From positions 8,058,538 to 8,122,537 of the forward strand of contig CP099850.1 of the NCBI GenBank assembly GCA_030062745.1: a stretch of 64,000 bases of DNA, written 5' to 3'. The stretch is from Capitulum mitella (taxonomy: Eukaryota > Arthropoda > Thecostraca > Pollicipedomorpha > Pollicipedidae). The notes beneath the pieces were generated by a model, which did not search any database, was not told the origin of the DNA, and saw only the letters and a list, made by a program, of their open reading frames with translations. Position 1 is the first letter of the stretch, and each line of letters begins with the position of its first letter. Below are positions 1-64,000 of the stretch, in pieces. A program made the translations under genes and the position numbers.

Positions 1-472
1 ATCACGAGCATTTGCATTTGCGCGTAGAGTCTTCTGGAAACCTGGAATTCTGGCCGTGGTGGTACACTTAGCAAAGATTACCTCCTTGCCTTGGACAGCC
101 TTACCTAAACCTTGCCATGATGCTTCTGTGGCCTTCTCTGGGTGCCTTCCTTTAACACGCGCACTGGAAGGGGTCTTTTTATGCCCCCACCTGTTTTTCG
201 TGAAACTCTCGAGAAAGGATCGGAGCTGGTTGCTGCTAGTTTGTGACATTTATGGCAACTGAACAACTCGTCGATTGACGCAGAAAAATCGAAAATCAGC
301 GGGAAATTTTTGAAGTCTGAAGCATTTGAAGTCAAGCAAACATAACGCAAATAACGGCTGCCGCTGACAAATGGGAACTTTGTGAAAGGACTAACGTTCT
401 ACCTAAGATTACCGCTTGAACACAATCAGGCGACGTCATTCGGGCATAAGTAATGGATGTGCGTAGACCAAA

Positions 473-925
473 GCCAGGGTCAGTAGGGGGTCAAGGTTAT
501 CAAAAGTCAAGGTCAACCAACTTTGGACCTGATCCAGCTTTACTTTGCCACATGTCGGTTTGTATGAAATGTGCATACAGAGACTGATAAAACACGTTTG
601 CGCATACTGACACGCCTACATATACCAGGGTCAGTGATGATCAAGGGTCAGATATCTTGTGACCTGGTCCAGATTTACTTTGCGATATGCCGAGTTGTAT
701 GAAATATGCATTCAGAGACCCTAATAAAAACGCGTGTGCGTATATGGATACGCTTATGTATACTAGGGTCAGTGCAGGCCAAGGTCATTAAAGGTCAAGA
801 GTAACTACTTTTTGTAACCTGGTCCAGATCTACATGGTAATACGTCAATTTGTATGAAATATGCATTCAAAGACAATACTAAAAACACATTTGGCACTGA
901 TGCTCATATGCATGTACATATATGC
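473..925. repeat. Three diverged ~150-bp tandem units
   Basis: Units begin near 473, 625 and 762 with the shared opening AGGGTCAGT. They share CCTGGTCCAGAT (or a variant), TTGTATGAAATATGCATTCA and a run of alternating TACG/TATG before the next unit. Copies are clearly diverged. No open reading frame is involved. Confidence 0.7.
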
Positions 926-2734
926 ATGTACATATATTCATAAATACAAATGCTGAAAGTGATGAAATCTACCAGCTACCTTCACAGACAATACGCCAAA
1001 AGATGCGTGTAACGCCCTCATTTACACTCAAGCTATTGCTTGAGTGTAACGTATTGCTCGAAATCTGATCTGTAAAAAGTACAAAAATGACGGCATAGGT
1101 CAATGACCTGACATGACCTCGGCCCGAAATCCTCAGTCAAGATGTCAAATGAATGGAAGTTGTCGTATTCCACGTTTTAACGCTCAACAAACACCCTTTT
1201 CCCGTTTCTTTCGAAAAGTTGTACGGAATGGCCTGCACGGGCAGAGTGTGTCCGAAGTTGACATTTTTTCCCCTATTTGACCTTGAAGATATTGATGTAG
1301 GGTCATGAAAACTGCACACAATGTAAATCGTTTAGCCCTACCCTGTCCACAGAATTTCATGTCTCTAGTTCTTTCCGTTTCTGAGATCGGAGGGCGTCCT
1401 TTTGGACCCCCTTCCAGTGCGCGTTAGCGCGAAGCCCCCTTCCACTGCGCGGGTTAAATGTCTCTGGCAACATGTTGAAAGTGTTAACCTTAATTCCTAC
1501 AATACGTAGGCCTGAAAATAAGCAGTTGCAGTTCCAGCCTTAGAAAAAGGCATTTACATGCCCCTCTCCCCATGTAAAATCTAATATCAGAGTGAAACCA
1601 GAACTTTCTTGCATTTGATGCTAAATCATTATAAAAGCAAGAGATGTGCTTATTTTTGGCATCTTCCCTAACTGCTGGTCCATTAGTGTTGCCATTCATT
1701 TATTGGTATTTAGTCTGCTGTATGTAATCATGACCTAACCATATTTAGTCTTGTCATGCAACTTAAGTTCCAGTTTTCTACAGTCCTTTGTCTTCCTTTC
1801 CTCCTGTATCTTGACCTTCTCCAGTGATCCTTACCCAGAGAATTCCTCTTGCCCTAACCCTGCATAAGGGCTTCTGGTCACCCCTGAAGTATGTCTCATA
1901 GTATGCTGTTATCTGCACACCACTTGTCTACTTCTATGCTTCCGTTATGACCCATCTCTGCACTTTTTTATGTCTGACTCATCATCCCTGCCTTTATAAC
2001 CTACCCTTGCATCCCATTCCTACAGTGTTCTGTAGGCTGTCCAGACCAAATCTTAACTGAACTCTCAGGCATTCCACTTCATTGTTACAGGATTTTGAAA
2101 GAAAAATTGAAAGTGCGTGCAAAGCATTGTACCATTTATAATTCAATGTAATGACTTGTAAGCATCCACTATGTTCCACTGCATGCTGTCATTTGATCCT
2201 GTGAGATCCTAACTAACTCATCCTAACATCTGTCTCCCTCCATAATAGATGTAAATAGATCCAGCAGGCTTAGTCAGTGATTTGGTTTGCAGCTCAAGCT
2301 CAAACCATGTTGGTATGCTCATCATTTGCCACAGAGTGCCTTGGCCTGTTATGTGCAAGAAGAAAACTATGCATGATGGTCCATAAATGCAGCATAGTGG
2401 CTTGACACATTTTACATTTTTTATAAATTTAGCCCAAACTGTTGAAGTGGATGGTGTCGGGAACAGAGTCTTAGTTAAACCAAACGTGTTGCCGAACCCT
2501 GACCCTACCACTTAAATGTTCCCAAATATGGAGTAATTTTGCCTCAGGTGCCAAACCAGGTGGTGCTAGAGGATCTTTATCATCCTGCTCAACTTCAGGA
2601 CATGGCTGCCCGTACCTTGCTGACCTTTTTGCTCTCAGCGCAAGGCCGAAATTTGTTTGAGAACACGAACGTAGATGCCTGTTTGAGGACTTAAACCCAG
2701 TGCGTGCCACACATCTGGATGTTGTGCAACTCAA
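926..2734. other. Non-coding upstream region of the BTB gene
   Basis: No exon recognised. It contains a perfect hairpin at 1022-1049 and, from about 1480, AT-rich sequence with very few CpG. An untranslated first exon of the BTB gene may lie here, but no sequence mark fixes it. Confidence 0.5.
1022..1049. repeat. Perfect 12-bp inverted repeat (hairpin)
   Basis: TTACACTCAAGC and its exact complement are separated by TATT. There is no T-run after it and no neighbouring gene end, so no function is assigned. Confidence 0.6.
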
Positions 2735-3274
2735 GCCCCATTTCCACTAGCAAATCCAGATTTCCCTTCAAATTCCGATTTCAGAGATCATGGAAACACC
2801 TCATTTAGCAAACGGGATTGGATTTGCGAATCCGGATTGTAAAAGGAGATTTTACGAGGAAGTCCGGTTTACCATTGAATTGGAAGCGAATGGCAACATT
2901 ATGTGCTGCATTTGTTTTGTTGTCCTGCGAAGGTAGAGCTAGCGCCAAAATCATTGTCTTGACTGTTTGTGACTTGTTGACCAAAGACGACAAACTGTCA
3001 CTAAAGTGATCTCAGATCTCACACAACACCAGTCCCTCACAGCAATTCATTCCATTAGGTAGTCTACTATGGAATAGATTTCCGTACGAAGGGAAATGTC
3101 ACAAACGCGCCATAATTGGCGGCTAATGCAAGATTTCCCGAAGAAATCCGGACTCGGAAATCTCGAAAGTTATCCGGATTTGCTGAGTACGGTCATGGAA
3201 ACGCTGCTTGAAATCCCGATTTCCCTCCCGAGGGAGATCCGACTTGTAATCAAATCCTGTCATGGAAACGGGGC
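2735..3274. mobile_element. Probable non-autonomous DNA transposon with terminal inverted repeats
   Basis: The left end GCCCCATTTCCA mirrors the right end TGGAAACGGGGC. Inner terminal motifs (AAATCC, GATTTCCCT, CATGGAAAC) recur in both orientations over ~540 bp. No transposase frame is present. A target-site duplication is not evident. Confidence 0.5.
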
Positions 3275-3374
3275 TTCTGTCTATCGGGCGACGGTGGGTT
3301 GATGGATAAGGTCGGATAAGGCCCCTCTGATTTACAAGATAATACAACCTGTGCTCTGTTTGCAGGCCACAGCC

Positions 3375-3554
3375 ATGGGGTCCCAGCTCCTGCTACGCTG
3401 GGACAACCACCTTCCCAGCTTTGCCTGCTCCATGAAGGAGTGCCTGGATGACGGCGATCTGACAGACCTCACCATCTCCTGCCAGGGCCGTGTGTTACAT
3501 TGCCACAAGCTGGTTCTTTCTGTGGCCAGTCCCCACTTTAAGCAGTTGCTCAAG
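3375..3554 (+). CDS. BTB gene exon 1 (first coding; N-terminal half of BTB domain)
   Basis: The exon follows a pyrimidine-rich acceptor ending at 3365. ATG at 3375 starts MGSQLLLRWDNH. The reading runs through DLTDLTISCQGRVLHCHKLV, a BTB core signature, to FKQLLK and a GT donor at 3555. It is 60 codons long and ends in phase 0. Confidence 0.9.
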
Positions 3555-6500
3555 GTGGGTGAGCACACCGTGCTGGAGTATTGTCCTACAGGGGATGTGT
3601 GACTGTCCCATGCATTCCCAAAGAGATTGGTCTTGCCATCACAGTTTTGGGTCGTTTTTCTATCTCATGCAGTTACTTTTAGGGTGCCGATTTGTGGCGC
3701 TTGTTCAATCTGATCTGTTATTCCAGAATTTCTTGTTTGGTCTCAGCCCGACACTGGAACTGTATGTACTTGTTCTAGGTGTTTTTGTTGAATGAGCTGG
3801 TGGAATGAGAAATATTTTTTCCACTTAAGAACAATGCAGTTGCGGTTTGTAAGGCAGTTTGGTTTCATTGTAATGCATCAGGAGGTAGACTTTGTATGGG
3901 TTGGTCTTGTTACAGTCGTAGGAAGTTGTACCGATAAGGTCAGTTTTAATTATATCCAGGGGTAATGAGGCATGGTTACAGCTGTGCACAAGTCTGGTTG
4001 TGAAGATGATGGAGGCCATGGATAGCACAAGCAAGACCAGTGGGGTAAATGCATTTCAGATATTTCTCCCCATTCGGCACCAAAGGGATAATGCAAAGAT
4101 TTCTCGGGCTGAATTTTTCCTGTGCCTGTCCGCAGTCCCAGTGGCATGGCCGCAGGTGTATGAGTGGAATGGACACGGCATCCGTTGCCTTTGACCCCAC
4201 CATCGGCGCGGTGCCCGCAGGCGAACCCGGGCCAGCACCCGATCGTCATCATGCGGGACATCCCGTACAAGGACATCTCGGCGCTGCTGACGTTCATCTA
4301 CCAGGGCGAGGTGACCGTCACCGAGGAGGACCTGCCCAGCTTCCTGAAGACGGCCAAGGCGCTGGAGGTGCGCGGCCTGGCCGACGACGCCCAGCCGGGC
4401 GGCCCGGCCGTCTCGCACGCCAAACAGGTAGGCGCCGGGCGCGGGTGTGCGCGGTCTGCTGGCGAGCAGCGTCGTGCCGGATACCTGAGTGTCGTCGCTA
4501 GTGTCTGCCTGACCATTCACATTTCGTTGACTTGCTCCAGCTCATGGATGTAAAGGTGATGTCAGTTGATGCTGGTTTGCAGTTTGTTCCCACTCGGAGC
4601 GCATGGATTGGATTGCGGATTCCGTTTGCGTGCGGAATGTCATCCGGACGCAGGAGGTCGTAACTCGGCAAGGTACTTGCGTAGTTTCCCCCGTTTTCGA
4701 CGGAACTTCCTCGTTCCGATTGAAACATTTAGCGTCCAGTACACAGCCCCTCCCCCCTCCTGAAGTTGAAAAGCTGTACGATGTCCGGACAGTGTCCGCA
4801 GGGATGACCTTCCGTCCTATTCTGTTCCCAGGAGGCACGCCGTGCACCCCACCTGGAGCCGGAGGTGGTGGTAAAGGAGGAGCCCTGCGACCAGGACGAG
4901 CAGGAGGCTAGCCGCCACGACTCATCCGTCGCCATGACGACCGTCAACGACATCAGTCTCCTGCAGCACGGCTCGCCCGCCGCCAACGGTGGGCACTGCC
5001 AGGATGGCAGGCAGTTTATGAACTCAGTTTGTTAAATAGATGCTGCCATGTGACATGGTACTGGTTGTTCACGATGTGCATTGTAAGAGTCCATGGTTCA
5101 TTGGACGTGCCTCCTGCTAGCAGCCACCACCTGGCTTCTGGCTTGTGTAATGCAGAATTCACCAGATGTGCATTAATGGTGCGGTCTCGTCATTTCCTGC
5201 CTGTCATGGGGCCATTTAGTTCCAGAAAGTGTTGTGGGAGCATGAGATGCCGGGTTTTAATGATTTTGGTATAAATGAACTGTGGCGGCGAGTTTGTATG
5301 ATGGAGGTGTATGTTCTCACCACCAGATCGATTCCCGGTGGGCGGCTCGTTTGAAGTTAGACCGGCCCATCTGACTCCAAAAAGTAAGTATTGGAGCAGC
5401 TAGAAGTTTTGTTTAGTTGGCTTATATGTTATTATTTTATGTTTGTAATAAGCATACTTCTTTTGTGTATGTTTATTACATACGTGATGACGTGATGCTT
5501 TCTGTTGTATATCAGCTGGCTCTGTGTTATTAGACCCTGGGAAAGGCAGTGATGGGAGGAGAAAACGTGTGTAGGCCTGATTCTGCGTTTTTTGATGTCA
5601 TTAGTTCTACATGGCCAGTGTGGAATTTTATGGTGGAAACATGTAAATACTCTCTGAAGCAGATTTTTCTAACTTGACTGCAGGCCGCCATTGCGATATG
5701 CTGGTAAGCTGGCTTTGTTTAGCCCACTCATCCACAAAAGCTAGGATTGAAAAGAAAATGAAGAGCTACAGTTATGGGTACGCATACAATGCAGGCCGTG
5801 AACTAGCACCCACATGCCTTAGTTCTTGAAGGAGATGCTATTGTATAGTAGAGGTTTGGCCCATTGAATCTTTTCCGAAGACATTTTGGCTAGTTGCCAA
5901 TGTTGGGGTGCTGGCAATCTTGCCAGGAAGATATGGATGGTTGCCTCATATGGAGAACGTTAGCATTCCTGTGATTTACACATTGGATAGTGATACTAAA
6001 ATGTCATGGACTCTATGACTATTTGTCTTTGACTATTGAAAATGGTTCTGCCGAGCTTTGGTGTGTGCGTGTGTGTCATTGGACAGTATGGATTGATAAA
6101 GTTTTATGGTCAGGCAGACAGTCGATGCATTAAGCAGAATGAAATTTCCTCACCTGTAGGGGTCAGGTTCAGTAAAACCCATGCATTATGCGTTGTATTA
6201 TTACATATTATATTATAAGCCAGCTATTATTATGCTGCAGCTGCAATAAGTCGTTTTATATGACATGTAAAATATAATTGTGTAGGTACTGCCAGATATA
6301 GGGGCAAATGTTTCCGATTTTTTCCCAGTTGCTGACGGCTCATTGCGTCATCTTTATTACTATCAAGATAACATTACATGTGTTGCGGTTACAGAGGTAA
6401 CCTTGTGGTCATCCCCGACATGTTCTTTGGTTGAATACATAGATATTTTTTGTTGTTTTACTTTTGGTTTGCATATGCAAGGAGTATGGCTACTAACAGC

Positions 6501-9500
6501 TTTGAGTTCCTTAGCACCTTGCATTTACTGCACAACAGAATCATCAAATGTAGTACTGAAGGCTTGGAATCACCCCATGGGAAAGCCTCTACCAACTTCA
6601 GTTGCACAACTGGATTTAATAATACTAAACCCCGATTTGGGCAAAGCAAGCATTCGTGGCGTGCCGACAAACATTTATTCTCGACGATTTGCGTTGCCGG
6701 CTTCTGAAACGCCGCCGGCTCCGCCGCCGCGGAGGCGCTGTCTGGCGACTCCACGGGTCTGGCCGTGCGGCCCGGCGCCGCCCGACGCCGCCGCGATGCG
6801 CCTGGCGCTTCGCCGTCACGTGAACCCTGCCGCAGCCGCGCCGCCGCCGTCTCCGCCGCCGCTGCCGCCGCCGGCCGCGCTGACGCGCCCTCTGCGCTCC
6901 TCTGTTTCAGCCGTGAGCCCGTGCGTGGTTCGGCTGGAGAAGTTGGACGGCGGCGGCGGCGGCGACGGCAGCGGCGGTGGCGGCGGCGTCAGCGTTGGCG
7001 TCGGCGGCGGCGGCTGCGGCGGCGGCGGCGGCAGCGGCAGCGGCAGCGGCAGCAGCGAAGGCGTCACGCACGTGGTGACGCCGGCGTCGGGCGACCCAGC
7101 CGCCGGGAACCTGGACGACATGCTGATACCGGGCACGAGCGCGCTGCTGGACCGCATCCTGCGCCGCCAGCTGAGCCTGCCCGACCGCGGCTACTTCTGC
7201 CCCTACTGCACGCGCGAGGTCAACATGCGCACGCTCGGCAAGCACATGACCAAGATCCACGGCGGGATGCGGCTGCAGTGCAAAGCGTGCCGCGAGGCGG
7301 TGCACACGCGCGTCACCAGCCTGCTGATCAACCACGGCGTGTGCGTGCTGCTGCTCAACAAGAACGCCAAGCTGGGCGCCCAGGTGATCGGCAAGCTGTC
7401 CCGCCAGATCCGCTCAATCTACAAGAACCGGCGCTTCAAGTCGCAGATGCTGAAGCGCTACCCGGACCTGTCCTACTTCTGCAGCAGCTTCATCTTCGGC
7501 CGCGTGAAGCAGCCGTGCGCGCGCTGCGGCCTCGTGCTCTGGTCGTCCAGCATGGCCAGCCACCTGGAGAAGTGCGGCGAAGACGTTATCCAGTGCGACT
7601 TCTGCAACAAGCACATGGCGCGCACGCGGCTGCCCTACCACGTGGATATCTACCACCCGGGCAAGGTGATACAGCAGAAGGTCAAGCCGGAGGCGCCGCC
7701 GGACGGGGGCGGCTCGCCACAGGCGCTGCAGCACCCGGTCTTCGGCGGCGGCGACGAGTCGCCGGCCAGCTCGCAGATCGTCTCCTGCTCCAAATGCCAC
7801 AAGAAGATGCGCCAGAACAACCTGCGCCGCCACATGCGCGTCATGCATCCGTGGAAGCCGAGCATGCGGTTCGAGCGGCGTGTGGACCCGGCCACGGGCC
7901 TGGCGCGGCGCCCGGTCGGCGAGGAACACGACCCGGTGGTGCTCGGCTCGGACGAGGAGCCGCTCGACGACGCCGAGCCCGAGCCCCAGTTCGAGCCGGT
8001 TGACGACGACGACGCGGACGCGACGCCGGCCGAGTCGGCCGACGTCGACACCAAGTACGCCGCCTACAAGCGCTCATGCCCCGTCTGCGCCAAGGTCATG
8101 TGGAAGAAGTACTTGGGCTCGCACGTGCGGTCGGCTCACCCCGACTACGAGATGGACGCGGAACTGGCGGCGCAGCTGGCGCCGGCGTCGCGGCCGGCGC
8201 CCCCCGGCTCCGTCAGCAAGGCCAAGGTGATCAAGCACTGCCCGTACTGCTGGAAGACCATGTGGCGCTGCAACGTGAAGCGCCACATCCGCCAGGTGCA
8301 TCCGGAGCACACACACAAGCTGACGGAGCTGTTCGACCTGGAGGCCGAGATCCGGGCGGCGGCGCTGGAGAGGGGCCTGCCGCCGCCGCCCTCCTCGGAC
8401 GCGTCGTCGGCCGGCGAGGAGGAGCCCGACGACGAGCCGGCGGCCGAGGCCAGCGCCCAGGACGAGGCGATGCTCGCCATTCAGGAGATGAACGCCATGG
8501 CCGAGGCCGAGGGCATGGAGGCGCTCGAGGCCGAGGACGAGGAGTCGGTGGAGGCCGCCATGGAGGAGAGCGAGACGGTGCCGACCAACTCGCGCCGGCA
8601 CGAGAAGAACCTGAAGCGGTGCCGCCACTGCCGCAAGCTGCTGCGCGGCTGCCACCTGAAGCGGCACATGCTCAATTGGCACAGCCCGATGGCCACCGGC
8701 AAGGCGTCCACCAAGACGGGCGTGCCGGGCGGCCTGAACCCAGCCCGGCAGCGCACCTGCCCCGTCTGCATGAAGATCGTCGTCGTGAACAACCTGCGCC
8801 GCCACATCCGCGCCTCGCACCCGGAGGTCACCGAGGAGGAGCTGATGAACGTGACCGACGCCGTCTACCCGGGCGGCAGCGGCCTCTTCGGCGCCGACGA
8901 CGCCAGCAACGACGCGTCGCTGGTGGACGCGGACGACACGAGCTCGTCGCGCAGCGGGCCGGCCTCATCGGGCGGGTACGCGGCGCGCCGCATGCGCCGC
9001 TGCCCGCACTGCGCCAAGGTGATGGTGTCCAGCAACATGGCGCGCCACTGCAAGACGCACCACCCGGCCGAGTGGCGCGCCCGTCACGGCGGCGGCCCGG
9101 GCCGCGCCGCCGCCGCCGACGAGGCCGCGCGCGAGATGGAGGCGATGAACGCTGAGGAGGCGGCCGCCTGGCTGGACGTGAGTGCCGGCGGCGGCGCCGG
9201 CCTGGACGTCGCCAGCGACGGCGCCGACGAGCTGCTGGACGAGGCCGAGCCGTTCGACGACGTCGCCGACGACGAGGAGCTGGCCGCGGCCGAGGCGGCG
9301 CTCGACGAGGCCGACGACGACTTGTCGGACCGGCTGGAGATCGTCGACGACCGCGGGGACGGCTCCGACGCCGGCGACGCGGCGGCCGACGCGCTGACGC
9401 TCGCCGACGAGGCGGCCGACCACATGGAGATGGTGGAGGCCGTCGACGCCCCCGTCGACGGCGACGAATCCCCGGCCGCCGCCGATGACGACTCCGACGG

Positions 9501-12500
9501 CGAGGCGGCGGCGAGCGGCGGCGCCGCGTCGCCGACGTGAGGCGGCCGGGCGGGCCCGACCGTCCGTTGGTCTGCGGTTAGGCCGACCGGGCCGGCCGGC
9601 GGCGGGGCTGTACAGCACGAACTGCGCGCGAGGCACGCTCACCTTGTACAGACGCACGCGGCGCGCTGGCCGGAGGCGGGGTCCGTTTGCACCAGGTAGT
9701 CTCAGGCAGGCGTGTCGCGGAAACGAAGTGACGTTGTGGATGGCTGCGGGTTGTGTCGGCCGTTCGCGCGAAATTTTGGGCATAAGGTGAACGCGGTTGT
9801 TTGTCTTGCAGGTGGTGAGCTCCTTGCGTTTTAAGTTGGTAATTTCATGGTAGAGGGATACCAAAAGCCGGATTATGTAGAATAATTGATACATAGCGAG
9901 ATGTAGCCCACATGTGTATTTATGTTAGAAGATACATGAATAAAAAAACAATAAAATATCGAAAAAACTGATACTTGGAACGACGAAAACCAGACGGCTG
10001 TTCGGAAATGCGATTGAAGGCAAGTTTTTTTGTCGCGATTCATAGCACTGTCGTTTATTTTGGTTGGGGTGTGTATGTATCGGGTCTTAAGATGACGAAA
10101 AACGGATAAAAATACCATGACGCACACTGCAGCTGCTTACACCTGTGATTGGTTTTGTTCTCCAAAACATGTCAGTTGGCGTGGCTTCCTAAGCTTCTTC
10201 CAGTAGTGCTGGGGTACTCGGGCGTACCGAGGTCTTGTCATCCATGCTGTTGAAGCTTGTCTACCGTCACGCTTCTTCCTGTTCGGTTCGATAGTGTTTG
10301 ATACCGTCGGCGTGGTAATTACGTCATGTGCTGGAAGGGATGGCCATTGCTAACGCCAGTAGAAATAATGCATGTTAAATAACTTAAGCGCAAGAAAAAC
10401 GCGGACTTCCTGTTGATCACGAGCTTGCATTTTCCATACGAGCTCCACAGTTGGATGAGATGAGGTTAAGGTTATGACACTGGTCGCCTGCGCCGTCTCA
10501 GTGCCGGAAACGGTGCCTGCTTGCGAAGAACTACAACTGAATGTCAGGTACATTTTAGTTTTTTGGGACGGGTCTTTCCGCAGGTAATTTAGCCCTGGAC
10601 TTCTGCGATCAGAGCAGTGTTAAATTCCCGTTGGTGTGGCCATCGTTTGATGGCAGCCAACATCTCACGATGAGGACAATTAGCTCAGAACTGGACCTTC
10701 CGGGGGTCGCAAGTCTGAACGTTTTTGAAATGGCGGTGGGGTGTGAAATGGTTTACGCATGAGATGGAGCCCGTGGTTGCACTTCAAAATGGTCTGGCGA
10801 CTGTGAAGAATGAAAACTGCTCGTTAACTGGATTTGCCTATGTTACCTAGTTCACGGGTTATTCATTAGTCAAACTGTGTGTTGATATCATGTCATGCGT
10901 GTCGAGAGTGGGAAATTTCGTTTGTTTCTTGGTGTCTTACGAAAATTTTTGTTTTTGAGTGCAGAATTTTGCGAACAGCAATATACTGGTTTAAATTGGC
11001 ATTTTTGATGTAAGTCCGTTAAGACATCACATCTGGTTTTTACTGCATGGAATCATTTGCTTGCAGTCGGAAATTTGCTAACATGTTTATTGTAGCTATT
11101 TGATGGAGGCCCAATATCAGACCGTCTTTTTGAGCACATGGTTTTTTGGTGTTCATTAACACCAAAAAACAACACCTCTTCCAACCCTGTGCGTGTTTGT
11201 TCCCCCAGTGGTGGCGTCCACGTCTGGCACTTTTGCTCGCTGTCCTGACCTTGACAGAACAACCGTCCTTGACCTGAAGTCCTTAAAAGAAACAGCGAGA
11301 AGCCGAACATGGGGTTTACGAGCTGACACTGACTGTCTGCCGTAACTGTAGCCGCCGAACTGACAATGATTGTGTGCCGCAGCTGTGGCCGCCGAGCTGA
11401 CACTGTGTGTCTGCCGCAGCTGAAGCCGCCGAGCCGGAGAGCTCGGTCAGCATCACGCTGGTGGGCGCCGGCAGCGAGAGCAGCTGCTCGCCCCGCGCCA
11501 GTCCGCCGCCGCCGCCGCGCCGCTCGCTCAAACGCTCCACCGACGACGACGACTGGAAGCCGTCGCCCAAGCTGCAGCGCGAGACGAGCGGCAGCTCGGG
11601 CGGCTCCGGCGGCGGCGGCCGCGGCGCGGCGGCGGCGGTGGCGCGTCGGCCGCGGCGCCGCAGCGGCCAGCCGCCGCCGGCCTGGTGGGACTGCGCGCTG
11701 GCCGCCGACGACGAGCCGGACGACGACGCGCCGGAGCCGGCCGAGCCGCCGCGGCCGGCACGGGGACGCGGCCGTCCCCGCGGCCGGCCGCCGCTGAGAC
11801 GCCGCGCGTGGCCGGCCGGACGCGGCGACAGCCCGGCGGCCGGCTCACCGCCGCCGCCGTCGGCGCCGCTCGCAGCCACCGGCTACGTGTCCGGCCTGCT
11901 GAAGCAGATGCTGACTATCGGCGGCGGGGGCGGCGGTAGTGGAAGCAGCGGCGGCGGAGGCGGCGGCATCGGTGGCGGCATCGGTGGCGGCATCGGCGGA
12001 GGTATTGGCGACAGCAGTGTCGCTGGCGGCGGTATCGGTGGCGGTATTGGCGGGGGAGGTATCACTGGAGGTCTTGGCGGAGGTATTGGCGGTAGCGGTA
12101 TTGGCGGAGGTATTGGCGGTAGCGGTATTGGCGCAGGTATTGGCGGTAGCGGTATTGGCGGAGGTATTGGCGGCGGCGGTATTGGCGCCGAGGGCGGCTC
12201 CGGCTCGGGCTCGCCGCTGCCGTACCTGCCGCTGACGGCGCTCGACCCGCTCACGGTGACCACGTACCGGGGCGTGCCGTACCGGCACCTGTTCCAGGCG
12301 ACGCCCGACAGCCGGCAGCCGGGCCCGTTCTGCCCGTTCTGCCCGGCGGTGACGATGGCCGGCCACCTGTCCGACCACTACCGACGCGTGCACAAACACC
12401 GGCGCCACAACGTGTGCCGCGCGTGCGGCACGGCCATCGGGCCGCGGCCCAGCCGGCCGCTCAATCACACGGCGTGCGTGTTCGCGCTACTGTCGCAGCC

Positions 12501-13383
12501 GCAGGTGCCGGCCAGCGCGCTGTCGCAGTTCTGCCGCGAGTTCCGCCAGAAGACCATCAGCAAGAGCAACCGGGCCGAGCTGCTGAAGGAGGTGCCGGCG
12601 CTGGACGGCTTTGTCGGCCTCTCGCTGCACGGCATCGCGCGCCGCCGCTGCCCGCTGTGCGCGGCCGAGGTGTTCAGCCCCGAGATGGTGGCGCACCTGG
12701 GCCAGGTGCACGGCCGCCAGCGGTGCCGCCGCTGCGCCCAGCTGGTGCCCGTCGGCCAGGTGGCGCTGCATCGGTGCGCCGGCCGGCCGGGCGCCGCCGC
12801 CGAGCCGCCGCCGCCGCCGGCTCCGCTACCGCCGCCGCCGGCTCCGCTACCGCCGCCGCCGGCGCCGGCGCCGCTGCCGCCGCCGTGGCCGACCGCCACC
12901 GCCGCCGGCGACGGCGCGCCCTGGGGCCCGGCGTTCGCCGGCAGTCGCTGGATGGCGCCCGGTAGCGGCGGCGGCGGCGGCGGCGAGCCCGGGCCCGGAG
13001 AGGCCGACCCCGACCAGCCGTCGGTCTCCGTCAAGACGGAACCGGCCGACGCCGACGGCGTCGTCTATTGCGACGACCCGGCGCCGGAGGACGCCGCCGG
13101 CATCGCCATCAGCGGCACCTGGAGCGAGCTGGCCGAGCCGCCGGCGCCGTCCGGGGCCGCTGCGGACGTTGAGGAGCCTCCGCCGGCCGGCGCGGATGCC
13201 GAGCCGGCGCCGACGGAGGAGACGGGCCCGCCGCCGGCGCAGTCGGAGGCCCCGGAAGAGGCGGCGGCGGCCGGCCAGGCCGAGGAGTCCGGACCGGCGG
13301 GCGCTCAGAGTCTGGCCGAGGCCACAAATTCGCACAGCGTGCTGCGCAATATGCTGGAGAATTTCAGAAAGCATCTCGAGTAA
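3375..13383 (+). CDS. BTB-zinc finger transcription regulator with alternative last exons (gene span)
   Basis: Common exons 3375-3554, 4221-4427 and 4832-4988 encode an N-terminal BTB/POZ domain (residues ~1-120, starting with an LRWDNH motif as in tramtrack/lola-type arthropod proteins) and a linker with a VVVKEEP sumoylation-like motif. Exon 3 ends in phase 1. Two downstream exons, 6911-9540 and 11420-13383, both open with two bases that complete an alanine codon, both carry zinc fingers and both end in their own stop. This is the one-BTB, many-zinc-finger-tails design of lola and tramtrack. The family dimerises through BTB and binds DNA through the fingers in the nucleus. An acceptor at 3365 shows at least one 5' untranslated exon upstream. 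The specific orthologue is not recognised. The domain call is firm; alternative splicing is inferred from phase and stop codons. Confidence 0.9.
4221..4427 (+). CDS. BTB gene exon 2 (C-terminal half of BTB domain)
   Basis: A CAG acceptor at 4218-4220 opens ANPGQHPIVIMRDIPYKD, followed by LLTFIYQGEVTV, the conserved end of arthropod BTB domains. The donor is GTAGGC after AAACAG. It is 69 codons in phase 0, so it joins exon 1 as FKQLLK-ANPGQHP, matching the family alignment. Confidence 0.9.
4832..4988 (+). CDS. BTB gene exon 3 (linker)
   Basis: The acceptor is ttcccag at 4825-4831. It encodes an acidic linker with EVVVKEEPCDQDEQ, a consensus SUMO acceptor (V-K-x-E). It ends AAC-G before GTGGGC, leaving phase 1, which is what both zinc-finger exons require. 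Confidence 0.8.
4989..6910. other. Intron 3 of the BTB gene (towards exon 4a)
   Basis: Mostly AT-rich with no recognisable gene. The last ~250 bases (6660-6910) become GC-rich and remain open in the frame of exon 4a, reading Pro/Ala-rich sequence, so a retained or alternative exon start here is possible. Confidence 0.5.
6911..9540 (+). CDS. BTB gene alternative last exon 4a: ten-finger zinc-finger tail
   Basis: A strong acceptor (ctctgtttcag, ending at 6910) opens CC-GTG-AGC, completing GCC with the G of exon 3. After a glycine/serine-rich stretch come about ten C2H2-like fingers (CPYC, CKAC, CARC, CDFC, CSKC, CPVC, CPYC, CRHC, CPVC, CPHC) spread over ~600 residues, separated by acidic linkers, then an Asp/Glu/Ala-rich tail to TGA at 9538-9540. 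Many fingers share a CPxCxKxM...RH...HP pattern. The reading frame stays open upstream through the intron back to 6343, so a longer version or internal start cannot be excluded. PolyA signals lie at 9939 and 9950. Function is inferred as the DNA-binding part of one isoform. Confidence 0.88.
9939..9955 (+). promoter_or_regulatory. PolyA signals for BTB isoform 4a
   Basis: Two AATAAA hexamers (9939-9944 and 9950-9955) lie 400 bases after the stop of exon 4a, so that exon can end a transcript by itself. Confidence 0.6.
10925..11175 (-). mobile_element. Interspersed repeat family A, inverted copy
   Basis: Reverse complement matches copies at 15327-15625, 41735-42090 and 43262-43440: shared GGTGTT..GAACACCA, TGCTCCAAAA-like, AGCTACATTATA-like, GCAAGCAAATGA and TTTAAACCAGTAT-like blocks in the same order. 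Short, with no coding frame. Confidence 0.7.
11336..11430 (+). repeat. Tandem repeat of the exon 4b splice acceptor
   Basis: About 2.5 units of ~38 bp, each with TGACA, TGCCGCAG (or TGCCGTA) and GCCGCCGA. The last copy is the real acceptor and exon start. Confidence 0.75.
11420..13383 (+). CDS. BTB gene alternative last exon 4b: four-finger zinc-finger tail
   Basis: Acceptor tgccgcag ends at 11419 and CT completes GCT with exon 3. It encodes an Arg/Pro/Gly-rich region, a Gly-Ile repeat block (about 11920-12190), then finger motifs CPFC...HYRRVH, CRAC...C, CPLC...HLGQVH and CRRC...C, a proline-rich stretch, a VKTEP sumoylation-like motif and an acidic tail ending TAA at 13381-13383. The finger module aligns with that of exon 4a in order and spacing. 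The acceptor lies at the end of a small tandem repeat of itself. A polyA signal, AATAAA, is at 13612. Confidence 0.85.
11920..12190 (+). repeat. Coding Gly-Ile minisatellite in exon 4b
   Basis: Repeated GGCGGTATTGGC-type units encode a long GGGIGG array with occasional Ser, Ala and Asp. It stays in frame and sits before the first finger. Confidence 0.8.
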
Positions 13384-14157
13384 CTCCATGGCAAAACGTT
13401 TTGTTCGGCCGTTGACTAGCACAGCGATGATCTGGGCCGAGTGTCGTAAATGTGTCGTTCGCGTTCGCGAAACCATTTCACTTCGATAGGAAAGCGTTGG
13501 TGTATTCCTTGGGTAGTTGGCAAGCTGGGTCTTCGTTCTGTGCCTAATGTGTTCTCGGTGTACACACGAGCTCGTGCTGCTGATTTACATGTTCGCCAGC
13601 TCGAAACTGTTAATAAATTCGTTGGTTCGGTACTCGACTGTCTGTCTTGCGACGGCATCAGCGTGGTCTCTGGCTCGACGACAGCAGAAGACAGCAGGAA
13701 GACAGCACAACACCGGGGCCATCTTGCAATCACGTGTAGTCGGCAGGCAGGCGAAACACATTTCAACATCACGCATAAATGTCGCGCACTGATCCACGCT
13801 TCGCATGAATCGAATTCGGTTCAGGACAATGCCACGGAATCAGTCCGACCCAAGCTCGGTACACGGCATCACAGATTAGGCAGCAACATCCGGCGGCTGC
13901 ACAGCCTGGACGGACTCTGCCCGGTCCACCGCACCGACCGGAAAAGCCCCCGATCGGCACACAGACCTACACCTCGCCCTCCGTCCGCCAAGAAACTGAT
14001 CAGCAACGTCTGTCCAGTAGAGATCTCCTTGACAGTGTTCAGTCTCAATGCAAACTGTCTGGTACCGACACCCAGTCCCACAGAAGACGTCCTTTCCAGC
14101 AAATCCACCGTCCGTCCTTTGTTCGTTCCGGTCCCCGGCGCCCCCCCCCCCCCCCCA
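13384..14157. other. Convergent 3' region between BTB gene and TXNDC15
   Basis: Holds the exon 4b polyA signal (13612) and a cytosine run at about 14141-14157. No polyA hexamer for TXNDC15 was found on the minus strand. Confidence 0.5.
13612..13617 (+). promoter_or_regulatory. PolyA signal for BTB isoform 4b
   Basis: This AATAAA is 229 bases after the stop of exon 4b and about 540 bases before the stop of the convergent TXNDC15 gene. Confidence 0.55.
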
Positions 14158-14509
14158 CTATTCCTCGTGTAGGTGCTGCTCTGCCTCGATCCACCAGTTT
14201 CGCACGGCGTCCGTGGCGCGGCGCCACAGTCGCAGCCGCGTGCTGCCGTACAGCGCGCAGGCGGCGATGAACAGCCAAGCGGCCACCAGGTACCAGTCCA
14301 GCCGACGCGTCGGCACCGACGGCAGCGGCCCGCCGAAGTCGGCCGACGTCACGTTCAGCGGCACGGCCGGCCGCAGCTGCGTCTGCACGCTCACGAATTC
14401 GGCCAGCAGCTGCAGCGTCGGCTCCGACTGGTTGAAACGCGCTTGCGGCCGCCCGTTGTGGAAGAGGATGACGGTCGGCACGGCGATGATGCCGAAGCGA
14501 GTGTTCAGA
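14158..14509 (-). CDS. TXNDC15: TXNDC15 last exon (end of thioredoxin fold, transmembrane tail)
   Basis: The acceptor is ctttccag. T completes AGT (Ser) with the previous exon, giving NGSLNTRFGIIAVPT with the conserved cis-proline VPT. A hydrophobic segment (DWYLVAAWLFIAACALYG) forms the single membrane helix. The stop is TAG at 14160-14158. Confidence 0.92.
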
Positions 14510-17469
14510 CTGGAAAGAACGAGGAGGTTAGCGGCTTAGTTCAACAACTACAAACGGGAAAACAAATGCTGGCAGCAGCAAGGGTACCTCCTGTCAACCT
14601 AATACATCCATCAACCTCACCTTGGAGATGGTGAACATCCATTTCTCCTATTCCCAGATCTCTTTTGATCAAGATCTCGTTGGAGTGGCCCTTTCGGCGC
14701 CGCGATATCTTAGGAACTAACCGTCCAATTTTGCTTCAAGATCTCCCCGCCAGTGACTTTTATACTCTCACAAAACGCTACATGCTGGGTAAATGGCAGA
14801 GGATGTGGGGACAAGACAGCAGTAGGAAAAGATGAACGCTATCAAGCCTGAGATAAGGAACTGGGAGTCATCTCTCCGAAACGCTAGCAAGGAAGAAATA
14901 ACTGACCCATCTCCGCGTTGGCCATACCAACAGCAAACGCAAATTTCGACTGAGCAACACAACAGATGTCCCCATGTTTGAGAAATGTGGCGATTTGTTA
15001 AGTGTGAGGCATGTGGTTGCCGATTGCATTCTGCTCCGTTCAGAAAGACAGACATTCTTTAGACGCCCCGCGACTCCGACATTGCTTGTAGGAGAATTTC
15101 CCGACAATGAGCCGGGTATCATAGTGCAGTTCTTACCTACGACGAGACTGGATGTCATTTGTTCTCCCCAACAGGCGCTAACTACTAAGTATATAAACTT
15201 CTCGATTAGATATCCGATGTGACCAGCGCAAAATGGCCGCGGTAGCCGAAACGCTGTGTAAAACTGAATCATCATCGAAAGGCAAGAGAAAAAAACCGTG
15301 GGGGTCACTGAGCCCCAGGACTTGAAAAGGTATTGCTTTTTGGTGTTGAAGAACACCAGAAAATATGTGCTCCAAAAATGTTTTATACTCCAAAAATATG
15401 ATATTGTGCCACCATCAAAAAGCTACATTATAACCATGTGGCCAAACTCCTAATTCTGCAAGCAAATGACTCTGTCTCCATTCAGTAAGATGTATGTATG
15501 TCATAACTGACTTAAATCAAGAATGCAAATTTAAACCAGTGCTACGCTTTGCAAAATTTTGTATTCCAAAACATAAATTATACCCCAATACCAAGAATGA
15601 AAATCACATTTCCAATCCTGGTGAGCCCCCACCCCGAATAGGGTTAAGCTGATGAGCACTGAATCCACACCTAAGAACCTAAGGTTGCCTGATTTTCAGG
15701 ACTGGAAAACATCACTTCTTTGTCTAGTGTGTACGCCCTGCTCCCTTCACACTGCTAGCTGACCTCTGTCCTACTCCCCTGACACCAATGGCCTCTGTCC
15801 TGCTCCACTGACACCAATGACCTCTGTCCTGCTTCCCTGACACCGCCGACTGACCTCTGTCTCGCTTCCCGGACACCGCTGATTGAGCCAGAACTCACTG
15901 ACCTGCCGTTCTCCAGTGCGTCCACAGCCAGCACCTGCAGGTCGGGGAACGCCCGGGGCACGGCGTTGACGTGCGGCGCGGCGGCCGCCGAAAACGGGCA
16001 CGTGCTGCCGTAGAACAGCACCAGCAGACAGGGCGCCGGCTGGCTGCGGGAACGCACCGTGGCGTCCGGCTGCAGCTCCTCGGACAGAGCGGTCGTGTTC
16101 ACCAGCTGGGCGACAGATGGCAGCACGGTCAGCCACTCACGGATAGGGGACTGGGCAAGGTAGGCAGACACGAGGTAGTGCGTACTTGAGAGCAGAATAA
16201 AAAAGGGATACTCTCGATACATTTGGAAAGAAGTGTGCACGTTGCAAGGACAATTAGAAACTGGAGAAAAGTGCTGGCAATGATCTTCTCCCCCCCCTTC
16301 CCCTCCTACATGCACTCCGAAAAAGAAGAAACGCAGATCCAAATGCTGAAAATACACCTGAGGGAGATGGCCACCATCATGCATAACAATTCTACGCGGA
16401 TGGATACAGAACATTCTGCCGCCACCCAAGACCAGCCCACCTTGACAGTCAGCTCCTCCTGGGTCCTGTTGAGCGGCATGCAGTTGCAGGTTTTGGACGT
16501 AGAGTTGGCCGTTGTGTTCTCAGACTTTACTTCTGGTGTTTCCACGCCGTCAACGACTATGACGTTCTGAAACCAAGACAACGGTGCTTGTATTTCGGAG
16601 TCACCGGGCAGTCCTCTGCAAGTCTGAGACACTTGTGGCACATCGCTTAATATCGGAGAAGCGTAAGCACACAAGACGGGAAGATATAAAACACACACTA
16701 CTACGGAGATTCTGAACCTTTCACAGGTCATAGGAACATCCCAATCTTCTGCGCGCACATTCGGAACCAAACCACTGTCCTAACCCACGCCACAGCAGGG
16801 CTGAACGTCACACGGCTATGATAGCGACGGCGGCGTCGGCTGAGCCATCAGACCATCAGACTCTCCTCCCCACCTACCTGGTTCCGTTCTTCCCGCCGTC
16901 ACGGCCGCCTCGCCGGAGGGGGTCGGGCCGCCGGCATGGCTGCTGGCCACGTCCGCCATGTCGTCGCCAGCCTTGCTGTTCAGCCACACCGAGCCGGCGG
17001 CGAACTCGTCATCGGTCAGAGACGGCGGCTGCAGCGTCGAAGTCGGAGAAAAGTTGGTTCGAAAGAAATGTAGTCACGCTGTTCATGCGAATTATTCACC
17101 GTTCCAAACACAACGCCTCGTGTCAAAACCTGTGGTACTCAGCTTCACAACAATAAGTCGAGGTGACCTCATGGGCAAACAATCGAAACAAGAAAATAAA
17201 CGAGAATAACGGATGCTGGGATAATTGTCGTTAAGGACGAATCCATGTTAATTTCCTTCAGCTCTGACGAAGCTCAAGCAAAGCAGGTTCTGTGGTTTTG
17301 CTCACTCTCATGCTCTCCAGCACTTGGCGTAAAGTGGGCTGCTGTGGACCTTCAGTGCCCTCTGGCAGGCCATCATGGAATGCGGGGGCAGAGTCATCCT
17401 CCCCCTCTTCGGCAGCAGGCTGTGCAGGTTCGGCCCAGCCACCCTCTGCTGACAGACCCTCCAACACCG
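14158..17469 (-). CDS. TXNDC15: Thioredoxin domain-containing protein 15 (partial gene span)
   Basis: Five exons on the minus strand: 17469-17306, 17028-16878, 16566-16441, 16150-15903 and 14509-14158. The conserved part reads LVLFYGSTCPFSAAAAPH, PRAFPDLQVLAVDALENG and TRFGIIAVPTVILFHNG, then PLPS and a membrane helix near the C-terminus. This is the order of TXNDC15, a single-pass thioredoxin-fold membrane protein of the ER that is needed for ciliogenesis in vertebrates. The active site has one cysteine (TCPFS), as in the family. The last three junctions keep phase. The join between 16878 and 16566 is off by one base in my model, and the signal-peptide exon was not found, so the N-terminal half is provisional. 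Confidence 0.88.
15327..15625 (+). mobile_element. Interspersed repeat family A, copy in TXNDC15 intron
   Basis: Contains GGTGTTGAAGAACACCAGAA, GTGCTCCAAAAATG, AGCTACATTATAACC, CTGCAAGCAAATGACT and TTTAAACCAGTGCTAC in the family order, ending TTTCCAATCCTGGT as in the 42 kb copy. Confidence 0.75.
15768..15903 (-). repeat. Tandem donor-like repeat beside a TXNDC15 donor
   Basis: Read on the minus strand, ~33-36 bp units GTCAGT/GTCATT...GCAGGACAGAG follow the real donor GTCAGT. At least one copy (AGAG-GTCAGT) looks like a usable donor. Confidence 0.7.
15903..16150 (-). CDS. TXNDC15: TXNDC15 exon with the redox-site region
   Basis: It encodes SPIREWLTVLPSVAQLVN through the TCPFS site to VDALENG, ending in phase 2 (AG). 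The donor GTCAGT is followed by a short tandem array of similar donors. Confidence 0.9.
16441..16566 (-). CDS. TXNDC15: TXNDC15 exon, pre-thioredoxin region
   Basis: It encodes NVIVVDGVETPEVKSENTT with several N-glycosylation sequons, then CNCMPLNRTQEELTVK. Both ends are in phase 0. It aligns with the N-glycosylated segment before the fold in other TXNDC15 proteins. A slightly longer 5' end is possible. Confidence 0.75.
16878..17028 (-). CDS. TXNDC15: TXNDC15 probable N-terminal exon
   Basis: It encodes PPSLTDDEFAAGSVWLN and a low-complexity stretch between a gctgcag acceptor and a GTAGGT donor. Only this frame is open, and it joins the previous exon in phase. Its 3' phase does not match the next exon as drawn, so a small exon or different acceptor is missing. 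Confidence 0.55.
17306..17469 (-). CDS. TXNDC15: TXNDC15 probable N-terminal exon
   Basis: The acceptor is gtgtttcag. It encodes AVLEGLSAEGGWAEPAQP and further acidic sequence to LRQVLESMR with a GTGAGC donor. Low-complexity acidic sequence is usual in this part of the family. Orthology rests on position and phase rather than on conserved residues. Confidence 0.55.
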
Positions 17470-18483
17470 CTGAAACACATGCAGCACTGGTCAGGTCGGT
17501 CCACATTGGAGGCCCCGAGATTCTGCTACGGCATAATCCACCAATCTGCGTAGGATAGGTTCGTTCCATATAAGAGATGGTATCACGATGATCATGTAGT
17601 TCCGGTAGATACTTATGTGTCTCATATAGGTGGCGATCAAAACGCCCACTCACAAGAGGACATCAGAGCCGGGGCACCCCACCGGTGACCCGATGCCACT
17701 GGCCAATCAAAAACAGTCCTGTGCTTCTGGAACTGTGATGTACACAAGATGGACTTTTGGTCATGGACGGGGGGGGGGGAATTAAAGAGATGGAGTTCAG
17801 GTACAGTTAGCAGGTGATACATTGTGTTCGAACCTATCGGCGACCGTACGACAATTGTGAAAACTGCACATAAAATTCTAGTGCCTGGGAAAATAATAAC
17901 GAAATGCGAATTTTGATCCTTTTCAGATCACCGACACCAAAAAACTTTTCATTCACGGGCTTACCTCAATATCACACGAACTACATCCAAAGCAAACAGA
18001 ATGCTGAAATGTTATGCCGACCAACTGTTTCTACTGCCAAAGTCAAGTAAATGAAAAAAAGACTTATATTGCTGCAATGAGCCCTGGACGTCTGTACTCG
18101 AAGAACGTGAGTGACAAAGTAACAGCTGTTCTTCTGACCATGGAACAGACTTAACATAAGCATTCCATGCCAATGTAGGGTCATGTTCATCAGTATTATG
18201 TGTACAGCTTTGCAGTAATATCATGAACTGCAAAAATCCTCCCAAAAACAAAAAAAAAATGTGACAGAGCCAAGAAATAAAGTATGTCCCCAAAGAAATG
18301 TGGCACTTGTCTTACGAACGGATGCACTGTTAAAGATAAACAAGTGGTTTTTTTCACATATTAGTGCACATGCATTGCACGTGCCACGGTATATCTTTGT
18401 CCCCAAAACGTTTATCGGTGCCCGAGTATGGCTTGATCAAAATCAAAATCGAGGAAAATCCACTGTGTCTTGAAAAGTTCGAC

Positions 18484-19045
18484 ACAACCAAATCTTCCCA
18501 ACGGATCCGCTCGAAGTTTGCACACCGCTTCGGTCTTAAAAGCCACGATGTCCCCAACGGACAATCAATTTGTCGCTGAATGCACAAATTCAGAGTTCAC
18601 GCAACGGCGAACAGTCTGAACGCTTCAGACCTGGGCGGGGCTACTCACTCGGCAAGACCAAAATCTGAAAGAACCCCAGCTAACATCGCCGCCATCGCGT
18701 CCCTTCGCCGCCACTGCAAAGAGTTCGAGCTGTCTAGGAATGAGTCATCTAGCATTCTGAAGAAGGCCTTAAAGCTACATCCATACCATACAGCTGTGTT
18801 CCGTAAACTCGAGCCTCAAGACATGGAGAAACGGACGATGATGTGTACGTGGTTTACCCACAAACTCGAGCAGACTTAGCTTCCTTAGCGATCTCTAGTT
18901 CACAGATGACACGACTTTTTTGCCGAGTAGCCATCTCAACTCAAAGAACAATCTGTACTGGGGAGAAATCACGCACGACATTGCACTCCACAGCAAGCCC
19001 GGCGGTCCCAGCGATCCCTATCGCTCAGTGTGTGAACGCTGTGAA
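18484..19045 (+). pseudogene. Decayed mariner-type transposase
   Basis: An N-terminal helix-turn-helix region (RFGLKSHDVPNGQSICR, an in-frame TGA at 18577-18579, then MHKF, SERTPANIAA, ILKKALKLHPYH) is followed, in another frame, by FTDDTTF, HLNSKNNLYWGE. This is the standard order of these transposases, with the first catalytic Asp in FTDD. The stop codon and frameshift make it inactive. The 3' half is missing. Confidence 0.75.
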
Positions 19046-19999
19046 TAAATTCGCCAAACGCATTCAGGTGTGTTTGAGCCACTGAGGTCAACATTTAGGG
19101 CATGTAATAAAACAGTTATAAAGTAAATACAAGACGACTTATCGTTATGGAATTGAGTGGGCTACACATGCAATGAATTTCAAATGTTTTGTGACAACAC
19201 GACGTTTTTAACGCAACACACAAAGAACTTATTGCCAAAGTTAAGTGTCACATTTTTTTCTAGGGCACCCTGCACAAAATCTTTTTATGAACCGATCTAT
19301 TCTAATCCAGTTGTACCTAAACATACATCTAGAAATCTCACTTGCTTCAAACAAGATGTAGACCAGCTACAATGATGAGGTTTACATATAGATACTACGA
19401 AATTCATTTCTGCCTAGTCACACAGACTTAGTCACTTACACACAGTGCACTAGGCCTTAGTGCACCGTAAAAAGTAAGTCAGATATGCACCACCCACGAC
19501 TCCTGGGAGGGGAGGCACACAGCCCCCTATGTTGTTTACTGACTGCGTCTAAACCACACACAGTGGGACCAAATAAACTTTCAATACCTGCCAGCCGAGT
19601 AATTTGCCAAATGTAATGCGAAAAGAATCGTATGTGTTGAATTTTACCGAGATTTTTAGACGCAAAATTGCACTTGACGGGCGATTTGCGGCCACACGCG
19701 ATGGGCGGCGCGCGGCGTGTCTTTTCCGGTAATGTAGCCATGACTGCAAGAAAAAAGCATACAAAAACGCACATTGTCTTGCAAGGAACTGAACACGTAA
19801 TCGAAAGGCATAAGTGCTGTGCCATTTCGGTCATCAGATTTACGAATGCAAATCTAATAGGTTGAATGTCTAATTTTGCTGAGAATTTAAAAGTCATTTC
19901 GTGAGTGAGATCGAACAGAGTCACAGACCATGACTGTTTGTCCACCACTGCTGTTACATTTTATGCACGAAGGCACCAAAATGGTACTAACCTAACAAA

Positions 20000-20055
20000 A
20001 AAATGCAACGGGTCGGTCCGCCGGGCGTCGCCGGCCGGGTCGGCTGCTGCCGGGT
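20000..20055 (-). other. Possible further 5' exon of TXNDC15
   Basis: A short CpG-rich island in an AT-rich region. On the minus strand it follows an atccag acceptor and reads EHPAAADPAGDARRTDP before a weak GTTGCA donor. Composition resembles the acidic N-terminal exons of TXNDC15, but nothing proves it. Confidence 0.25.
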
Positions 20056-21429
20056 GTTCACTGGATGAGTCCTGCTATTGTTCACCAAACTATAAGCAAT
20101 ACCAGATGTAAGGATTGTGCTGCAGGGCATGCATATGACTGGACAATGAAACAGCACAAGGAGAGAGGGAGAGAGAGCTGAATCTGGGTAGGAAAGAGTG
20201 GCCAAGAGTAAGAAAGCAATGTTAACATCTAATCATCACTGCCATATATATGGCCATAATTTCACAACTGGAAGCTCCAAATATCTAGGATAACTTTTAC
20301 TGTGTTTCTGGCATTGTTACAGATATGCCAAACTGTGATCTTTTGCCTGATACCAATGTCAACATTGTCTGTCAAGTGATATGCTTACTAGCACAGTTAG
20401 CAGCAGCCAGCCAAAAATTAATTTTGCTACCAGTTTTATCTGGTTAAAACCAGCTGGCACAAAAAGCTGGCAGAAAATAGCACAAAGTTGCAGAAAATAT
20501 TTCAGTGCAAATTTTTTATGGAGAGTCCTTTCATGCTTTTAATGACAAATGGTGAAATAACAACTATTTCTACATGTCAAAGTGTGAAATGTAGCCATTA
20601 GCAACTTACTTACAAAAACTGGCAGACATAAGTGATGGTAAACTAAAGACTGAAGCACTTCAAAAACAAAAAAGAAAAATAAGTTCTGATTTACTTGTTG
20701 AACAGCACCACAGAAAAGGGTGTCTAGTGGCTACATTTGCAGTCGCAGAGATGAATCTGATTTAGAAAAGTTTATCAAAACAACTATGAGAAATACTTAA
20801 CATTTTATTGGCATAGTTTTTAACTATTATTCCAGCAGTTATTCAATCAGCAACATGCTACTCATAAATCAGGGTAAAACACATACTGCTCCAAATCATA
20901 CTAGCAAATGTGGTATTAAAAGTCACAGGGTTCCAACATATTCCTAAGGTTAAAACAGAAAAAAGTTTCCAAAATTAAGGGCAATGCTAAGGTTTAGGTA
21001 TACACCAACACAATTCTGTCTGTATGCTAGTTATATTTTACTTCACAGTTGTGCTCTGTCCTTCTCAGTTTCAATGCATAAGATTTTCACTGAAAGGTTG
21101 GGAGCAATTTGCAGAGAGTATCTTGTCTGCAGCAGGTCAGTTCATGCTTAATGTGATGGGTTTTGTAATAAAATGTTCTGCTTTGAAGAGTTCTTTTCAC
21201 AACATTGAACTATTTATGAGTAAAAGTAGAATAAACACCATTTTCCTTGTTCCATCTAGCATGACAAAATAATTTCTCCACATTATGCCATTTTATACCA
21301 TTTTATGCCAGTTCTAATCTGATGATGACAAGGGCATCATACAGTTTTCAGCCCTTAACTTTGACATTTTCATAACATGTTGTATCACAGGTCAGCATAA
21401 GAGTCAAATTTCACATCCTGAGACAAGGT

Positions 21430-21755
21430 GGCTAAATTCACCAGTTGGGTGTCAAGGATATACATATCAATTCATGCTACTGGATTGCCCTGCTGTTCAG
21501 CTTTCTGGCAGCTGTATTGCTCCTCCCCTTATCTGACAGCAACCAATGAGCACTGAGCAGAGGACATTGCCAGGCTGTTTTTAACTGCCACAGGCAATAC
21601 AAGTTGGACAGGCAGGTCTGGATGCATGAAGGGCACAAACATCGATGAAGAGATGGCCAATAATCAATGGTGGCAATTCAGAGCCATGGTAGGAACAAGT
21701 CTGACAGTATGAATTCCAATCTACATCCTTGACACCTAACTGATTGAATTTAGCC
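21430..21755. mobile_element. MITE, family B, copy 1
   Basis: 326 bp bounded by ~30-bp terminal inverted repeats: left GGCTAAATTCACCAGTTGGG then TGTCAAGGAT; right end complementary. It aligns over its length with the copy at 56378-56702. No coding capacity. Confidence 0.85.
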
Positions 21756-22570
21756 ACACTGTCCTGAGATGAGAAAGACATGCCATTAGAATCATTTACC
21801 TCTAGTTTCTGAGGCACAAGGGTGAATTTAATCCCCACAAGCTATCAGAGGTGATGGAAGTCCCCAAGCAGTACTGGGATATGGTTTCAGTCAAGGTTTA
21901 AGTCAGCCTAGGTCATGTCAGCACACAACTACCTTGAAAGGTCTGATAAGCAGTCAACCAACTAAATGTAAGCAATAACTACAATGAATAATATTACAAT
22001 GGCCCTTGACCTTCTCTGACCTTGCATGTAGAAATACAGTGGCTGCCTGACATACCCACAGCCAAAGGGTGGCCTGGAGGGCCTGGGGCTCCCCCTTAGG
22101 CATGCATTTTTTGTAAAAACCATTACACATCACCTTCCTGGCCCATGGATTTCATATGATTTCAGTTCACAATGAGCTCCAGGTCCCCCTTAAGAAAATC
22201 CTGGCTGCACCCCTGCTGCCTGATGAAATAAGCTTCACCCACCTAAGCTACATACATGACAAGGGATATGGCTATGGCACATGATGCAAAACAGCCAAAT
22301 AAGGATAAAGTGATGACAATGGAAAAACATGGGCAGGTGAGTGCAAAAATACTTACCAACAACCACGAGGGTTCTTAAGAGGATGCACATCGCAATGCAA
22401 ATCTATTGCTACTGTGGTTTCACACCACTTGAAATCCCCATAACCACATCATTACAGCATATCAGGTAAACAGGTGAATTTTCGTTCAGCTGAGAACAAC
22501 ACACCTACAACTCAAGTATGCTCATCGGATGGGAAATAAACTACAAATGCTACTGGGCTACAGACAACCC

Positions 22571-22876
22571 TCAGGTTCGGATGCTTTGCTGAATCTTGTC
22601 CTCGAGACGGCCTGCGCGGATGGATTGATCTTGCGCGTTTACTGTATTGAAAGAGTCACAATTGCAGTTTTCACCAAGATACCATATCTTTCTTAACCAG
22701 GTAGAAAACTTCAAAACTTTTTTCCTCGTTTGCCAATCCGGCTTTTCGTCCGTTCCTTTACTTACGCCATTCAGACGAATGTGGAGGAGTTGGAGGCTGT
22801 ATTTTCCCATGCTGTGCAGCAAGAAAGCACTAGTACCATCCGACGGCATATTCCCTTTGTGTATTTTCGCAGGCAT
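22571..22876 (-). CDS. Unrecognised open reading frame
   Basis: 101 codons from an ATG at 22876, basic, with no family I recognise. It sits in the only CpG-bearing stretch of a CpG-poor region, which is the one reason to list it. It could be an unspliced exon or chance. Confidence 0.2.
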   Translation of the reverse strand: MPAKIHKGNMPSDGTSAFLLHSMGKYSLQLLHIRLNGVSKGTDEKPDWQTRKKVLKFSTWLRKIWYLGENCNCDSFNTVNAQDQSIRAGRLEDKIQQSIRT

Positions 22877-23951
22877 ATGTTTGAAATAATTATGTAAATT
22901 GGTAGAGTGTCGTATGGCATGAGGATTGTCTAGAAAATCCGGTTAACCTTTGACAGGTTTGTGTCCTATTTAGCTAGTATCGTGGTCAAAGCCTCAATAA
23001 AGGAAAGGTGGCGTAGGGAGTCTGCTCCCTTTGGGGGATTCAGTAGTAATGCTGCAGATACTCAAAATAGAACCTATAAATAGAGAGAGAGACTTTTCCT
23101 TTCACTGTCTGTAGGGTTGTGGCACTGGAGTACACTGTGTATGGTAGATAGCTGTCTGATAGATTAACATTACCAGAATATTGTATCAGTGCTGCCAGGA
23201 TGTATGCATGCAGAATGAGAGATTCCAGCTGCAAGATAGCAGATGGGAATATCCAAGTTTCATATTTTTTCAGATAGTCCCATACATTGAGAATGTAAAA
23301 TTGTATGTCACTCATGCTATGCACTTCTTCATGGGAGATTTTCTTAAGATGAACAAAGTCTCCTCTGAGTTTTACCCAGTTAGTTTTGTTTTGCCACTTG
23401 TAAGTGGCATTATATGTCATATTGTATGTAGGAGCCAGAAAGCTTATTTAATTGGCTCAGAAACTCCAGATATTTGTTTTTGGTCCAAAAAATGATAATT
23501 TTGTTTGGATCTCTTCAAACTTCTTTGTATCTTTTGCTGTAATCCAGAGCCTATCAGCTGCATTTTCGGTTCTCTGTGCATTTACTTTCTTCATGATGCT
23601 TGAAAGGAGTATATGTTTGAAAAATGGATATTTTGCAATTGGTCAGCATTATATTATCCAGTTTTTTTACTTTTGTGGTTCTCATGGAATTGCATATTTA
23701 ATGCATCTTTTTCTGCAACAAATATGTCATTAATTTTATTTGGCTCAAAACTGATCATGCAGAGTTATGCTTCTTATCATTCTGAACATGTTTGAGCACT
23801 GGCTTTGGTAGCATACTAAAGCTACATGTTTTCACATATTTTTTGTACTTTATGCAACTTCTCTGAAAGGCCATAATGTGTTCCTTTGTGTTGTTCAATA
23901 GACTTGCGACTAATCAAACTTGATTTTTTTTCTGCCAGGTTGTGCCAAACC

Positions 23952-24110
23952 ATGCAGAGACCAAGTCTGACTCTTGTTTTGTCTGGAATTTTCATAGCAT
24001 ATATCCTTCATTCATTATGGACTATAGCATCAATATTCTTACCACCAACATGTCATGACACATCCAAGGACTGTATTCAGTCACATCTCAGCACCAAGCC
24101 AAAACTGCAG
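23952..24110 (+). CDS. CLPTM1L: CLPTM1L exon 1
   Basis: ATG opens MQRPSLTLVLSGIFIAYILH, the N-terminal membrane anchor, followed by a short luminal CxxxxxDC stretch and KPKLQ, the family's exon-1 ending. The donor is GTAAGC, phase 0. Confidence 0.92.
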
Positions 24111-27100
24111 GTAAGCACATTGTTGTTTTATCCTGCTATTTTATGTATCATTTCAGCAGATATGCATCAAGGTTTATTTAGCTTTTTTACATCAGGATCA
24201 TATCTGCTTTGTCTTCTTTCCCACAAGCTGACTTGGGGGTCAAAGGTGCTACATAAGTGCACATGTGTACATAATTTTTATTTGCAGTTGCTGCTGTATC
24301 TGTCCACATCACCAGTGATTCAAAGGGAAAGTGACCTGGAACATCTGGGAAGATGGGCAAATTTGAACCTGACGGAACCAAAGGAAGAGTAAGCTAGATT
24401 CTGTTTTTACCAATAGCTTTAACCCTTTAAGATCCTATCGTCTTTTTGTTATAATTGGCATTGTTTTGCATTTCAAACTGTGTGCTCTTGCTGAAAGATA
24501 TTTTGTACATGTAAATGTATGTGTTATGTAATGGTTACAACTTTATGCTATTACTTTCCTCGTTTTGTCTTCCAAACTTTGTGAGCTTGCGTAAGCGTAT
24601 TTTTCATGCATGTGGACATGTCTTTGTAATAATGCAATGAAGAGAAGTGGTGAGAGCACAGTATGCCATGCAAGTGGAAAAAACACCATGCGCAGCACTG
24701 CAATACATCCCATTATGCATTGTTGCTAACATATATTGTATGTGGTATATGTAACTATTTATACTTATATGTCATACCAAGGGCATGCCAAAACCATACC
24801 AGAAAGAGCAATGCAAAAATTGCAAAGGCACTTCATTGCTTTCACCATTTTTCTGCATTGTTATAAATTCCCCTTATGATGCACTTCCATCCCGTGTGAC
24901 CAGGTAATAGCTTATCCCAAATTTGAACATTCATAAACAGAAGTTCAAATCTCACCAGCCCCTGCTATTTCCTCCTGTTTTTTTTTATGTTTTGAAGAAC
25001 ATTCCACCACAAGTTTTACTATACAGCCATAGCCAGGATCTTGGCTAAACAGATATCAAGTGAGCTATGCCTGCTGAAATTTTGGATTGCTTATTCTAGG
25101 AATGTAATGAGTTTACAGAAAACATGCTGCTGTCGGTCTTGCCAGAACAAAATCGAAATGACAGTTGTTACTACTAGCATACTTTTGAAGCTCTGCAGGC
25201 AGGCAGCAACTGCATGTTCTGCTACTCCCCAGACAGTTTGCAGTGCAGCTGCCCAGCCGGCAGCACATCCGCTCCGGCAGCCTGTTCCTGTATGCCTTCC
25301 TGACACCGATGCCGCCGGCCGGCCGGCGCTGGCAGGACATGCTCGGCAGCCAGCTGTCCACGTACGCGCGCGCCCAGCTCATCGAGAACCAGCTGCCGGA
25401 GACGGAGGCGTTTAACCTGTTGGGCGCTGACAAGGTGGGCGCGGCCGGCGGCGACAAATCGCGGCGACTCGGTCGCCGCTTTAGCTTGTCTTTGTTTAGC
25501 CGGCTGTGTCAGGTGCTGCGTGTATGATCGTGCGTGGTGGGAGGGTGAGATGTCGTATATCGAAGAGGATGAAAGCCTGAAATAGAGGCGACATCGAAGC
25601 AGACTGGCGTAAAAACGCGGGATGAAAGAACGACAATATGCAGACCATGAGACGTAGGATTCATTGCCTCCGAAAGTCACCAAGAACACTCGTACCTTCC
25701 CAAACAGGATGACCAGCCCTTCGTAATATAGTTCAGGCCTAGAATAGCTCCGAGAGCCCGCACGTGTTGACCAGTCCTGTGTGATGGTGTTCAGGCTAAA
25801 AAGAGCTCCGAGAAAAAGCCTCGTGGCGCTGTGAAGCCGATGCCGCACCTGCGGAGCCACGTGCCGCTGCTGCTGCTGGCCGAGCAGGCCGGTCTGCCGC
25901 GCTCCAACATGCCGCCCGACGTGGCCGCCCTGATCAACCAGCGCCTGACGCCGGAGGGCAGGTCAGCAGAGTCGCCCGGCCGGCGCTGATGCGTGCTGGG
26001 GCGCGGCTGTGGGGCTCACCGGTCATCAGAGCCAGACAGTCGGGGCACGGGTCATTCGCGTGTGAATTTGTTCATCGGGTGTCTTGAGGCTGCTTATTTA
26101 ACGTCTGCTATCAGTCCATCCATCATCTGCTACGTCTGTTTATGTGTACTGTGCAGCCGCTTCGTTTAATTACAAGACACTGTTGAAAGTCTATTCGTGT
26201 GCCAGACCGTGGTCTGTCGTTTGCTGTATGGTTGTCGTTTGACAGTCACGCGTCGATTTGCCGGCTATTTGTGCATTTGGGGTACCTGTGTTTCTGTCAT
26301 TGTTCTGTTTGCGTTCCTTTTGTTTGTTTGTGATGCACTTTTCTTGATCCCTGAGAGGAAATTTTGTTGTGGCATTCATTGTCGTTACGTTGTCTTAGCG
26401 ATCTGCTTTCGTTCTCTTTGCAGTCGGTCTACCATGTATTTTTGGTTCCCAGCACTTGTGTTGTTGTGTTGGCATTTTTCTGTGATTCCTCGGCACACCC
26501 ATGTGTACACGTCTGACACGTGGACTTGTCGGCCAGATACCTGCCTCTGGTCCGTCTGGACCAGCTGTCCACCCGCACGCGGCACATGGTGAAGATCGAC
26601 TCCGGACCGGGCGCTCTCATGAACGTCACCGTACGTCTGGAGCCGGCCAGTCTCGGCAAAATCAGGTCAGTGCGGCCCCGGAGCCAGAGCCGGGTCGCTC
26701 CTACCTTACGTCAGGTCATTACTGCTCTGGGACCAGGGCTGGGCCACTCCAGCCAGAGGTCAGGTCATCACTGCCCCAGAACAGCCAGGTCATTCCAGCC
26801 AGCCAAAGCTAAGTCAGTACTACCCTGGGAACGAAGCCAGGTCACTCCAGGCAGGTAAGGTCAGGTTGAGCACGTCAGACTCTCCTGAGTTTGGTAACCA
26901 AGCGCGAGGCTGTTTCGTCCCCCCCCCCTCCCCTTCTGCCTCATCCCTTATCCCTTACGTCTCTGTGCCGCAGGCTGTGGATGCAGTTTGAGCTGGGCAT
27001 GACGTCCATGCGCCAGCTGGGCTTCACCGAGAAGGACCTGGACGAGGTGAAGGGCATCTTCACCGAGACCAACATGTACCTGCTGCTGGTCACCATGTTC

Positions 27101-29425
27101 GTGGCTGCCATCCACGTGAGTCGCCGACAGCCGGCGCTGGGCAGCTGACAGCAGGCCGGTGTTCCTCAGTCAGATGTTCACTGCCCTTTTTGCACAGGAA
27201 GTATGTATGATCGCAGTGCGTTTCGGTTCTTTTGTACCTCATCTCATAGGGAGAGACTTCGGAATCACATGTGGAAACGGGGCATACATTACATATACCG
27301 TTCATTGGTTTAGCACGAAGAATGTGGGTGAACTGGTTTTCAGACGACCTCACTTTTCAAGCCCCTTTTTCCATTAGTGGCTGTCACTGACTGCGTGACT
27401 GTCAGACTGTCACAGTGACAGACTGTCAGACTGTCACAGTGACAGACTGTCAGATTGTCACAGTGACAGACTGTCACAGTGACGGACAGTGACTGTCAGA
27501 AGTCTTCAGGCAGCTGTTGATTCAGACACGCTTGATGGAAATAGCTGGCTGACTGATTAAGTGTTCGGTCAGCAGACCGAGACAGTCGCCTGACGCCCCG
27601 TCCGCCCGGCCGACAGCTGCTGTTCGACTTCCTGGCGTTCAAGAACGACATCCAGTTCTGGCGGCGCCGCAGCTCGTTCGCCGGCCTCTCGACCAAGGCC
27701 GTACTGTGGCGCGCCTTCTCGCAGATCATCATCTTCCTCTACCTGATGGACGAGGAGACCAGCTACCTGGTCATCGTGCCCATGGGCGTTGGCACCGTGA
27801 TCGAGGTAACGGGAGACGGCAGCGCCCGTCACGTCAGATAAAATGTTGGTCGAGGACCTCCGAGGAAAAAATCCGATTATGATAAACTAGTTATGTTTCT
27901 GTAGTCTTGCCAGTGGCTGGAAATTCTTTGAATGGTCTTGATAGCCGGCCGTGTTGCAAGTTAGCAAAGCTGAGTAATCATGTTGCTCCTGAAAATGTTG
28001 TAGCGAGAATGACGTCCGAAAAGTTTCACAGTAAGGACTTTGCAAACGCTGTTCCGTATAGTTCTGTTTTGCTTGTACATTTTGGGCACGCGCCTTGTTC
28101 AGGATGGGCCGATTACGTTTTTTCTTCCCTCTTATAATTTAGATAACATCGATAATCCAAAACAGCGGCCCGTATAAACATGTCGTTACGTCCACCCCCA
28201 GATCTGGAAGGTGTTCAAGGCGTTCCACATCTCGGTCAGCTTCGGCTTCCCGCCGCGCATCTCGTTCGGCGCGCGCACCTCGGAGGAGCTGCGGACGGCC
28301 GACTACGACTCGCAGAGCATGAAGTACCTCTCGTACCTGCTGTACCCGCTCTGCGCCGGCGGCGCCGTGTACTCGCTCCTGTACACCCCACACAAGAGGC
28401 GAGTTCGCCCGGCCGGCCGGCGATAGCGGGGCGTTCGGAAAACTCCGGGAAATACCGATGGAAGTTGGCTGTTTTGCTGCTTTTTCGAGCCTGGGCCGCG
28501 TCTGTCAAGTCAGCGTTTGCAGCGGTCCAGTCTCAGCGTTGCAGTTGATGGCGTAGTCCACTGGCTGCAAGACGGTAACATGTCATCTTTTAGTTAGCTG
28601 CTGCGGTATCGTGCTTCAGGCCCCAAGCCTCTGTCGCTGCGGGCCTCTTTTACCTCGTGTACCTGTCTCACCTCAGCTGGTGGACAACTGGTGTGTGTCG
28701 GACGCCGTTACTAACGTGTCCCGCCACTCCTCAGTTGGTATTCCTGGTGCATCCAGAGCGTGGTGAATGGTGTGTATGCCTTCGGCTTCCTCTTCATGCT
28801 GCCCCAGCTCTTCGTCAACTACAAGCTCAAGTCTGTGGCCCACCTGCCGTGGCGCGCGCTCATGTACAAGGTAAACTGCCACCCTGAAGAGGATGTTCAC
28901 ACATGGCATTGTGTTCTTGTTTTGTACTCTTGCTGCTTAAAGCTATTATTACACAGCCTCTGACGTCTCGATCCCGGCTTCCACGCCATATGCGCACTGT
29001 TAAGCGTTGGCCGCGCATGCGGTGCGCCTACGTGGTCTGTGTGTTATCTGTGCCCGGAGAGATATCACACTCGAAGGTCTCGAACGAGAAGACGTCTTTG
29101 GTGTTGATCTTCTGACCTCCGGGTTTGGTGAGTAAGGCTAGTGAGTGGGCTGCTCACCATTGTCGGCTAATTACTCGCCGTAATTCGACACTCCGCGTCG
29201 TTCCAGGCCTTCAACACCTTCATCGACGACCTGTTCGCTTTCATCATCACCATGCCGACGGCGCACCGCGTGGCGTGCTTCCGGGACGACCTGGTGTTCG
29301 TGGTGTACCTGTACCAGCGCTGGCTGTACCCGGTCGACCAGACCCGGCTGGACGCGGCCGCCAGCTTCGCCGAGACCAACGAGGTCTCCGAGACCAGCGC
29401 GGCCGCCAAGAAGAAGCACCAGTAG
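23952..29425 (+). CDS. CLPTM1L: CLPTM1-like protein (lipid scramblase family), complete gene span
   Basis: Ten exons (23952-24110, 24288-24388, 25233-25434, 25795-25961, 26537-26665, 26974-27115, 27617-27805, 28202-28398, 28735-28870, 29207-29425) join in phase to a protein of 546 residues; human CLPTM1L has 538. Family landmarks seen are an N-terminal membrane anchor, the segment before the membrane domain ending GFTEKDLDEVKGIF, then LLFDFLAFKNDIQFW, AMKYLSYLLYPLC-type sequence (here SMKYLSYLLYPLCAGGAVYS), VNGVYAFGFLFMLPQLFVNY and FIDDLFAFIITMPT. The family comprises polytopic ER membrane proteins; CLPTM1L is reported to scramble glucosaminyl-phosphatidylinositol. One intron (after exon 8) has a GC donor. 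Exons 1-2 lie in a CpG-poor block and the rest are GC-rich. Confidence 0.95.
24288..24388 (+). CDS. CLPTM1L: CLPTM1L exon 2
   Basis: The acceptor is tttgcag. It encodes LLLYLSTSPVIQRESDLEHL to EPKEE and ends in phase 2 at GTAAGC. Confidence 0.9.
25233..25434 (+). CDS. CLPTM1L: CLPTM1L exon 3
   Basis: The acceptor ctactccccag is chosen because it is the only one keeping phase. It gives EQFAVQLPSRQHIRSGSLFL and YAFLTPMPP, matching the extracytosolic beta domain of the family. Confidence 0.9.
25795..25961 (+). CDS. CLPTM1L: CLPTM1L exon 4
   Basis: The acceptor is gtgttcag. It begins AKKSSEKKPRGAVKPMPHLR; the EKKP motif and its position match human CLPTM1L. It ends in phase 2. Confidence 0.85.
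26537..26665 (+). CDS. CLPTM1L: CLPTM1L exon 5
   Basis: It encodes YLPLVRLDQLSTRTRHMVKI to LEPASLGKI, matching the family's YLP...DQLS segment. The donor GTCAGT is followed by repeated CAG-GTCA donor-like sequences to 26855. Confidence 0.92.
26666..26855 (+). repeat. Donor-like repeats after CLPTM1L exon 5
   Basis: CAG-GTCAGT is the real donor. It is followed by four CAG-GTCAyT/C copies (near 26711, 26757, 26785, 26838) spaced irregularly, ending in CAG-GTAAGG near 26851. Confidence 0.65.
26974..27115 (+). CDS. CLPTM1L: CLPTM1L exon 6
   Basis: The acceptor is gtgccgcag. It encodes LWMQFELGMTSMRQLGFTEK, DLDEVKGIF and the first membrane helix of the core (MYLLLVTMFVAAIH). Confidence 0.95.
27385..27500 (+). 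repeat. GTCACAGTGACAGACT repeat
   Basis: Short tandem units of TGACAGACTGTCAGACTGTC and variants, self-complementary in part (CTGTCACAGTGACAG), in CLPTM1L intron 6. Confidence 0.75.
27617..27805 (+). CDS. CLPTM1L: CLPTM1L exon 7
   Basis: It encodes LLFDFLAFKNDIQFWRRR, LSTKAVLWRAFSQIIIFLYL and VPMGVGTVIE, covering further membrane helices. Confidence 0.96.
28202..28398 (+). CDS. CLPTM1L: CLPTM1L exon 8 (GC donor)
   Basis: It encodes IWKVFKAFHISVSFGF to YSLLYTPHK and ends in phase 2 (AG). The next exon starts T-TGG, which only fits if the intron begins GCGAGT at 28399. The GT four bases later would break the frame. Confidence 0.93.
28735..28870 (+). CDS. CLPTM1L: CLPTM1L exon 9
   Basis: It encodes SWYSWCIQSVVNGVYAFGF (first codon split) to HLPWRALMYK, with a GTAAAC donor. 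Confidence 0.95.
29207..29425 (+). CDS. CLPTM1L: CLPTM1L exon 10 and stop
   Basis: The acceptor is cgttccag. It encodes AFNTFIDDLFAFIITMPTAH to LYQRWLYPVD, then a variable Ala/Lys tail and TAG at 29423-29425. Confidence 0.95.
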   Translation, partial: AFNTFIDDLFAFIITMPTAHRVACFRDDLVFVVYLYQRWLYPVDQTRLDAAASFAETNEVSETSAAAKKKHQ

Positions 29426-31524
29426 ACGGCGCGGCCAGGCAGGGTCTGCCCGGTGCCGGCGCTGGCCCCGGCGGCGCCGCGTCAGACCCTGGAGCCGGCC
29501 CGGTCACAAGAGATAGGCAGCTGCTGGGCGTTGGAGGGCCGGCCGGTCGGCTACCAGCGAGGTTTTTGGCTCTGTTCTCGCTTTTTCTGAGCGATTGCTT
29601 GGCCGTCAGCCTCTGGACGGGACCAGCGGCGGGCCGTCCCCCGGGCAGTCCCCGGGGTGGAGTGGGTTTGGGAGAGGTGTCGACGTCCGGAACAACTGCC
29701 ACAATGCTCACGGAGGGAGCGTTCATGCGCCACGAAACGAGTCAGCTTCGACGCACCACGGTCACGTGTTCACACGAGAGCGTGCTATGTTACACAACAA
29801 CCATAACGTTCACGGGAAGAGCGAGCTACAGGTGCGGTCTCTGAACGGTGGTGAAGGGCAGAGGGAGGGGGTAGTCTTTCCGAATGCCGGACGGTGGAGA
29901 GGGTGCGCGGATGTGTGGAGGCTCCGCCACATTGCCGTCTTCCGGTTTTGGGGCGGGGTATTGGTCGTGCGCGCGTGTTCCCGTGGTCGGGAGCTCCCAG
30001 CTGTGCTGTCCGAATGCCGTGGGTGGGCAGGTCGAGTCTCAACACGTGGCGGCCAGCAGGCCACGGGCCTCGTGTAGGGTCGTCGTAGTGCTGGCGTGCG
30101 ATCTGTTCGTTAGCTGCGAGGAGCTGCGGTGGGGTGGGATGCCTGCTCATTTTGCGTTCAGCGTGGTGTCGCGTGTAATTCCGTGAGGAGTCCGACAGCT
30201 CAGACTGAAATGCGACTTGATGGGCATGGGGACGGACACAAGGACAAGAACGTCCCGAGGACGGGGCAGAAAGGGCCACTTTCTGCCAGCGTGCGCCGGT
30301 GGCGGAATGGGTACTAGACGGTTGCGGTAATTCGCATCATGCCGTCGTAAGGAAGGCGTCAGGGGCTGTTGTTGCAGAATCTGCTCCCGTGATATACGTA
30401 CGGGCCCATGAGTCGGTCGGGTCTGAACCAGGTCCGTGCCTCGGGCCGGGCCGCACCACACCAGCGGTGGCCTGGCTCCTGCCTCCGTCGCCCAGCTGGA
30501 CGCGCGGACCGCGGGCTGACTGTTGGTCAATGTCTCCGCTGCCGCTGTTTGGTGTCAGGCTGGTGAGGAACAATCACAACGACAGACGTGGTGATGATGT
30601 TCTCGTCGTTCTTTGTATTTCCCTCGTCGTTCTACCGGCATTTGTATGTCGTCTTCGCTCTGTCCAGTGTCGCCTCTTAGCTCATAGTATATGTTTCGGT
30701 TGCTGTTACAAGTTCTTGTAGCGGTCGTGGTCACTGTGATGTGTAGTATGCGGGGTTTTGTTCGGTTGGGGGTACGTTGATACATGGACTGTGGCACAGA
30801 TCTCAAAACTTAGACAATTTTCAATCTTCCTCTCTTGTTTCCTCTTTCATTGGAGCTTAGTGAGCGATGTGTCATAGTTCTCCATCTTTATCGCAGGTGC
30901 TTTGGTGTTGCGTAACGTTTTTGTTATCAGAAAGCTATCGTGTGATATTCCCCAAGGTTGCGTCCTTTTTAGCGTGATGGCAGACCTCAGGGCGCGGAAG
31001 TCATCGGATGTGTATCGCCACTAGGTAGTATTGCTTGACCGAAATCCTAAGCATGCCTCTATCGTGACATAGCTGTTTGTCGGGTGGCCGCGGGGGCCTT
31101 CTCTGTCCGGCTGGCCGACTCTTCACGATATCAGTGCAGTCAACGTCACATCTCGGACTGCCAACTCCCGGCTCCCCTACTTAAGGCCCCTGACTGTCCC
31201 CTGCCGACTCCCGGCCTCCTGCTTCCGACTCGGCCCCGGCATCCTGCCACCGACTCCAGACTCCCAGCTCAATGTTCCCGTCTCCCGACTCCCGCCTCCT
31301 GGCTGCCGGCCTCCAGCTGCCTCGAAGCCCACGGGACCGAATACCTAGCGTACTGTTACGGTCCAATGCGGCCTGTGTACCTTAGGGCCGACCTATGGAC
31401 GCCTGCTGTACTACAAGTGCCCGGCCTCTGGACGTGTGCGCCTCGCGTACAATGTGTGGCATTTATTCTTGCTTCGCTATGGGGGTTTCATGTCTGTGTT
31501 GATTTGTTTAAGTATTCTAATAAA
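29426..31524 (+). other. CLPTM1L 3' untranslated region
   Basis: No other gene is seen here. The first AATAAA downstream of the stop is at 31519-31524. The segment holds a cytosine-rich degenerate repeat of about 15 bases (CCGACTCCCGGCTCC-like) at about 31140-31330. Confidence 0.5.
31519..31524 (+). promoter_or_regulatory. PolyA signal, CLPTM1L
   Basis: AATAAA is the first canonical hexamer downstream of the CLPTM1L stop, giving a 3' untranslated region of about 2.1 kb. Confidence 0.55.
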
Positions 31525-32340
31525 GTTTTATGTTAACATGTTTTTTTCCGGCAAAACGTGCGGCATGTGTAGGTCGGCTCGGAGCGATGCGTGTGCACTT
31601 GTGCACGTGTGCAACACGGAGGCTAGGGAGATTTCGGATTTTGAATAGGCTGCCAGAAATGGAAGCTCTCTTCATGCGATCCTTATGTGACGCAAAACCA
31701 ATACGGTCTGGCGTACGCGGCATCAGAGAATGTTTCTTGGGGGCTGCTGAATCCTGTCATTGGGCGCACATCCCTACATTGCTCTGGCACATATTTTAAG
31801 CCAAACCGGCCAGCCTTTCAAAAGAAAAACCGGGGTTTAATTCACGTGGTTTTCCAGCACATAAGTTGAAATTAAGGTTAACTCATACGTTTGGACATGT
31901 GTTCATGTCCAAGCATGGTGGCTCCACACAATATTCTGACACTGCTAATAGTCATTACCATCCACATACCTACCTTAAGGCTCGTAAAGCTAATAAAAAT
32001 ACTGAGGGCAAAAAAACGATTGATTTGCTTGCAATATGGCCAGTAAAGCTTCTTGTTTATGTGGGCATCTGGAATGTCCCTTTGCCTGCATTTATATGCA
32101 CTTTGATGTTGTACTTGTTGCTATACAGATCTGGTTGGTCTTTATGTCTGGTTCCATGTTTTCTGTTTTTCCTCTCTTTACATTTGCTTCCTTGTTTTTT
32201 TTTTAATTTGCCTACTAAACAGTGACCTCATTTTTCATGTGAACTCCATGTATTTTAATTTGTGTGGTCATTTGTTAATTTATGTGGTCATTTCAGATCC
32301 AAAATCCACCAGAAGCACAGTTGACTGCTTCACAGGCATC
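31525..32340. other. Intergenic region, CLPTM1L to MRPL13
   Basis: Begins CpG-normal and becomes CpG-poor from about 31990. It contains the MRPL13 promoter by position. No TATA box stands out and no other feature was recognised. Confidence 0.45.
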
Positions 32341-32364
32341 ATGTCTTCCATGCAAAGGGCAAAG
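32341..32364 (+). CDS. MRPL13: MRPL13 exon 1
   Basis: Eight codons, MSSMQRAK, followed by GTGAAT. It is phase 0 and joins QWATFARIW of exon 2, as in other MRPL13 proteins. Confidence 0.85.
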
Positions 32365-34446
32365 GTGAATATTGTAGTCTTTATGCAGATATATGAGGGT
32401 ACCCATGTTCTACCCATATAGGTAATTTATGTATAACAGTTGTTATTTCTGGGACATGCTGGTATTGCCAAAAAGTCAAAACAGCAGCAGACAGATAACC
32501 TGTTTTTTTTTGTCTCATGTAACTGGTGCCCAGTAATGGGTGACTGTAAGTGAACAACATCACTTTGTTGTTAGGGACTAACAATTTTATTGTGTTACAG
32601 CCCTGTAGTGGAATGTTCCTTTTATACTGAGGACTAAACTCAGTGTGCAAAATTAGTGAAAAAGAAAGTATGTAAATGAGGAAGTTCACATTAGGTGTGT
32701 GATGGAACTATTGGAACATTAGGACTGTGATGTTCTAATAGTCCTGGGAAATGCTAGCTTTATGTACACTGAAGTCATCTTGCTTGCCTTATGGATAAGC
32801 TTGTATTCATCCATTGGCAATGCTTTCAGCAATGGGCTACATTTGCCCGCATATGGCACATATATGATGCCAAGTGGCAGAATCCTTTTGAGTCATCCAA
32901 GAGGATAGCATCATACCTTAAAGGACAGCACAAGCCCATCTACCATGCTCCTGAGTAAGTACTTGTGGTATTGATTCAGCTGTGATTTGTGCTTGAAGGC
33001 CTAGTATGTTGATGCTTTGTTGCACCATTTGATGTACTGTTCAAATGATGTTATTCTGCTGTGCATACTGCTCAAATAAATACTTCCCATGTATTTTGTG
33101 AAACTGCTTTGATTTTTAGGTTTAAGCTAATACATCTTAATGCCAGTGCAAGTGATGTGGTGGATTACATAAACATATCAAGCTATACTCCATTGACCTC
33201 AAACAGCCAAACAGGCCATTGCCATCATGTTTTTAAATCAGATTTTCAGATAAAAAAAAAACAGGTGATCCAGTCTCATACTGGTCATTGCTTACAGCTT
33301 GTCTGAGCCAGACAACCGTGACATGTGTCCAGAACAATGTGAGGGTCACAGCACCCTCTGGGGTCATATGTGAAATGCAGCACATGCATGATGTCAGCTT
33401 ACATGTTCTCGTGGCTGCCACACACCTCCCTGATGCTGACCCTCAGCAGAGGTCGCGCGTGACGCAGCGATGTTCGGCAGGCGACTGCGGCGACCACGTG
33501 GTGGTGATCAACTGCCGCGAGATCGCCCTGCCTGGACCCGAGTGGTACCAGCGGGTCTTCTTCCACCACACCGGGTACCCAAAGGGCGGCGCCACCTGGA
33601 CCCTGGCCTGGGAGCTGCACCAGAAGAACCCTACCATGGTGAGGACTCCCGCCCATGCTCAGCTGGTCGTCTTGAGGCTCGCGGAGCGCAACGGAAGCAG
33701 CATGTTAATACAGGCGAACTGGAAAAGTAGCGGTGATTCGGCGCGTTGTCCCTTAATAATCCACCCTCCCGTCGTCATATCGTGCAGCAGGCCGTACACT
33801 GGGCGGTGAACGGCACACTGTTCCTCTGATAATTCACCCTCCCGCCGTCAGATCGTACAGCGGGCCGTTCACTGGACTGTGGACGGCACGCTGTTCCTCT
33901 GATAATTCACCCTCCCGCCGTCAGATCGTACAGCGGGCCGTACACCGAGCGATGAGCGGCATACTGTTCCTTATAATCCACCCTCCCGCCGTCAGATCGT
34001 ACAGCGGGCCGTACACCGAGCGATGAGCGGCATACTGTTCCTCTGATAATTCACCCTCCCGCCGTCAGATCGTACAGCGGGCCGTACACTGGGCGGTGAA
34101 CGGCATACTGTTGCTGGTAATTCACCCTCCCGCCGTCAGGTCGTACAGCGGGCCGTACACTGGACTGTGGACGGCACGCTGTTCCTCTGATAATTCACCC
34201 TCCCGCCGTCAGATCGTGCAGCGGGCCGTACACCGGGCGGTGGGCGGCACGCTGCTCCGTAAGCCGCTGATGGCGCGGCTGCACCTGTTCCCGGACGACG
34301 AGGTGCCGGAGGACGTGCTGCGGAACGTCTCCAGCCAGATCCGGCAGCTGCGGCCGCAGCCGCGCCGCCTCGACACCTACACCGAACAGGAGGTGCGGGA
34401 CTTCCCCAAGGTGTTCGACTTCCCCGGAGACCATGTGCTCCGGTGA
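32341..34446 (+). CDS. MRPL13: Mitochondrial large ribosomal subunit protein uL13m (gene span)
   Basis: Four exons (32341-32364, 32830-32954, 33452-33638, 34213-34446) give about 189 residues; human MRPL13 has 178. Diagnostic stretches are QWATFARIWHIYDAKWQNP, LKGQHKPIYH, GDCGDHVVVINCREIAL, HHTGYPKGG, ARLHLFPDDEVPEDVLRNV and RLDTYTEQE. The product is a core protein of the mitochondrial 39S subunit (uL13 fold). The start MSSMQRAK matches the short N-terminus of the family. The exon 3 acceptor is the least certain point: the only one in phase adds about nine residues (ESRVTQRCSA) before DCGDH that the family lacks. Intron 3 is almost entirely a tandem array derived from the exon 4 junction. Confidence 0.95.
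32830..32954 (+). CDS. MRPL13: MRPL13 exon 2
   Basis: The acceptor is gctttcag. It encodes QWATFARIWHIYDAKWQN to GQHKPIYHAP, with donor GTAAGT in phase 2. Confidence 0.95.
33452..33638 (+). CDS. MRPL13: MRPL13 exon 3
   Basis: It contains DCGDHVVVINCREIALPGP, WYQRVFFHHTGYPKGG and LAWELHQKNPTM, with donor GTGAGG. The 5' edge is set by phase only and its acceptor lacks a good pyrimidine tract. Confidence 0.8.
33749..34212 (+). repeat. Six-copy 72-bp array of the MRPL13 exon 4 junction
   Basis: Units start near 33749, 33828, 33901, 33973, 34045 and 34117; the functional junction (from 34189) is the seventh. Each has CACCCTCCCGCCGTCAG then ATCGTACAGCGGGCCGT, i.e. the acceptor plus the exon start, read as IVQRAVH, and most continue to an in-frame TGA. 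Confidence 0.95.
34213..34446 (+). CDS. MRPL13: MRPL13 exon 4 and stop
   Basis: The acceptor is cccgccgtcag at 34202-34212. It encodes IVQRAVHRAVGGTLLRKPLM, ARLHLFPDDEVPED and RLDTYTEQE to TGA at 34444-34446. Its first ~48 bases are repeated upstream six times as decoys. Confidence 0.95.
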   Translation: MVQRAVHRAVGGTLLRKPLMARLHLFPDDEVPEDVLRNVSSQIRQLRPQPRRLDTYTEQEVRDFPKVFDFPGDHVLR

Positions 34447-34737
34447 GGCCGGCCACGTGACCGCAGAGAGCGCCGGTCCGGACGGTCACGTGACGCGGAC
34501 GTGAGTGCTCGGACAGTAGACGGCTGGACAGTGTGGTGGACATGATACCTCCGGTGCCAGATGGAACGTGTGCGTGTCGTCATTTGAAGAGAACTTCGCG
34601 TTGAATGCACGGCGACTTTTGTGTGAATATGTGGAAGGAGGTAGGCTTTGAGACTGGAGATTTGCGCCGGAAACGACTGATGCGTTGTATTGCACTGTCA
34701 TCAGAACATAGAACCAGTTGCGGAAATAGCTTATACT

Positions 34738-34743
34738 TTATTA
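34738..34743 (-). promoter_or_regulatory. Possible polyA signal, Mcr
   Basis: AATAAA on the minus strand, about 1.46 kb after the Mcr stop and 290 bases past the MRPL13 stop. If used, the two convergent transcripts overlap at their 3' ends. Confidence 0.35.
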
Positions 34744-35995
34744 CACCATATTCTGTGTACACGTGGACGGACAAGTTTCAGCCCCGAACACGGGGAACAT
34801 GGTTTCATTCTGATCAACAAGCAACTTGGGACACGGAAAACGCAGATGCAACATACGCGTGCGGATGCTTGACAAGGAAAAGACAAATGCAGACACATCC
34901 CAGACGGGCAAACGCAGTGTGCTAAAACACAAGAAAAGGTGGGAACTCATCGCAGAGGTAAGCGACGCCATGAGGTACAGGGAACACGAAAAACTGGCCC
35001 TTGAAACGCGCTGCGTTGTAGCTGCACTAGATATGACTTGACTCCGGTAGTACATAGCTGCTGACTCAGTGGGACAACTGGCCTCGCTGCCGTTTGCCGG
35101 CAGCGAAACGCTGGCCAAAGATTATGCAAACTGCATCCATGCCCAGTCGGTACAGTAGGCTGAGTGATTTCCTGGTTACAATGGTACAAATGTGAGTGTA
35201 AGCTTCACGGAGAGGCCGTGAACGGGGGCCAGTCCATTATCCCAGCGACTTGAAATACTGATCAACTCGTCACCACAGGACGTGCAAAAGACCCTGCACC
35301 GATATGATGCGTGCGACAGGGTGCGATAAAACAGTGAGGGGGCGGCGACAGAAATGACACTTACACCTAAAATGAAGGTTAAACTAGGGCACACCTACCG
35401 TGCCGCCTACTCTGATGCGATTTGGCTCCGTTTTCATGCTGTCTTCGTTCCCCATGCCCAAAACACGTGGGCAGTGCACAACAGAGGACGCAAAGCGAGT
35501 GGGAGCCAAGCTCACCACGTGATCACATACTGGACGGACAGAACGCCGCGACACTGTCTAAGCCTCTGACGGACCCGCGCCAATGGAAGACTGGAGTGGA
35601 ATGTACCGAGATTCTGTGACTTCCATCAGCGACACCTGTTGGCGAGGTCGCTGAAACTGCCAATAGTTCATATATTCACTGGCCATGAATGGCCTGAACG
35701 TGCTCCAAAATGGCGACCCTTGACGCCAAACTGTAAACTACCTACTTAAGTTCACAAACTTATAAAACTAACTCATAGCACGCGATATGCAAAGGGAAAC
35801 TACCAAAGATACAGCCACCGTGACACGAAAGGAAGCCGAGACTTCGATCTCAAAATGGGGAAATCACTACAATGAATACGATTACATCTTAATGATAACG
35901 GGTGTACAAGAATACAGTGTGCAAAGCAATGGTTCACAGAAAATGGTGCAAGACCGGAACTCTCAAGTTCCAATCCTCAACGAAGGAATGAGTGC

Positions 35996-36001
35996 AATAA
36001 A
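35996..36001 (+). promoter_or_regulatory. Possible polyA signal, MRPL13
   Basis: First AATAAA on the plus strand after the MRPL13 stop, 200 bases short of the Mcr stop on the other strand. A non-canonical signal nearer the stop is equally possible. Confidence 0.35.
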
Positions 36002-36200
36002 TGTATGACACATGAAGAATGAAAACTATTTGGAAATGAAAGGTTGGTATAAAGCATTAATGCCTGAAGAAACTTCAATCTCTTAAGCGTCGTGCGAGAT
36101 TCGTGAACAGATTCACAGTATCGCTGGCCTGGCAGAAACTGAATGTCAACCATGCGACAGCGTCCTGCCGGAACCGGCGCAACGCGTGACCTCATCGTCC

Positions 36201-36391
36201 CTAGCGGCCGCCATCGGAAGCTGCCAGCCAGAGGGCCGCCGCCGCCGCCAGGGACAGGAGCAGGGCGGAGGCAGACGTCAAGCCGGCGGACGAGTAGAAC
36301 GGACAGTACGGACACTGGTACGAGCCGCACACCTCGCAAATGTTGAGCACGTGCAGCACTGTCGAGTTCACCATCTGCATCTCGAACCGCT
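36201..36391 (-). CDS. Mcr: Mcr exon 29 (C-terminal cysteine cluster and hydrophobic tail)
   Basis: ERFEMQMVNSTVLHVLNICE then CGSYQCPYCPFY, followed by a small-residue patch (SSAGLTSAS) and LLLSLAAAAALWLA before TAG at 36203-36201. The patch plus hydrophobic end would suit a GPI-attachment signal, as in CD109; a plain membrane helix is the alternative. Confidence 0.9.
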
Positions 36392-39300
36392 CTGGAAGAC
36401 AGTAGGTTTTAGGTGACAGCAAAATGGCGACCGGCGCTAGAGCGATTTCAAAAGCAGCTGAGTCTCCTCGTTGCCCAAGTCACCATCAGGACAGCACCAT
36501 CAGGACACACGCCCCGTACACGCCACAGAACATTACTCTTATACAACATCTTCTTATACAACATTAACCTCGCAACAGCACACGACTCCCTTTTAGATAG
36601 AAGATAGAAAAAGGCATCACAGTGCATGCCTTTTTCTATCCAATATTAACCCCACAACAGCACACAAGTTCTTTTTACGTCATACAGCACGACTCCATAT
36701 AAACCTAAAAACGAGAAAACTTGATCCCGAGTCATCCCAGAGTTCAAAACAACTCAAAACACCGAATACCACACGCACACGATATCATATATTCAGAGAT
36801 CAGAGCGCCGACCACGCGGCTTACCGGGCTGGTACTGTTCGTACAGAAGCGCCCGCCTGTACTTGGTCATGTTGGCCACTGGGAACCAGCGGCGGATGGT
36901 GTAGTTGAAGCACAGCGACTCGTTGCCCGGAATCTGCGACGGCGGACGCCACCGTCACCAATAAAACCGCACACAGAGCGGCGCGACGCCAAATGCCACA
37001 TCAACTACCTGGATATGTTGCTGGGACAATAATTCCGCGTTTAAGATTACGAAGAGTGTTTACAACATGGGGGAAAAGCGTTTAGACTGGAACTAAACAG
37101 AAAGATTGTCACAAAAGACGTGAGACTACGGCGTCGGATGTATATCGTGAAACCGACCACCACGCACTGCATACGCACTTCGCATCGGCGCCATCCATCG
37201 ACTGGGCAACAACCCAGCCGGCACAAGCAGGCGAACAAAGCATGACGTACCAACTTCACACGAACGTCAAACCCATAAACGCCATCTAAAGCAGCACCGG
37301 CTGCCGGCCTACACACACGAACGCCGACCGAAACCGCCCACCCGTGTCTCGCCACTCACGTAGTCGAAGAACCAGGTGGTGGACCGCTCGTGACGGTAGG
37401 CGTGGGCTCCAATGACGTCACGCAGCTGTCGGGCGCGGGCCCGCTGGCTGTCGCGCACCACCTGGTCGCCGTCCGGCTGGTACAGCACGTAACCGGTGGG
37501 GTTCTCGATCTCGAGCACGGCCGAGCCGCTCTGCGCGGACTCGTTCAGCGACAGCCACCTGGCGGCGCAGGCCAAAGTCGGCGCGGTCGGGCAGACACGG
37601 GGCTGCGTCATGAGAGCGTTCGCGGACAGGATCAGGTCGTCCGGGCACTGCTTTCACCCGGGGGTCGAGACGGGAAGAATCGAGTGAGCTGTCGACGACA
37701 GGCAGGTGCAAAAAGCTCAAGAGTTCCGGCCATGTTGTTAAATATCAATGATTCTTTGGAACAGACATCCGTTGCCGGTCTGGCTTCCCAGTCCGTCGTT
37801 CATCGGGCGGGCGGCCGTTAGTTATGCGGTAACGCGCAGTCGGCCCCCATGGATGACCTAACACGATGGCTGGTCTCAGGTGACGGCGTCAGCCAGTCGG
37901 GACCACGAAACTCTCAAGGCATCCAAAGGACCCAAGTTCCACAGGCATTAGGTCAGAACTATCCTATCGCAGCGCATGCGTCCCGTGGAGTCGGCTCAGA
38001 GTCACAGACTGTTTAGTTCCTCCGTGCTGGCCGCCTTTTCGTGGCCTATTTATACGTTCAGGCGATTGTGAATGAACCTCACGGGGGCTAACGGACAGCA
38101 GGCTTCATCAAGGCAGCATCAGGGCATCGACCGTGCCAGCAAGCCTCAAACACAATAGGGCAGTGAGACCTCAGTCAGGACCCTGAGTCTGGAGTCCGTA
38201 TGAAAAGACCCTGTCCCAGTGTGTAACGCTGCTTTGTTTGAAGACAATATCGTAGACAGGAATTCCGTTAGTTTCCAACTGAGTCTGGACGGACAAAACC
38301 GCGGTACTCAATATTATTACTAAGCCACGGAAACGTGTTTTGACCACGTTCAACCACAGCTCCACTACAGATGCAATCTGTCCCGGGAACTGCTGAAGTG
38401 GACAGCAAACACTAAGACGTAAATCCATGAAAAGCCATGACCCGTTTTACCGTAGAACGGGTGCACCGATACAATCCTTTAGCGTCAGACGTCACTGACA
38501 GTCGCGCTTCGGCCAATCAACTTTACCCAAAGGTATGACAACTCGAGCACTTCGCCATCATAACCACCCGACATTCTGTGATGGTAATGACCATTAAACA
38601 GACGCCATTCCCAACAGCTTGCCGGACGCGCCCGCCTCTCAGCTGGCCTCACTTGGCGCAGACGTTGACGATGCCGATGGACTTGTTGCGGAAGCGCTGG
38701 AAGTCCTCGCGGACGGTGAGGTCGAAAGACTTGACGGGCGGCTGCTTGATGCCGTTCTGCGTGTCCACGCCGTAGTTGACGTCCAGCTGGATGACGGCCT
38801 GTCCAGCGCCGTTGCCGATCACGTTCAGGTGGCCCCAAACGTTTTCGAACTGTTGGACACGAGTACGGCCGGGTTAATCGGACTCGCGATCGGGAGCGAC
38901 CGTTCGCGTCGAACGGCACCGGAAAAGAACCTGCCAGGGGTTTGTAAGTCTGCGAGACTCATGTCGCAAAACATGAGAGCGGACAACGCAAAGTACCACA
39001 ACATCCAAGGACAAAGGTGTAGAACACATGCAATGCCCTTAATATCACGCTCACAACCGCGCGCCTTTGCGCGGTACTCTAACCGGTAGGTCATTTTCTA
39101 CCCAGGCACCACAACAATCGGTCCCATCGAGCACCACCATGTCCCGCACCTACGCCGAGCGCTATCCAGCCCGATCAACGTGACAACCAGCGGACGCTCT
39201 CCCAGCTTCCAAGCTCCCTGCGGCGGAACGCCTCCACCAACTCCACTTCCGCGGCCGCTGCGGCCAACTCACGTCCAGGACACGGGTCTTGGCCAGGGTG

Positions 39301-42300
39301 GCGTTGTTGATGACGATGGTGGAGTCGAGCTCGGAGGCGGTGGCCTCGATATTGACGCGCATGTCGGTGATGTCGCGCAGTCTGGCCCGGTACGAGTACT
39401 CCACCAGCGCGCGCAGCGCCACCAGCGAGTCCTGCGGCACAACAGCGAACGTTGCGTCAAACAACACGTCACACCGGGCAGGGCGGGGGCCAATCACTCC
39501 GTAACGACAGATCAGCCGGTCAGGGGCGGACGACGGGTGCCGGTCACACGAACCTAATCCGTGATATTAGGTAGACGGACATGTAAAGGCAGCTGGACAT
39601 GTAAAGGCACCATCACCCACTACACCGTAGTGTTGTCTGCCACTCAGATCGCGTCTGACAGTGCTAGACAGTGTCTGACAGTGAAGAACAATACCATCGA
39701 CAACCACCGCAGCGAGCGTGCAGGCCGGCAGCCCACCGTGGTTGTGATGAAACCGCCGTCGTTCATGCGCATGGTGTTGAGCCAGAGCACCATCTTCTCC
39801 TGGTCGATGTTGATGCCGTCCCTGATGAGGTAGACGAGCAGGGCGTACGCCGTCGTCTCCACCGCTTTCGTGTCGTACAGCTGCAGGACGAGGTCACGGT
39901 CAAGAGACGAGTGCAATGGGGGAGGGGGAGGGGGAGTAGTTCGGATGAAACATACGCTGGGGTAGAGTTGTTTGTCTCTCGATGGCATGGACCACCCAGC
40001 CTGCCACGACGCAGCGTTATCAAGCGGAACAGCGTTCTATTCCTAAAACCTAACCATCTGTAGTGTCAACATTGGTGAGAAGTCAAAGCAACCATTCTCA
40101 ATACTGGAGAACACTCTACCCCTCGGATTTGCTATCCGCACACACATAAGACACCGCCATCAGGCCAACATCGGTCGGCTCTGTCGTGCGAGGCGCGGCG
40201 TCGCCTGTGTCCTGGTCACGCACCTGCTCCAGCTTGGGCTGCAGCAGGTTCCGCTGGCTGTTCTCGTTGGTCAGCCTGTTCGTCTCGATCGGCGCCGGCG
40301 ACCAGTAGATCATGCCGTCTGAGGACGAGACGGGCCACGTCAGCACCGGCAACAGTGGACGGATGAGGGCCTCCCCAGTCAGATCACTCTCCTCTGTGCA
40401 ATGGACAATCCTCTTTGGCCAGTAATCCGAGCGGGGAAGGCGTTTGTGTCAGATGACAGTGATTGAGTGAAAGATCAAAATAACCTGTTTGGTCATTTCG
40501 GAGTGGTAGAAAACGACCGATGTATGATGCCTCCCAACCCTGCCAATGTGACAAGTCCCCGTTGAATGGTACAAGCATTTCACGATTCATGGGCAAGGGT
40601 AGACAGCCAGGGATGAAATGATTCACAAGACTGGTAAATGGCATGCATATCTTCGCCATCCGTTTACCTCCCTGCAATGTCCCATATGGGAATATCACTG
40701 ACCATGCTGCAACAGCGGCCAAATAAATGGGGCATTAAGGGCATAAAGCATTCCCCACGTCTGTTCAGACGGGCCATGGTGGCGGCACGTACCGACTTTC
40801 CGCTTCATGCTGTCGAGCATGTTGAAGGCGATGTCCCTCTCGCCGCTGTTGGCCAGCGTCAGGGCATAGGTGACGACGGCCACTTCGTACGGTCTGGTCA
40901 GCGACGACAGCTGCTTCTCCAGGTACCTGCCGTGTTGTATACTGGTCAGAAAAAGGGCTGAAAATTGTAGACTATGGGATCCGGGACAACGGAGCAAGTC
41001 AGGAAAACGTACACACCGGACATATGCCAAAGTCGATACATACAGGGAAGTTCGTGCCCTACATTAACATGAAGCATATGGAATGCAATAAAAGCACAAA
41101 ATCACAGGCAAAAGGGGAGCAGAGCTCATCCATGCTAGCGCTCTCGACACCACCACAGACAGACGACACACCGGTGTCACAGGAACACCTTACAGAAGGT
41201 CGGGAATGGCACCAGGACGCACCTGACGGCGCCGATCTTGGCGTCGTTGGCGCGGGCTCGCAGCTCGCCCTGCAGCGAGTCGATGGTCTGGGACAGCGTG
41301 ATGAGCGCCTGCGCAGTCAGCGAGATGTTGCGCAGCGGCACCGCGTCCAGCGGCCGCGACGACTGCGGACAGACGAGGAAACAAACAGGTTACCACGTCT
41401 AGCGGCCGCGACGACTGCGGACAGACGCGGACACAATCAGTTTACCACGTCCAGCGGCCGGGACGACTACGGACAGTCGCGGAGACATTCAGGTAACCAT
41501 GTCCAGCGGCCGGAACGACTACGGACAGACGCGGACACAATCAGGTTACCACATCCAGCGGCCGGGACGACTACGGACAGACGCGGAGACATTCAGGTAA
41601 CCATGTCCAGCGGCCAGGGTCCAGAGGTGGCGACAGGGAACAGGCGCCCACACAGGGAGGTTGCCATCGCAAGCAGACGCCGGACGTCCACACGGCACCA
41701 CCACGTCCTACGTACAGCGGTCTGGAGCAAGGATGGGAAAGGCGTTGTTTTTTTGTGCTGAAGAACACCAGAAAATATGTGCTCCAAAATTAATGTATAT
41801 TGCACGTGCTTGGTCTTGTGCCTCCGTCAAAAAGCTACATTATAGCCGTGTTGACAAACTTCTAACTCTGCAAGCAAATGACCTCAGTAGTCGGCGCGCA
41901 CGAAAACACCAATAAACAACAGCTGCAAGCAAATGACTGTCTCCAATCAGTAAGCACCAGGTATGAGGCCATAACTGACTTATACCAAGAACGCCAACTT
42001 AAACCAGTATTACTATTTCCAAACTTTGCGCCATAACAAAAATTATACTCCGACACCAAGAATATACGCCAAATTTCCAACCCTGGTCTGGAGAACGGAT
42101 AAAATGCGGCCACCGCTAGTACAGCACGCCACAGCATCATCGCATCGTGAAGTCCACCATCACATTGTCAAGGTATTATCCAGAAAAGACTCTGTCACAC
42201 TGTCCTGCCGATTCAGATGTAAACACGAACCTTGGGGTCCATCTTGGGGTCGAGCGGGATGGTGTAGTTCTCCGTCTCGAAGAAGGCGCCCGTGTCGTTG

Positions 42301-45300
42301 TTCTGGTGGCCCACGAGCCAGGCCATGGCCTTGGAGATGATGGCCGGCTCGATGTAGAGGAAGTTCTCCCAGTCCTGGAACTTGGCCTCTTGGAAGATGC
42401 GCGTCACCCAGGAAGTCAACCTGTTCGGGGAGAGAAAACCCACGTCAGCATCAGCGCCAGGCCAAATGATGGAATTTCTTCCCTGACAAGACTGAAAAGG
42501 CGCTGAAATGGCGACAGGGACGCCATACGCCAGCCAGAACACAAACATGGGAATTTCGAACGGAATGATGGCACTTGACGCAATTAACATATTGGCGCTA
42601 GCCCGAGTGCAAAAATCTAGATGTTGAACAGGACGGTGGGATTTTAATTTTCAGTTCTTGCATATTACTAAAAGACGCAAAATGCCACCCACTTGTTCAC
42701 AGCATTAAGGGATAATTCCACATATCATTACTACAAGCAGAATGTCACCCCGACCTGCCCACATCTTTCCTGGCATTGAACAATTCTACATAGCATTACT
42801 AAACGCAAAATGTTACCCCAACTTGTCTACAGTTTTCGTTGCATTGCGGAATAATCCTTAGCCAATCACCCAGCTGCGCGCCTTCTGACTCTCCGCCCCC
42901 GCACGCACTGCACGACCCGAACCGACGCACCGCCGCCCGCTACGTACCACACGGAGGGCGCCGACGTGTCCCACATGCGGTAGGCGCCGCTGGCGTCGAA
43001 GCGGTACACGATGGCCGCCATCTCGACGTTCATCTGGTCGAAGATGGCGCGCGCGAAGCTCAGCCGGAACTGGTTGGTGAGCCGGAGGTAGTGCAGCGAC
43101 CAGAGGTTGGCGCCGAAGTCGAAGGCCGACGCCTCGGTGCTGCGGAGCCGTCGGTTCAGCAGGACGTCCGTGCTGACCGGGCCGCCCGTGGGGAACACCG
43201 GGCCGACCACGTCACCTGCCGGCGGAGCGGCGCCGTTCAGGCGGTCAGTGCCACGGTTCGAAAACGGGTTGTTTTTTAATGTTGAAGGCCACAAGAAAAT
43301 GTGTACTCCAAAAGCGTTTCATGCTCCAAAAGTTTCATCTTGTGCCTCCACCACAAAGCTACATTATAAGCATGTTCGTAAATTTCTAATTCTGCAAACA
43401 AATAACTAGGCGTCCATTCAGTAAAAAATCAGGTATGATGTCACGCCTGCTTTTAGTAGGCATGACATCACACAGGTGTACAGGCGGGTCAAAGCTCTAG
43501 GGAGTGAAGCGGGCACCAGACGACGGGTCACTTCAAATGGCACCTGGGGTCTAGCTTTTTTCTGAGTCTGAGACTCCCTCCTTCTTTTCACCTTGGACTG
43601 GAGCGCGTTGCTTTTACGAGGTCTAAGTTTCATCATCATGTGATCTGCGGGTGGACGGTGATTCGATGTTGTTTGGGACTACATTTAGCCGACGGTGGAA
43701 ATTTCCGAGAGACTGTTTGGGACGTAAGGGACGTAAGGGTCCTCCCAATGAAAAGCTGAACGACACTCCCATCGTCCTTATGGCACCCACGCGGAGCCGA
43801 TTATGACGGGCTCGGCCGGCTCCGTGACGCCGTCCTCCCGTAACGCCCGCCGTGGCTCTCCGCGTGACGTCGTCACACCCACCCGTGACGGTGACGTGGC
43901 CGACGGGCGAGTCGAACACAAAGCGGCGCCAGGAGGCGTACGGCACGATCGGCGACTGCTCGACGATCACGTCCAGGTACTTGAACTCCACGGCGCGGTT
44001 CTTGAGGTCCAGCAGGAACGACGTGTGCTTGTTGATGGTGACGCCCTCTGGCTGCCGGGAGGTGCAACAAAGTCAGTCACGTCCGGCCCGGGAAACAGCA
44101 GCGAGGCCAGGACAAAAGCGTGACGGTTTAAACCTAGGCAAAGAAGTAAAAGTTAACTCCTATCCGTGTCTCATGCTTTCCGGAGCAGAGGCAGCCACGT
44201 TACAGGGTCACAATGAAACCGCACGTTAAACATAAACTCAGCACAAGTCGCAGCCAATCGTCAGTAGTTCTGTACGCAAAACACACACGAAATCAACAAC
44301 ACACGATTTCGATAATCGATCACACTTCAGCCCCGAACTTCAACAGCATCAAGTGGCTGCGACCATGACGGACCGGCATGCCAATACACCGGTGCGACAG
44401 CGGCCAACCGGCCTCGGCCAGCTGACTGACCTCGACCAGCATCTGCCGGGTGACGTCCTCGCGGCCGACTTGAGTCAGTGCGGTCAGCGTCACGGTCACC
44501 ACGCCCTTCTGGATCTGAGGCGCGATCGGTATGTCCACCTCCACGCTGGAGAACGGCGCCAGCTGTCCGGCAAGATGGGTACCGTGACGGTGGCGGTAAC
44601 GGAGACAATATTTGCGACTTTATGGATGGTAGCCAGTCCCAGCAGCACCACGCCAAGATTACGATGTTAGAGGAAACACGGACTATGATCGTTACTGCCA
44701 GACGTGACTTAACGACTGACGTACCTCCGAGCTGGCACACGAGGTTCAAATCAAACCCAGCACGGCCACAAAGCACAATCAACAATCACATTCTTCTCAA
44801 CCTCAGGCCATCACGTCCTACCTGTCCTGCCACCGCCGCGTCGCCTAGCCTCGTTCTGTCAGGCACTGGTGCCTGGGCCCTCAGCGCGGAACGCAGCACC
44901 ATCAGGTGCTGGTACCTTCCTTCCCAGCCCGCTTAGTACCGCGCCTGCTGATGCAAGGTCCTCGTGACCCTCCCCCAGCACGTACCAGCAGAGGGGCTGG
45001 TGATCCCCCGCCCAGAACGTACCGGCACCAGGTGCTGGTGCGCACCGCCGGACAGGCGGGGCCGGAAGTGCTGCACGAAGCCGTCCGGCTCGACGTGCAC
45101 GAACTTGTACTGCTCGCTGGCGGGCAGCACCACCATGGCCAGCTGCTCCTGCGCCACGTTGTTGGTGAGCACGGCGCGCACGGCCACCTGCTCGCCCCGC
45201 CGGCACCGCGACGGCATCTCCATCCGCATGTAGAACGGCGTCGTCGTGTTGTACTGTGGGCGGACGTAGGCGTTAATCAGCGGCTTCGTCGCTGAATGGC

Positions 45301-48300
45301 GGGAAGTACGTAACGAGACACGCAGCCGCTCTCACTCTGGCATTTTTAGTTCGTTTGGAAGTAAGACATTTCACTCGTGTCATAGTGCATTTCCACGGCC
45401 AAACAAGCATCGACCGCCCTCACCCAGACTGAAAATGACTATTGCAACATTAAATACCAGACAATGCCCAGCTCGCCTGTCCATACCAATACCATAGCAG
45501 CCATGAGTGTTCCACGGGCAGCCTTGTCTTCCTTAATATACGCTGCGCACACACGCCGACACCTCACGCAACGCGACACATCGCGACGTGTCACGCTGCA
45601 ACTCCGCGAATCCCTCCTGGCTTGATCAGAACACGCGTGGTCCCTCTCGCAGGCTTAGCAGTTCCCAGCCGCCCGGAGACGGATCCAACTTCCCCCCCCC
45701 CCCGCCTCCCTGAGGAGCGCAAACTCACCACCACCGGCCGCTCGATGATGCCGAAGCCGTTCTGCTGGTTCACGCTGAAGCCGGTCACGAAGTAGAGCGC
45801 GTCCTGGCGCGGCACCCTGAGGATGATCTCCTCTGTGGCCTTGTAACCTGCCAGCCGACATGAGGGGGGCGCTATAAGACAATCGCACACATGCAGTCAC
45901 ACAGGTGCACAGGCGGACCAAAGCTCTGAATGAAGCGGGCACCAGAGGACGGGTCACTTCAAATGACATCCGGAGTCCAGCATTTTTCTCAGTTTGAAAC
46001 TCCCTGCTTCTCGCGGGCATGGAACACCACAAAACGAAGTGACGACTAAACTAATACCACATATTCCGAACAACTTAACAACTGTACGGCGGTTCTGCCA
46101 CCACCGTGAAGGCCAAGTCGGCACACTTATATCGCAATCACGAGACGGCTTACCATTGTACCATTCACCCAGCCAAAGCCGTAAAATTAATATAATCAAT
46201 TCCACGCCATCGCCACACCTAGAGCCGACGCTGCCCGCGCTCAGCGGCCGACTCACCGATGTAGACGTCCCGCCAGATCCAGTCGCCCTGGCGCTGGTTG
46301 TAGAGCGTGCGCAGCTGGTTCTTGCGCGTCAGCCGGAAGCTCGCCGCCTCGTCGGCGCCGTCGGGCGGGCAGTCGTGCTCGTCGGAGCCGTCGACGCAGG
46401 AGCGGCGGCCGTCGCAGCGGTCAGCGGCCCGGTAGCAGCCCGTCGTCAGGCACGGCAGCAGGCCGTCCGTGGCGTTACAGTTGGCTGCGGCGGGGAGCCG
46501 GTCACACGGCGTGAGAGCGGGGTACGGAAACACGCCAGCCGACGGCGCCCGGCTCACTACCAAAACGTCTTGGTTCGTCGAGCAGCTTGCAAGCGTTCAC
46601 TGGCAACGTGTCGCGCATGCCACTAGCCTTTAAGACTTTCGCACGTCTCCCCCTATGTCACAATCTTTCAGCTACTGCGACGTCACTGATAAAACAATCA
46701 ACGCCCATGAAAAACGGTCCCCGGACAACACGCACGAAACGCACACACCACACCGAACACACGTGCCCACGGCGTGGGACCTGACGAACAAGGAGTGCGT
46801 CCGTTCTCTCTCCGACGGCCCGGCGCACCAACGGTCCGGAGCACCAACGGTCCGGAGCACCGACGCACCTGCGGCCGTGCTCGGCAGCAGCGGCACCTCG
46901 GCGTCGGTGAACACCACCAGCTGGGCGAAGGCGAACGTCCGATTGGCGTCCACGCCGTAGTTGGGCGCCGAAAAGTACCTGACCATGTCCGGGTGGAGGC
47001 CCTCGCGGAACTGGCGCGTGACCGAGTGGATCGACCTGCCGCCGGCCGCCGGGGTCAGAGCACGGTCGACCGCGCCGGCACAGCTTACACGATGACCATC
47101 GGAGCTCAGGTGGACGCGGGTAGGAGACGGGCCGAGCTGATTGTTCGACAACAAAGAGCCGAGTGAGACCAGCACTCGATCGGCGGAGGTTACCGCTGGC
47201 TGGTAAACACCACAGCTGGAGTTAAGGGAACTTTTCCAGGCCCCACGACGGTCAAAATCCTAACACGCTGGCGGGCGACGTCGGTTACCTCAGAGTGAAC
47301 ATTGCGCTGCAACGAATCTCATCCACCCGCAGCCGCGGCCTTCATTCCGTTGCGCGCAGAATCCATCCCGCTGACAAACTTCGCCAAACCGCAGGCTCTC
47401 CACGCCATACGGCACCACCTGATCCGCCCCGGCGGCGCGGAGCCGGCCGGCCGGCGCGCTCACCTGGTGGAGTTCTCAAACGAGTAGAGGCTGCGCATGA
47501 CGCTAGCCTTGCTGAGCTCCGAGTCGCCGGCGGCACGATAGGCGTCGGTGCGCAGGCCGGAGAGGCCGAAGAAGGAGCCGGGCACTGAGCGGCAGACCGC
47601 CTCCACGGTCGCCTTCGAGTGGTCCTTGTCCTGGTTCAGCGTCAGGCCCACCTGCGGCCGGGGGGACGGTCTCAGCGGCAACACGGTAATAGGCCACCGC
47701 GACACAGCAATACCCACAGAATAGACTCACCGCACCGCACGTCATAAAACCGCCCAAAACCGCCATCTAACACTAGTCTGATGACAGCTGGGTTGCAAAG
47801 CAGCTTATCCCCAACTTAACAGGGCGCTGCGATACGATGCGCCTCCACAGTCAACCGGTCAGCAGCCGCGTAACGCCCGCCATCTGCCGGCGACCACTCA
47901 CACTGCCGCCGCTGATTCCGTCCACGGGGATGCTGATGGCGTCGGAGAGCACCTCGCCCTCCGCTGACACGTGATAGACCACCACCTTGAAGGTGGGCGC
48001 CATCTCGGAGCTGACCGGCAGACTGAGCGTGCGCACGGCCGCGCCCGACGCCTCGTCCATGTAGTCCTCGTTGGTGTACAGCAGCAGGCCCTTGGAGGTC
48101 ACCTGGACGCAGGGACAGTGCAGGATCACCCTGCCGCAGGGCAACGGCGAAAACGGACGGCGCCGCGTCGATGTGAGATTTCTTGAGAAACGTTGCAACG
48201 CACGTGGGATTTCCCTCGTGCATCTACCGCGTCGTGTGTTTACGAAAGGAAGAGACTGGATACGAGGATTGATGTTTTCAGTCGACACGGTAACGGGACC

Positions 48301-51300
48301 GACTGTCCGCCCCGAACATGATCAAAACCAGGTCAAAAGCACTGACAGCGAACATAATTTCCGCCTCTCGGCAAACGCCAAAAAACCTCCAGCGCCGGCC
48401 CACAACACCTCAGACGTCCCCGCAACGCCACGGTCGCCCCCCCCCCGCACGCCATCCGGCACTCACCACGTATCCGAAGCGCTCCATCTTGAAGCTGGAC
48501 CTGACGTGCAGCACCACGTACTCGCCGACGCTGGCCCGCACGGTGGACGTCTCCACAGAAATGTAGCGCTCGTGCGGCGAGTGGTACGGCAGCAGCTCCA
48601 TCGTCGCCGTCGCCTGGAGGCAGGCGAACGAGGGTCAGCGACGCAGGCGGTGTGCCGGCCTAACCGACAGCCAGCTGGCGATAAATATAAGCCGAGCGCA
48701 CGGTGACCGATGGAGATGTTCCAGTGATTGGGGGAGGGGTGACGGGAGGGGGGCGTGCGATGGCGATGGATACTGTGTACTCCAACTAGAGTGCACATCA
48801 AAACTCTGTTCCATTTGTCACCTTTCAACAGCAGCGAAATGGTAAGGTGCTGGTTTCATGACCATTGGGGATCAAACGCCGCACGACATCACATCAGCTC
48901 TTGTCAGTTACGGCTGAATCCAACCATTCAGCCTCTTCACAAACTTCTCAACCACACAACACCCCGTGCAGCGCGTCTAATCTAACGCACCCTCGGAAAA
49001 CAAGGCCTGAGGAACTCCGGCCCTTGCACAGCCCTTCCCCTCTGTCCCACTCTTAACCCTCTGCACTGACCCTGCCGCCCTCGTCGTCCTCGTACTGGGC
49101 GGTGAGCGTGACGCGCGCGCTGCGGGCCGGCATGACAAACGAGAACCGGTGCAGGCCGTCCGAGCGGTACTCCCTGTACCGCTGCTCGTCCAGCAGCCGC
49201 ACCATGTACTTCTCGTGCAGGTAGCCCAGGCTGAAGGTGGCGTTCCTGCCGGCAGGCGCGCGGTCAGCGCGGGGTGACTGCTGGGTATCCTAAAGCGCAA
49301 AACGACAACGACCCGGCATCAGCACGTGCCTTAGCCTTGATTCACCCGCATGACTACGTGGGAAGCGAAAGGGGCGGAATACCGCTTACGAAACCCGTAA
49401 ATTACATTCTATGGGTTGTGTGTCCATGTCTCCCTTTTACAAGACCGATGTAACGACAGTTGTAACGGCATCAGGCAAGATGCACCAAAAACACCGTGGA
49501 AGTACAATAAATTGCACGTCACGTCACAGTCACGACCTGCCAAGAACATCACTCTCAACATTACACAACAGCTCAGTAGTCTGTCTATCGGAGCCGGCAC
49601 CGACCCTGTCCAGTCGCCGGCTCTGGCGGCGTCCCGAGTGCTGTACGGCGGAGGATAGAGCGACGGCGGCTCGTAGCGCGGCACCGCCTCCTGGCTGCGG
49701 GAGCCCGTGCCCACCGCCGAGGAGGTGATGGTGAGCGAGGAGCGGCGCAGGAGGTCCGCCGACAGCGGCTGCTGGTCGTGGTACGACACGGCCACCTGCC
49801 GGTCACAAACCAAGGGCCAGTCACGTAACGGGCAGTAAATACACACAGCGACCCCATACACGGCCACCTGCCGACCACAGACCGCAGGCCAGTCACAAAC
49901 CGGACAGCAAATACACAGAGACCCCATATACGGCCACCTGCGGACCACAGAACGCAGGCCAGTCACAAACCGGACAGCAAATACACAGAGCGACTCCAGA
50001 CATGGCCACCTACCGGCCAGACCGACAACATAACGGGCAGCAAATACAAAGAGCGACTCCAAACACGGCCACCTACGCGCCACAGACCACAAACCTGTCG
50101 CATTACGGACAGCAAGACAGAACTACCTCAAAGACAAAACCAGACCACGTGCGCCTGCGGGGTTGCAACACTCATCGGGGTTGCGGGGGTTGCATTCCCC
50201 ACATCGTCAGCCAAGCTACCCATTAAACCGCCAACTGAACAACCGATCCAACTAGAAGCACAACTGGTTAACACAGCAGCCGACCACGACCGACAGGGTC
50301 GTGCAGCAGCTAATGATATCCTTCAGAGTTGCCACCTGTCTAGCCAGCTATAGCACTGGGACCAATAAACGTCAGTTTGTGAAAACCACGATCACGTCGA
50401 TTCAGTTACGAGCACGCATCTCCGTAACTCAATTTACGAGGCCCGAGCGCCTGTTGAAGCAATGGGTGAGTGGTTGAGTCGACGAGCGAGACACGGGAGC
50501 TGTTAACAGCCACTCTCACCCACAGATGTTCAACAAAAGGCGAACGACTTTTTGGGACGCCGAATATACACCAAGAAGTTGGTAAAAGGCAGTTATACTT
50601 TCGTTGTCGCACTGAGAAACAACAGCTAAACGAAGCAGCCTTTGAGAGCAGGATCGCCAGCAAATGATGTTCATACCTTTCTCAGACCTTTCTGAACAAG
50701 TTACACAGACTGCACGCGTCATCGACCACGTACCACGCCGTCGAAGGGCATGCCTGGCTTGAAGACCATCGGCTGGCTGCCGACGAAACGCAGACTGACG
50801 CTGGAGTTGATGACGCGTGACACGCAGTAGCCCGTCTGGTTGAGGCCCTCGAAGAACTCGCGCATGCGCGCCACCACCTTGACCTCGGCGCCGTCCAGTC
50901 GCGGCACGCGCGCCACCAGTTCGGCCATCGGGAACCGGAACCGGTGCGGCCCGGCCACCTGCGAGCAGCGGCCGCCGGCTCAGCTGGTGACGACACACGG
51001 CGACGAGCCGAGCCGAGCCGAGCCGAGCCAGCAGCGGCGGCCGGGACCGGGTACTCGGCGGCCGACGCCATCTAACCTCCGTCCAACAGAGATGCACTAA
51101 CGCAGAAATAATGACAGGGCGCTCACATGATACCCTTGAATGGCAATGGGCAATGGGCAATGGGACAAGTAAATAAAAGATGCCAATCCACACACCAGTG
51201 ATAATTACGTCTGGGCCTGACCCCTGCACAGCCAGTATCTGTATCCGCAAGCCCGCTGTATTCTAAGCTGACTGTTACTAAACCCCGTGACCACACCGAC

Positions 51301-54300
51301 CATCCGCCGATCTTTAGGATCCCCTGACTACTTTCCCCTATGGCAGAAACTGTTACCCATTTGGTCTGCTGCATGTAGGCCGAGGAGAATGTGTAATTCA
51401 GCCGCGACCGCAGGCCCTCTCGGAAGTACAGATCCAGCGTCAAGTTGCCCACTGCCGGCTTCTTGGTCTCTGTGAAGCGTGCCTCCACGGTGCCCTCCAC
51501 GTACTTGTCCGTGGTGAGGAAGTACATCGGCATGTCGACAAACACCTGCAGAAGAGCACACAGTGAGCACATAGCACAGAGCGCATGGTGACCGTCGTAA
51601 GGAAAACGCAGTAGCACGTCCTCAAACACCGGCGGGGAGAAATCGGGCAAACCGCCATCTGAAAACACACCAGCATACCAAAAAACACCCCAAACGACCA
51701 TGATACGCCCAAGGAGAGATCAGTATCGCCACGTCAACGCACCCATACCCAGAGAACATCAGGGCGTGTTCTGCCACAACGCAAGTTTTCCGAGCGCTGG
51801 CAAGCGCCACCCGCCACTCGCCTCGTATCGGGGCACGTAGTACTTCTCGACGGCGACCGTCTTCTCCTGAACCTGACCGCGAACTTTGACGCGGATCGTC
51901 CAGAGGCCGGTCTTCGGCAGCAGCGGCAGGCGGAAGCACAGCGAGACCACGCCATTGTTGGTCGGCCGTGACGGCCACCACCGCATCACGTAGCCGTCCG
52001 GATCCTGCCGGCCAGGAAACGGGCCGTGAGAATGAGGGGCGACTGGGGGAGCGGGCGGGGGGGGAATCGTGGGCCGTTACATCAGAACATCATGCGGGAC
52101 GAAGTTTCAAAAGCAATATAAACGATGGGTCTTCGTCAATGGTTATGTGCTACCGGCTAGTCTTAGACTTTAATGAAGGTCCGAACGTCACTGTTTTATT
52201 TTCCATTGTTTATATCGCATCCTATGTCGTCTATTTTTGCATCCTGTCATTCATCATCATCAACAATCCTCATCATCCATTGCTGCATATGACCTGTCAA
52301 TAAAAATGTTAGCAACATGGTCTGGTGGTTCTAAGTTTTAAGCATGACCCCCCTTCCCCAATACATCTGAGAACCTCACAGGTGGCACGAAGAGCCAGCG
52401 AGATATCATGAAAAGCGACCACAGGTAAAGCTGTCCCTAGTCAAATCCTGTGCTTTCTTCGAAACAGCCCCCACAAATAAATGGAGAGGCAACATCGCAA
52501 GCCATTCCACTGGGTTCCCCCTGGCCCAGAGCCAGGGCTCCTTACCAGAACGTAGACATCCACCGGGTCGTCGAACGGTCTGAGGCGATGCGTCAGCAGG
52601 ATGGCCCGGAAACAGGCTGTCCGGACAGAAAGGCAGAGTGAGCGCCAGCATGGGCACGCAACGGTCACCGACAGGGCCCTCAGATCAAAGCTGGGCGCAG
52701 CGCCTTTTGAAAGCGAAAGGACGGCACTGGAACAACACAGCTGGTCGAGAGTTACAACCCAAGAATCATCGCGTCCATGAAATAACCCACTGTACCGCAC
52801 TATCTATGGAATCTCACATAAACAGAATAAATATTGGTAAAGGTACCATGCAGATGGTTCAAAGGTCATGCATAACACATTCATAGCATTGGTCGCGCAT
52901 TATGCATTGATACAGGAATCTGAGCACAACTCATTCACTGAACAGCAAAGCCCTCCACCCGGCTCACCCTTTTGATCTCCGTTGTAGACAGGCCGGCTCG
53001 TCTGGATCAAGATGGTGAGGAAGCGGGCCGAGAAGTGGACGCGCGTCTCGTTGACGAAGAGCGTGCCGCCCACCGAGCCTGGGTAGTTGCCCTCCACGCG
53101 CAGCTGGTAATTGCCCACCACACTGGTGGTGGGCACCTGCCCGGGAAACAGACGGCTGATATTAACATAGACTCAGTGAAAAGCTCAGCATGAACATGGA
53201 TACAGTGTCATGAGCACAATGACAAGTGACGCCAATCGCCACAGTCAATGGATATCGCGGTGGAACAAAATGAACACCTGGAAACAAACATCGCAAGCTT
53301 ACTTTAGTTGAAACGATAGATAGATATGTTACAAACAAGAAAAGATGGCCAGATTTCACTGACTAGGACCTCTGTATACAGTTGTGCACACACCACAAAA
53401 ACGCCAGTAATTACGGTCCGCACCTGCCTTCAATAAACTCAGAACCCGCACCCAACACCCGGCACCCGGCACCCTTTCCCTAACCACCAATGAACACTCT
53501 AAATCTGACCGCCACCCTCGCACCCTGCGCTCCACACGTGACGCCAGAGGGGCGGCGGGTGTGGCGGTTACAACGCCCGCCTGGCGCCCACCTGCAGCAG
53601 CAGGGCGTCCGGGTGTCCGGGCTGGAGGCGGGCCGTGGCGCTGCTCATCTGGACGCCGTCGCGGAGCAGCGAGGCGCGCGCGTCGACCGGGCCCGGCGCC
53701 CGTAGGATGTCCACCAGGACCCGGTACACCGTGCCGGGCCGCACCAACGCTCGGCGCCAGCACCAGGTACGTCCTGCCGGCGCCGGCGGCCACGTCAGAC
53801 GGCGCCGGCCCACGGTGAGGGACTGATGGTCACGTCACGGGACACGGCCGGCAGCAGCAGCCGCTGCACGCAGGGCGGGCGGTCCCGGTCACGGTAACGT
53901 CACAGGACACGGCCGGCAGCAGCAGCCGCTGCACGCGGAGCGGACGGTCCCGGTCACAGTAACGTCACGGTGGAGGGCAGCAGCTGCACGCAAGCGTAAT
54001 CCGACCCGAATGTGGCCGAAACTTGTGTTCATTGCTTGTGCTCGTATACCATCCATCCCCTGGATTTCGGGGTGCTGATTCCGAATATCATGTCATGTTT
54101 ACTGTTACTTATCCAAGAAACTGGCATTCAATGGCGCGTTCAGCTACTATAAAAAGGGGTCGTATCTATGACTTCCGCTCGTTGATTGGTTATTGGAGCT
54201 TAGGGGCGCACCGACTGCAGGGTCATTCGGCGCCCATTTCCGCTCGTTGATGTCGGAAGCCAAGTCAGTGTTCTCTTCAACAATAACGCTCTTTACTGGC

Positions 54301-56219
54301 ACAAATAAAGTCACCGCCATCACCGAAACAGATGTATTGTGATGTCGATGTTCAATACCGATATAGTGAACACGGAGGGGCCAAGAAAACCGCGACGATG
54401 ACGCGTTATCGTTCGTTCACACAGCCTGTCCAGAGACCATGAGCTCGGGAAGGACAGGATTCGTGCAGAAGAGACTTTCTTCATGCTTGACTGATGCGCT
54501 GTCCGAGGCCATAGTTTTGCTTATACAACGGCTGGCTGGTCACACCATCAGAACCCCACTTGCCTCTGACCTACGGTGGTGACGGTCGGCTGTGTCGCTG
54601 AGGACGTGTAAGGCCGGTCACGTCTAGGACAGATATCGTGGATGTATTGCGGCCGTGTCTCCACCAGTCTCTGGCATGTGTGGTCCAGAAGAGACTGCGG
54701 CGCCACCTCGCCACTCACTTCCGTGAATGTCACGCCTTCTTGGTCAGGATATGAACGTCTCTTTGCTGCCGACTTTTTTATACGCTGGAAACAACTTTGT
54801 TTCCGGAGGCCATGTCAAATAGTTTTCGCACCGTGTGGTACCTTTGCCGTGTAAGTTCCGCCGCTACGCACAATGCAAGTGCCTGGTCGTCAGTCAATCA
54901 TTTCATTCCATAGATTTCTGCCGCCAGCATTACTGCTCGGCGTACCTTCAGTGGTCGTCCGGGAGACGACACGGTTTCCGTACGCATTGACGCGAGTCCA
55001 GTTTTCGTCTCAAAACGAGCATTTTGAGAGCCTCCTTTAACCAGTTTTTTTTTCGGTTTCGCCATTGCTTGGCACCATCAACAGAGATGTTTGCATTTTC
55101 GTCCCCTCAGTTCCTTGAATGACATCTTCAGACGACCTGAATGTACGCTGATGTCTACGTCATGAGTGAGCTTACGTTTGGACACCTCCACCACCGCATC
55201 CTTCATCACGTTTCCTGCTGACGCGGAAAATTGTCTTCCCGCAGGCCGCATGCTTGCCATTTCTCACCGTACCTGCATCAACTTACATCAACTTCCAAGC
55301 CCTGTCTCCATTGCTTGCTGGGCTAACCAGCCTCGTTCAGGGTGTTAAACAGCGCCACTCTGTTAAGGCTTATCTCCATTTCGAACAGACCGTGTCAGTT
55401 CCTCATCGCAGCGCAGTTTTGGACGCGCTAAACAGTCAGTACAGGACCCAGATGAAGCCATGCCGATCTGCCACACCGTCTGTGGTGTCAGGCTGGTCGG
55501 AGGGATGCACTTGCGAGAACATTACGGGACACCACAGGACCAGAGGTCGACCGAACGCGACGACCCCGACCGGCCGGCGCCTATGCAGGGGCCGGGCGGC
55601 CGGCGGACCAGGTGTCACGCTCGTCATAGGTCGGCCTCCGCACGCCTCTGCAGTGTCATCCTTTCAAAGCTGATTCACCACGCCATAATGAACACCCTAA
55701 ATGTGAAAACGATGGGGGTGTTGGGGACCCTATACTTTTGTCCATCATAAAGGTAAAATCCATTGCACACAAGACCATTTTATGGTAAACAAAACAGCAG
55801 CGTGCCTGTTGCAATGTAGAAACTTTTTCCGGAAACATGCAACATGAAGACTAAAAGAGCACATGACATTATATTATCAGTACCAGAATTATCACTGTAA
55901 GATAAAACCGACCTTCCGAAGCCATGTCAAACACAAACAACATTTTCGTCCTTCACAGTCGTTCCGTGCGGAATGGCTAGAAATCAACTTTCAATGCTAG
56001 CGACTAAATGAAACAAGCCAGAAACAAGATGTAGTGCTAAATAGCCTGGTCAATTTTGCATTGATAGGTAGCATATTGAGTAAAAACTTGGCTGTTGCTA
56101 AATGAACAAAAAGAAATCATTTGCCCAGAGTCTGGGAATACTGAAACTGATGTTTTTTGTCTGGAAATACTTCATGCTGATGAAGATATACAATATATAT
56201 TATACAATTATATATAATT

Positions 56220-56267
<48 letters not shown>

Positions 56268-56872
56268 CAATAAATATATATATGTGTGTATATATATAAA
56301 ATGATATGTCCAATCTCTTTCTGCCCTACAGATGATTTCCATGTAACAACATACCTGAAAGGGTGACAGATCAGTCTGGCCAAATTCAACCAGTTGGGTG
56401 TCAAGGATGTGGATATTTATTCATGCTACTGGATCTCTCTTTAGGCTCCCTTGCAGCTGTATTGATCCTTCGCCTTATCTGAGACCACCCAATCAGCACT
56501 GGGCAGAGGATGTTGCTGAGCTGGTGTCTAAATGCCTCAAGCAATGCAAATAAGACAGACTGGTCTGGATGCACAAATGGTGCAAAGGCCAGTGGAGTGG
56601 CAGTCAATAATCAGAGGTGGCAGTTCAGAACCATGACCAGAACAAGTCTGATGGCATGAATTTCAGTCTACATCATTGACACCTAACTCACTGAATTTGG
56701 CCTCACCATTACAAATACTTGGTATGGTGCAACAACAAGGCCAATCACAACTACACTGTACTCACGGTTCCCGGTGTATCTTTAAGGGCTCAATTTCAGT
56801 GACCTGGGCATCACAGCCAGGAAAGGTGGCCAGCAGCAGCAGAGCCCCAATGAGCAGAGCTTGCAGCTGCAT
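36201..56872 (-). CDS. Mcr: Macroglobulin complement-related protein, alpha-2-macroglobulin superfamily (gene span)
   Basis: Twenty-nine coding exons on the minus strand encode about 1,620 residues; Drosophila Mcr has about 1,760. Order: signal peptide, macroglobulin domains, an LDL-receptor class A module in the bait region, MG7, CUB, thioester-type alpha-toroid, CUB end, receptor-binding domain, a CEVCGSYQCPYCP cysteine cluster and a hydrophobic tail. The LDLa module plus the absent thioester (no CGEQ; the site reads TEASAFDFGANLW) point to Mcr (Tep6) rather than an active TEP or A2M. In flies Mcr acts at septate junctions and in clearance of microbes and dying cells. All junctions from exon 3 to the stop keep phase. 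Exon 2 carries an apparent +1 frameshift and its join to the signal exon is unresolved. Exon 5 has a GC donor. Confidence 0.9.
36603..36640. repeat. Perfect 15-bp hairpin inside a direct repeat
   Basis: GATAGAAAAAGGCAT and its exact complement flank an 8-base loop. On each side lies a related ~30-bp direct repeat (ATTAACC..CAACAGCACAC). In the last Mcr intron. Confidence 0.75.
36825..36933 (-). CDS. Mcr: Mcr exon 28 (receptor-binding domain)
   Basis: IPGNESLCFNYTIRRWFPVA to LLYEQYQP, matching the LCxxYTVxRWxPVANM...VYDYYxP end of the domain. Confidence 0.93.
37360..37558 (-). CDS. Mcr: Mcr exon 27 (receptor-binding domain)
   Basis: WLSLNESAQSGSAVLEIENP, TGYVLYQPDG to TTWFFDY. The acceptor giving VCAK-WLSLN is preferred over one 45 bases upstream because it keeps phase and the family spacing. 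Confidence 0.9.
38653..38849 (-). CDS. Mcr: Mcr exon 26 (CUB end, receptor-binding domain start)
   Basis: FENVWGHLNVIGNGAGQAVI, LDVNYGVD and NKSIGIVNVCAK, ending in phase 2. Confidence 0.92.
39273..39431 (-). CDS. Mcr: Mcr exon 25 (end of alpha-toroid, second CUB part)
   Basis: DSLVALRALVEYSYRARLRD to TLAKTRVLD, aligning with TQDTVVALQAL of the family. Confidence 0.93.
39737..39880 (-). CDS. Mcr: Mcr exon 24 (alpha-toroid)
   Basis: LYDTKAVETTAYALLVYLIR to WLNTMRMNDGGFITTT, the VETTAYALL and WLN...GGF signatures of the superfamily. Confidence 0.95.
40224..40318 (-). CDS. Mcr: Mcr exon 23 (alpha-toroid)
   Basis: GMIYWSPAPIETNRLTNENS to LLQPKLEQ, donor GTGCGT. The acceptor is cgtcctcag. Confidence 0.9.
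40793..40926 (-). CDS. Mcr: Mcr exon 22 (alpha-toroid)
   Basis: YLEKQLSSLTRPYEVAVVTY, ALTLANSGERDIAFNMLDSM, KRKV, ending in phase 1 at GTACGT. Confidence 0.92.
41223..41362 (-). CDS. Mcr: Mcr exon 21 (alpha-toroid)
   Basis: SSRPLDAVPLRNISLTAQAL to ANDAKIGAV, ending in phase 2. Its acceptor is the last copy of a 52-bp repeat. Confidence 0.9.
41363..41620 (-). repeat. 52-bp array of the Mcr exon 21 acceptor
   Basis: Five further copies of the junction lie upstream of the real one in the transcript. Each reads CTGTCCGCAG or CTGTCCGTAG then TCGTCSCGGCCGCTGGAC on the minus strand. Confidence 0.92.
41735..42090 (+). mobile_element. Interspersed repeat family A, copy in Mcr intron
   Basis: Same block order as the 15.3 kb copy, with an internal duplication of CTGCAAGCAAATGAC. 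Antisense to Mcr. Confidence 0.75.
42231..42420 (-). CDS. Mcr: Mcr exon 20 (alpha-toroid)
   Basis: LTSWVTRIFQEAKFQDWEN then AMAWLVGHQNNDTGAFFETE, matching WLTAFV... and WLxxxQxxxGxF of the family. Confidence 0.93.
42948..43215 (-). CDS. Mcr: Mcr exon 19 (start of thioester domain, thioester lost)
   Basis: GDVVGPVFPTGGPVSTDVLL is the usual lead-in. Where CGEQ should follow, the sequence reads RSTEASAFDFGANLWSLHYL, with no Cys or Gln pair. The rest aligns with the first helices of the alpha-toroid. Confidence 0.93.
43262..43440 (+). mobile_element. Interspersed repeat family A, truncated copy
   Basis: Contains GTGTACTCCAAAAGC, AAGCTACATTATAAGC and TTCTGCAAACAAATAAC but ends early and runs into repeat family C. 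Confidence 0.7.
43441..43590 (+). repeat. Repeat family C, copy 1
   Basis: Shares CACACAGGTGTACAGGCGG, AAAGCTCT, GAAGCGGGCACCAGA and GACGGGTCACTTCAAATG with 45885-46015. Unknown type. Confidence 0.7.
43883..44051 (-). CDS. Mcr: Mcr exon 18 (CUB)
   Basis: PEGVTINKHTSFLLDLKNR to VFDSPVGHVTVTG. The acceptor at 44053-44052 is chosen because LVE-PEG keeps phase and matches the LVEPEG motif of A2M proteins. Confidence 0.9.
44431..44562 (-). CDS. Mcr: Mcr exon 17 (MG7/CUB)
   Basis: LAPFSSVEVDIPIAPQIQKG to RQMLVE, donor GTCAGT. Confidence 0.9.
44895..45022 (-). repeat. Donor repeats after Mcr exon 16
   Basis: On the minus strand the real donor GTACGTTCTGGGCGGGGG is followed by GTACGTGCTGGGGGAGGG and a third weaker copy, so a second full-consensus donor lies about 37 bases downstream. 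Confidence 0.7.
45023..45253 (-). CDS. Mcr: Mcr exon 16 (MG7)
   Basis: YNTTTPFYMRMEMPSRCRRG, EQVAVRAVLTNNV and HQHLVP, the standard MG7 of the superfamily. Donor GTACGT is repeated downstream. Confidence 0.93.
45729..45847 (-). CDS. Mcr: Mcr exon 15 (linker to MG7)
   Basis: YKATEEIILRVPRQDALYFV to FGIIERPVV, phase 0 end at GTGAGT. Confidence 0.9.
45885..46015 (+). repeat. Repeat family C, copy 2
   Basis: About 125 bp closely matching 43455-43590 in the same orientation, in another Mcr intron. Confidence 0.7.
46257..46484 (-). CDS. Mcr: Mcr exon 14 (LDL-receptor class A module)
   Basis: NCNATDGLLPCLTTGCYRA then DRCDGRRSCVDGSDEHDC, with six cysteines and the calcium-binding DGSDE motif of LDLa, followed by DWIWRDVYI, the A2M-family WxW segment. 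LDLa at this position is characteristic of Mcr. Confidence 0.95.
46811..46868 (-). repeat. 16-bp repeat abutting the Mcr exon 13 donor
   Basis: GGTGCTCCGGACCGTT is repeated directly downstream of the GTGCGTC donor on the minus strand. Confidence 0.65.
46869..47035 (-). CDS. Mcr: Mcr exon 13 (MG6/bait region)
   Basis: SIHSVTRQFREGLHPDMVRY to FTDAEVPLLPSTAA. Donor GTGCGT is followed by a 16-base tandem repeat. Confidence 0.88.
47464..47651 (-). CDS. Mcr: Mcr exon 12 (MG6)
   Basis: VGLTLNQDKDHSKATVEAVC to SLYSFENST, ending in phase 2 at GTGAGC. Confidence 0.9.
47902..48102 (-). CDS. Mcr: Mcr exon 11 (MG5)
   Basis: VTSKGLLLYTNEDYMDEA through FKVVVYHVSAEGEVLSDAIS to ISGGS, donor GTGAGT. Confidence 0.92.
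48467..48613 (-). CDS. Mcr: Mcr exon 10 (MG5)
   Basis: ATATMELLPYHSPHERYISV to SSFKMERFGYV, donor GTGAGT. Confidence 0.9.
49071..49245 (-). CDS. Mcr: Mcr exon 9 (MG4/MG5)
   Basis: NATFSLGYLHEKYMVRLLD to FSFVMPARSARVTLTAQYED. It starts with one base completing Gly and ends in phase 0 at GTCAGT. Confidence 0.88.
49605..49795 (-). CDS. Mcr: Mcr exon 8 (MG4, Pro/Tyr-rich insert)
   Basis: VAVSYHDQQPLSADLLRR then a Ser/Thr- and Pro/Tyr-rich stretch ending ARAGDWTG (split codon). The acceptor is the last unit of a five-copy repeat in the intron. Confidence 0.88.
49796..50100 (-). repeat. Five-copy ~70-bp array of the Mcr exon 8 acceptor
   Basis: On the minus strand each unit has a CAG or TAG followed by GTGGCCGT, the exon start, then GGGGTC..TGTGTATTTGCTGTCC. 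The real junction is at 49797-49795. Confidence 0.9.
50734..50958 (-). CDS. Mcr: Mcr exon 7 (MG3/MG4)
   Basis: VAGPHRFRFPMAELVARV through NQTGYC to FKPGMPFDGV, the MG4 start signature. Donor GTACGT. Confidence 0.92.
51357..51545 (-). CDS. Mcr: Mcr exon 6 (MG3)
   Basis: VFVDMPMYFLTTDKYVEGTV to SSAYMQQTKW, phase 0 both ends, donor GTAACA. Confidence 0.9.
51822..52004 (-). CDS. Mcr: Mcr exon 5 (MG2, GC donor)
   Basis: It opens DPDGYVMRWWPSRPTN and ends VEKYYVPRYE, which must join VFVDMP of exon 6 as in the family's KF/YEVFVxMP. The intron therefore begins GCGAGT at 51821-51820. Confidence 0.92.
52546..52616 (-). CDS. Mcr: Mcr exon 4 (MG2)
   Basis: A short exon encoding CFRAILLTHRLRPFDDPVD to VYVL, the conserved start of MG2. 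Donor GTAAGG. Confidence 0.9.
52968..53136 (-). CDS. Mcr: Mcr exon 3 (MG1/MG2)
   Basis: VPTTSVVGNYQLRVEGNYPG to IQTSRPVYNGDQK, typical of the first macroglobulin domain and the start of the next (VYNGDQK resembles xYKPGQ). It ends in phase 1. Confidence 0.9.
53592..53773 (-). CDS. Mcr: Mcr exon 2 (MG1), with apparent frameshift
   Basis: It starts with the family motif RTYLVLAPS in one frame and continues as VRPGTVYRVLVDIL and LLRDGVQM in another. Between them, at about 53744-53749, there is one base too many. The donor is GTGGGC after a phase-0 end. A sequencing or assembly error is the simplest explanation. Confidence 0.7.
53822..53975 (-). repeat. ~66-bp tandem repeat upstream of Mcr exon 2
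   Basis: About 2.5 copies of CGGCCGGCAGCAGCAGCCGC flanked by GTCACGTCACGG-like sequence. Each copy carries a GTGCAG-CGGCTG acceptor-like motif on the minus strand. Confidence 0.75.
56212..56290. repeat. TA dinucleotide repeat
   Basis: Long run of TA with a few interruptions, 90 bp before the MITE. Confidence 0.9.
56378..56702. mobile_element. MITE, family B, copy 2
   Basis: 325 bp with terminal inverted repeats GGCCAAATTCAACCAGTTGG ... CACTGAATTTGGCC. Full-length match to 21430-21755, same orientation, 100 bp from the Mcr signal-peptide exon. Confidence 0.85.
56804..56872 (-). CDS. Mcr: Mcr exon 1, signal peptide
   Basis: ATG at 56872-56870 opens MQLQALLIGALLLLATFPGC then DAQ and a GTCACT donor. 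It is 23 codons with an n-region, leucine-rich h-region and a plausible cleavage site before DAQ. It lies 3 kb upstream of exon 2 with no competing gene between. The assignment to Mcr is an inference from position and phase. Confidence 0.65.
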
Positions 56873-59164
56873 CTTCAAACTGATGGTAAGCAGGTCTGTA
56901 TTCCACCTTAAACGACACAGGCATCAAATTATTACAGCCCTGTCACAAATGCAGTGGATGAACTAAAACAGATACAGTGAGTTAGACCTGGGTGCACTGA
57001 AGAAGCTGAACTGCCCTTGAAAACACAGCCATGCCTACTAATGACAACCAAGTATGAGAAAAAGACATTATCAGCGTGCTAACGAATCTAAATGTGATCT
57101 TTTTCAGAACTGTAAAACTGCTGTTTCTTGATGTCACTTGTAAACAATGAGTCAGCACAGGGAAAAGAATGAGTGCCTTTGCTTAAATACAATTCCTTGG
57201 TATTTCATCACACCTTCATCAAGAGTAAATCCTACCACCTTTAAAGACAAGGACCTTTAAAGTCCTTTGCAGAGAGTGCTATGAGCAACTCCAGACCCAA
57301 AGCTAGTGGCAAGCATGCCTATCACTCTTGGGCACATCATGTAGGCTCTGCATACACTCTGGAGGAATGAAAGAAACACATACATGTGGGTGTGGGAAAG
57401 TTAGGGATGGGGCTGGGGCAAACCATTAAAAACTTAAATAACCACAACTTTTAAGATAATGAAATGATGATCTAGTGATTAAAAAAATCATTGCCTTAAC
57501 ACTCTGATAATACACATATTCTGCTGCTGGAAAGTTGTCTTAAGCAGTGGGCACATCCCTGCACACCCATGTCATAAGATGCACTCACATCAGAAGAAAA
57601 CTCCTGTAAAAATGTCTTATCAGGCAGGCAAATCCCTGCATACCCATGTTAAAAGATGTACTCACATCAGAAGAACATTCCTGTATAAATGCATATCAAC
57701 TTAGGTTGGAAGTCCTCCTCATAGCTGCACCATAAATGCATGCATACTTGGTTGACAGTGCTTGGATCCAACTAACACCTCTGCAGCACATCCCATTGGG
57801 GTAAACAACCTAAGGATTGTCTGCATAATGACTGGCAGCATACCTAGCAGCATAAGGGTATGCAAAAGTCTCTGAAGGCTCACCACCATATTTTAACTAG
57901 CAGATAATGGTCCTGCATTTTTCCACTTTCCCTCCTTTCACTTCAACAATGAGAACTAGACATATTATGCCAAAGTGCAAAAAGTACACCCAACAACTTC
58001 TGGAATATTTCACACAATAGTGGAACAATGGTTGCATACTGTACAGTCCATACCATGCTGATGCATGTCTGACTTAGGTCTGCATGGTCTAACCCAGCCC
58101 ATAACCATGCCTATCAAAATAATGTATCCGGGTGTCACCTGTGACATCACAGTCCTCAACCAATGGGAGGCCTATGTGGGCTAGCCATCAGCTGGTTAGC
58201 TGGTTTTGCTGGTAATGTTTGCTGACCTGCTGGCACTTTGTATTTGATTACATCATTAGAAGTAGTTTTACATTTTTGTGGATCCTTTTAGGCTGGCTTT
58301 GGCATGGGGTCAAAAACTGGTGGAGCTCTGAGGGCTGGGACAGTTGCAAGCATGTTTTAAGAGTGGGTGGCTCTGCCAGGCAAGAGCCTTGGCAAAATCC
58401 TATACTAGGCCTTGGGCAAGCTTGATGGAGGGTAGACCATACACAGCTATCAGTTTTAGGCCAGGCTACTGCTTCATGTGTTTGGCTTCTCTTGTATTTA
58501 TAATGCTTAATGCCAAAATAATGGAAGTGCTTGACTTAACACTACCCACATGTTGGATGAATGGTGACATGTCGCCTGTGACTTCTTGCATGCCATACGC
58601 TAATATGGCCCGACGGTTTTACCTGGACTTATGGGGCCTTGGGTCTAACCAAAAACATTCCTTGATTGTGAAAGTTTAAAAGCAATAAGTACAGCCTAGT
58701 GTTCCAAAGGAACACAAGGGAATCCTGGTGCTCTCGATACCTGACTCAGCGCCACTCCACCCGCTCTTGACGAAACAGTCATTAATGACTTATACGCATT
58801 ACAATTCATCCTATACGATCAAACACAAGGAATCATGAATGTCGTTTACCTGAAAAATCAGTTTCAGTTTCAAGCCGACCTCCTGTACCGCGCCCTCATC
58901 GTAGTTTAACGGCGTCGGTTTGAGCTGTTTCGGGGGTCGGGGGAATAAAAGAAAAGTTTCTTCATGCTACCCTCCCCTTCTAAGACTATATATTTATTTC
59001 CCAGATCTAAGTTTAGAAAGTAATAATTTTGCCGTAAGTGAAGAAATTTAAAACAAGAAAATGAAGATTTTATCGAAATAAAAAGGCTTTTTCTCACAAA
59101 ACTATCTTTCATAAATTTCATGACGTCAAATATATTTAGTCAAATCCACCCCATCGAAATCCAA

Positions 59165-59370
59165 TAAGGGTCTATATCACAATGTCCACAGATCGTCATG
59201 TCCAAGTGGTCATAATAGCCAATGCTCAGAAAGTCCATAGTTCATATCATCCAATGTTCGTACGATCCAATGCTTGTAACGTCCAAGGCTCACATCGTCC
59301 AAAGCTCATAACATCCAGGTCATAATACCCAAGGTTCATAGTGCCAAAAGCTCACATTGTCCAGTGGTCA
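59165..59370. repeat. Degenerate ~19-bp minisatellite
   Basis: About eleven units of the form CGTCCAAGGCTCATA with drifting bases. Confidence 0.8.
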
Positions 59371-59481
59371 AAACCAGGGCCTATTTTAAGGAAAAATGAC
59401 TGCGAGGGCAATTCTGCGAACGAGACGCATTGGCTGAGACCACCCCCCGGGCATCTGTGTTCTCCTTATTGAATTTTGTCC

Positions 59482-59484
<3 letters not shown>

Positions 59485-59527
<43 letters not shown>
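59485..59527. repeat. TA dinucleotide repeat
   Basis: Uninterrupted TA run of about 43 bases. Confidence 0.95.
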
Positions 59528-59531
<4 letters not shown>

Positions 59532-59879
59532 GGCGCATTACGATGAACGCTTCCACCGCGCTCTGTCATTAACTGATATGTCTTTTGGAGGAAATCATGT
59601 GTGCAAAATATGGCTTCGGTCCAGCACTCTTAAGCACTTTCACACGAAGACTGTATGTCGTTTGTGCTGGATTTTATTTTATTTCGATTAAATTCGCGCC
59701 GGTTTGTGTGCATACAGAGCCCATTAAATTCAAAGAACACCATTTCATTTATCCGCAGCAAGAACTCATTCTCCATGGACTTGTGATCCCTGGGAGATTC
59801 GCTCAAGGAGAGATGTGTCTGAAATGCCCCCAAACGTGTTTTGTGCTTCAGTTTTTTAAACCAAGCGCACGATATGCAT

Positions 59880-61135
59880 AAAATGCACATCGTAGTACTC
59901 CTTTTGACACACTGGATCGACAGACAATTCACATTCTGTCTCAGGTTTTAGGTCACTGGCCCTGTCGGCAGCAGTGTGGCTTAGGTGGGAATGATACTTC
60001 AGTCCTCTTAGTGGTCTCGGGGTTCTGGCGACGATGCTATTCCACGACTTGCAGCAGGTACTGCTTTTGCCCTTCATCCTTCGTCAGCACTTTGTTGTAT
60101 ACTTGCATAAGAGCCACAGCTCGTTCGGCGAAGTCGCTAACTACCGCGATCACGCACAGGACTTCCTTAGCGTCCGTGAAGCCAGGTGCTGTCTCCCAAT
60201 CAACGGGATCGGCGGCAAGGAAGTCCATGTTGTTGCCGTAGGCTTTCAGGTTGCCCACCGACTTTGCGGTAATGAAGTCGACGATGATCTTCCTGGGACA
60301 AGAACTTCCTTTTCTGCGAGATCCACCTGCGCTCGCTGGGAGGACTCTCCGATCCCTGTTCCTGGAGTGCCGCGATCATCCCCGTCTTCATCTCACACGG
60401 CACGCCCTCGTCGAAGAACGACACACCAGCCAGTTTTTCGCTGGGGTACCACAATAGGTGATTGTTATAATAAATCATATTTCGACTATAATGTCATAAT
60501 AGATAATAGGTGATCGGCAAACGACTTGGAGATCCCCTTCGAAATTTCAGCATTCACATTAGGCTTTGCAGAACGGCCAGGTCGTGCACGGAAGCGCTGA
60601 CCGCCGATGAAGAGCAGAACCGTGCACTGACGTACAAAACAACCATGAAAGAGACGAAGCGTTTGAGTGCTCCCAATTCACTGAGAGTCACGGAGAAATG
60701 ATGGCAAAGCAAGAAGATCTTGATCACGCAGATTATGCGCCCCATCCATCTGGCGCGATGGAACCATCTATCTGGCACGTTGGAGAGCACCTGGCTGGGG
60801 AACTTGATTTCCCGTGGAGGCTCTTGACCAAAGGGGATAATCGAGACCTCAAAGAACCAACGATAATCATCGCTAGGCTGGATTTCGGCGAGCTTCTCAC
60901 GGCAGAAGGCGACGAAACGATCATTGGAAGAGAAAAACGTCTCGGCCACTGCTGGCTCCAGGTCTTCATACACCATAGGTTCAAACTTGTTCCAATCAAT
61001 GAACCTCCATCTCTTCTTGAAGCTCTTGAAAAAGGAGATCGCGGTCCCGAGGACGGACCGAAGCGCGTGGAGAAAGCCGCCTCTGCCACCAGTTCGACGA
61101 TATGATGACGACAAGCAAAGTGCATAGGCCGTCAC
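59880..61135 (-). pseudogene. Decayed repeat-associated orphan protein gene
   Basis: Three open segments on the minus strand read as one protein: 61135-60554 (with NVPDRWFHRARWMGRIICVI), then after a possible short AT-rich intron with a ccccag acceptor, SEKLAGVSFFDEGVPCEMKT, and in another frame from about 60296, RKIIVDFITAKSVGNL, DPVDW and DFAERAVALMQVYN. From memory this resembles a multi-copy uncharacterised family in aquatic invertebrates, probably carried by a mobile element. I cannot name it. The frame change near 60296 suggests it is dead. Confidence 0.5.
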
Positions 61136-64000
61136 TCAAGCTTCTGTTGAAGAAGCGTGCCGATGGGCAGATCACATATAGTCAGTGTGCAATGGGCGAT
61201 GGTGATAGAAAGGTACTGTGACGTATTAATGGCAACCAAGTATAACCGTGCATCCCGGCTTTGACCGTTACGACTCCGACGATGCACGACTTGACTTTAG
61301 CCAGCATACCCTGTCATGAAGTGAAATTTTTTGTTCCCCGCACTCCATATAATGCTAGTTAACCAGTCATTACTGACAAACATTCGTTTCTGTACCTGTT
61401 CTGCGAGACTCAGGGAAGCGATGACCTGACGTAGGTTACATTTAAGAAGGATCCGTAAGTCGGCTGTGCGCAGGTTCATCTACCGGAACGGAAACCTGAA
61501 TGTTTATCATAAAGGTTTGAAAACTGCTTATTAATGTCTCTGCCTGGCTGCAGTTAACGCAGACAAAATACAATGCGTGAATAAATTTCACAGCATGACA
61601 CTCAGTCTCGCTCCGCTTTCCCAGTCTCGCTTGCCCTTCTTCATCCAAACCGACAGTTTGCCGTCCATGGTCCCCGTATAAAAGATATTGCCAGCTTTGC
61701 TTCCCCAGGAAATCAACTGACAGAAATATCAGCCAGCCGAATTACATGTACGGAGAGAAACATGAAGGGACGACCTTTCCAAAACTCGTTACGGAACGTC
61801 TCATCAAAGCGCTTCATAAAAGGGTCAAAGTATGTGGTACGATAGCTAACTCACAAAGACCGTCACGACGATGAAAGGAACATCGTGGTTCATACCTGCG
61901 CTGTGGCTGCCTCTGCGAAAATGGACAATATGAAGGAGGAATTGCAAACTGGGCAGCGGGTTGCAATGCAGTCCAACGGTTTCATGGAATTACGGACTTG
62001 ATTAAGGTCCTTTTGATGCTTAGGATTGGAGACTGGATTGCAATTTTTTGTAACAGAATGTTAATGATACTTGATAATGGCCACCATCCAGTAGGCACTG
62101 CTGGTGTTACTGCTCCTGCCCCATGGGCAGCAGCAGAAGGCGTGACTGAGTAGGTGTCACCGTGACGCTTTTCTGGACTGGACCGCAGCTGCTGCTGAGT
62201 TGTTCATTTTCTACCGTATTGTCAGTGCTGACCATGTCGTTTCAGGCTGATCCGCATGTCACCGATTGGCTCTTCGAGTCCTCTGGCCGCTGCGCATGAC
62301 TAATATGTTCAAAAGCTAGTCTTGGGCAAGAAGGTAAAAAAAGACACCCTTAATCCTAAAAGACAAGCAATGTTGGCATAAGGTTTAATTCAGCATCACC
62401 TTTGTCAGCTGTTCCAGAGGTTTCTTAAGAAGTCCCTTGCGTATGATACACATCCCTGCAACGGCTTGAGGGAGCGTCGGCCGGACGACAGAGGGTGGAT
62501 TTTCGCGTGTGTGCATAAGTCCGCCGAGGAGCAGTTGCAAGTAGGGAGGTGGTCGCGAGCCATTTGCACCAAAGCGTGCTGGGACGGTGCTTGTGCCATG
62601 TGTCGACCACACGTGTGTTCTGGTGTGTACTCGGGGAGTCTAACATGGATGAGTGGGCTGAGCCGTCCACAAAATATGTCTAATGGGCTGCGATTTCGTA
62701 CCCTTTGCCTCTAGTTAATCCTCCTCAGTTGTATGTGTGGATGTGACAAGCTACGGCCTGGATTGTTTTACACGCGGCACGCCAGGGGTGGAACTGTGGT
62801 AGGTGTACCTCAGGTATCCACGGACCCCCTTGTCACACGCTGGCCAGGCGCGTTACAAGGCGAAGGGTCTTAATCAACAGACGTCACCTCCGGGTGTAGC
62901 AACATTTACTCTTTAACCGCCTGCCACACGGTAGTTACTAGCAGCCGGGGTAGGGAATGAATGCTCATTCACCGTAGGACAGCCTCGGCACCCCGCACGA
63001 AGGAGAAAAGATAACTGATCTCTTGCATCCCATATATTTACAAATTTCAAGTTATAATTAAAGAAGTGCACAATCAACCTAAACATTCAAGGCGATACGT
63101 TCGATACAAATACACTTAGTCACGGTGTCTACATTCACGCAAGGGGAATCCCAACCCCAAAATCCTGAGACCCTCTTTGGCCTGACACCCACATGACCTA
63201 CCCCAAAGAAGCCACGGTGCGGAGTGCCCCGATGGCCGGGATTCTACCGCGGACACCGCCTGGCGGCCGCATTGCCGGGACACCGCCGTTGCCGCCCCCT
63301 GGTGGCCACACTGGCCGAGACTTTCACCCTCTAGCGGCGACGTTCCAGCGCTCCCGGCCGTACGAAGCCGCTCACGGAACCGTGGCCGGATCAGCTTTAC
63401 ATACATAAATACCCGTACTTGGGCGGACGGCTTAAATCCCCTTGCTCTGGTGTGGTGGAAACTAGTTCGGGTTACACACAATACAAATTAGAACGCGCAG
63501 TGTCGGATGATGAAAATTCGCATACAAGGTTCGCGATATTCGCTTCGCTCACTTTTTAAAGGTCCAAATCAGCGCGCAGCGGCAGTGCTAGGAGCAGCCA
63601 TATGCAGCCCTGAATTCTGGCGATCTATCGTGGGATCCAGCTGGCCGCCTTCAACCAATATGTAGCCCCCCACGATTTCACATCCCGAGTACAGGTACTG
63701 TGTCAGGCGCGGCAGCCTGATGGCCTGCGCCGCGGACGAGACGGGCATGTAGCTTCAACCGTCTATCCGCGAGCCCCAGCACTGCATTTAAGGCGACTCT
63801 CCCGTGCTGCTGCCCTCCGTTTGCAGCGGCAGCCACGGGCGTCGCTCTCCTAATTCGCGCAGCGGCACTGTTCCGTGAATCGGCACTGTTCCGCGCGGCG
63901 ACAGCACAAGGGCGATTTCTTGATGCGACCGGGTTCGATGTCCAAACGCAGGATCTGGCCCCGCCGTAGCCTTGCTCCCCTACGTCGGACGGTCGAGCCA
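61136..64000. other. Non-coding right flank
   Basis: No gene recognised. Moderate GC with normal CpG, turning GC-rich after 63200, where three CTCF-like motifs lie (63253-63342). The end may approach another gene's promoter. Confidence 0.45.

Follow-up and report, generated by a model that had tools for sequence, protein, structure and literature searches.

Minisatellite Units Across the Intron 3/Exon 4 Junction of an MRPL13-like Gene of Capitulum mitella: A Probably Neutral Array with Five Decoy Acceptors

In amphioxus, minisatellites that lie across an exon–intron boundary are called 'mirages'. The sections of the literature drawn on here describe them in Adh3, troponin C, the globin genes BflGb6 and BflGb9, and PGBD5 (PMC3087553, PMC3902484). 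Their units, as given in those sections, measure 10–72 bp in Adh3, 150–160 bp in BflGb6, and 60 and 108 bp in PGBD5, and regular splicing is reported there to be undisturbed (PMC3087553, PMC3902484). In the part of their paper used here, the globin authors propose that new introns can arise by way of mirages. A related idea, due to Rogers and cited in the part of PMC3087553 drawn on here, is that introns are gained by tandem duplication of sequence that bears splice signals. A search of the open-licence literature for boundary-spanning repeats outside amphioxus found none among the papers listed. The array described below lies in a 64-kb stretch of Capitulum mitella DNA, referred to throughout as the window.

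Anatomy and history of the array

The window contains an MRPL13-like gene on the plus strand. The coding part of exon 1 (32341–32364) was read by eye and placed from the frame, and exon 2 (32830–32954) has a PF00572 match in the genome search. Exon 3 (33452–33638), the 5′ end of which, at 33452, was likewise set from the frame, matches PF00572 (ribosomal L13) with an E value of 1.6e-12. Intron 3 (33639–34212) is 574 nt long and of phase 0, with GT at 33639 and CAG at 34210–34212; its limits rest on the frame of the flanking exons and on PF00572. Exon 4 (34213–34446) is coding up to a TGA and supplies the C-terminus of the L13-like protein; its PF00572 match is weak (E 0.012) and below the curated cut-off. 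Genome-wide, PF00572 has three matches, i.e., two exons of this gene and one at C2:12894799, which is possibly a cytosolic relative. The stop codon sits in exon 4, and no later coding exon is seen. Exon 4 is the apparent last coding exon, although the 3′ UTR may contain an intron.

Seven tandem units, found in the sequence itself, by TRF and by alignment of the units, extend from 33755 to 34260 across the 3′ junction of intron 3. The array is real and far beyond chance. TRF places it at 33756–34258 with a period of 73 and a score of 733, and its scores under three periods (733–767) are the highest in the 64-kb window. In being built of tandem, minisatellite-like units (here 6.9 copies with 88% matches), the array is like the amphioxus mirages. 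Each unit joins about 24 nt of intron end to about 48 nt of exon start. The preliminary description had put six copies ahead of the functional acceptor, a count that the unit alignment bears out, and had given the unit as 72 bp. The make-up of that unit stands, but its length does not, as the spacings from unit to unit are 73, 73, 71, 73, 71 and 73 bp.

The exon-like parts begin at 33779, 33852, 33925, 33996, 34069, 34140 and 34213, the last being the functional one. The units, all on the plus strand, are copy 1 (33755–33827, type A), copy 2 (33828–33900, type B), copy 3 (33901–33971, type C, 71 bp), copy 4 (33972–34044, type C), copy 5 (34045–34115, type A, 71 bp), copy 6 (34116–34188, type B) and copy 7 (34189–34260), which holds the functional acceptor and the first 48 nt of exon 4. 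A search of the genome with the DNA of the array, by a method that passes over simple repeats and very common words, returned a single match, the array itself. The similarity of exon 3 and of the remainder of exon 4 to the array unit does not rise above that of shuffles.

Tandem repeats are prone to mis-assembly, and a single assembly was examined. Nevertheless, it is extremely improbable that mis-assembly inflated the array, as its copies differ from one another (82–97% pairwise identity) and it spans only about 500 bp in all.

The differences among the copies carry traces of their history. Read from the unit alignment, the order is A B C C A B F. Identity reaches 97% between copies 3 and 4 and 96% between copies 2 and 6, and copy 1, the most diverged unit, at the edge of the array, is closest to copy 5 (89%). 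From this pattern we infer that the array grew stepwise, by duplication of both one-unit and multi-unit blocks. The proposed course is as follows. Duplication of the last ~24 nt of the intron together with the first ~48 nt of the exon would have created a second acceptor, and blocks of one or several units would then have been added by unequal exchange or by slippage until there were seven copies. The block duplications, seen in one assembly, bear indirectly on any length instability between haplotypes or somatic cells.

The extra copies make up 434 of the 574 nt of intron 3, which without them would be about 140 nt long. The suggestion that the array is a snapshot of how introns grow is thus upheld, both by this share of the intron and by the stepwise duplication visible in the block order. 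The array illustrates a route of intron lengthening.

The start of the process may also have left a trace. The 24 nt that precede copy 1 (33730–33753, plus strand) can be aligned, in register, to the unit's exon tail, with a score reached by none of 20000 shuffles and by 12 of 20000 random 24-mers from the window; the segment was chosen after a free local alignment of the upstream intron, the score of which lacked significance, being reached by 92 of 1000 shuffles. This putative element may be a partial zeroth copy that was cut short, or it may be the stretch of homology from which the first duplication started. The exon parts of the decoys differ from the functional copy by 12 distinct GC>AT changes, one AT>GC change and two others. 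Since most of the sites (35 of 46) are G or C, this bias says little about release from constraint, and we do not use it as support.

Decoy acceptors and their predicted outcomes

Five of the six decoys, those of copies 2–6, keep the AG, as CAG. Copy 1 has CAT where the other six units have CAG, and its acceptor is lost. Thus, the claim that each copy retains a plausible acceptor holds for copies 2–6 and fails for copy 1. Over positions −34 to +5, in the unit alignment, the functional acceptor is letter-identical to the decoys at 33852, 33925 and 34069. Over the wider span from −35 to +9, these three differ from it at two, one and two positions, respectively. It follows that local signals cannot separate the three from the functional site.

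If exon 3 were spliced to the decoys, copies 2, 4 and 6 would lead to a stop at codon 17, as dead copy 1 would have done, and copy 3 to a stop at codon 34. Copy 5, the acceptor of which lies 144 nt upstream of the functional one and in frame with it, would remain open through copy 6 and into exon 4, adding 48 residues. The earlier statement that most copies reach a TGA after about 16 codons accordingly fits copies 2, 4 and 6, and the dead copy; copies 3 and 5 are the exceptions. The TGA of copies 2, 4 and 6 sits within the motif CTGAT, the A of which is 23 nt before the next exon-like start. CTGAT fits the metazoan branch-site consensus, and in these copies it is a candidate branch site by virtue of that fit.

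Two functional uses of the decoys can be imagined. In the first, which the preliminary description had raised, the decoys would divert transcripts to early stops and thereby set the dose of MRPL13. That four of the five live decoys are predicted to stop within 34 codons, and that three match the functional acceptor letter for letter over −34 to +5, would favour such unproductive-splicing control. The stops, however, would fall in the apparent last coding exon, with no known exon junction downstream; the decoy at 34069 keeps an open, in-frame path; the AG of copy 1 is gone; and other genes carry similar arrays (see below). Nor is there a clear excess of AG retention. Across seven acceptor arrays of this study, 18 of 20 decoys keep the AG, against 15.4 expected from sequence identity (P 0.11), so that selection on the AG was not detected. 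This count masked the AG in the alignment and took decoys of at least 62% identity, which excludes three of the four decoys of the array at 49786 and a decoy at −59 in the kinase stretch L034. Several other dinucleotides are retained in the decoys as often as the AG. We therefore find the claim of unproductive-splicing control unsupported, and such control very unlikely.

In the second, the acceptor of copy 5 would yield an MRPL13 isoform with 48 extra residues. The open frame through copy 6 into exon 4 allows for this, and an array at a probable alpha-2-macroglobulin (A2M)-like exon in the window (start 49795) has a comparable nearest decoy, at 49867, which would add 24 residues. Yet translation would run through copy 6 and the unit junctions partly out of their own frame, the insert would fall in a conserved ribosomal protein, and one open decoy in five may be due to chance. 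An in-frame extension of this kind is very unlikely.

There is one hint of constraint within the array. Among the inner copies (2–6), 2 of 39 columns vary around the acceptor (columns 3–41) as against 11 of 29 in columns 42–70 (p 0.001), a split that was set post hoc, among copies that share a history. The lower variation near the acceptor hints at constraint or at patchy homogenisation.

The reading that we prefer asks for no function. It is probable that a locus-specific minisatellite, i.e., a mirage, came to straddle intron 3 and exon 4 by chance and expanded neutrally, with the last acceptor being the one used and the other copies tolerated as filler. The last acceptor is taken to be in use because the reading frame is intact and because a housekeeping gene needs its product. 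Exon 4 is intact only when the last copy is used, and hence all of the decoys lie upstream, outside the exon. By exon definition, the spliceosome would then mostly pick the last acceptor, the one nearest the exon body, and the use of the decoys would be low-level at most, so that their copies could be tolerated as intron filler. According to the part of PMC9225289 drawn on here, the closest sites across the exon are preferred where introns are large, and the closest sites across the intron where they are short. Intron 3, at 574 nt, is perhaps short enough to be recognised by intron definition, and the decoys would then be favoured. On balance, the MRPL13 junction array is probably harmless.

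Junction-spanning arrays in the window and in the genome

Beside the MRPL13 array, the 64-kb window holds four further apparent junction-spanning arrays. On the minus strand, a 52-bp × 5.3 array (41340–41615) lies at the apparent acceptor of a probable A2M-like exon with its functional start at 41362. Its four decoys are all YAG; for three, a stop is predicted at codon 10. Also on the minus strand, a 72-bp × 4.7 array (49786–50115) lies at the apparent acceptor of another probable A2M-like exon, with its functional start at 49795; the four decoys here were found by a pattern that required AG, and the nearest of them is the open, in-frame decoy mentioned above. The third, a 37-bp × 3.1 array (11319–11434), belongs to a zinc-finger-like gene and spans what appears to be an acceptor (exon start 11420); one decoy there is CAG and one a dead TAA. 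The fourth concerns a donor: the GTACGT of an A2M-like exon is duplicated together with the exon end (44964–45049, minus strand), 45022 being the functional site and 44985 the decoy.

The exons at 41362 and 49795 probably belong to one A2M-like gene. The A2M-like assignment comes from PF00207 at 45011–45298 and PF07678 at 42899–43258; the two exons themselves have no meaningful Pfam match, and their placement rests on strand, frame and position. Pfam matches of the gene at 11425–13380 are all sub-threshold, the best being to a zinc-binding family.

Further arrays were noted near exon edges. Short arrays at 46815–46865, 15760–15886 and 53828–53968 directly adjoin exon ends of the A2M-like gene and of a possibly thioredoxin-like gene. 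At L022, a putative exon on the minus strand has an array near each edge (5908–6321 and 6446–6677). In the N-terminal part of the A2M-like sequence (about 53590–53780, minus strand), there is an apparent change of frame inside an exon, which may reflect an error in the sequence, a pseudogene or an intron that was overlooked.

Minisatellites are common in this genome. Samples from 20 fixed places on contigs C1–C7, 200 kb in all, hold 15 arrays of period 40–200 and at least 150 bp, which cover 1.9% of the bases. The concentration of arrays at junctions in the window raises the question of whether they are seeded preferentially there, by some process linked to the junction, e.g., transcription, R-loops or chromatin. 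Three arrays in the window have a period of 40–200 and a length of 150 bp or more, and each of them spans an apparent acceptor; in the window test, six of nine arrays overlap predicted exon edges, against 1.8–2.3 expected (p 0.002–0.007). The window, however, was chosen for holding a junction array, and the exon-edge test used a crude coding-segment caller, partly trained on the window, in place of gene models, with anything within 15 nt counted as overlap. In the 20 sampled loci, the same enrichment is not seen, with 4 (or 2) of 27 arrays at exon edges against 3.3 (or 1.5) expected.

A second sample was chosen blind to array content. It consists of 60 stretches, of 950–1254 bases, around partial, exon-like protein-kinase matches, drawn from 137 genome matches (124 of 746 first-look candidates were scored). 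The ends of the matches serve as a proxy for exon ends; a few of the stretches belong to a single gene, some of the matches fall in long open frames, and two (L029 and L032) contain an in-frame stop. Of the 60 acceptor ends, 3 (L033, L034 and L054) are spanned by arrays with a period of at least 20, and of the 60 donor ends, 1 (L084). The exact 95% intervals are 1–14% for acceptors and 0.9–8.3% for all 120 ends. In L077, an array lies 5 nt past a donor end. We take L033 to resemble GSK-3 and L054 to resemble a MAP kinase kinase. The array of L054 consists of two identical 66-bp copies and is therefore probably recent. Both donor arrays show the same geometry as the MRPL13 array, in that the decoys, here downstream, are outside the exon.

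Array coverage of the 400-nt kinase flanks averages 3.2% upstream and 4.2% downstream, with 50-nt bins ranging from 0 to 7%. On the upstream side, the 150 nt nearest the acceptor have a coverage of 4.8% and the rest of the flank 2.1%, figures that make seeding at junctions slightly more likely, and neutral expansion at a chance position slightly less so. On the downstream side, the figure is 2.6% close to the donor and rises to 5.2% farther out. At the junctions themselves, neither count departs clearly from chance: for arrays spanning acceptors in the kinase sample, no clear excess was found, with 3 of 60 against 1.9 expected (P 0.29), or 1.3 when the expectation is taken from the outer flank (P 0.14), and for donors no clear depletion was found (P 0.18 for one or none). 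Thus, preferential seeding at splice junctions is unlikely. Within the limits of 60 exons, the arrays appear to be distributed with little regard for junctions, which they do not visibly avoid.

The frequency is a separate matter from the cause. Whether boundary-spanning minisatellites are a standing, genome-wide feature, present at about 3% of splice junctions and giving many genes near-identical sites that compete in cis, is in our judgement a question on which the two answers are evenly balanced.

Significance and comparison with known systems

Taken together, the MRPL13 array, the four other cases in the window and the 4 of 120 kinase exon ends suggest that a genome dense in minisatellites can have many boundary arrays, and that a gene can carry several decoy acceptors of nearly the same sequence and still tolerate them. 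If such arrays are common, the choice between identical splice sites could be studied in natural genes. Were they found genome-wide, decoys lying outside an intact exon would offer a natural test of exon versus intron definition, and would also be raw material for the in-frame extension of exons. The apparent frequency is of more interest than the MRPL13 array itself, the mechanism of which is ordinary as far as can be told; junction arrays look like by-products of a repeat-rich genome.

Splice-site competition of this sort has an experimental counterpart. In the duplicated-splice-site constructs of Reed and Maniatis (1986), identical acceptors in cis reportedly compete for one donor. The MRPL13 case differs from these constructs in being natural and in having five live decoys. 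A different parallel is with poison exons and splicing coupled to nonsense-mediated decay, where alternative sites lead to early stops. An alternative acceptor in MRPL13 would likewise bring an early stop, as predicted for four of the five live decoys, but, unlike in poison exons, the stops would lie in the apparent last coding exon.

In the scheme of Rogers, as in the array, a tandem duplication carries splice signals along with it. Here, however, an existing intron, intron 3, has been lengthened; no new intron has been made, and exon 4 remains whole and in frame.

The closest match is with the amphioxus mirages. There too, the unit spans the boundary of a real gene, a point that for MRPL13 is founded on the frame and the protein match, and the splice signal, at a 3′ or a 5′ boundary, is kept in many but not all copies (here in five of six decoys). 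As far as the sections of the amphioxus papers drawn on here go, inner units are homogenised and edge units diverged in both, and the unit sizes are similar. The present array differs in its gene, which is MRPL13-like, and in its animal. It fits the kind described as mirages. Such an array is not of a new kind, nor is it confined to MRPL13.
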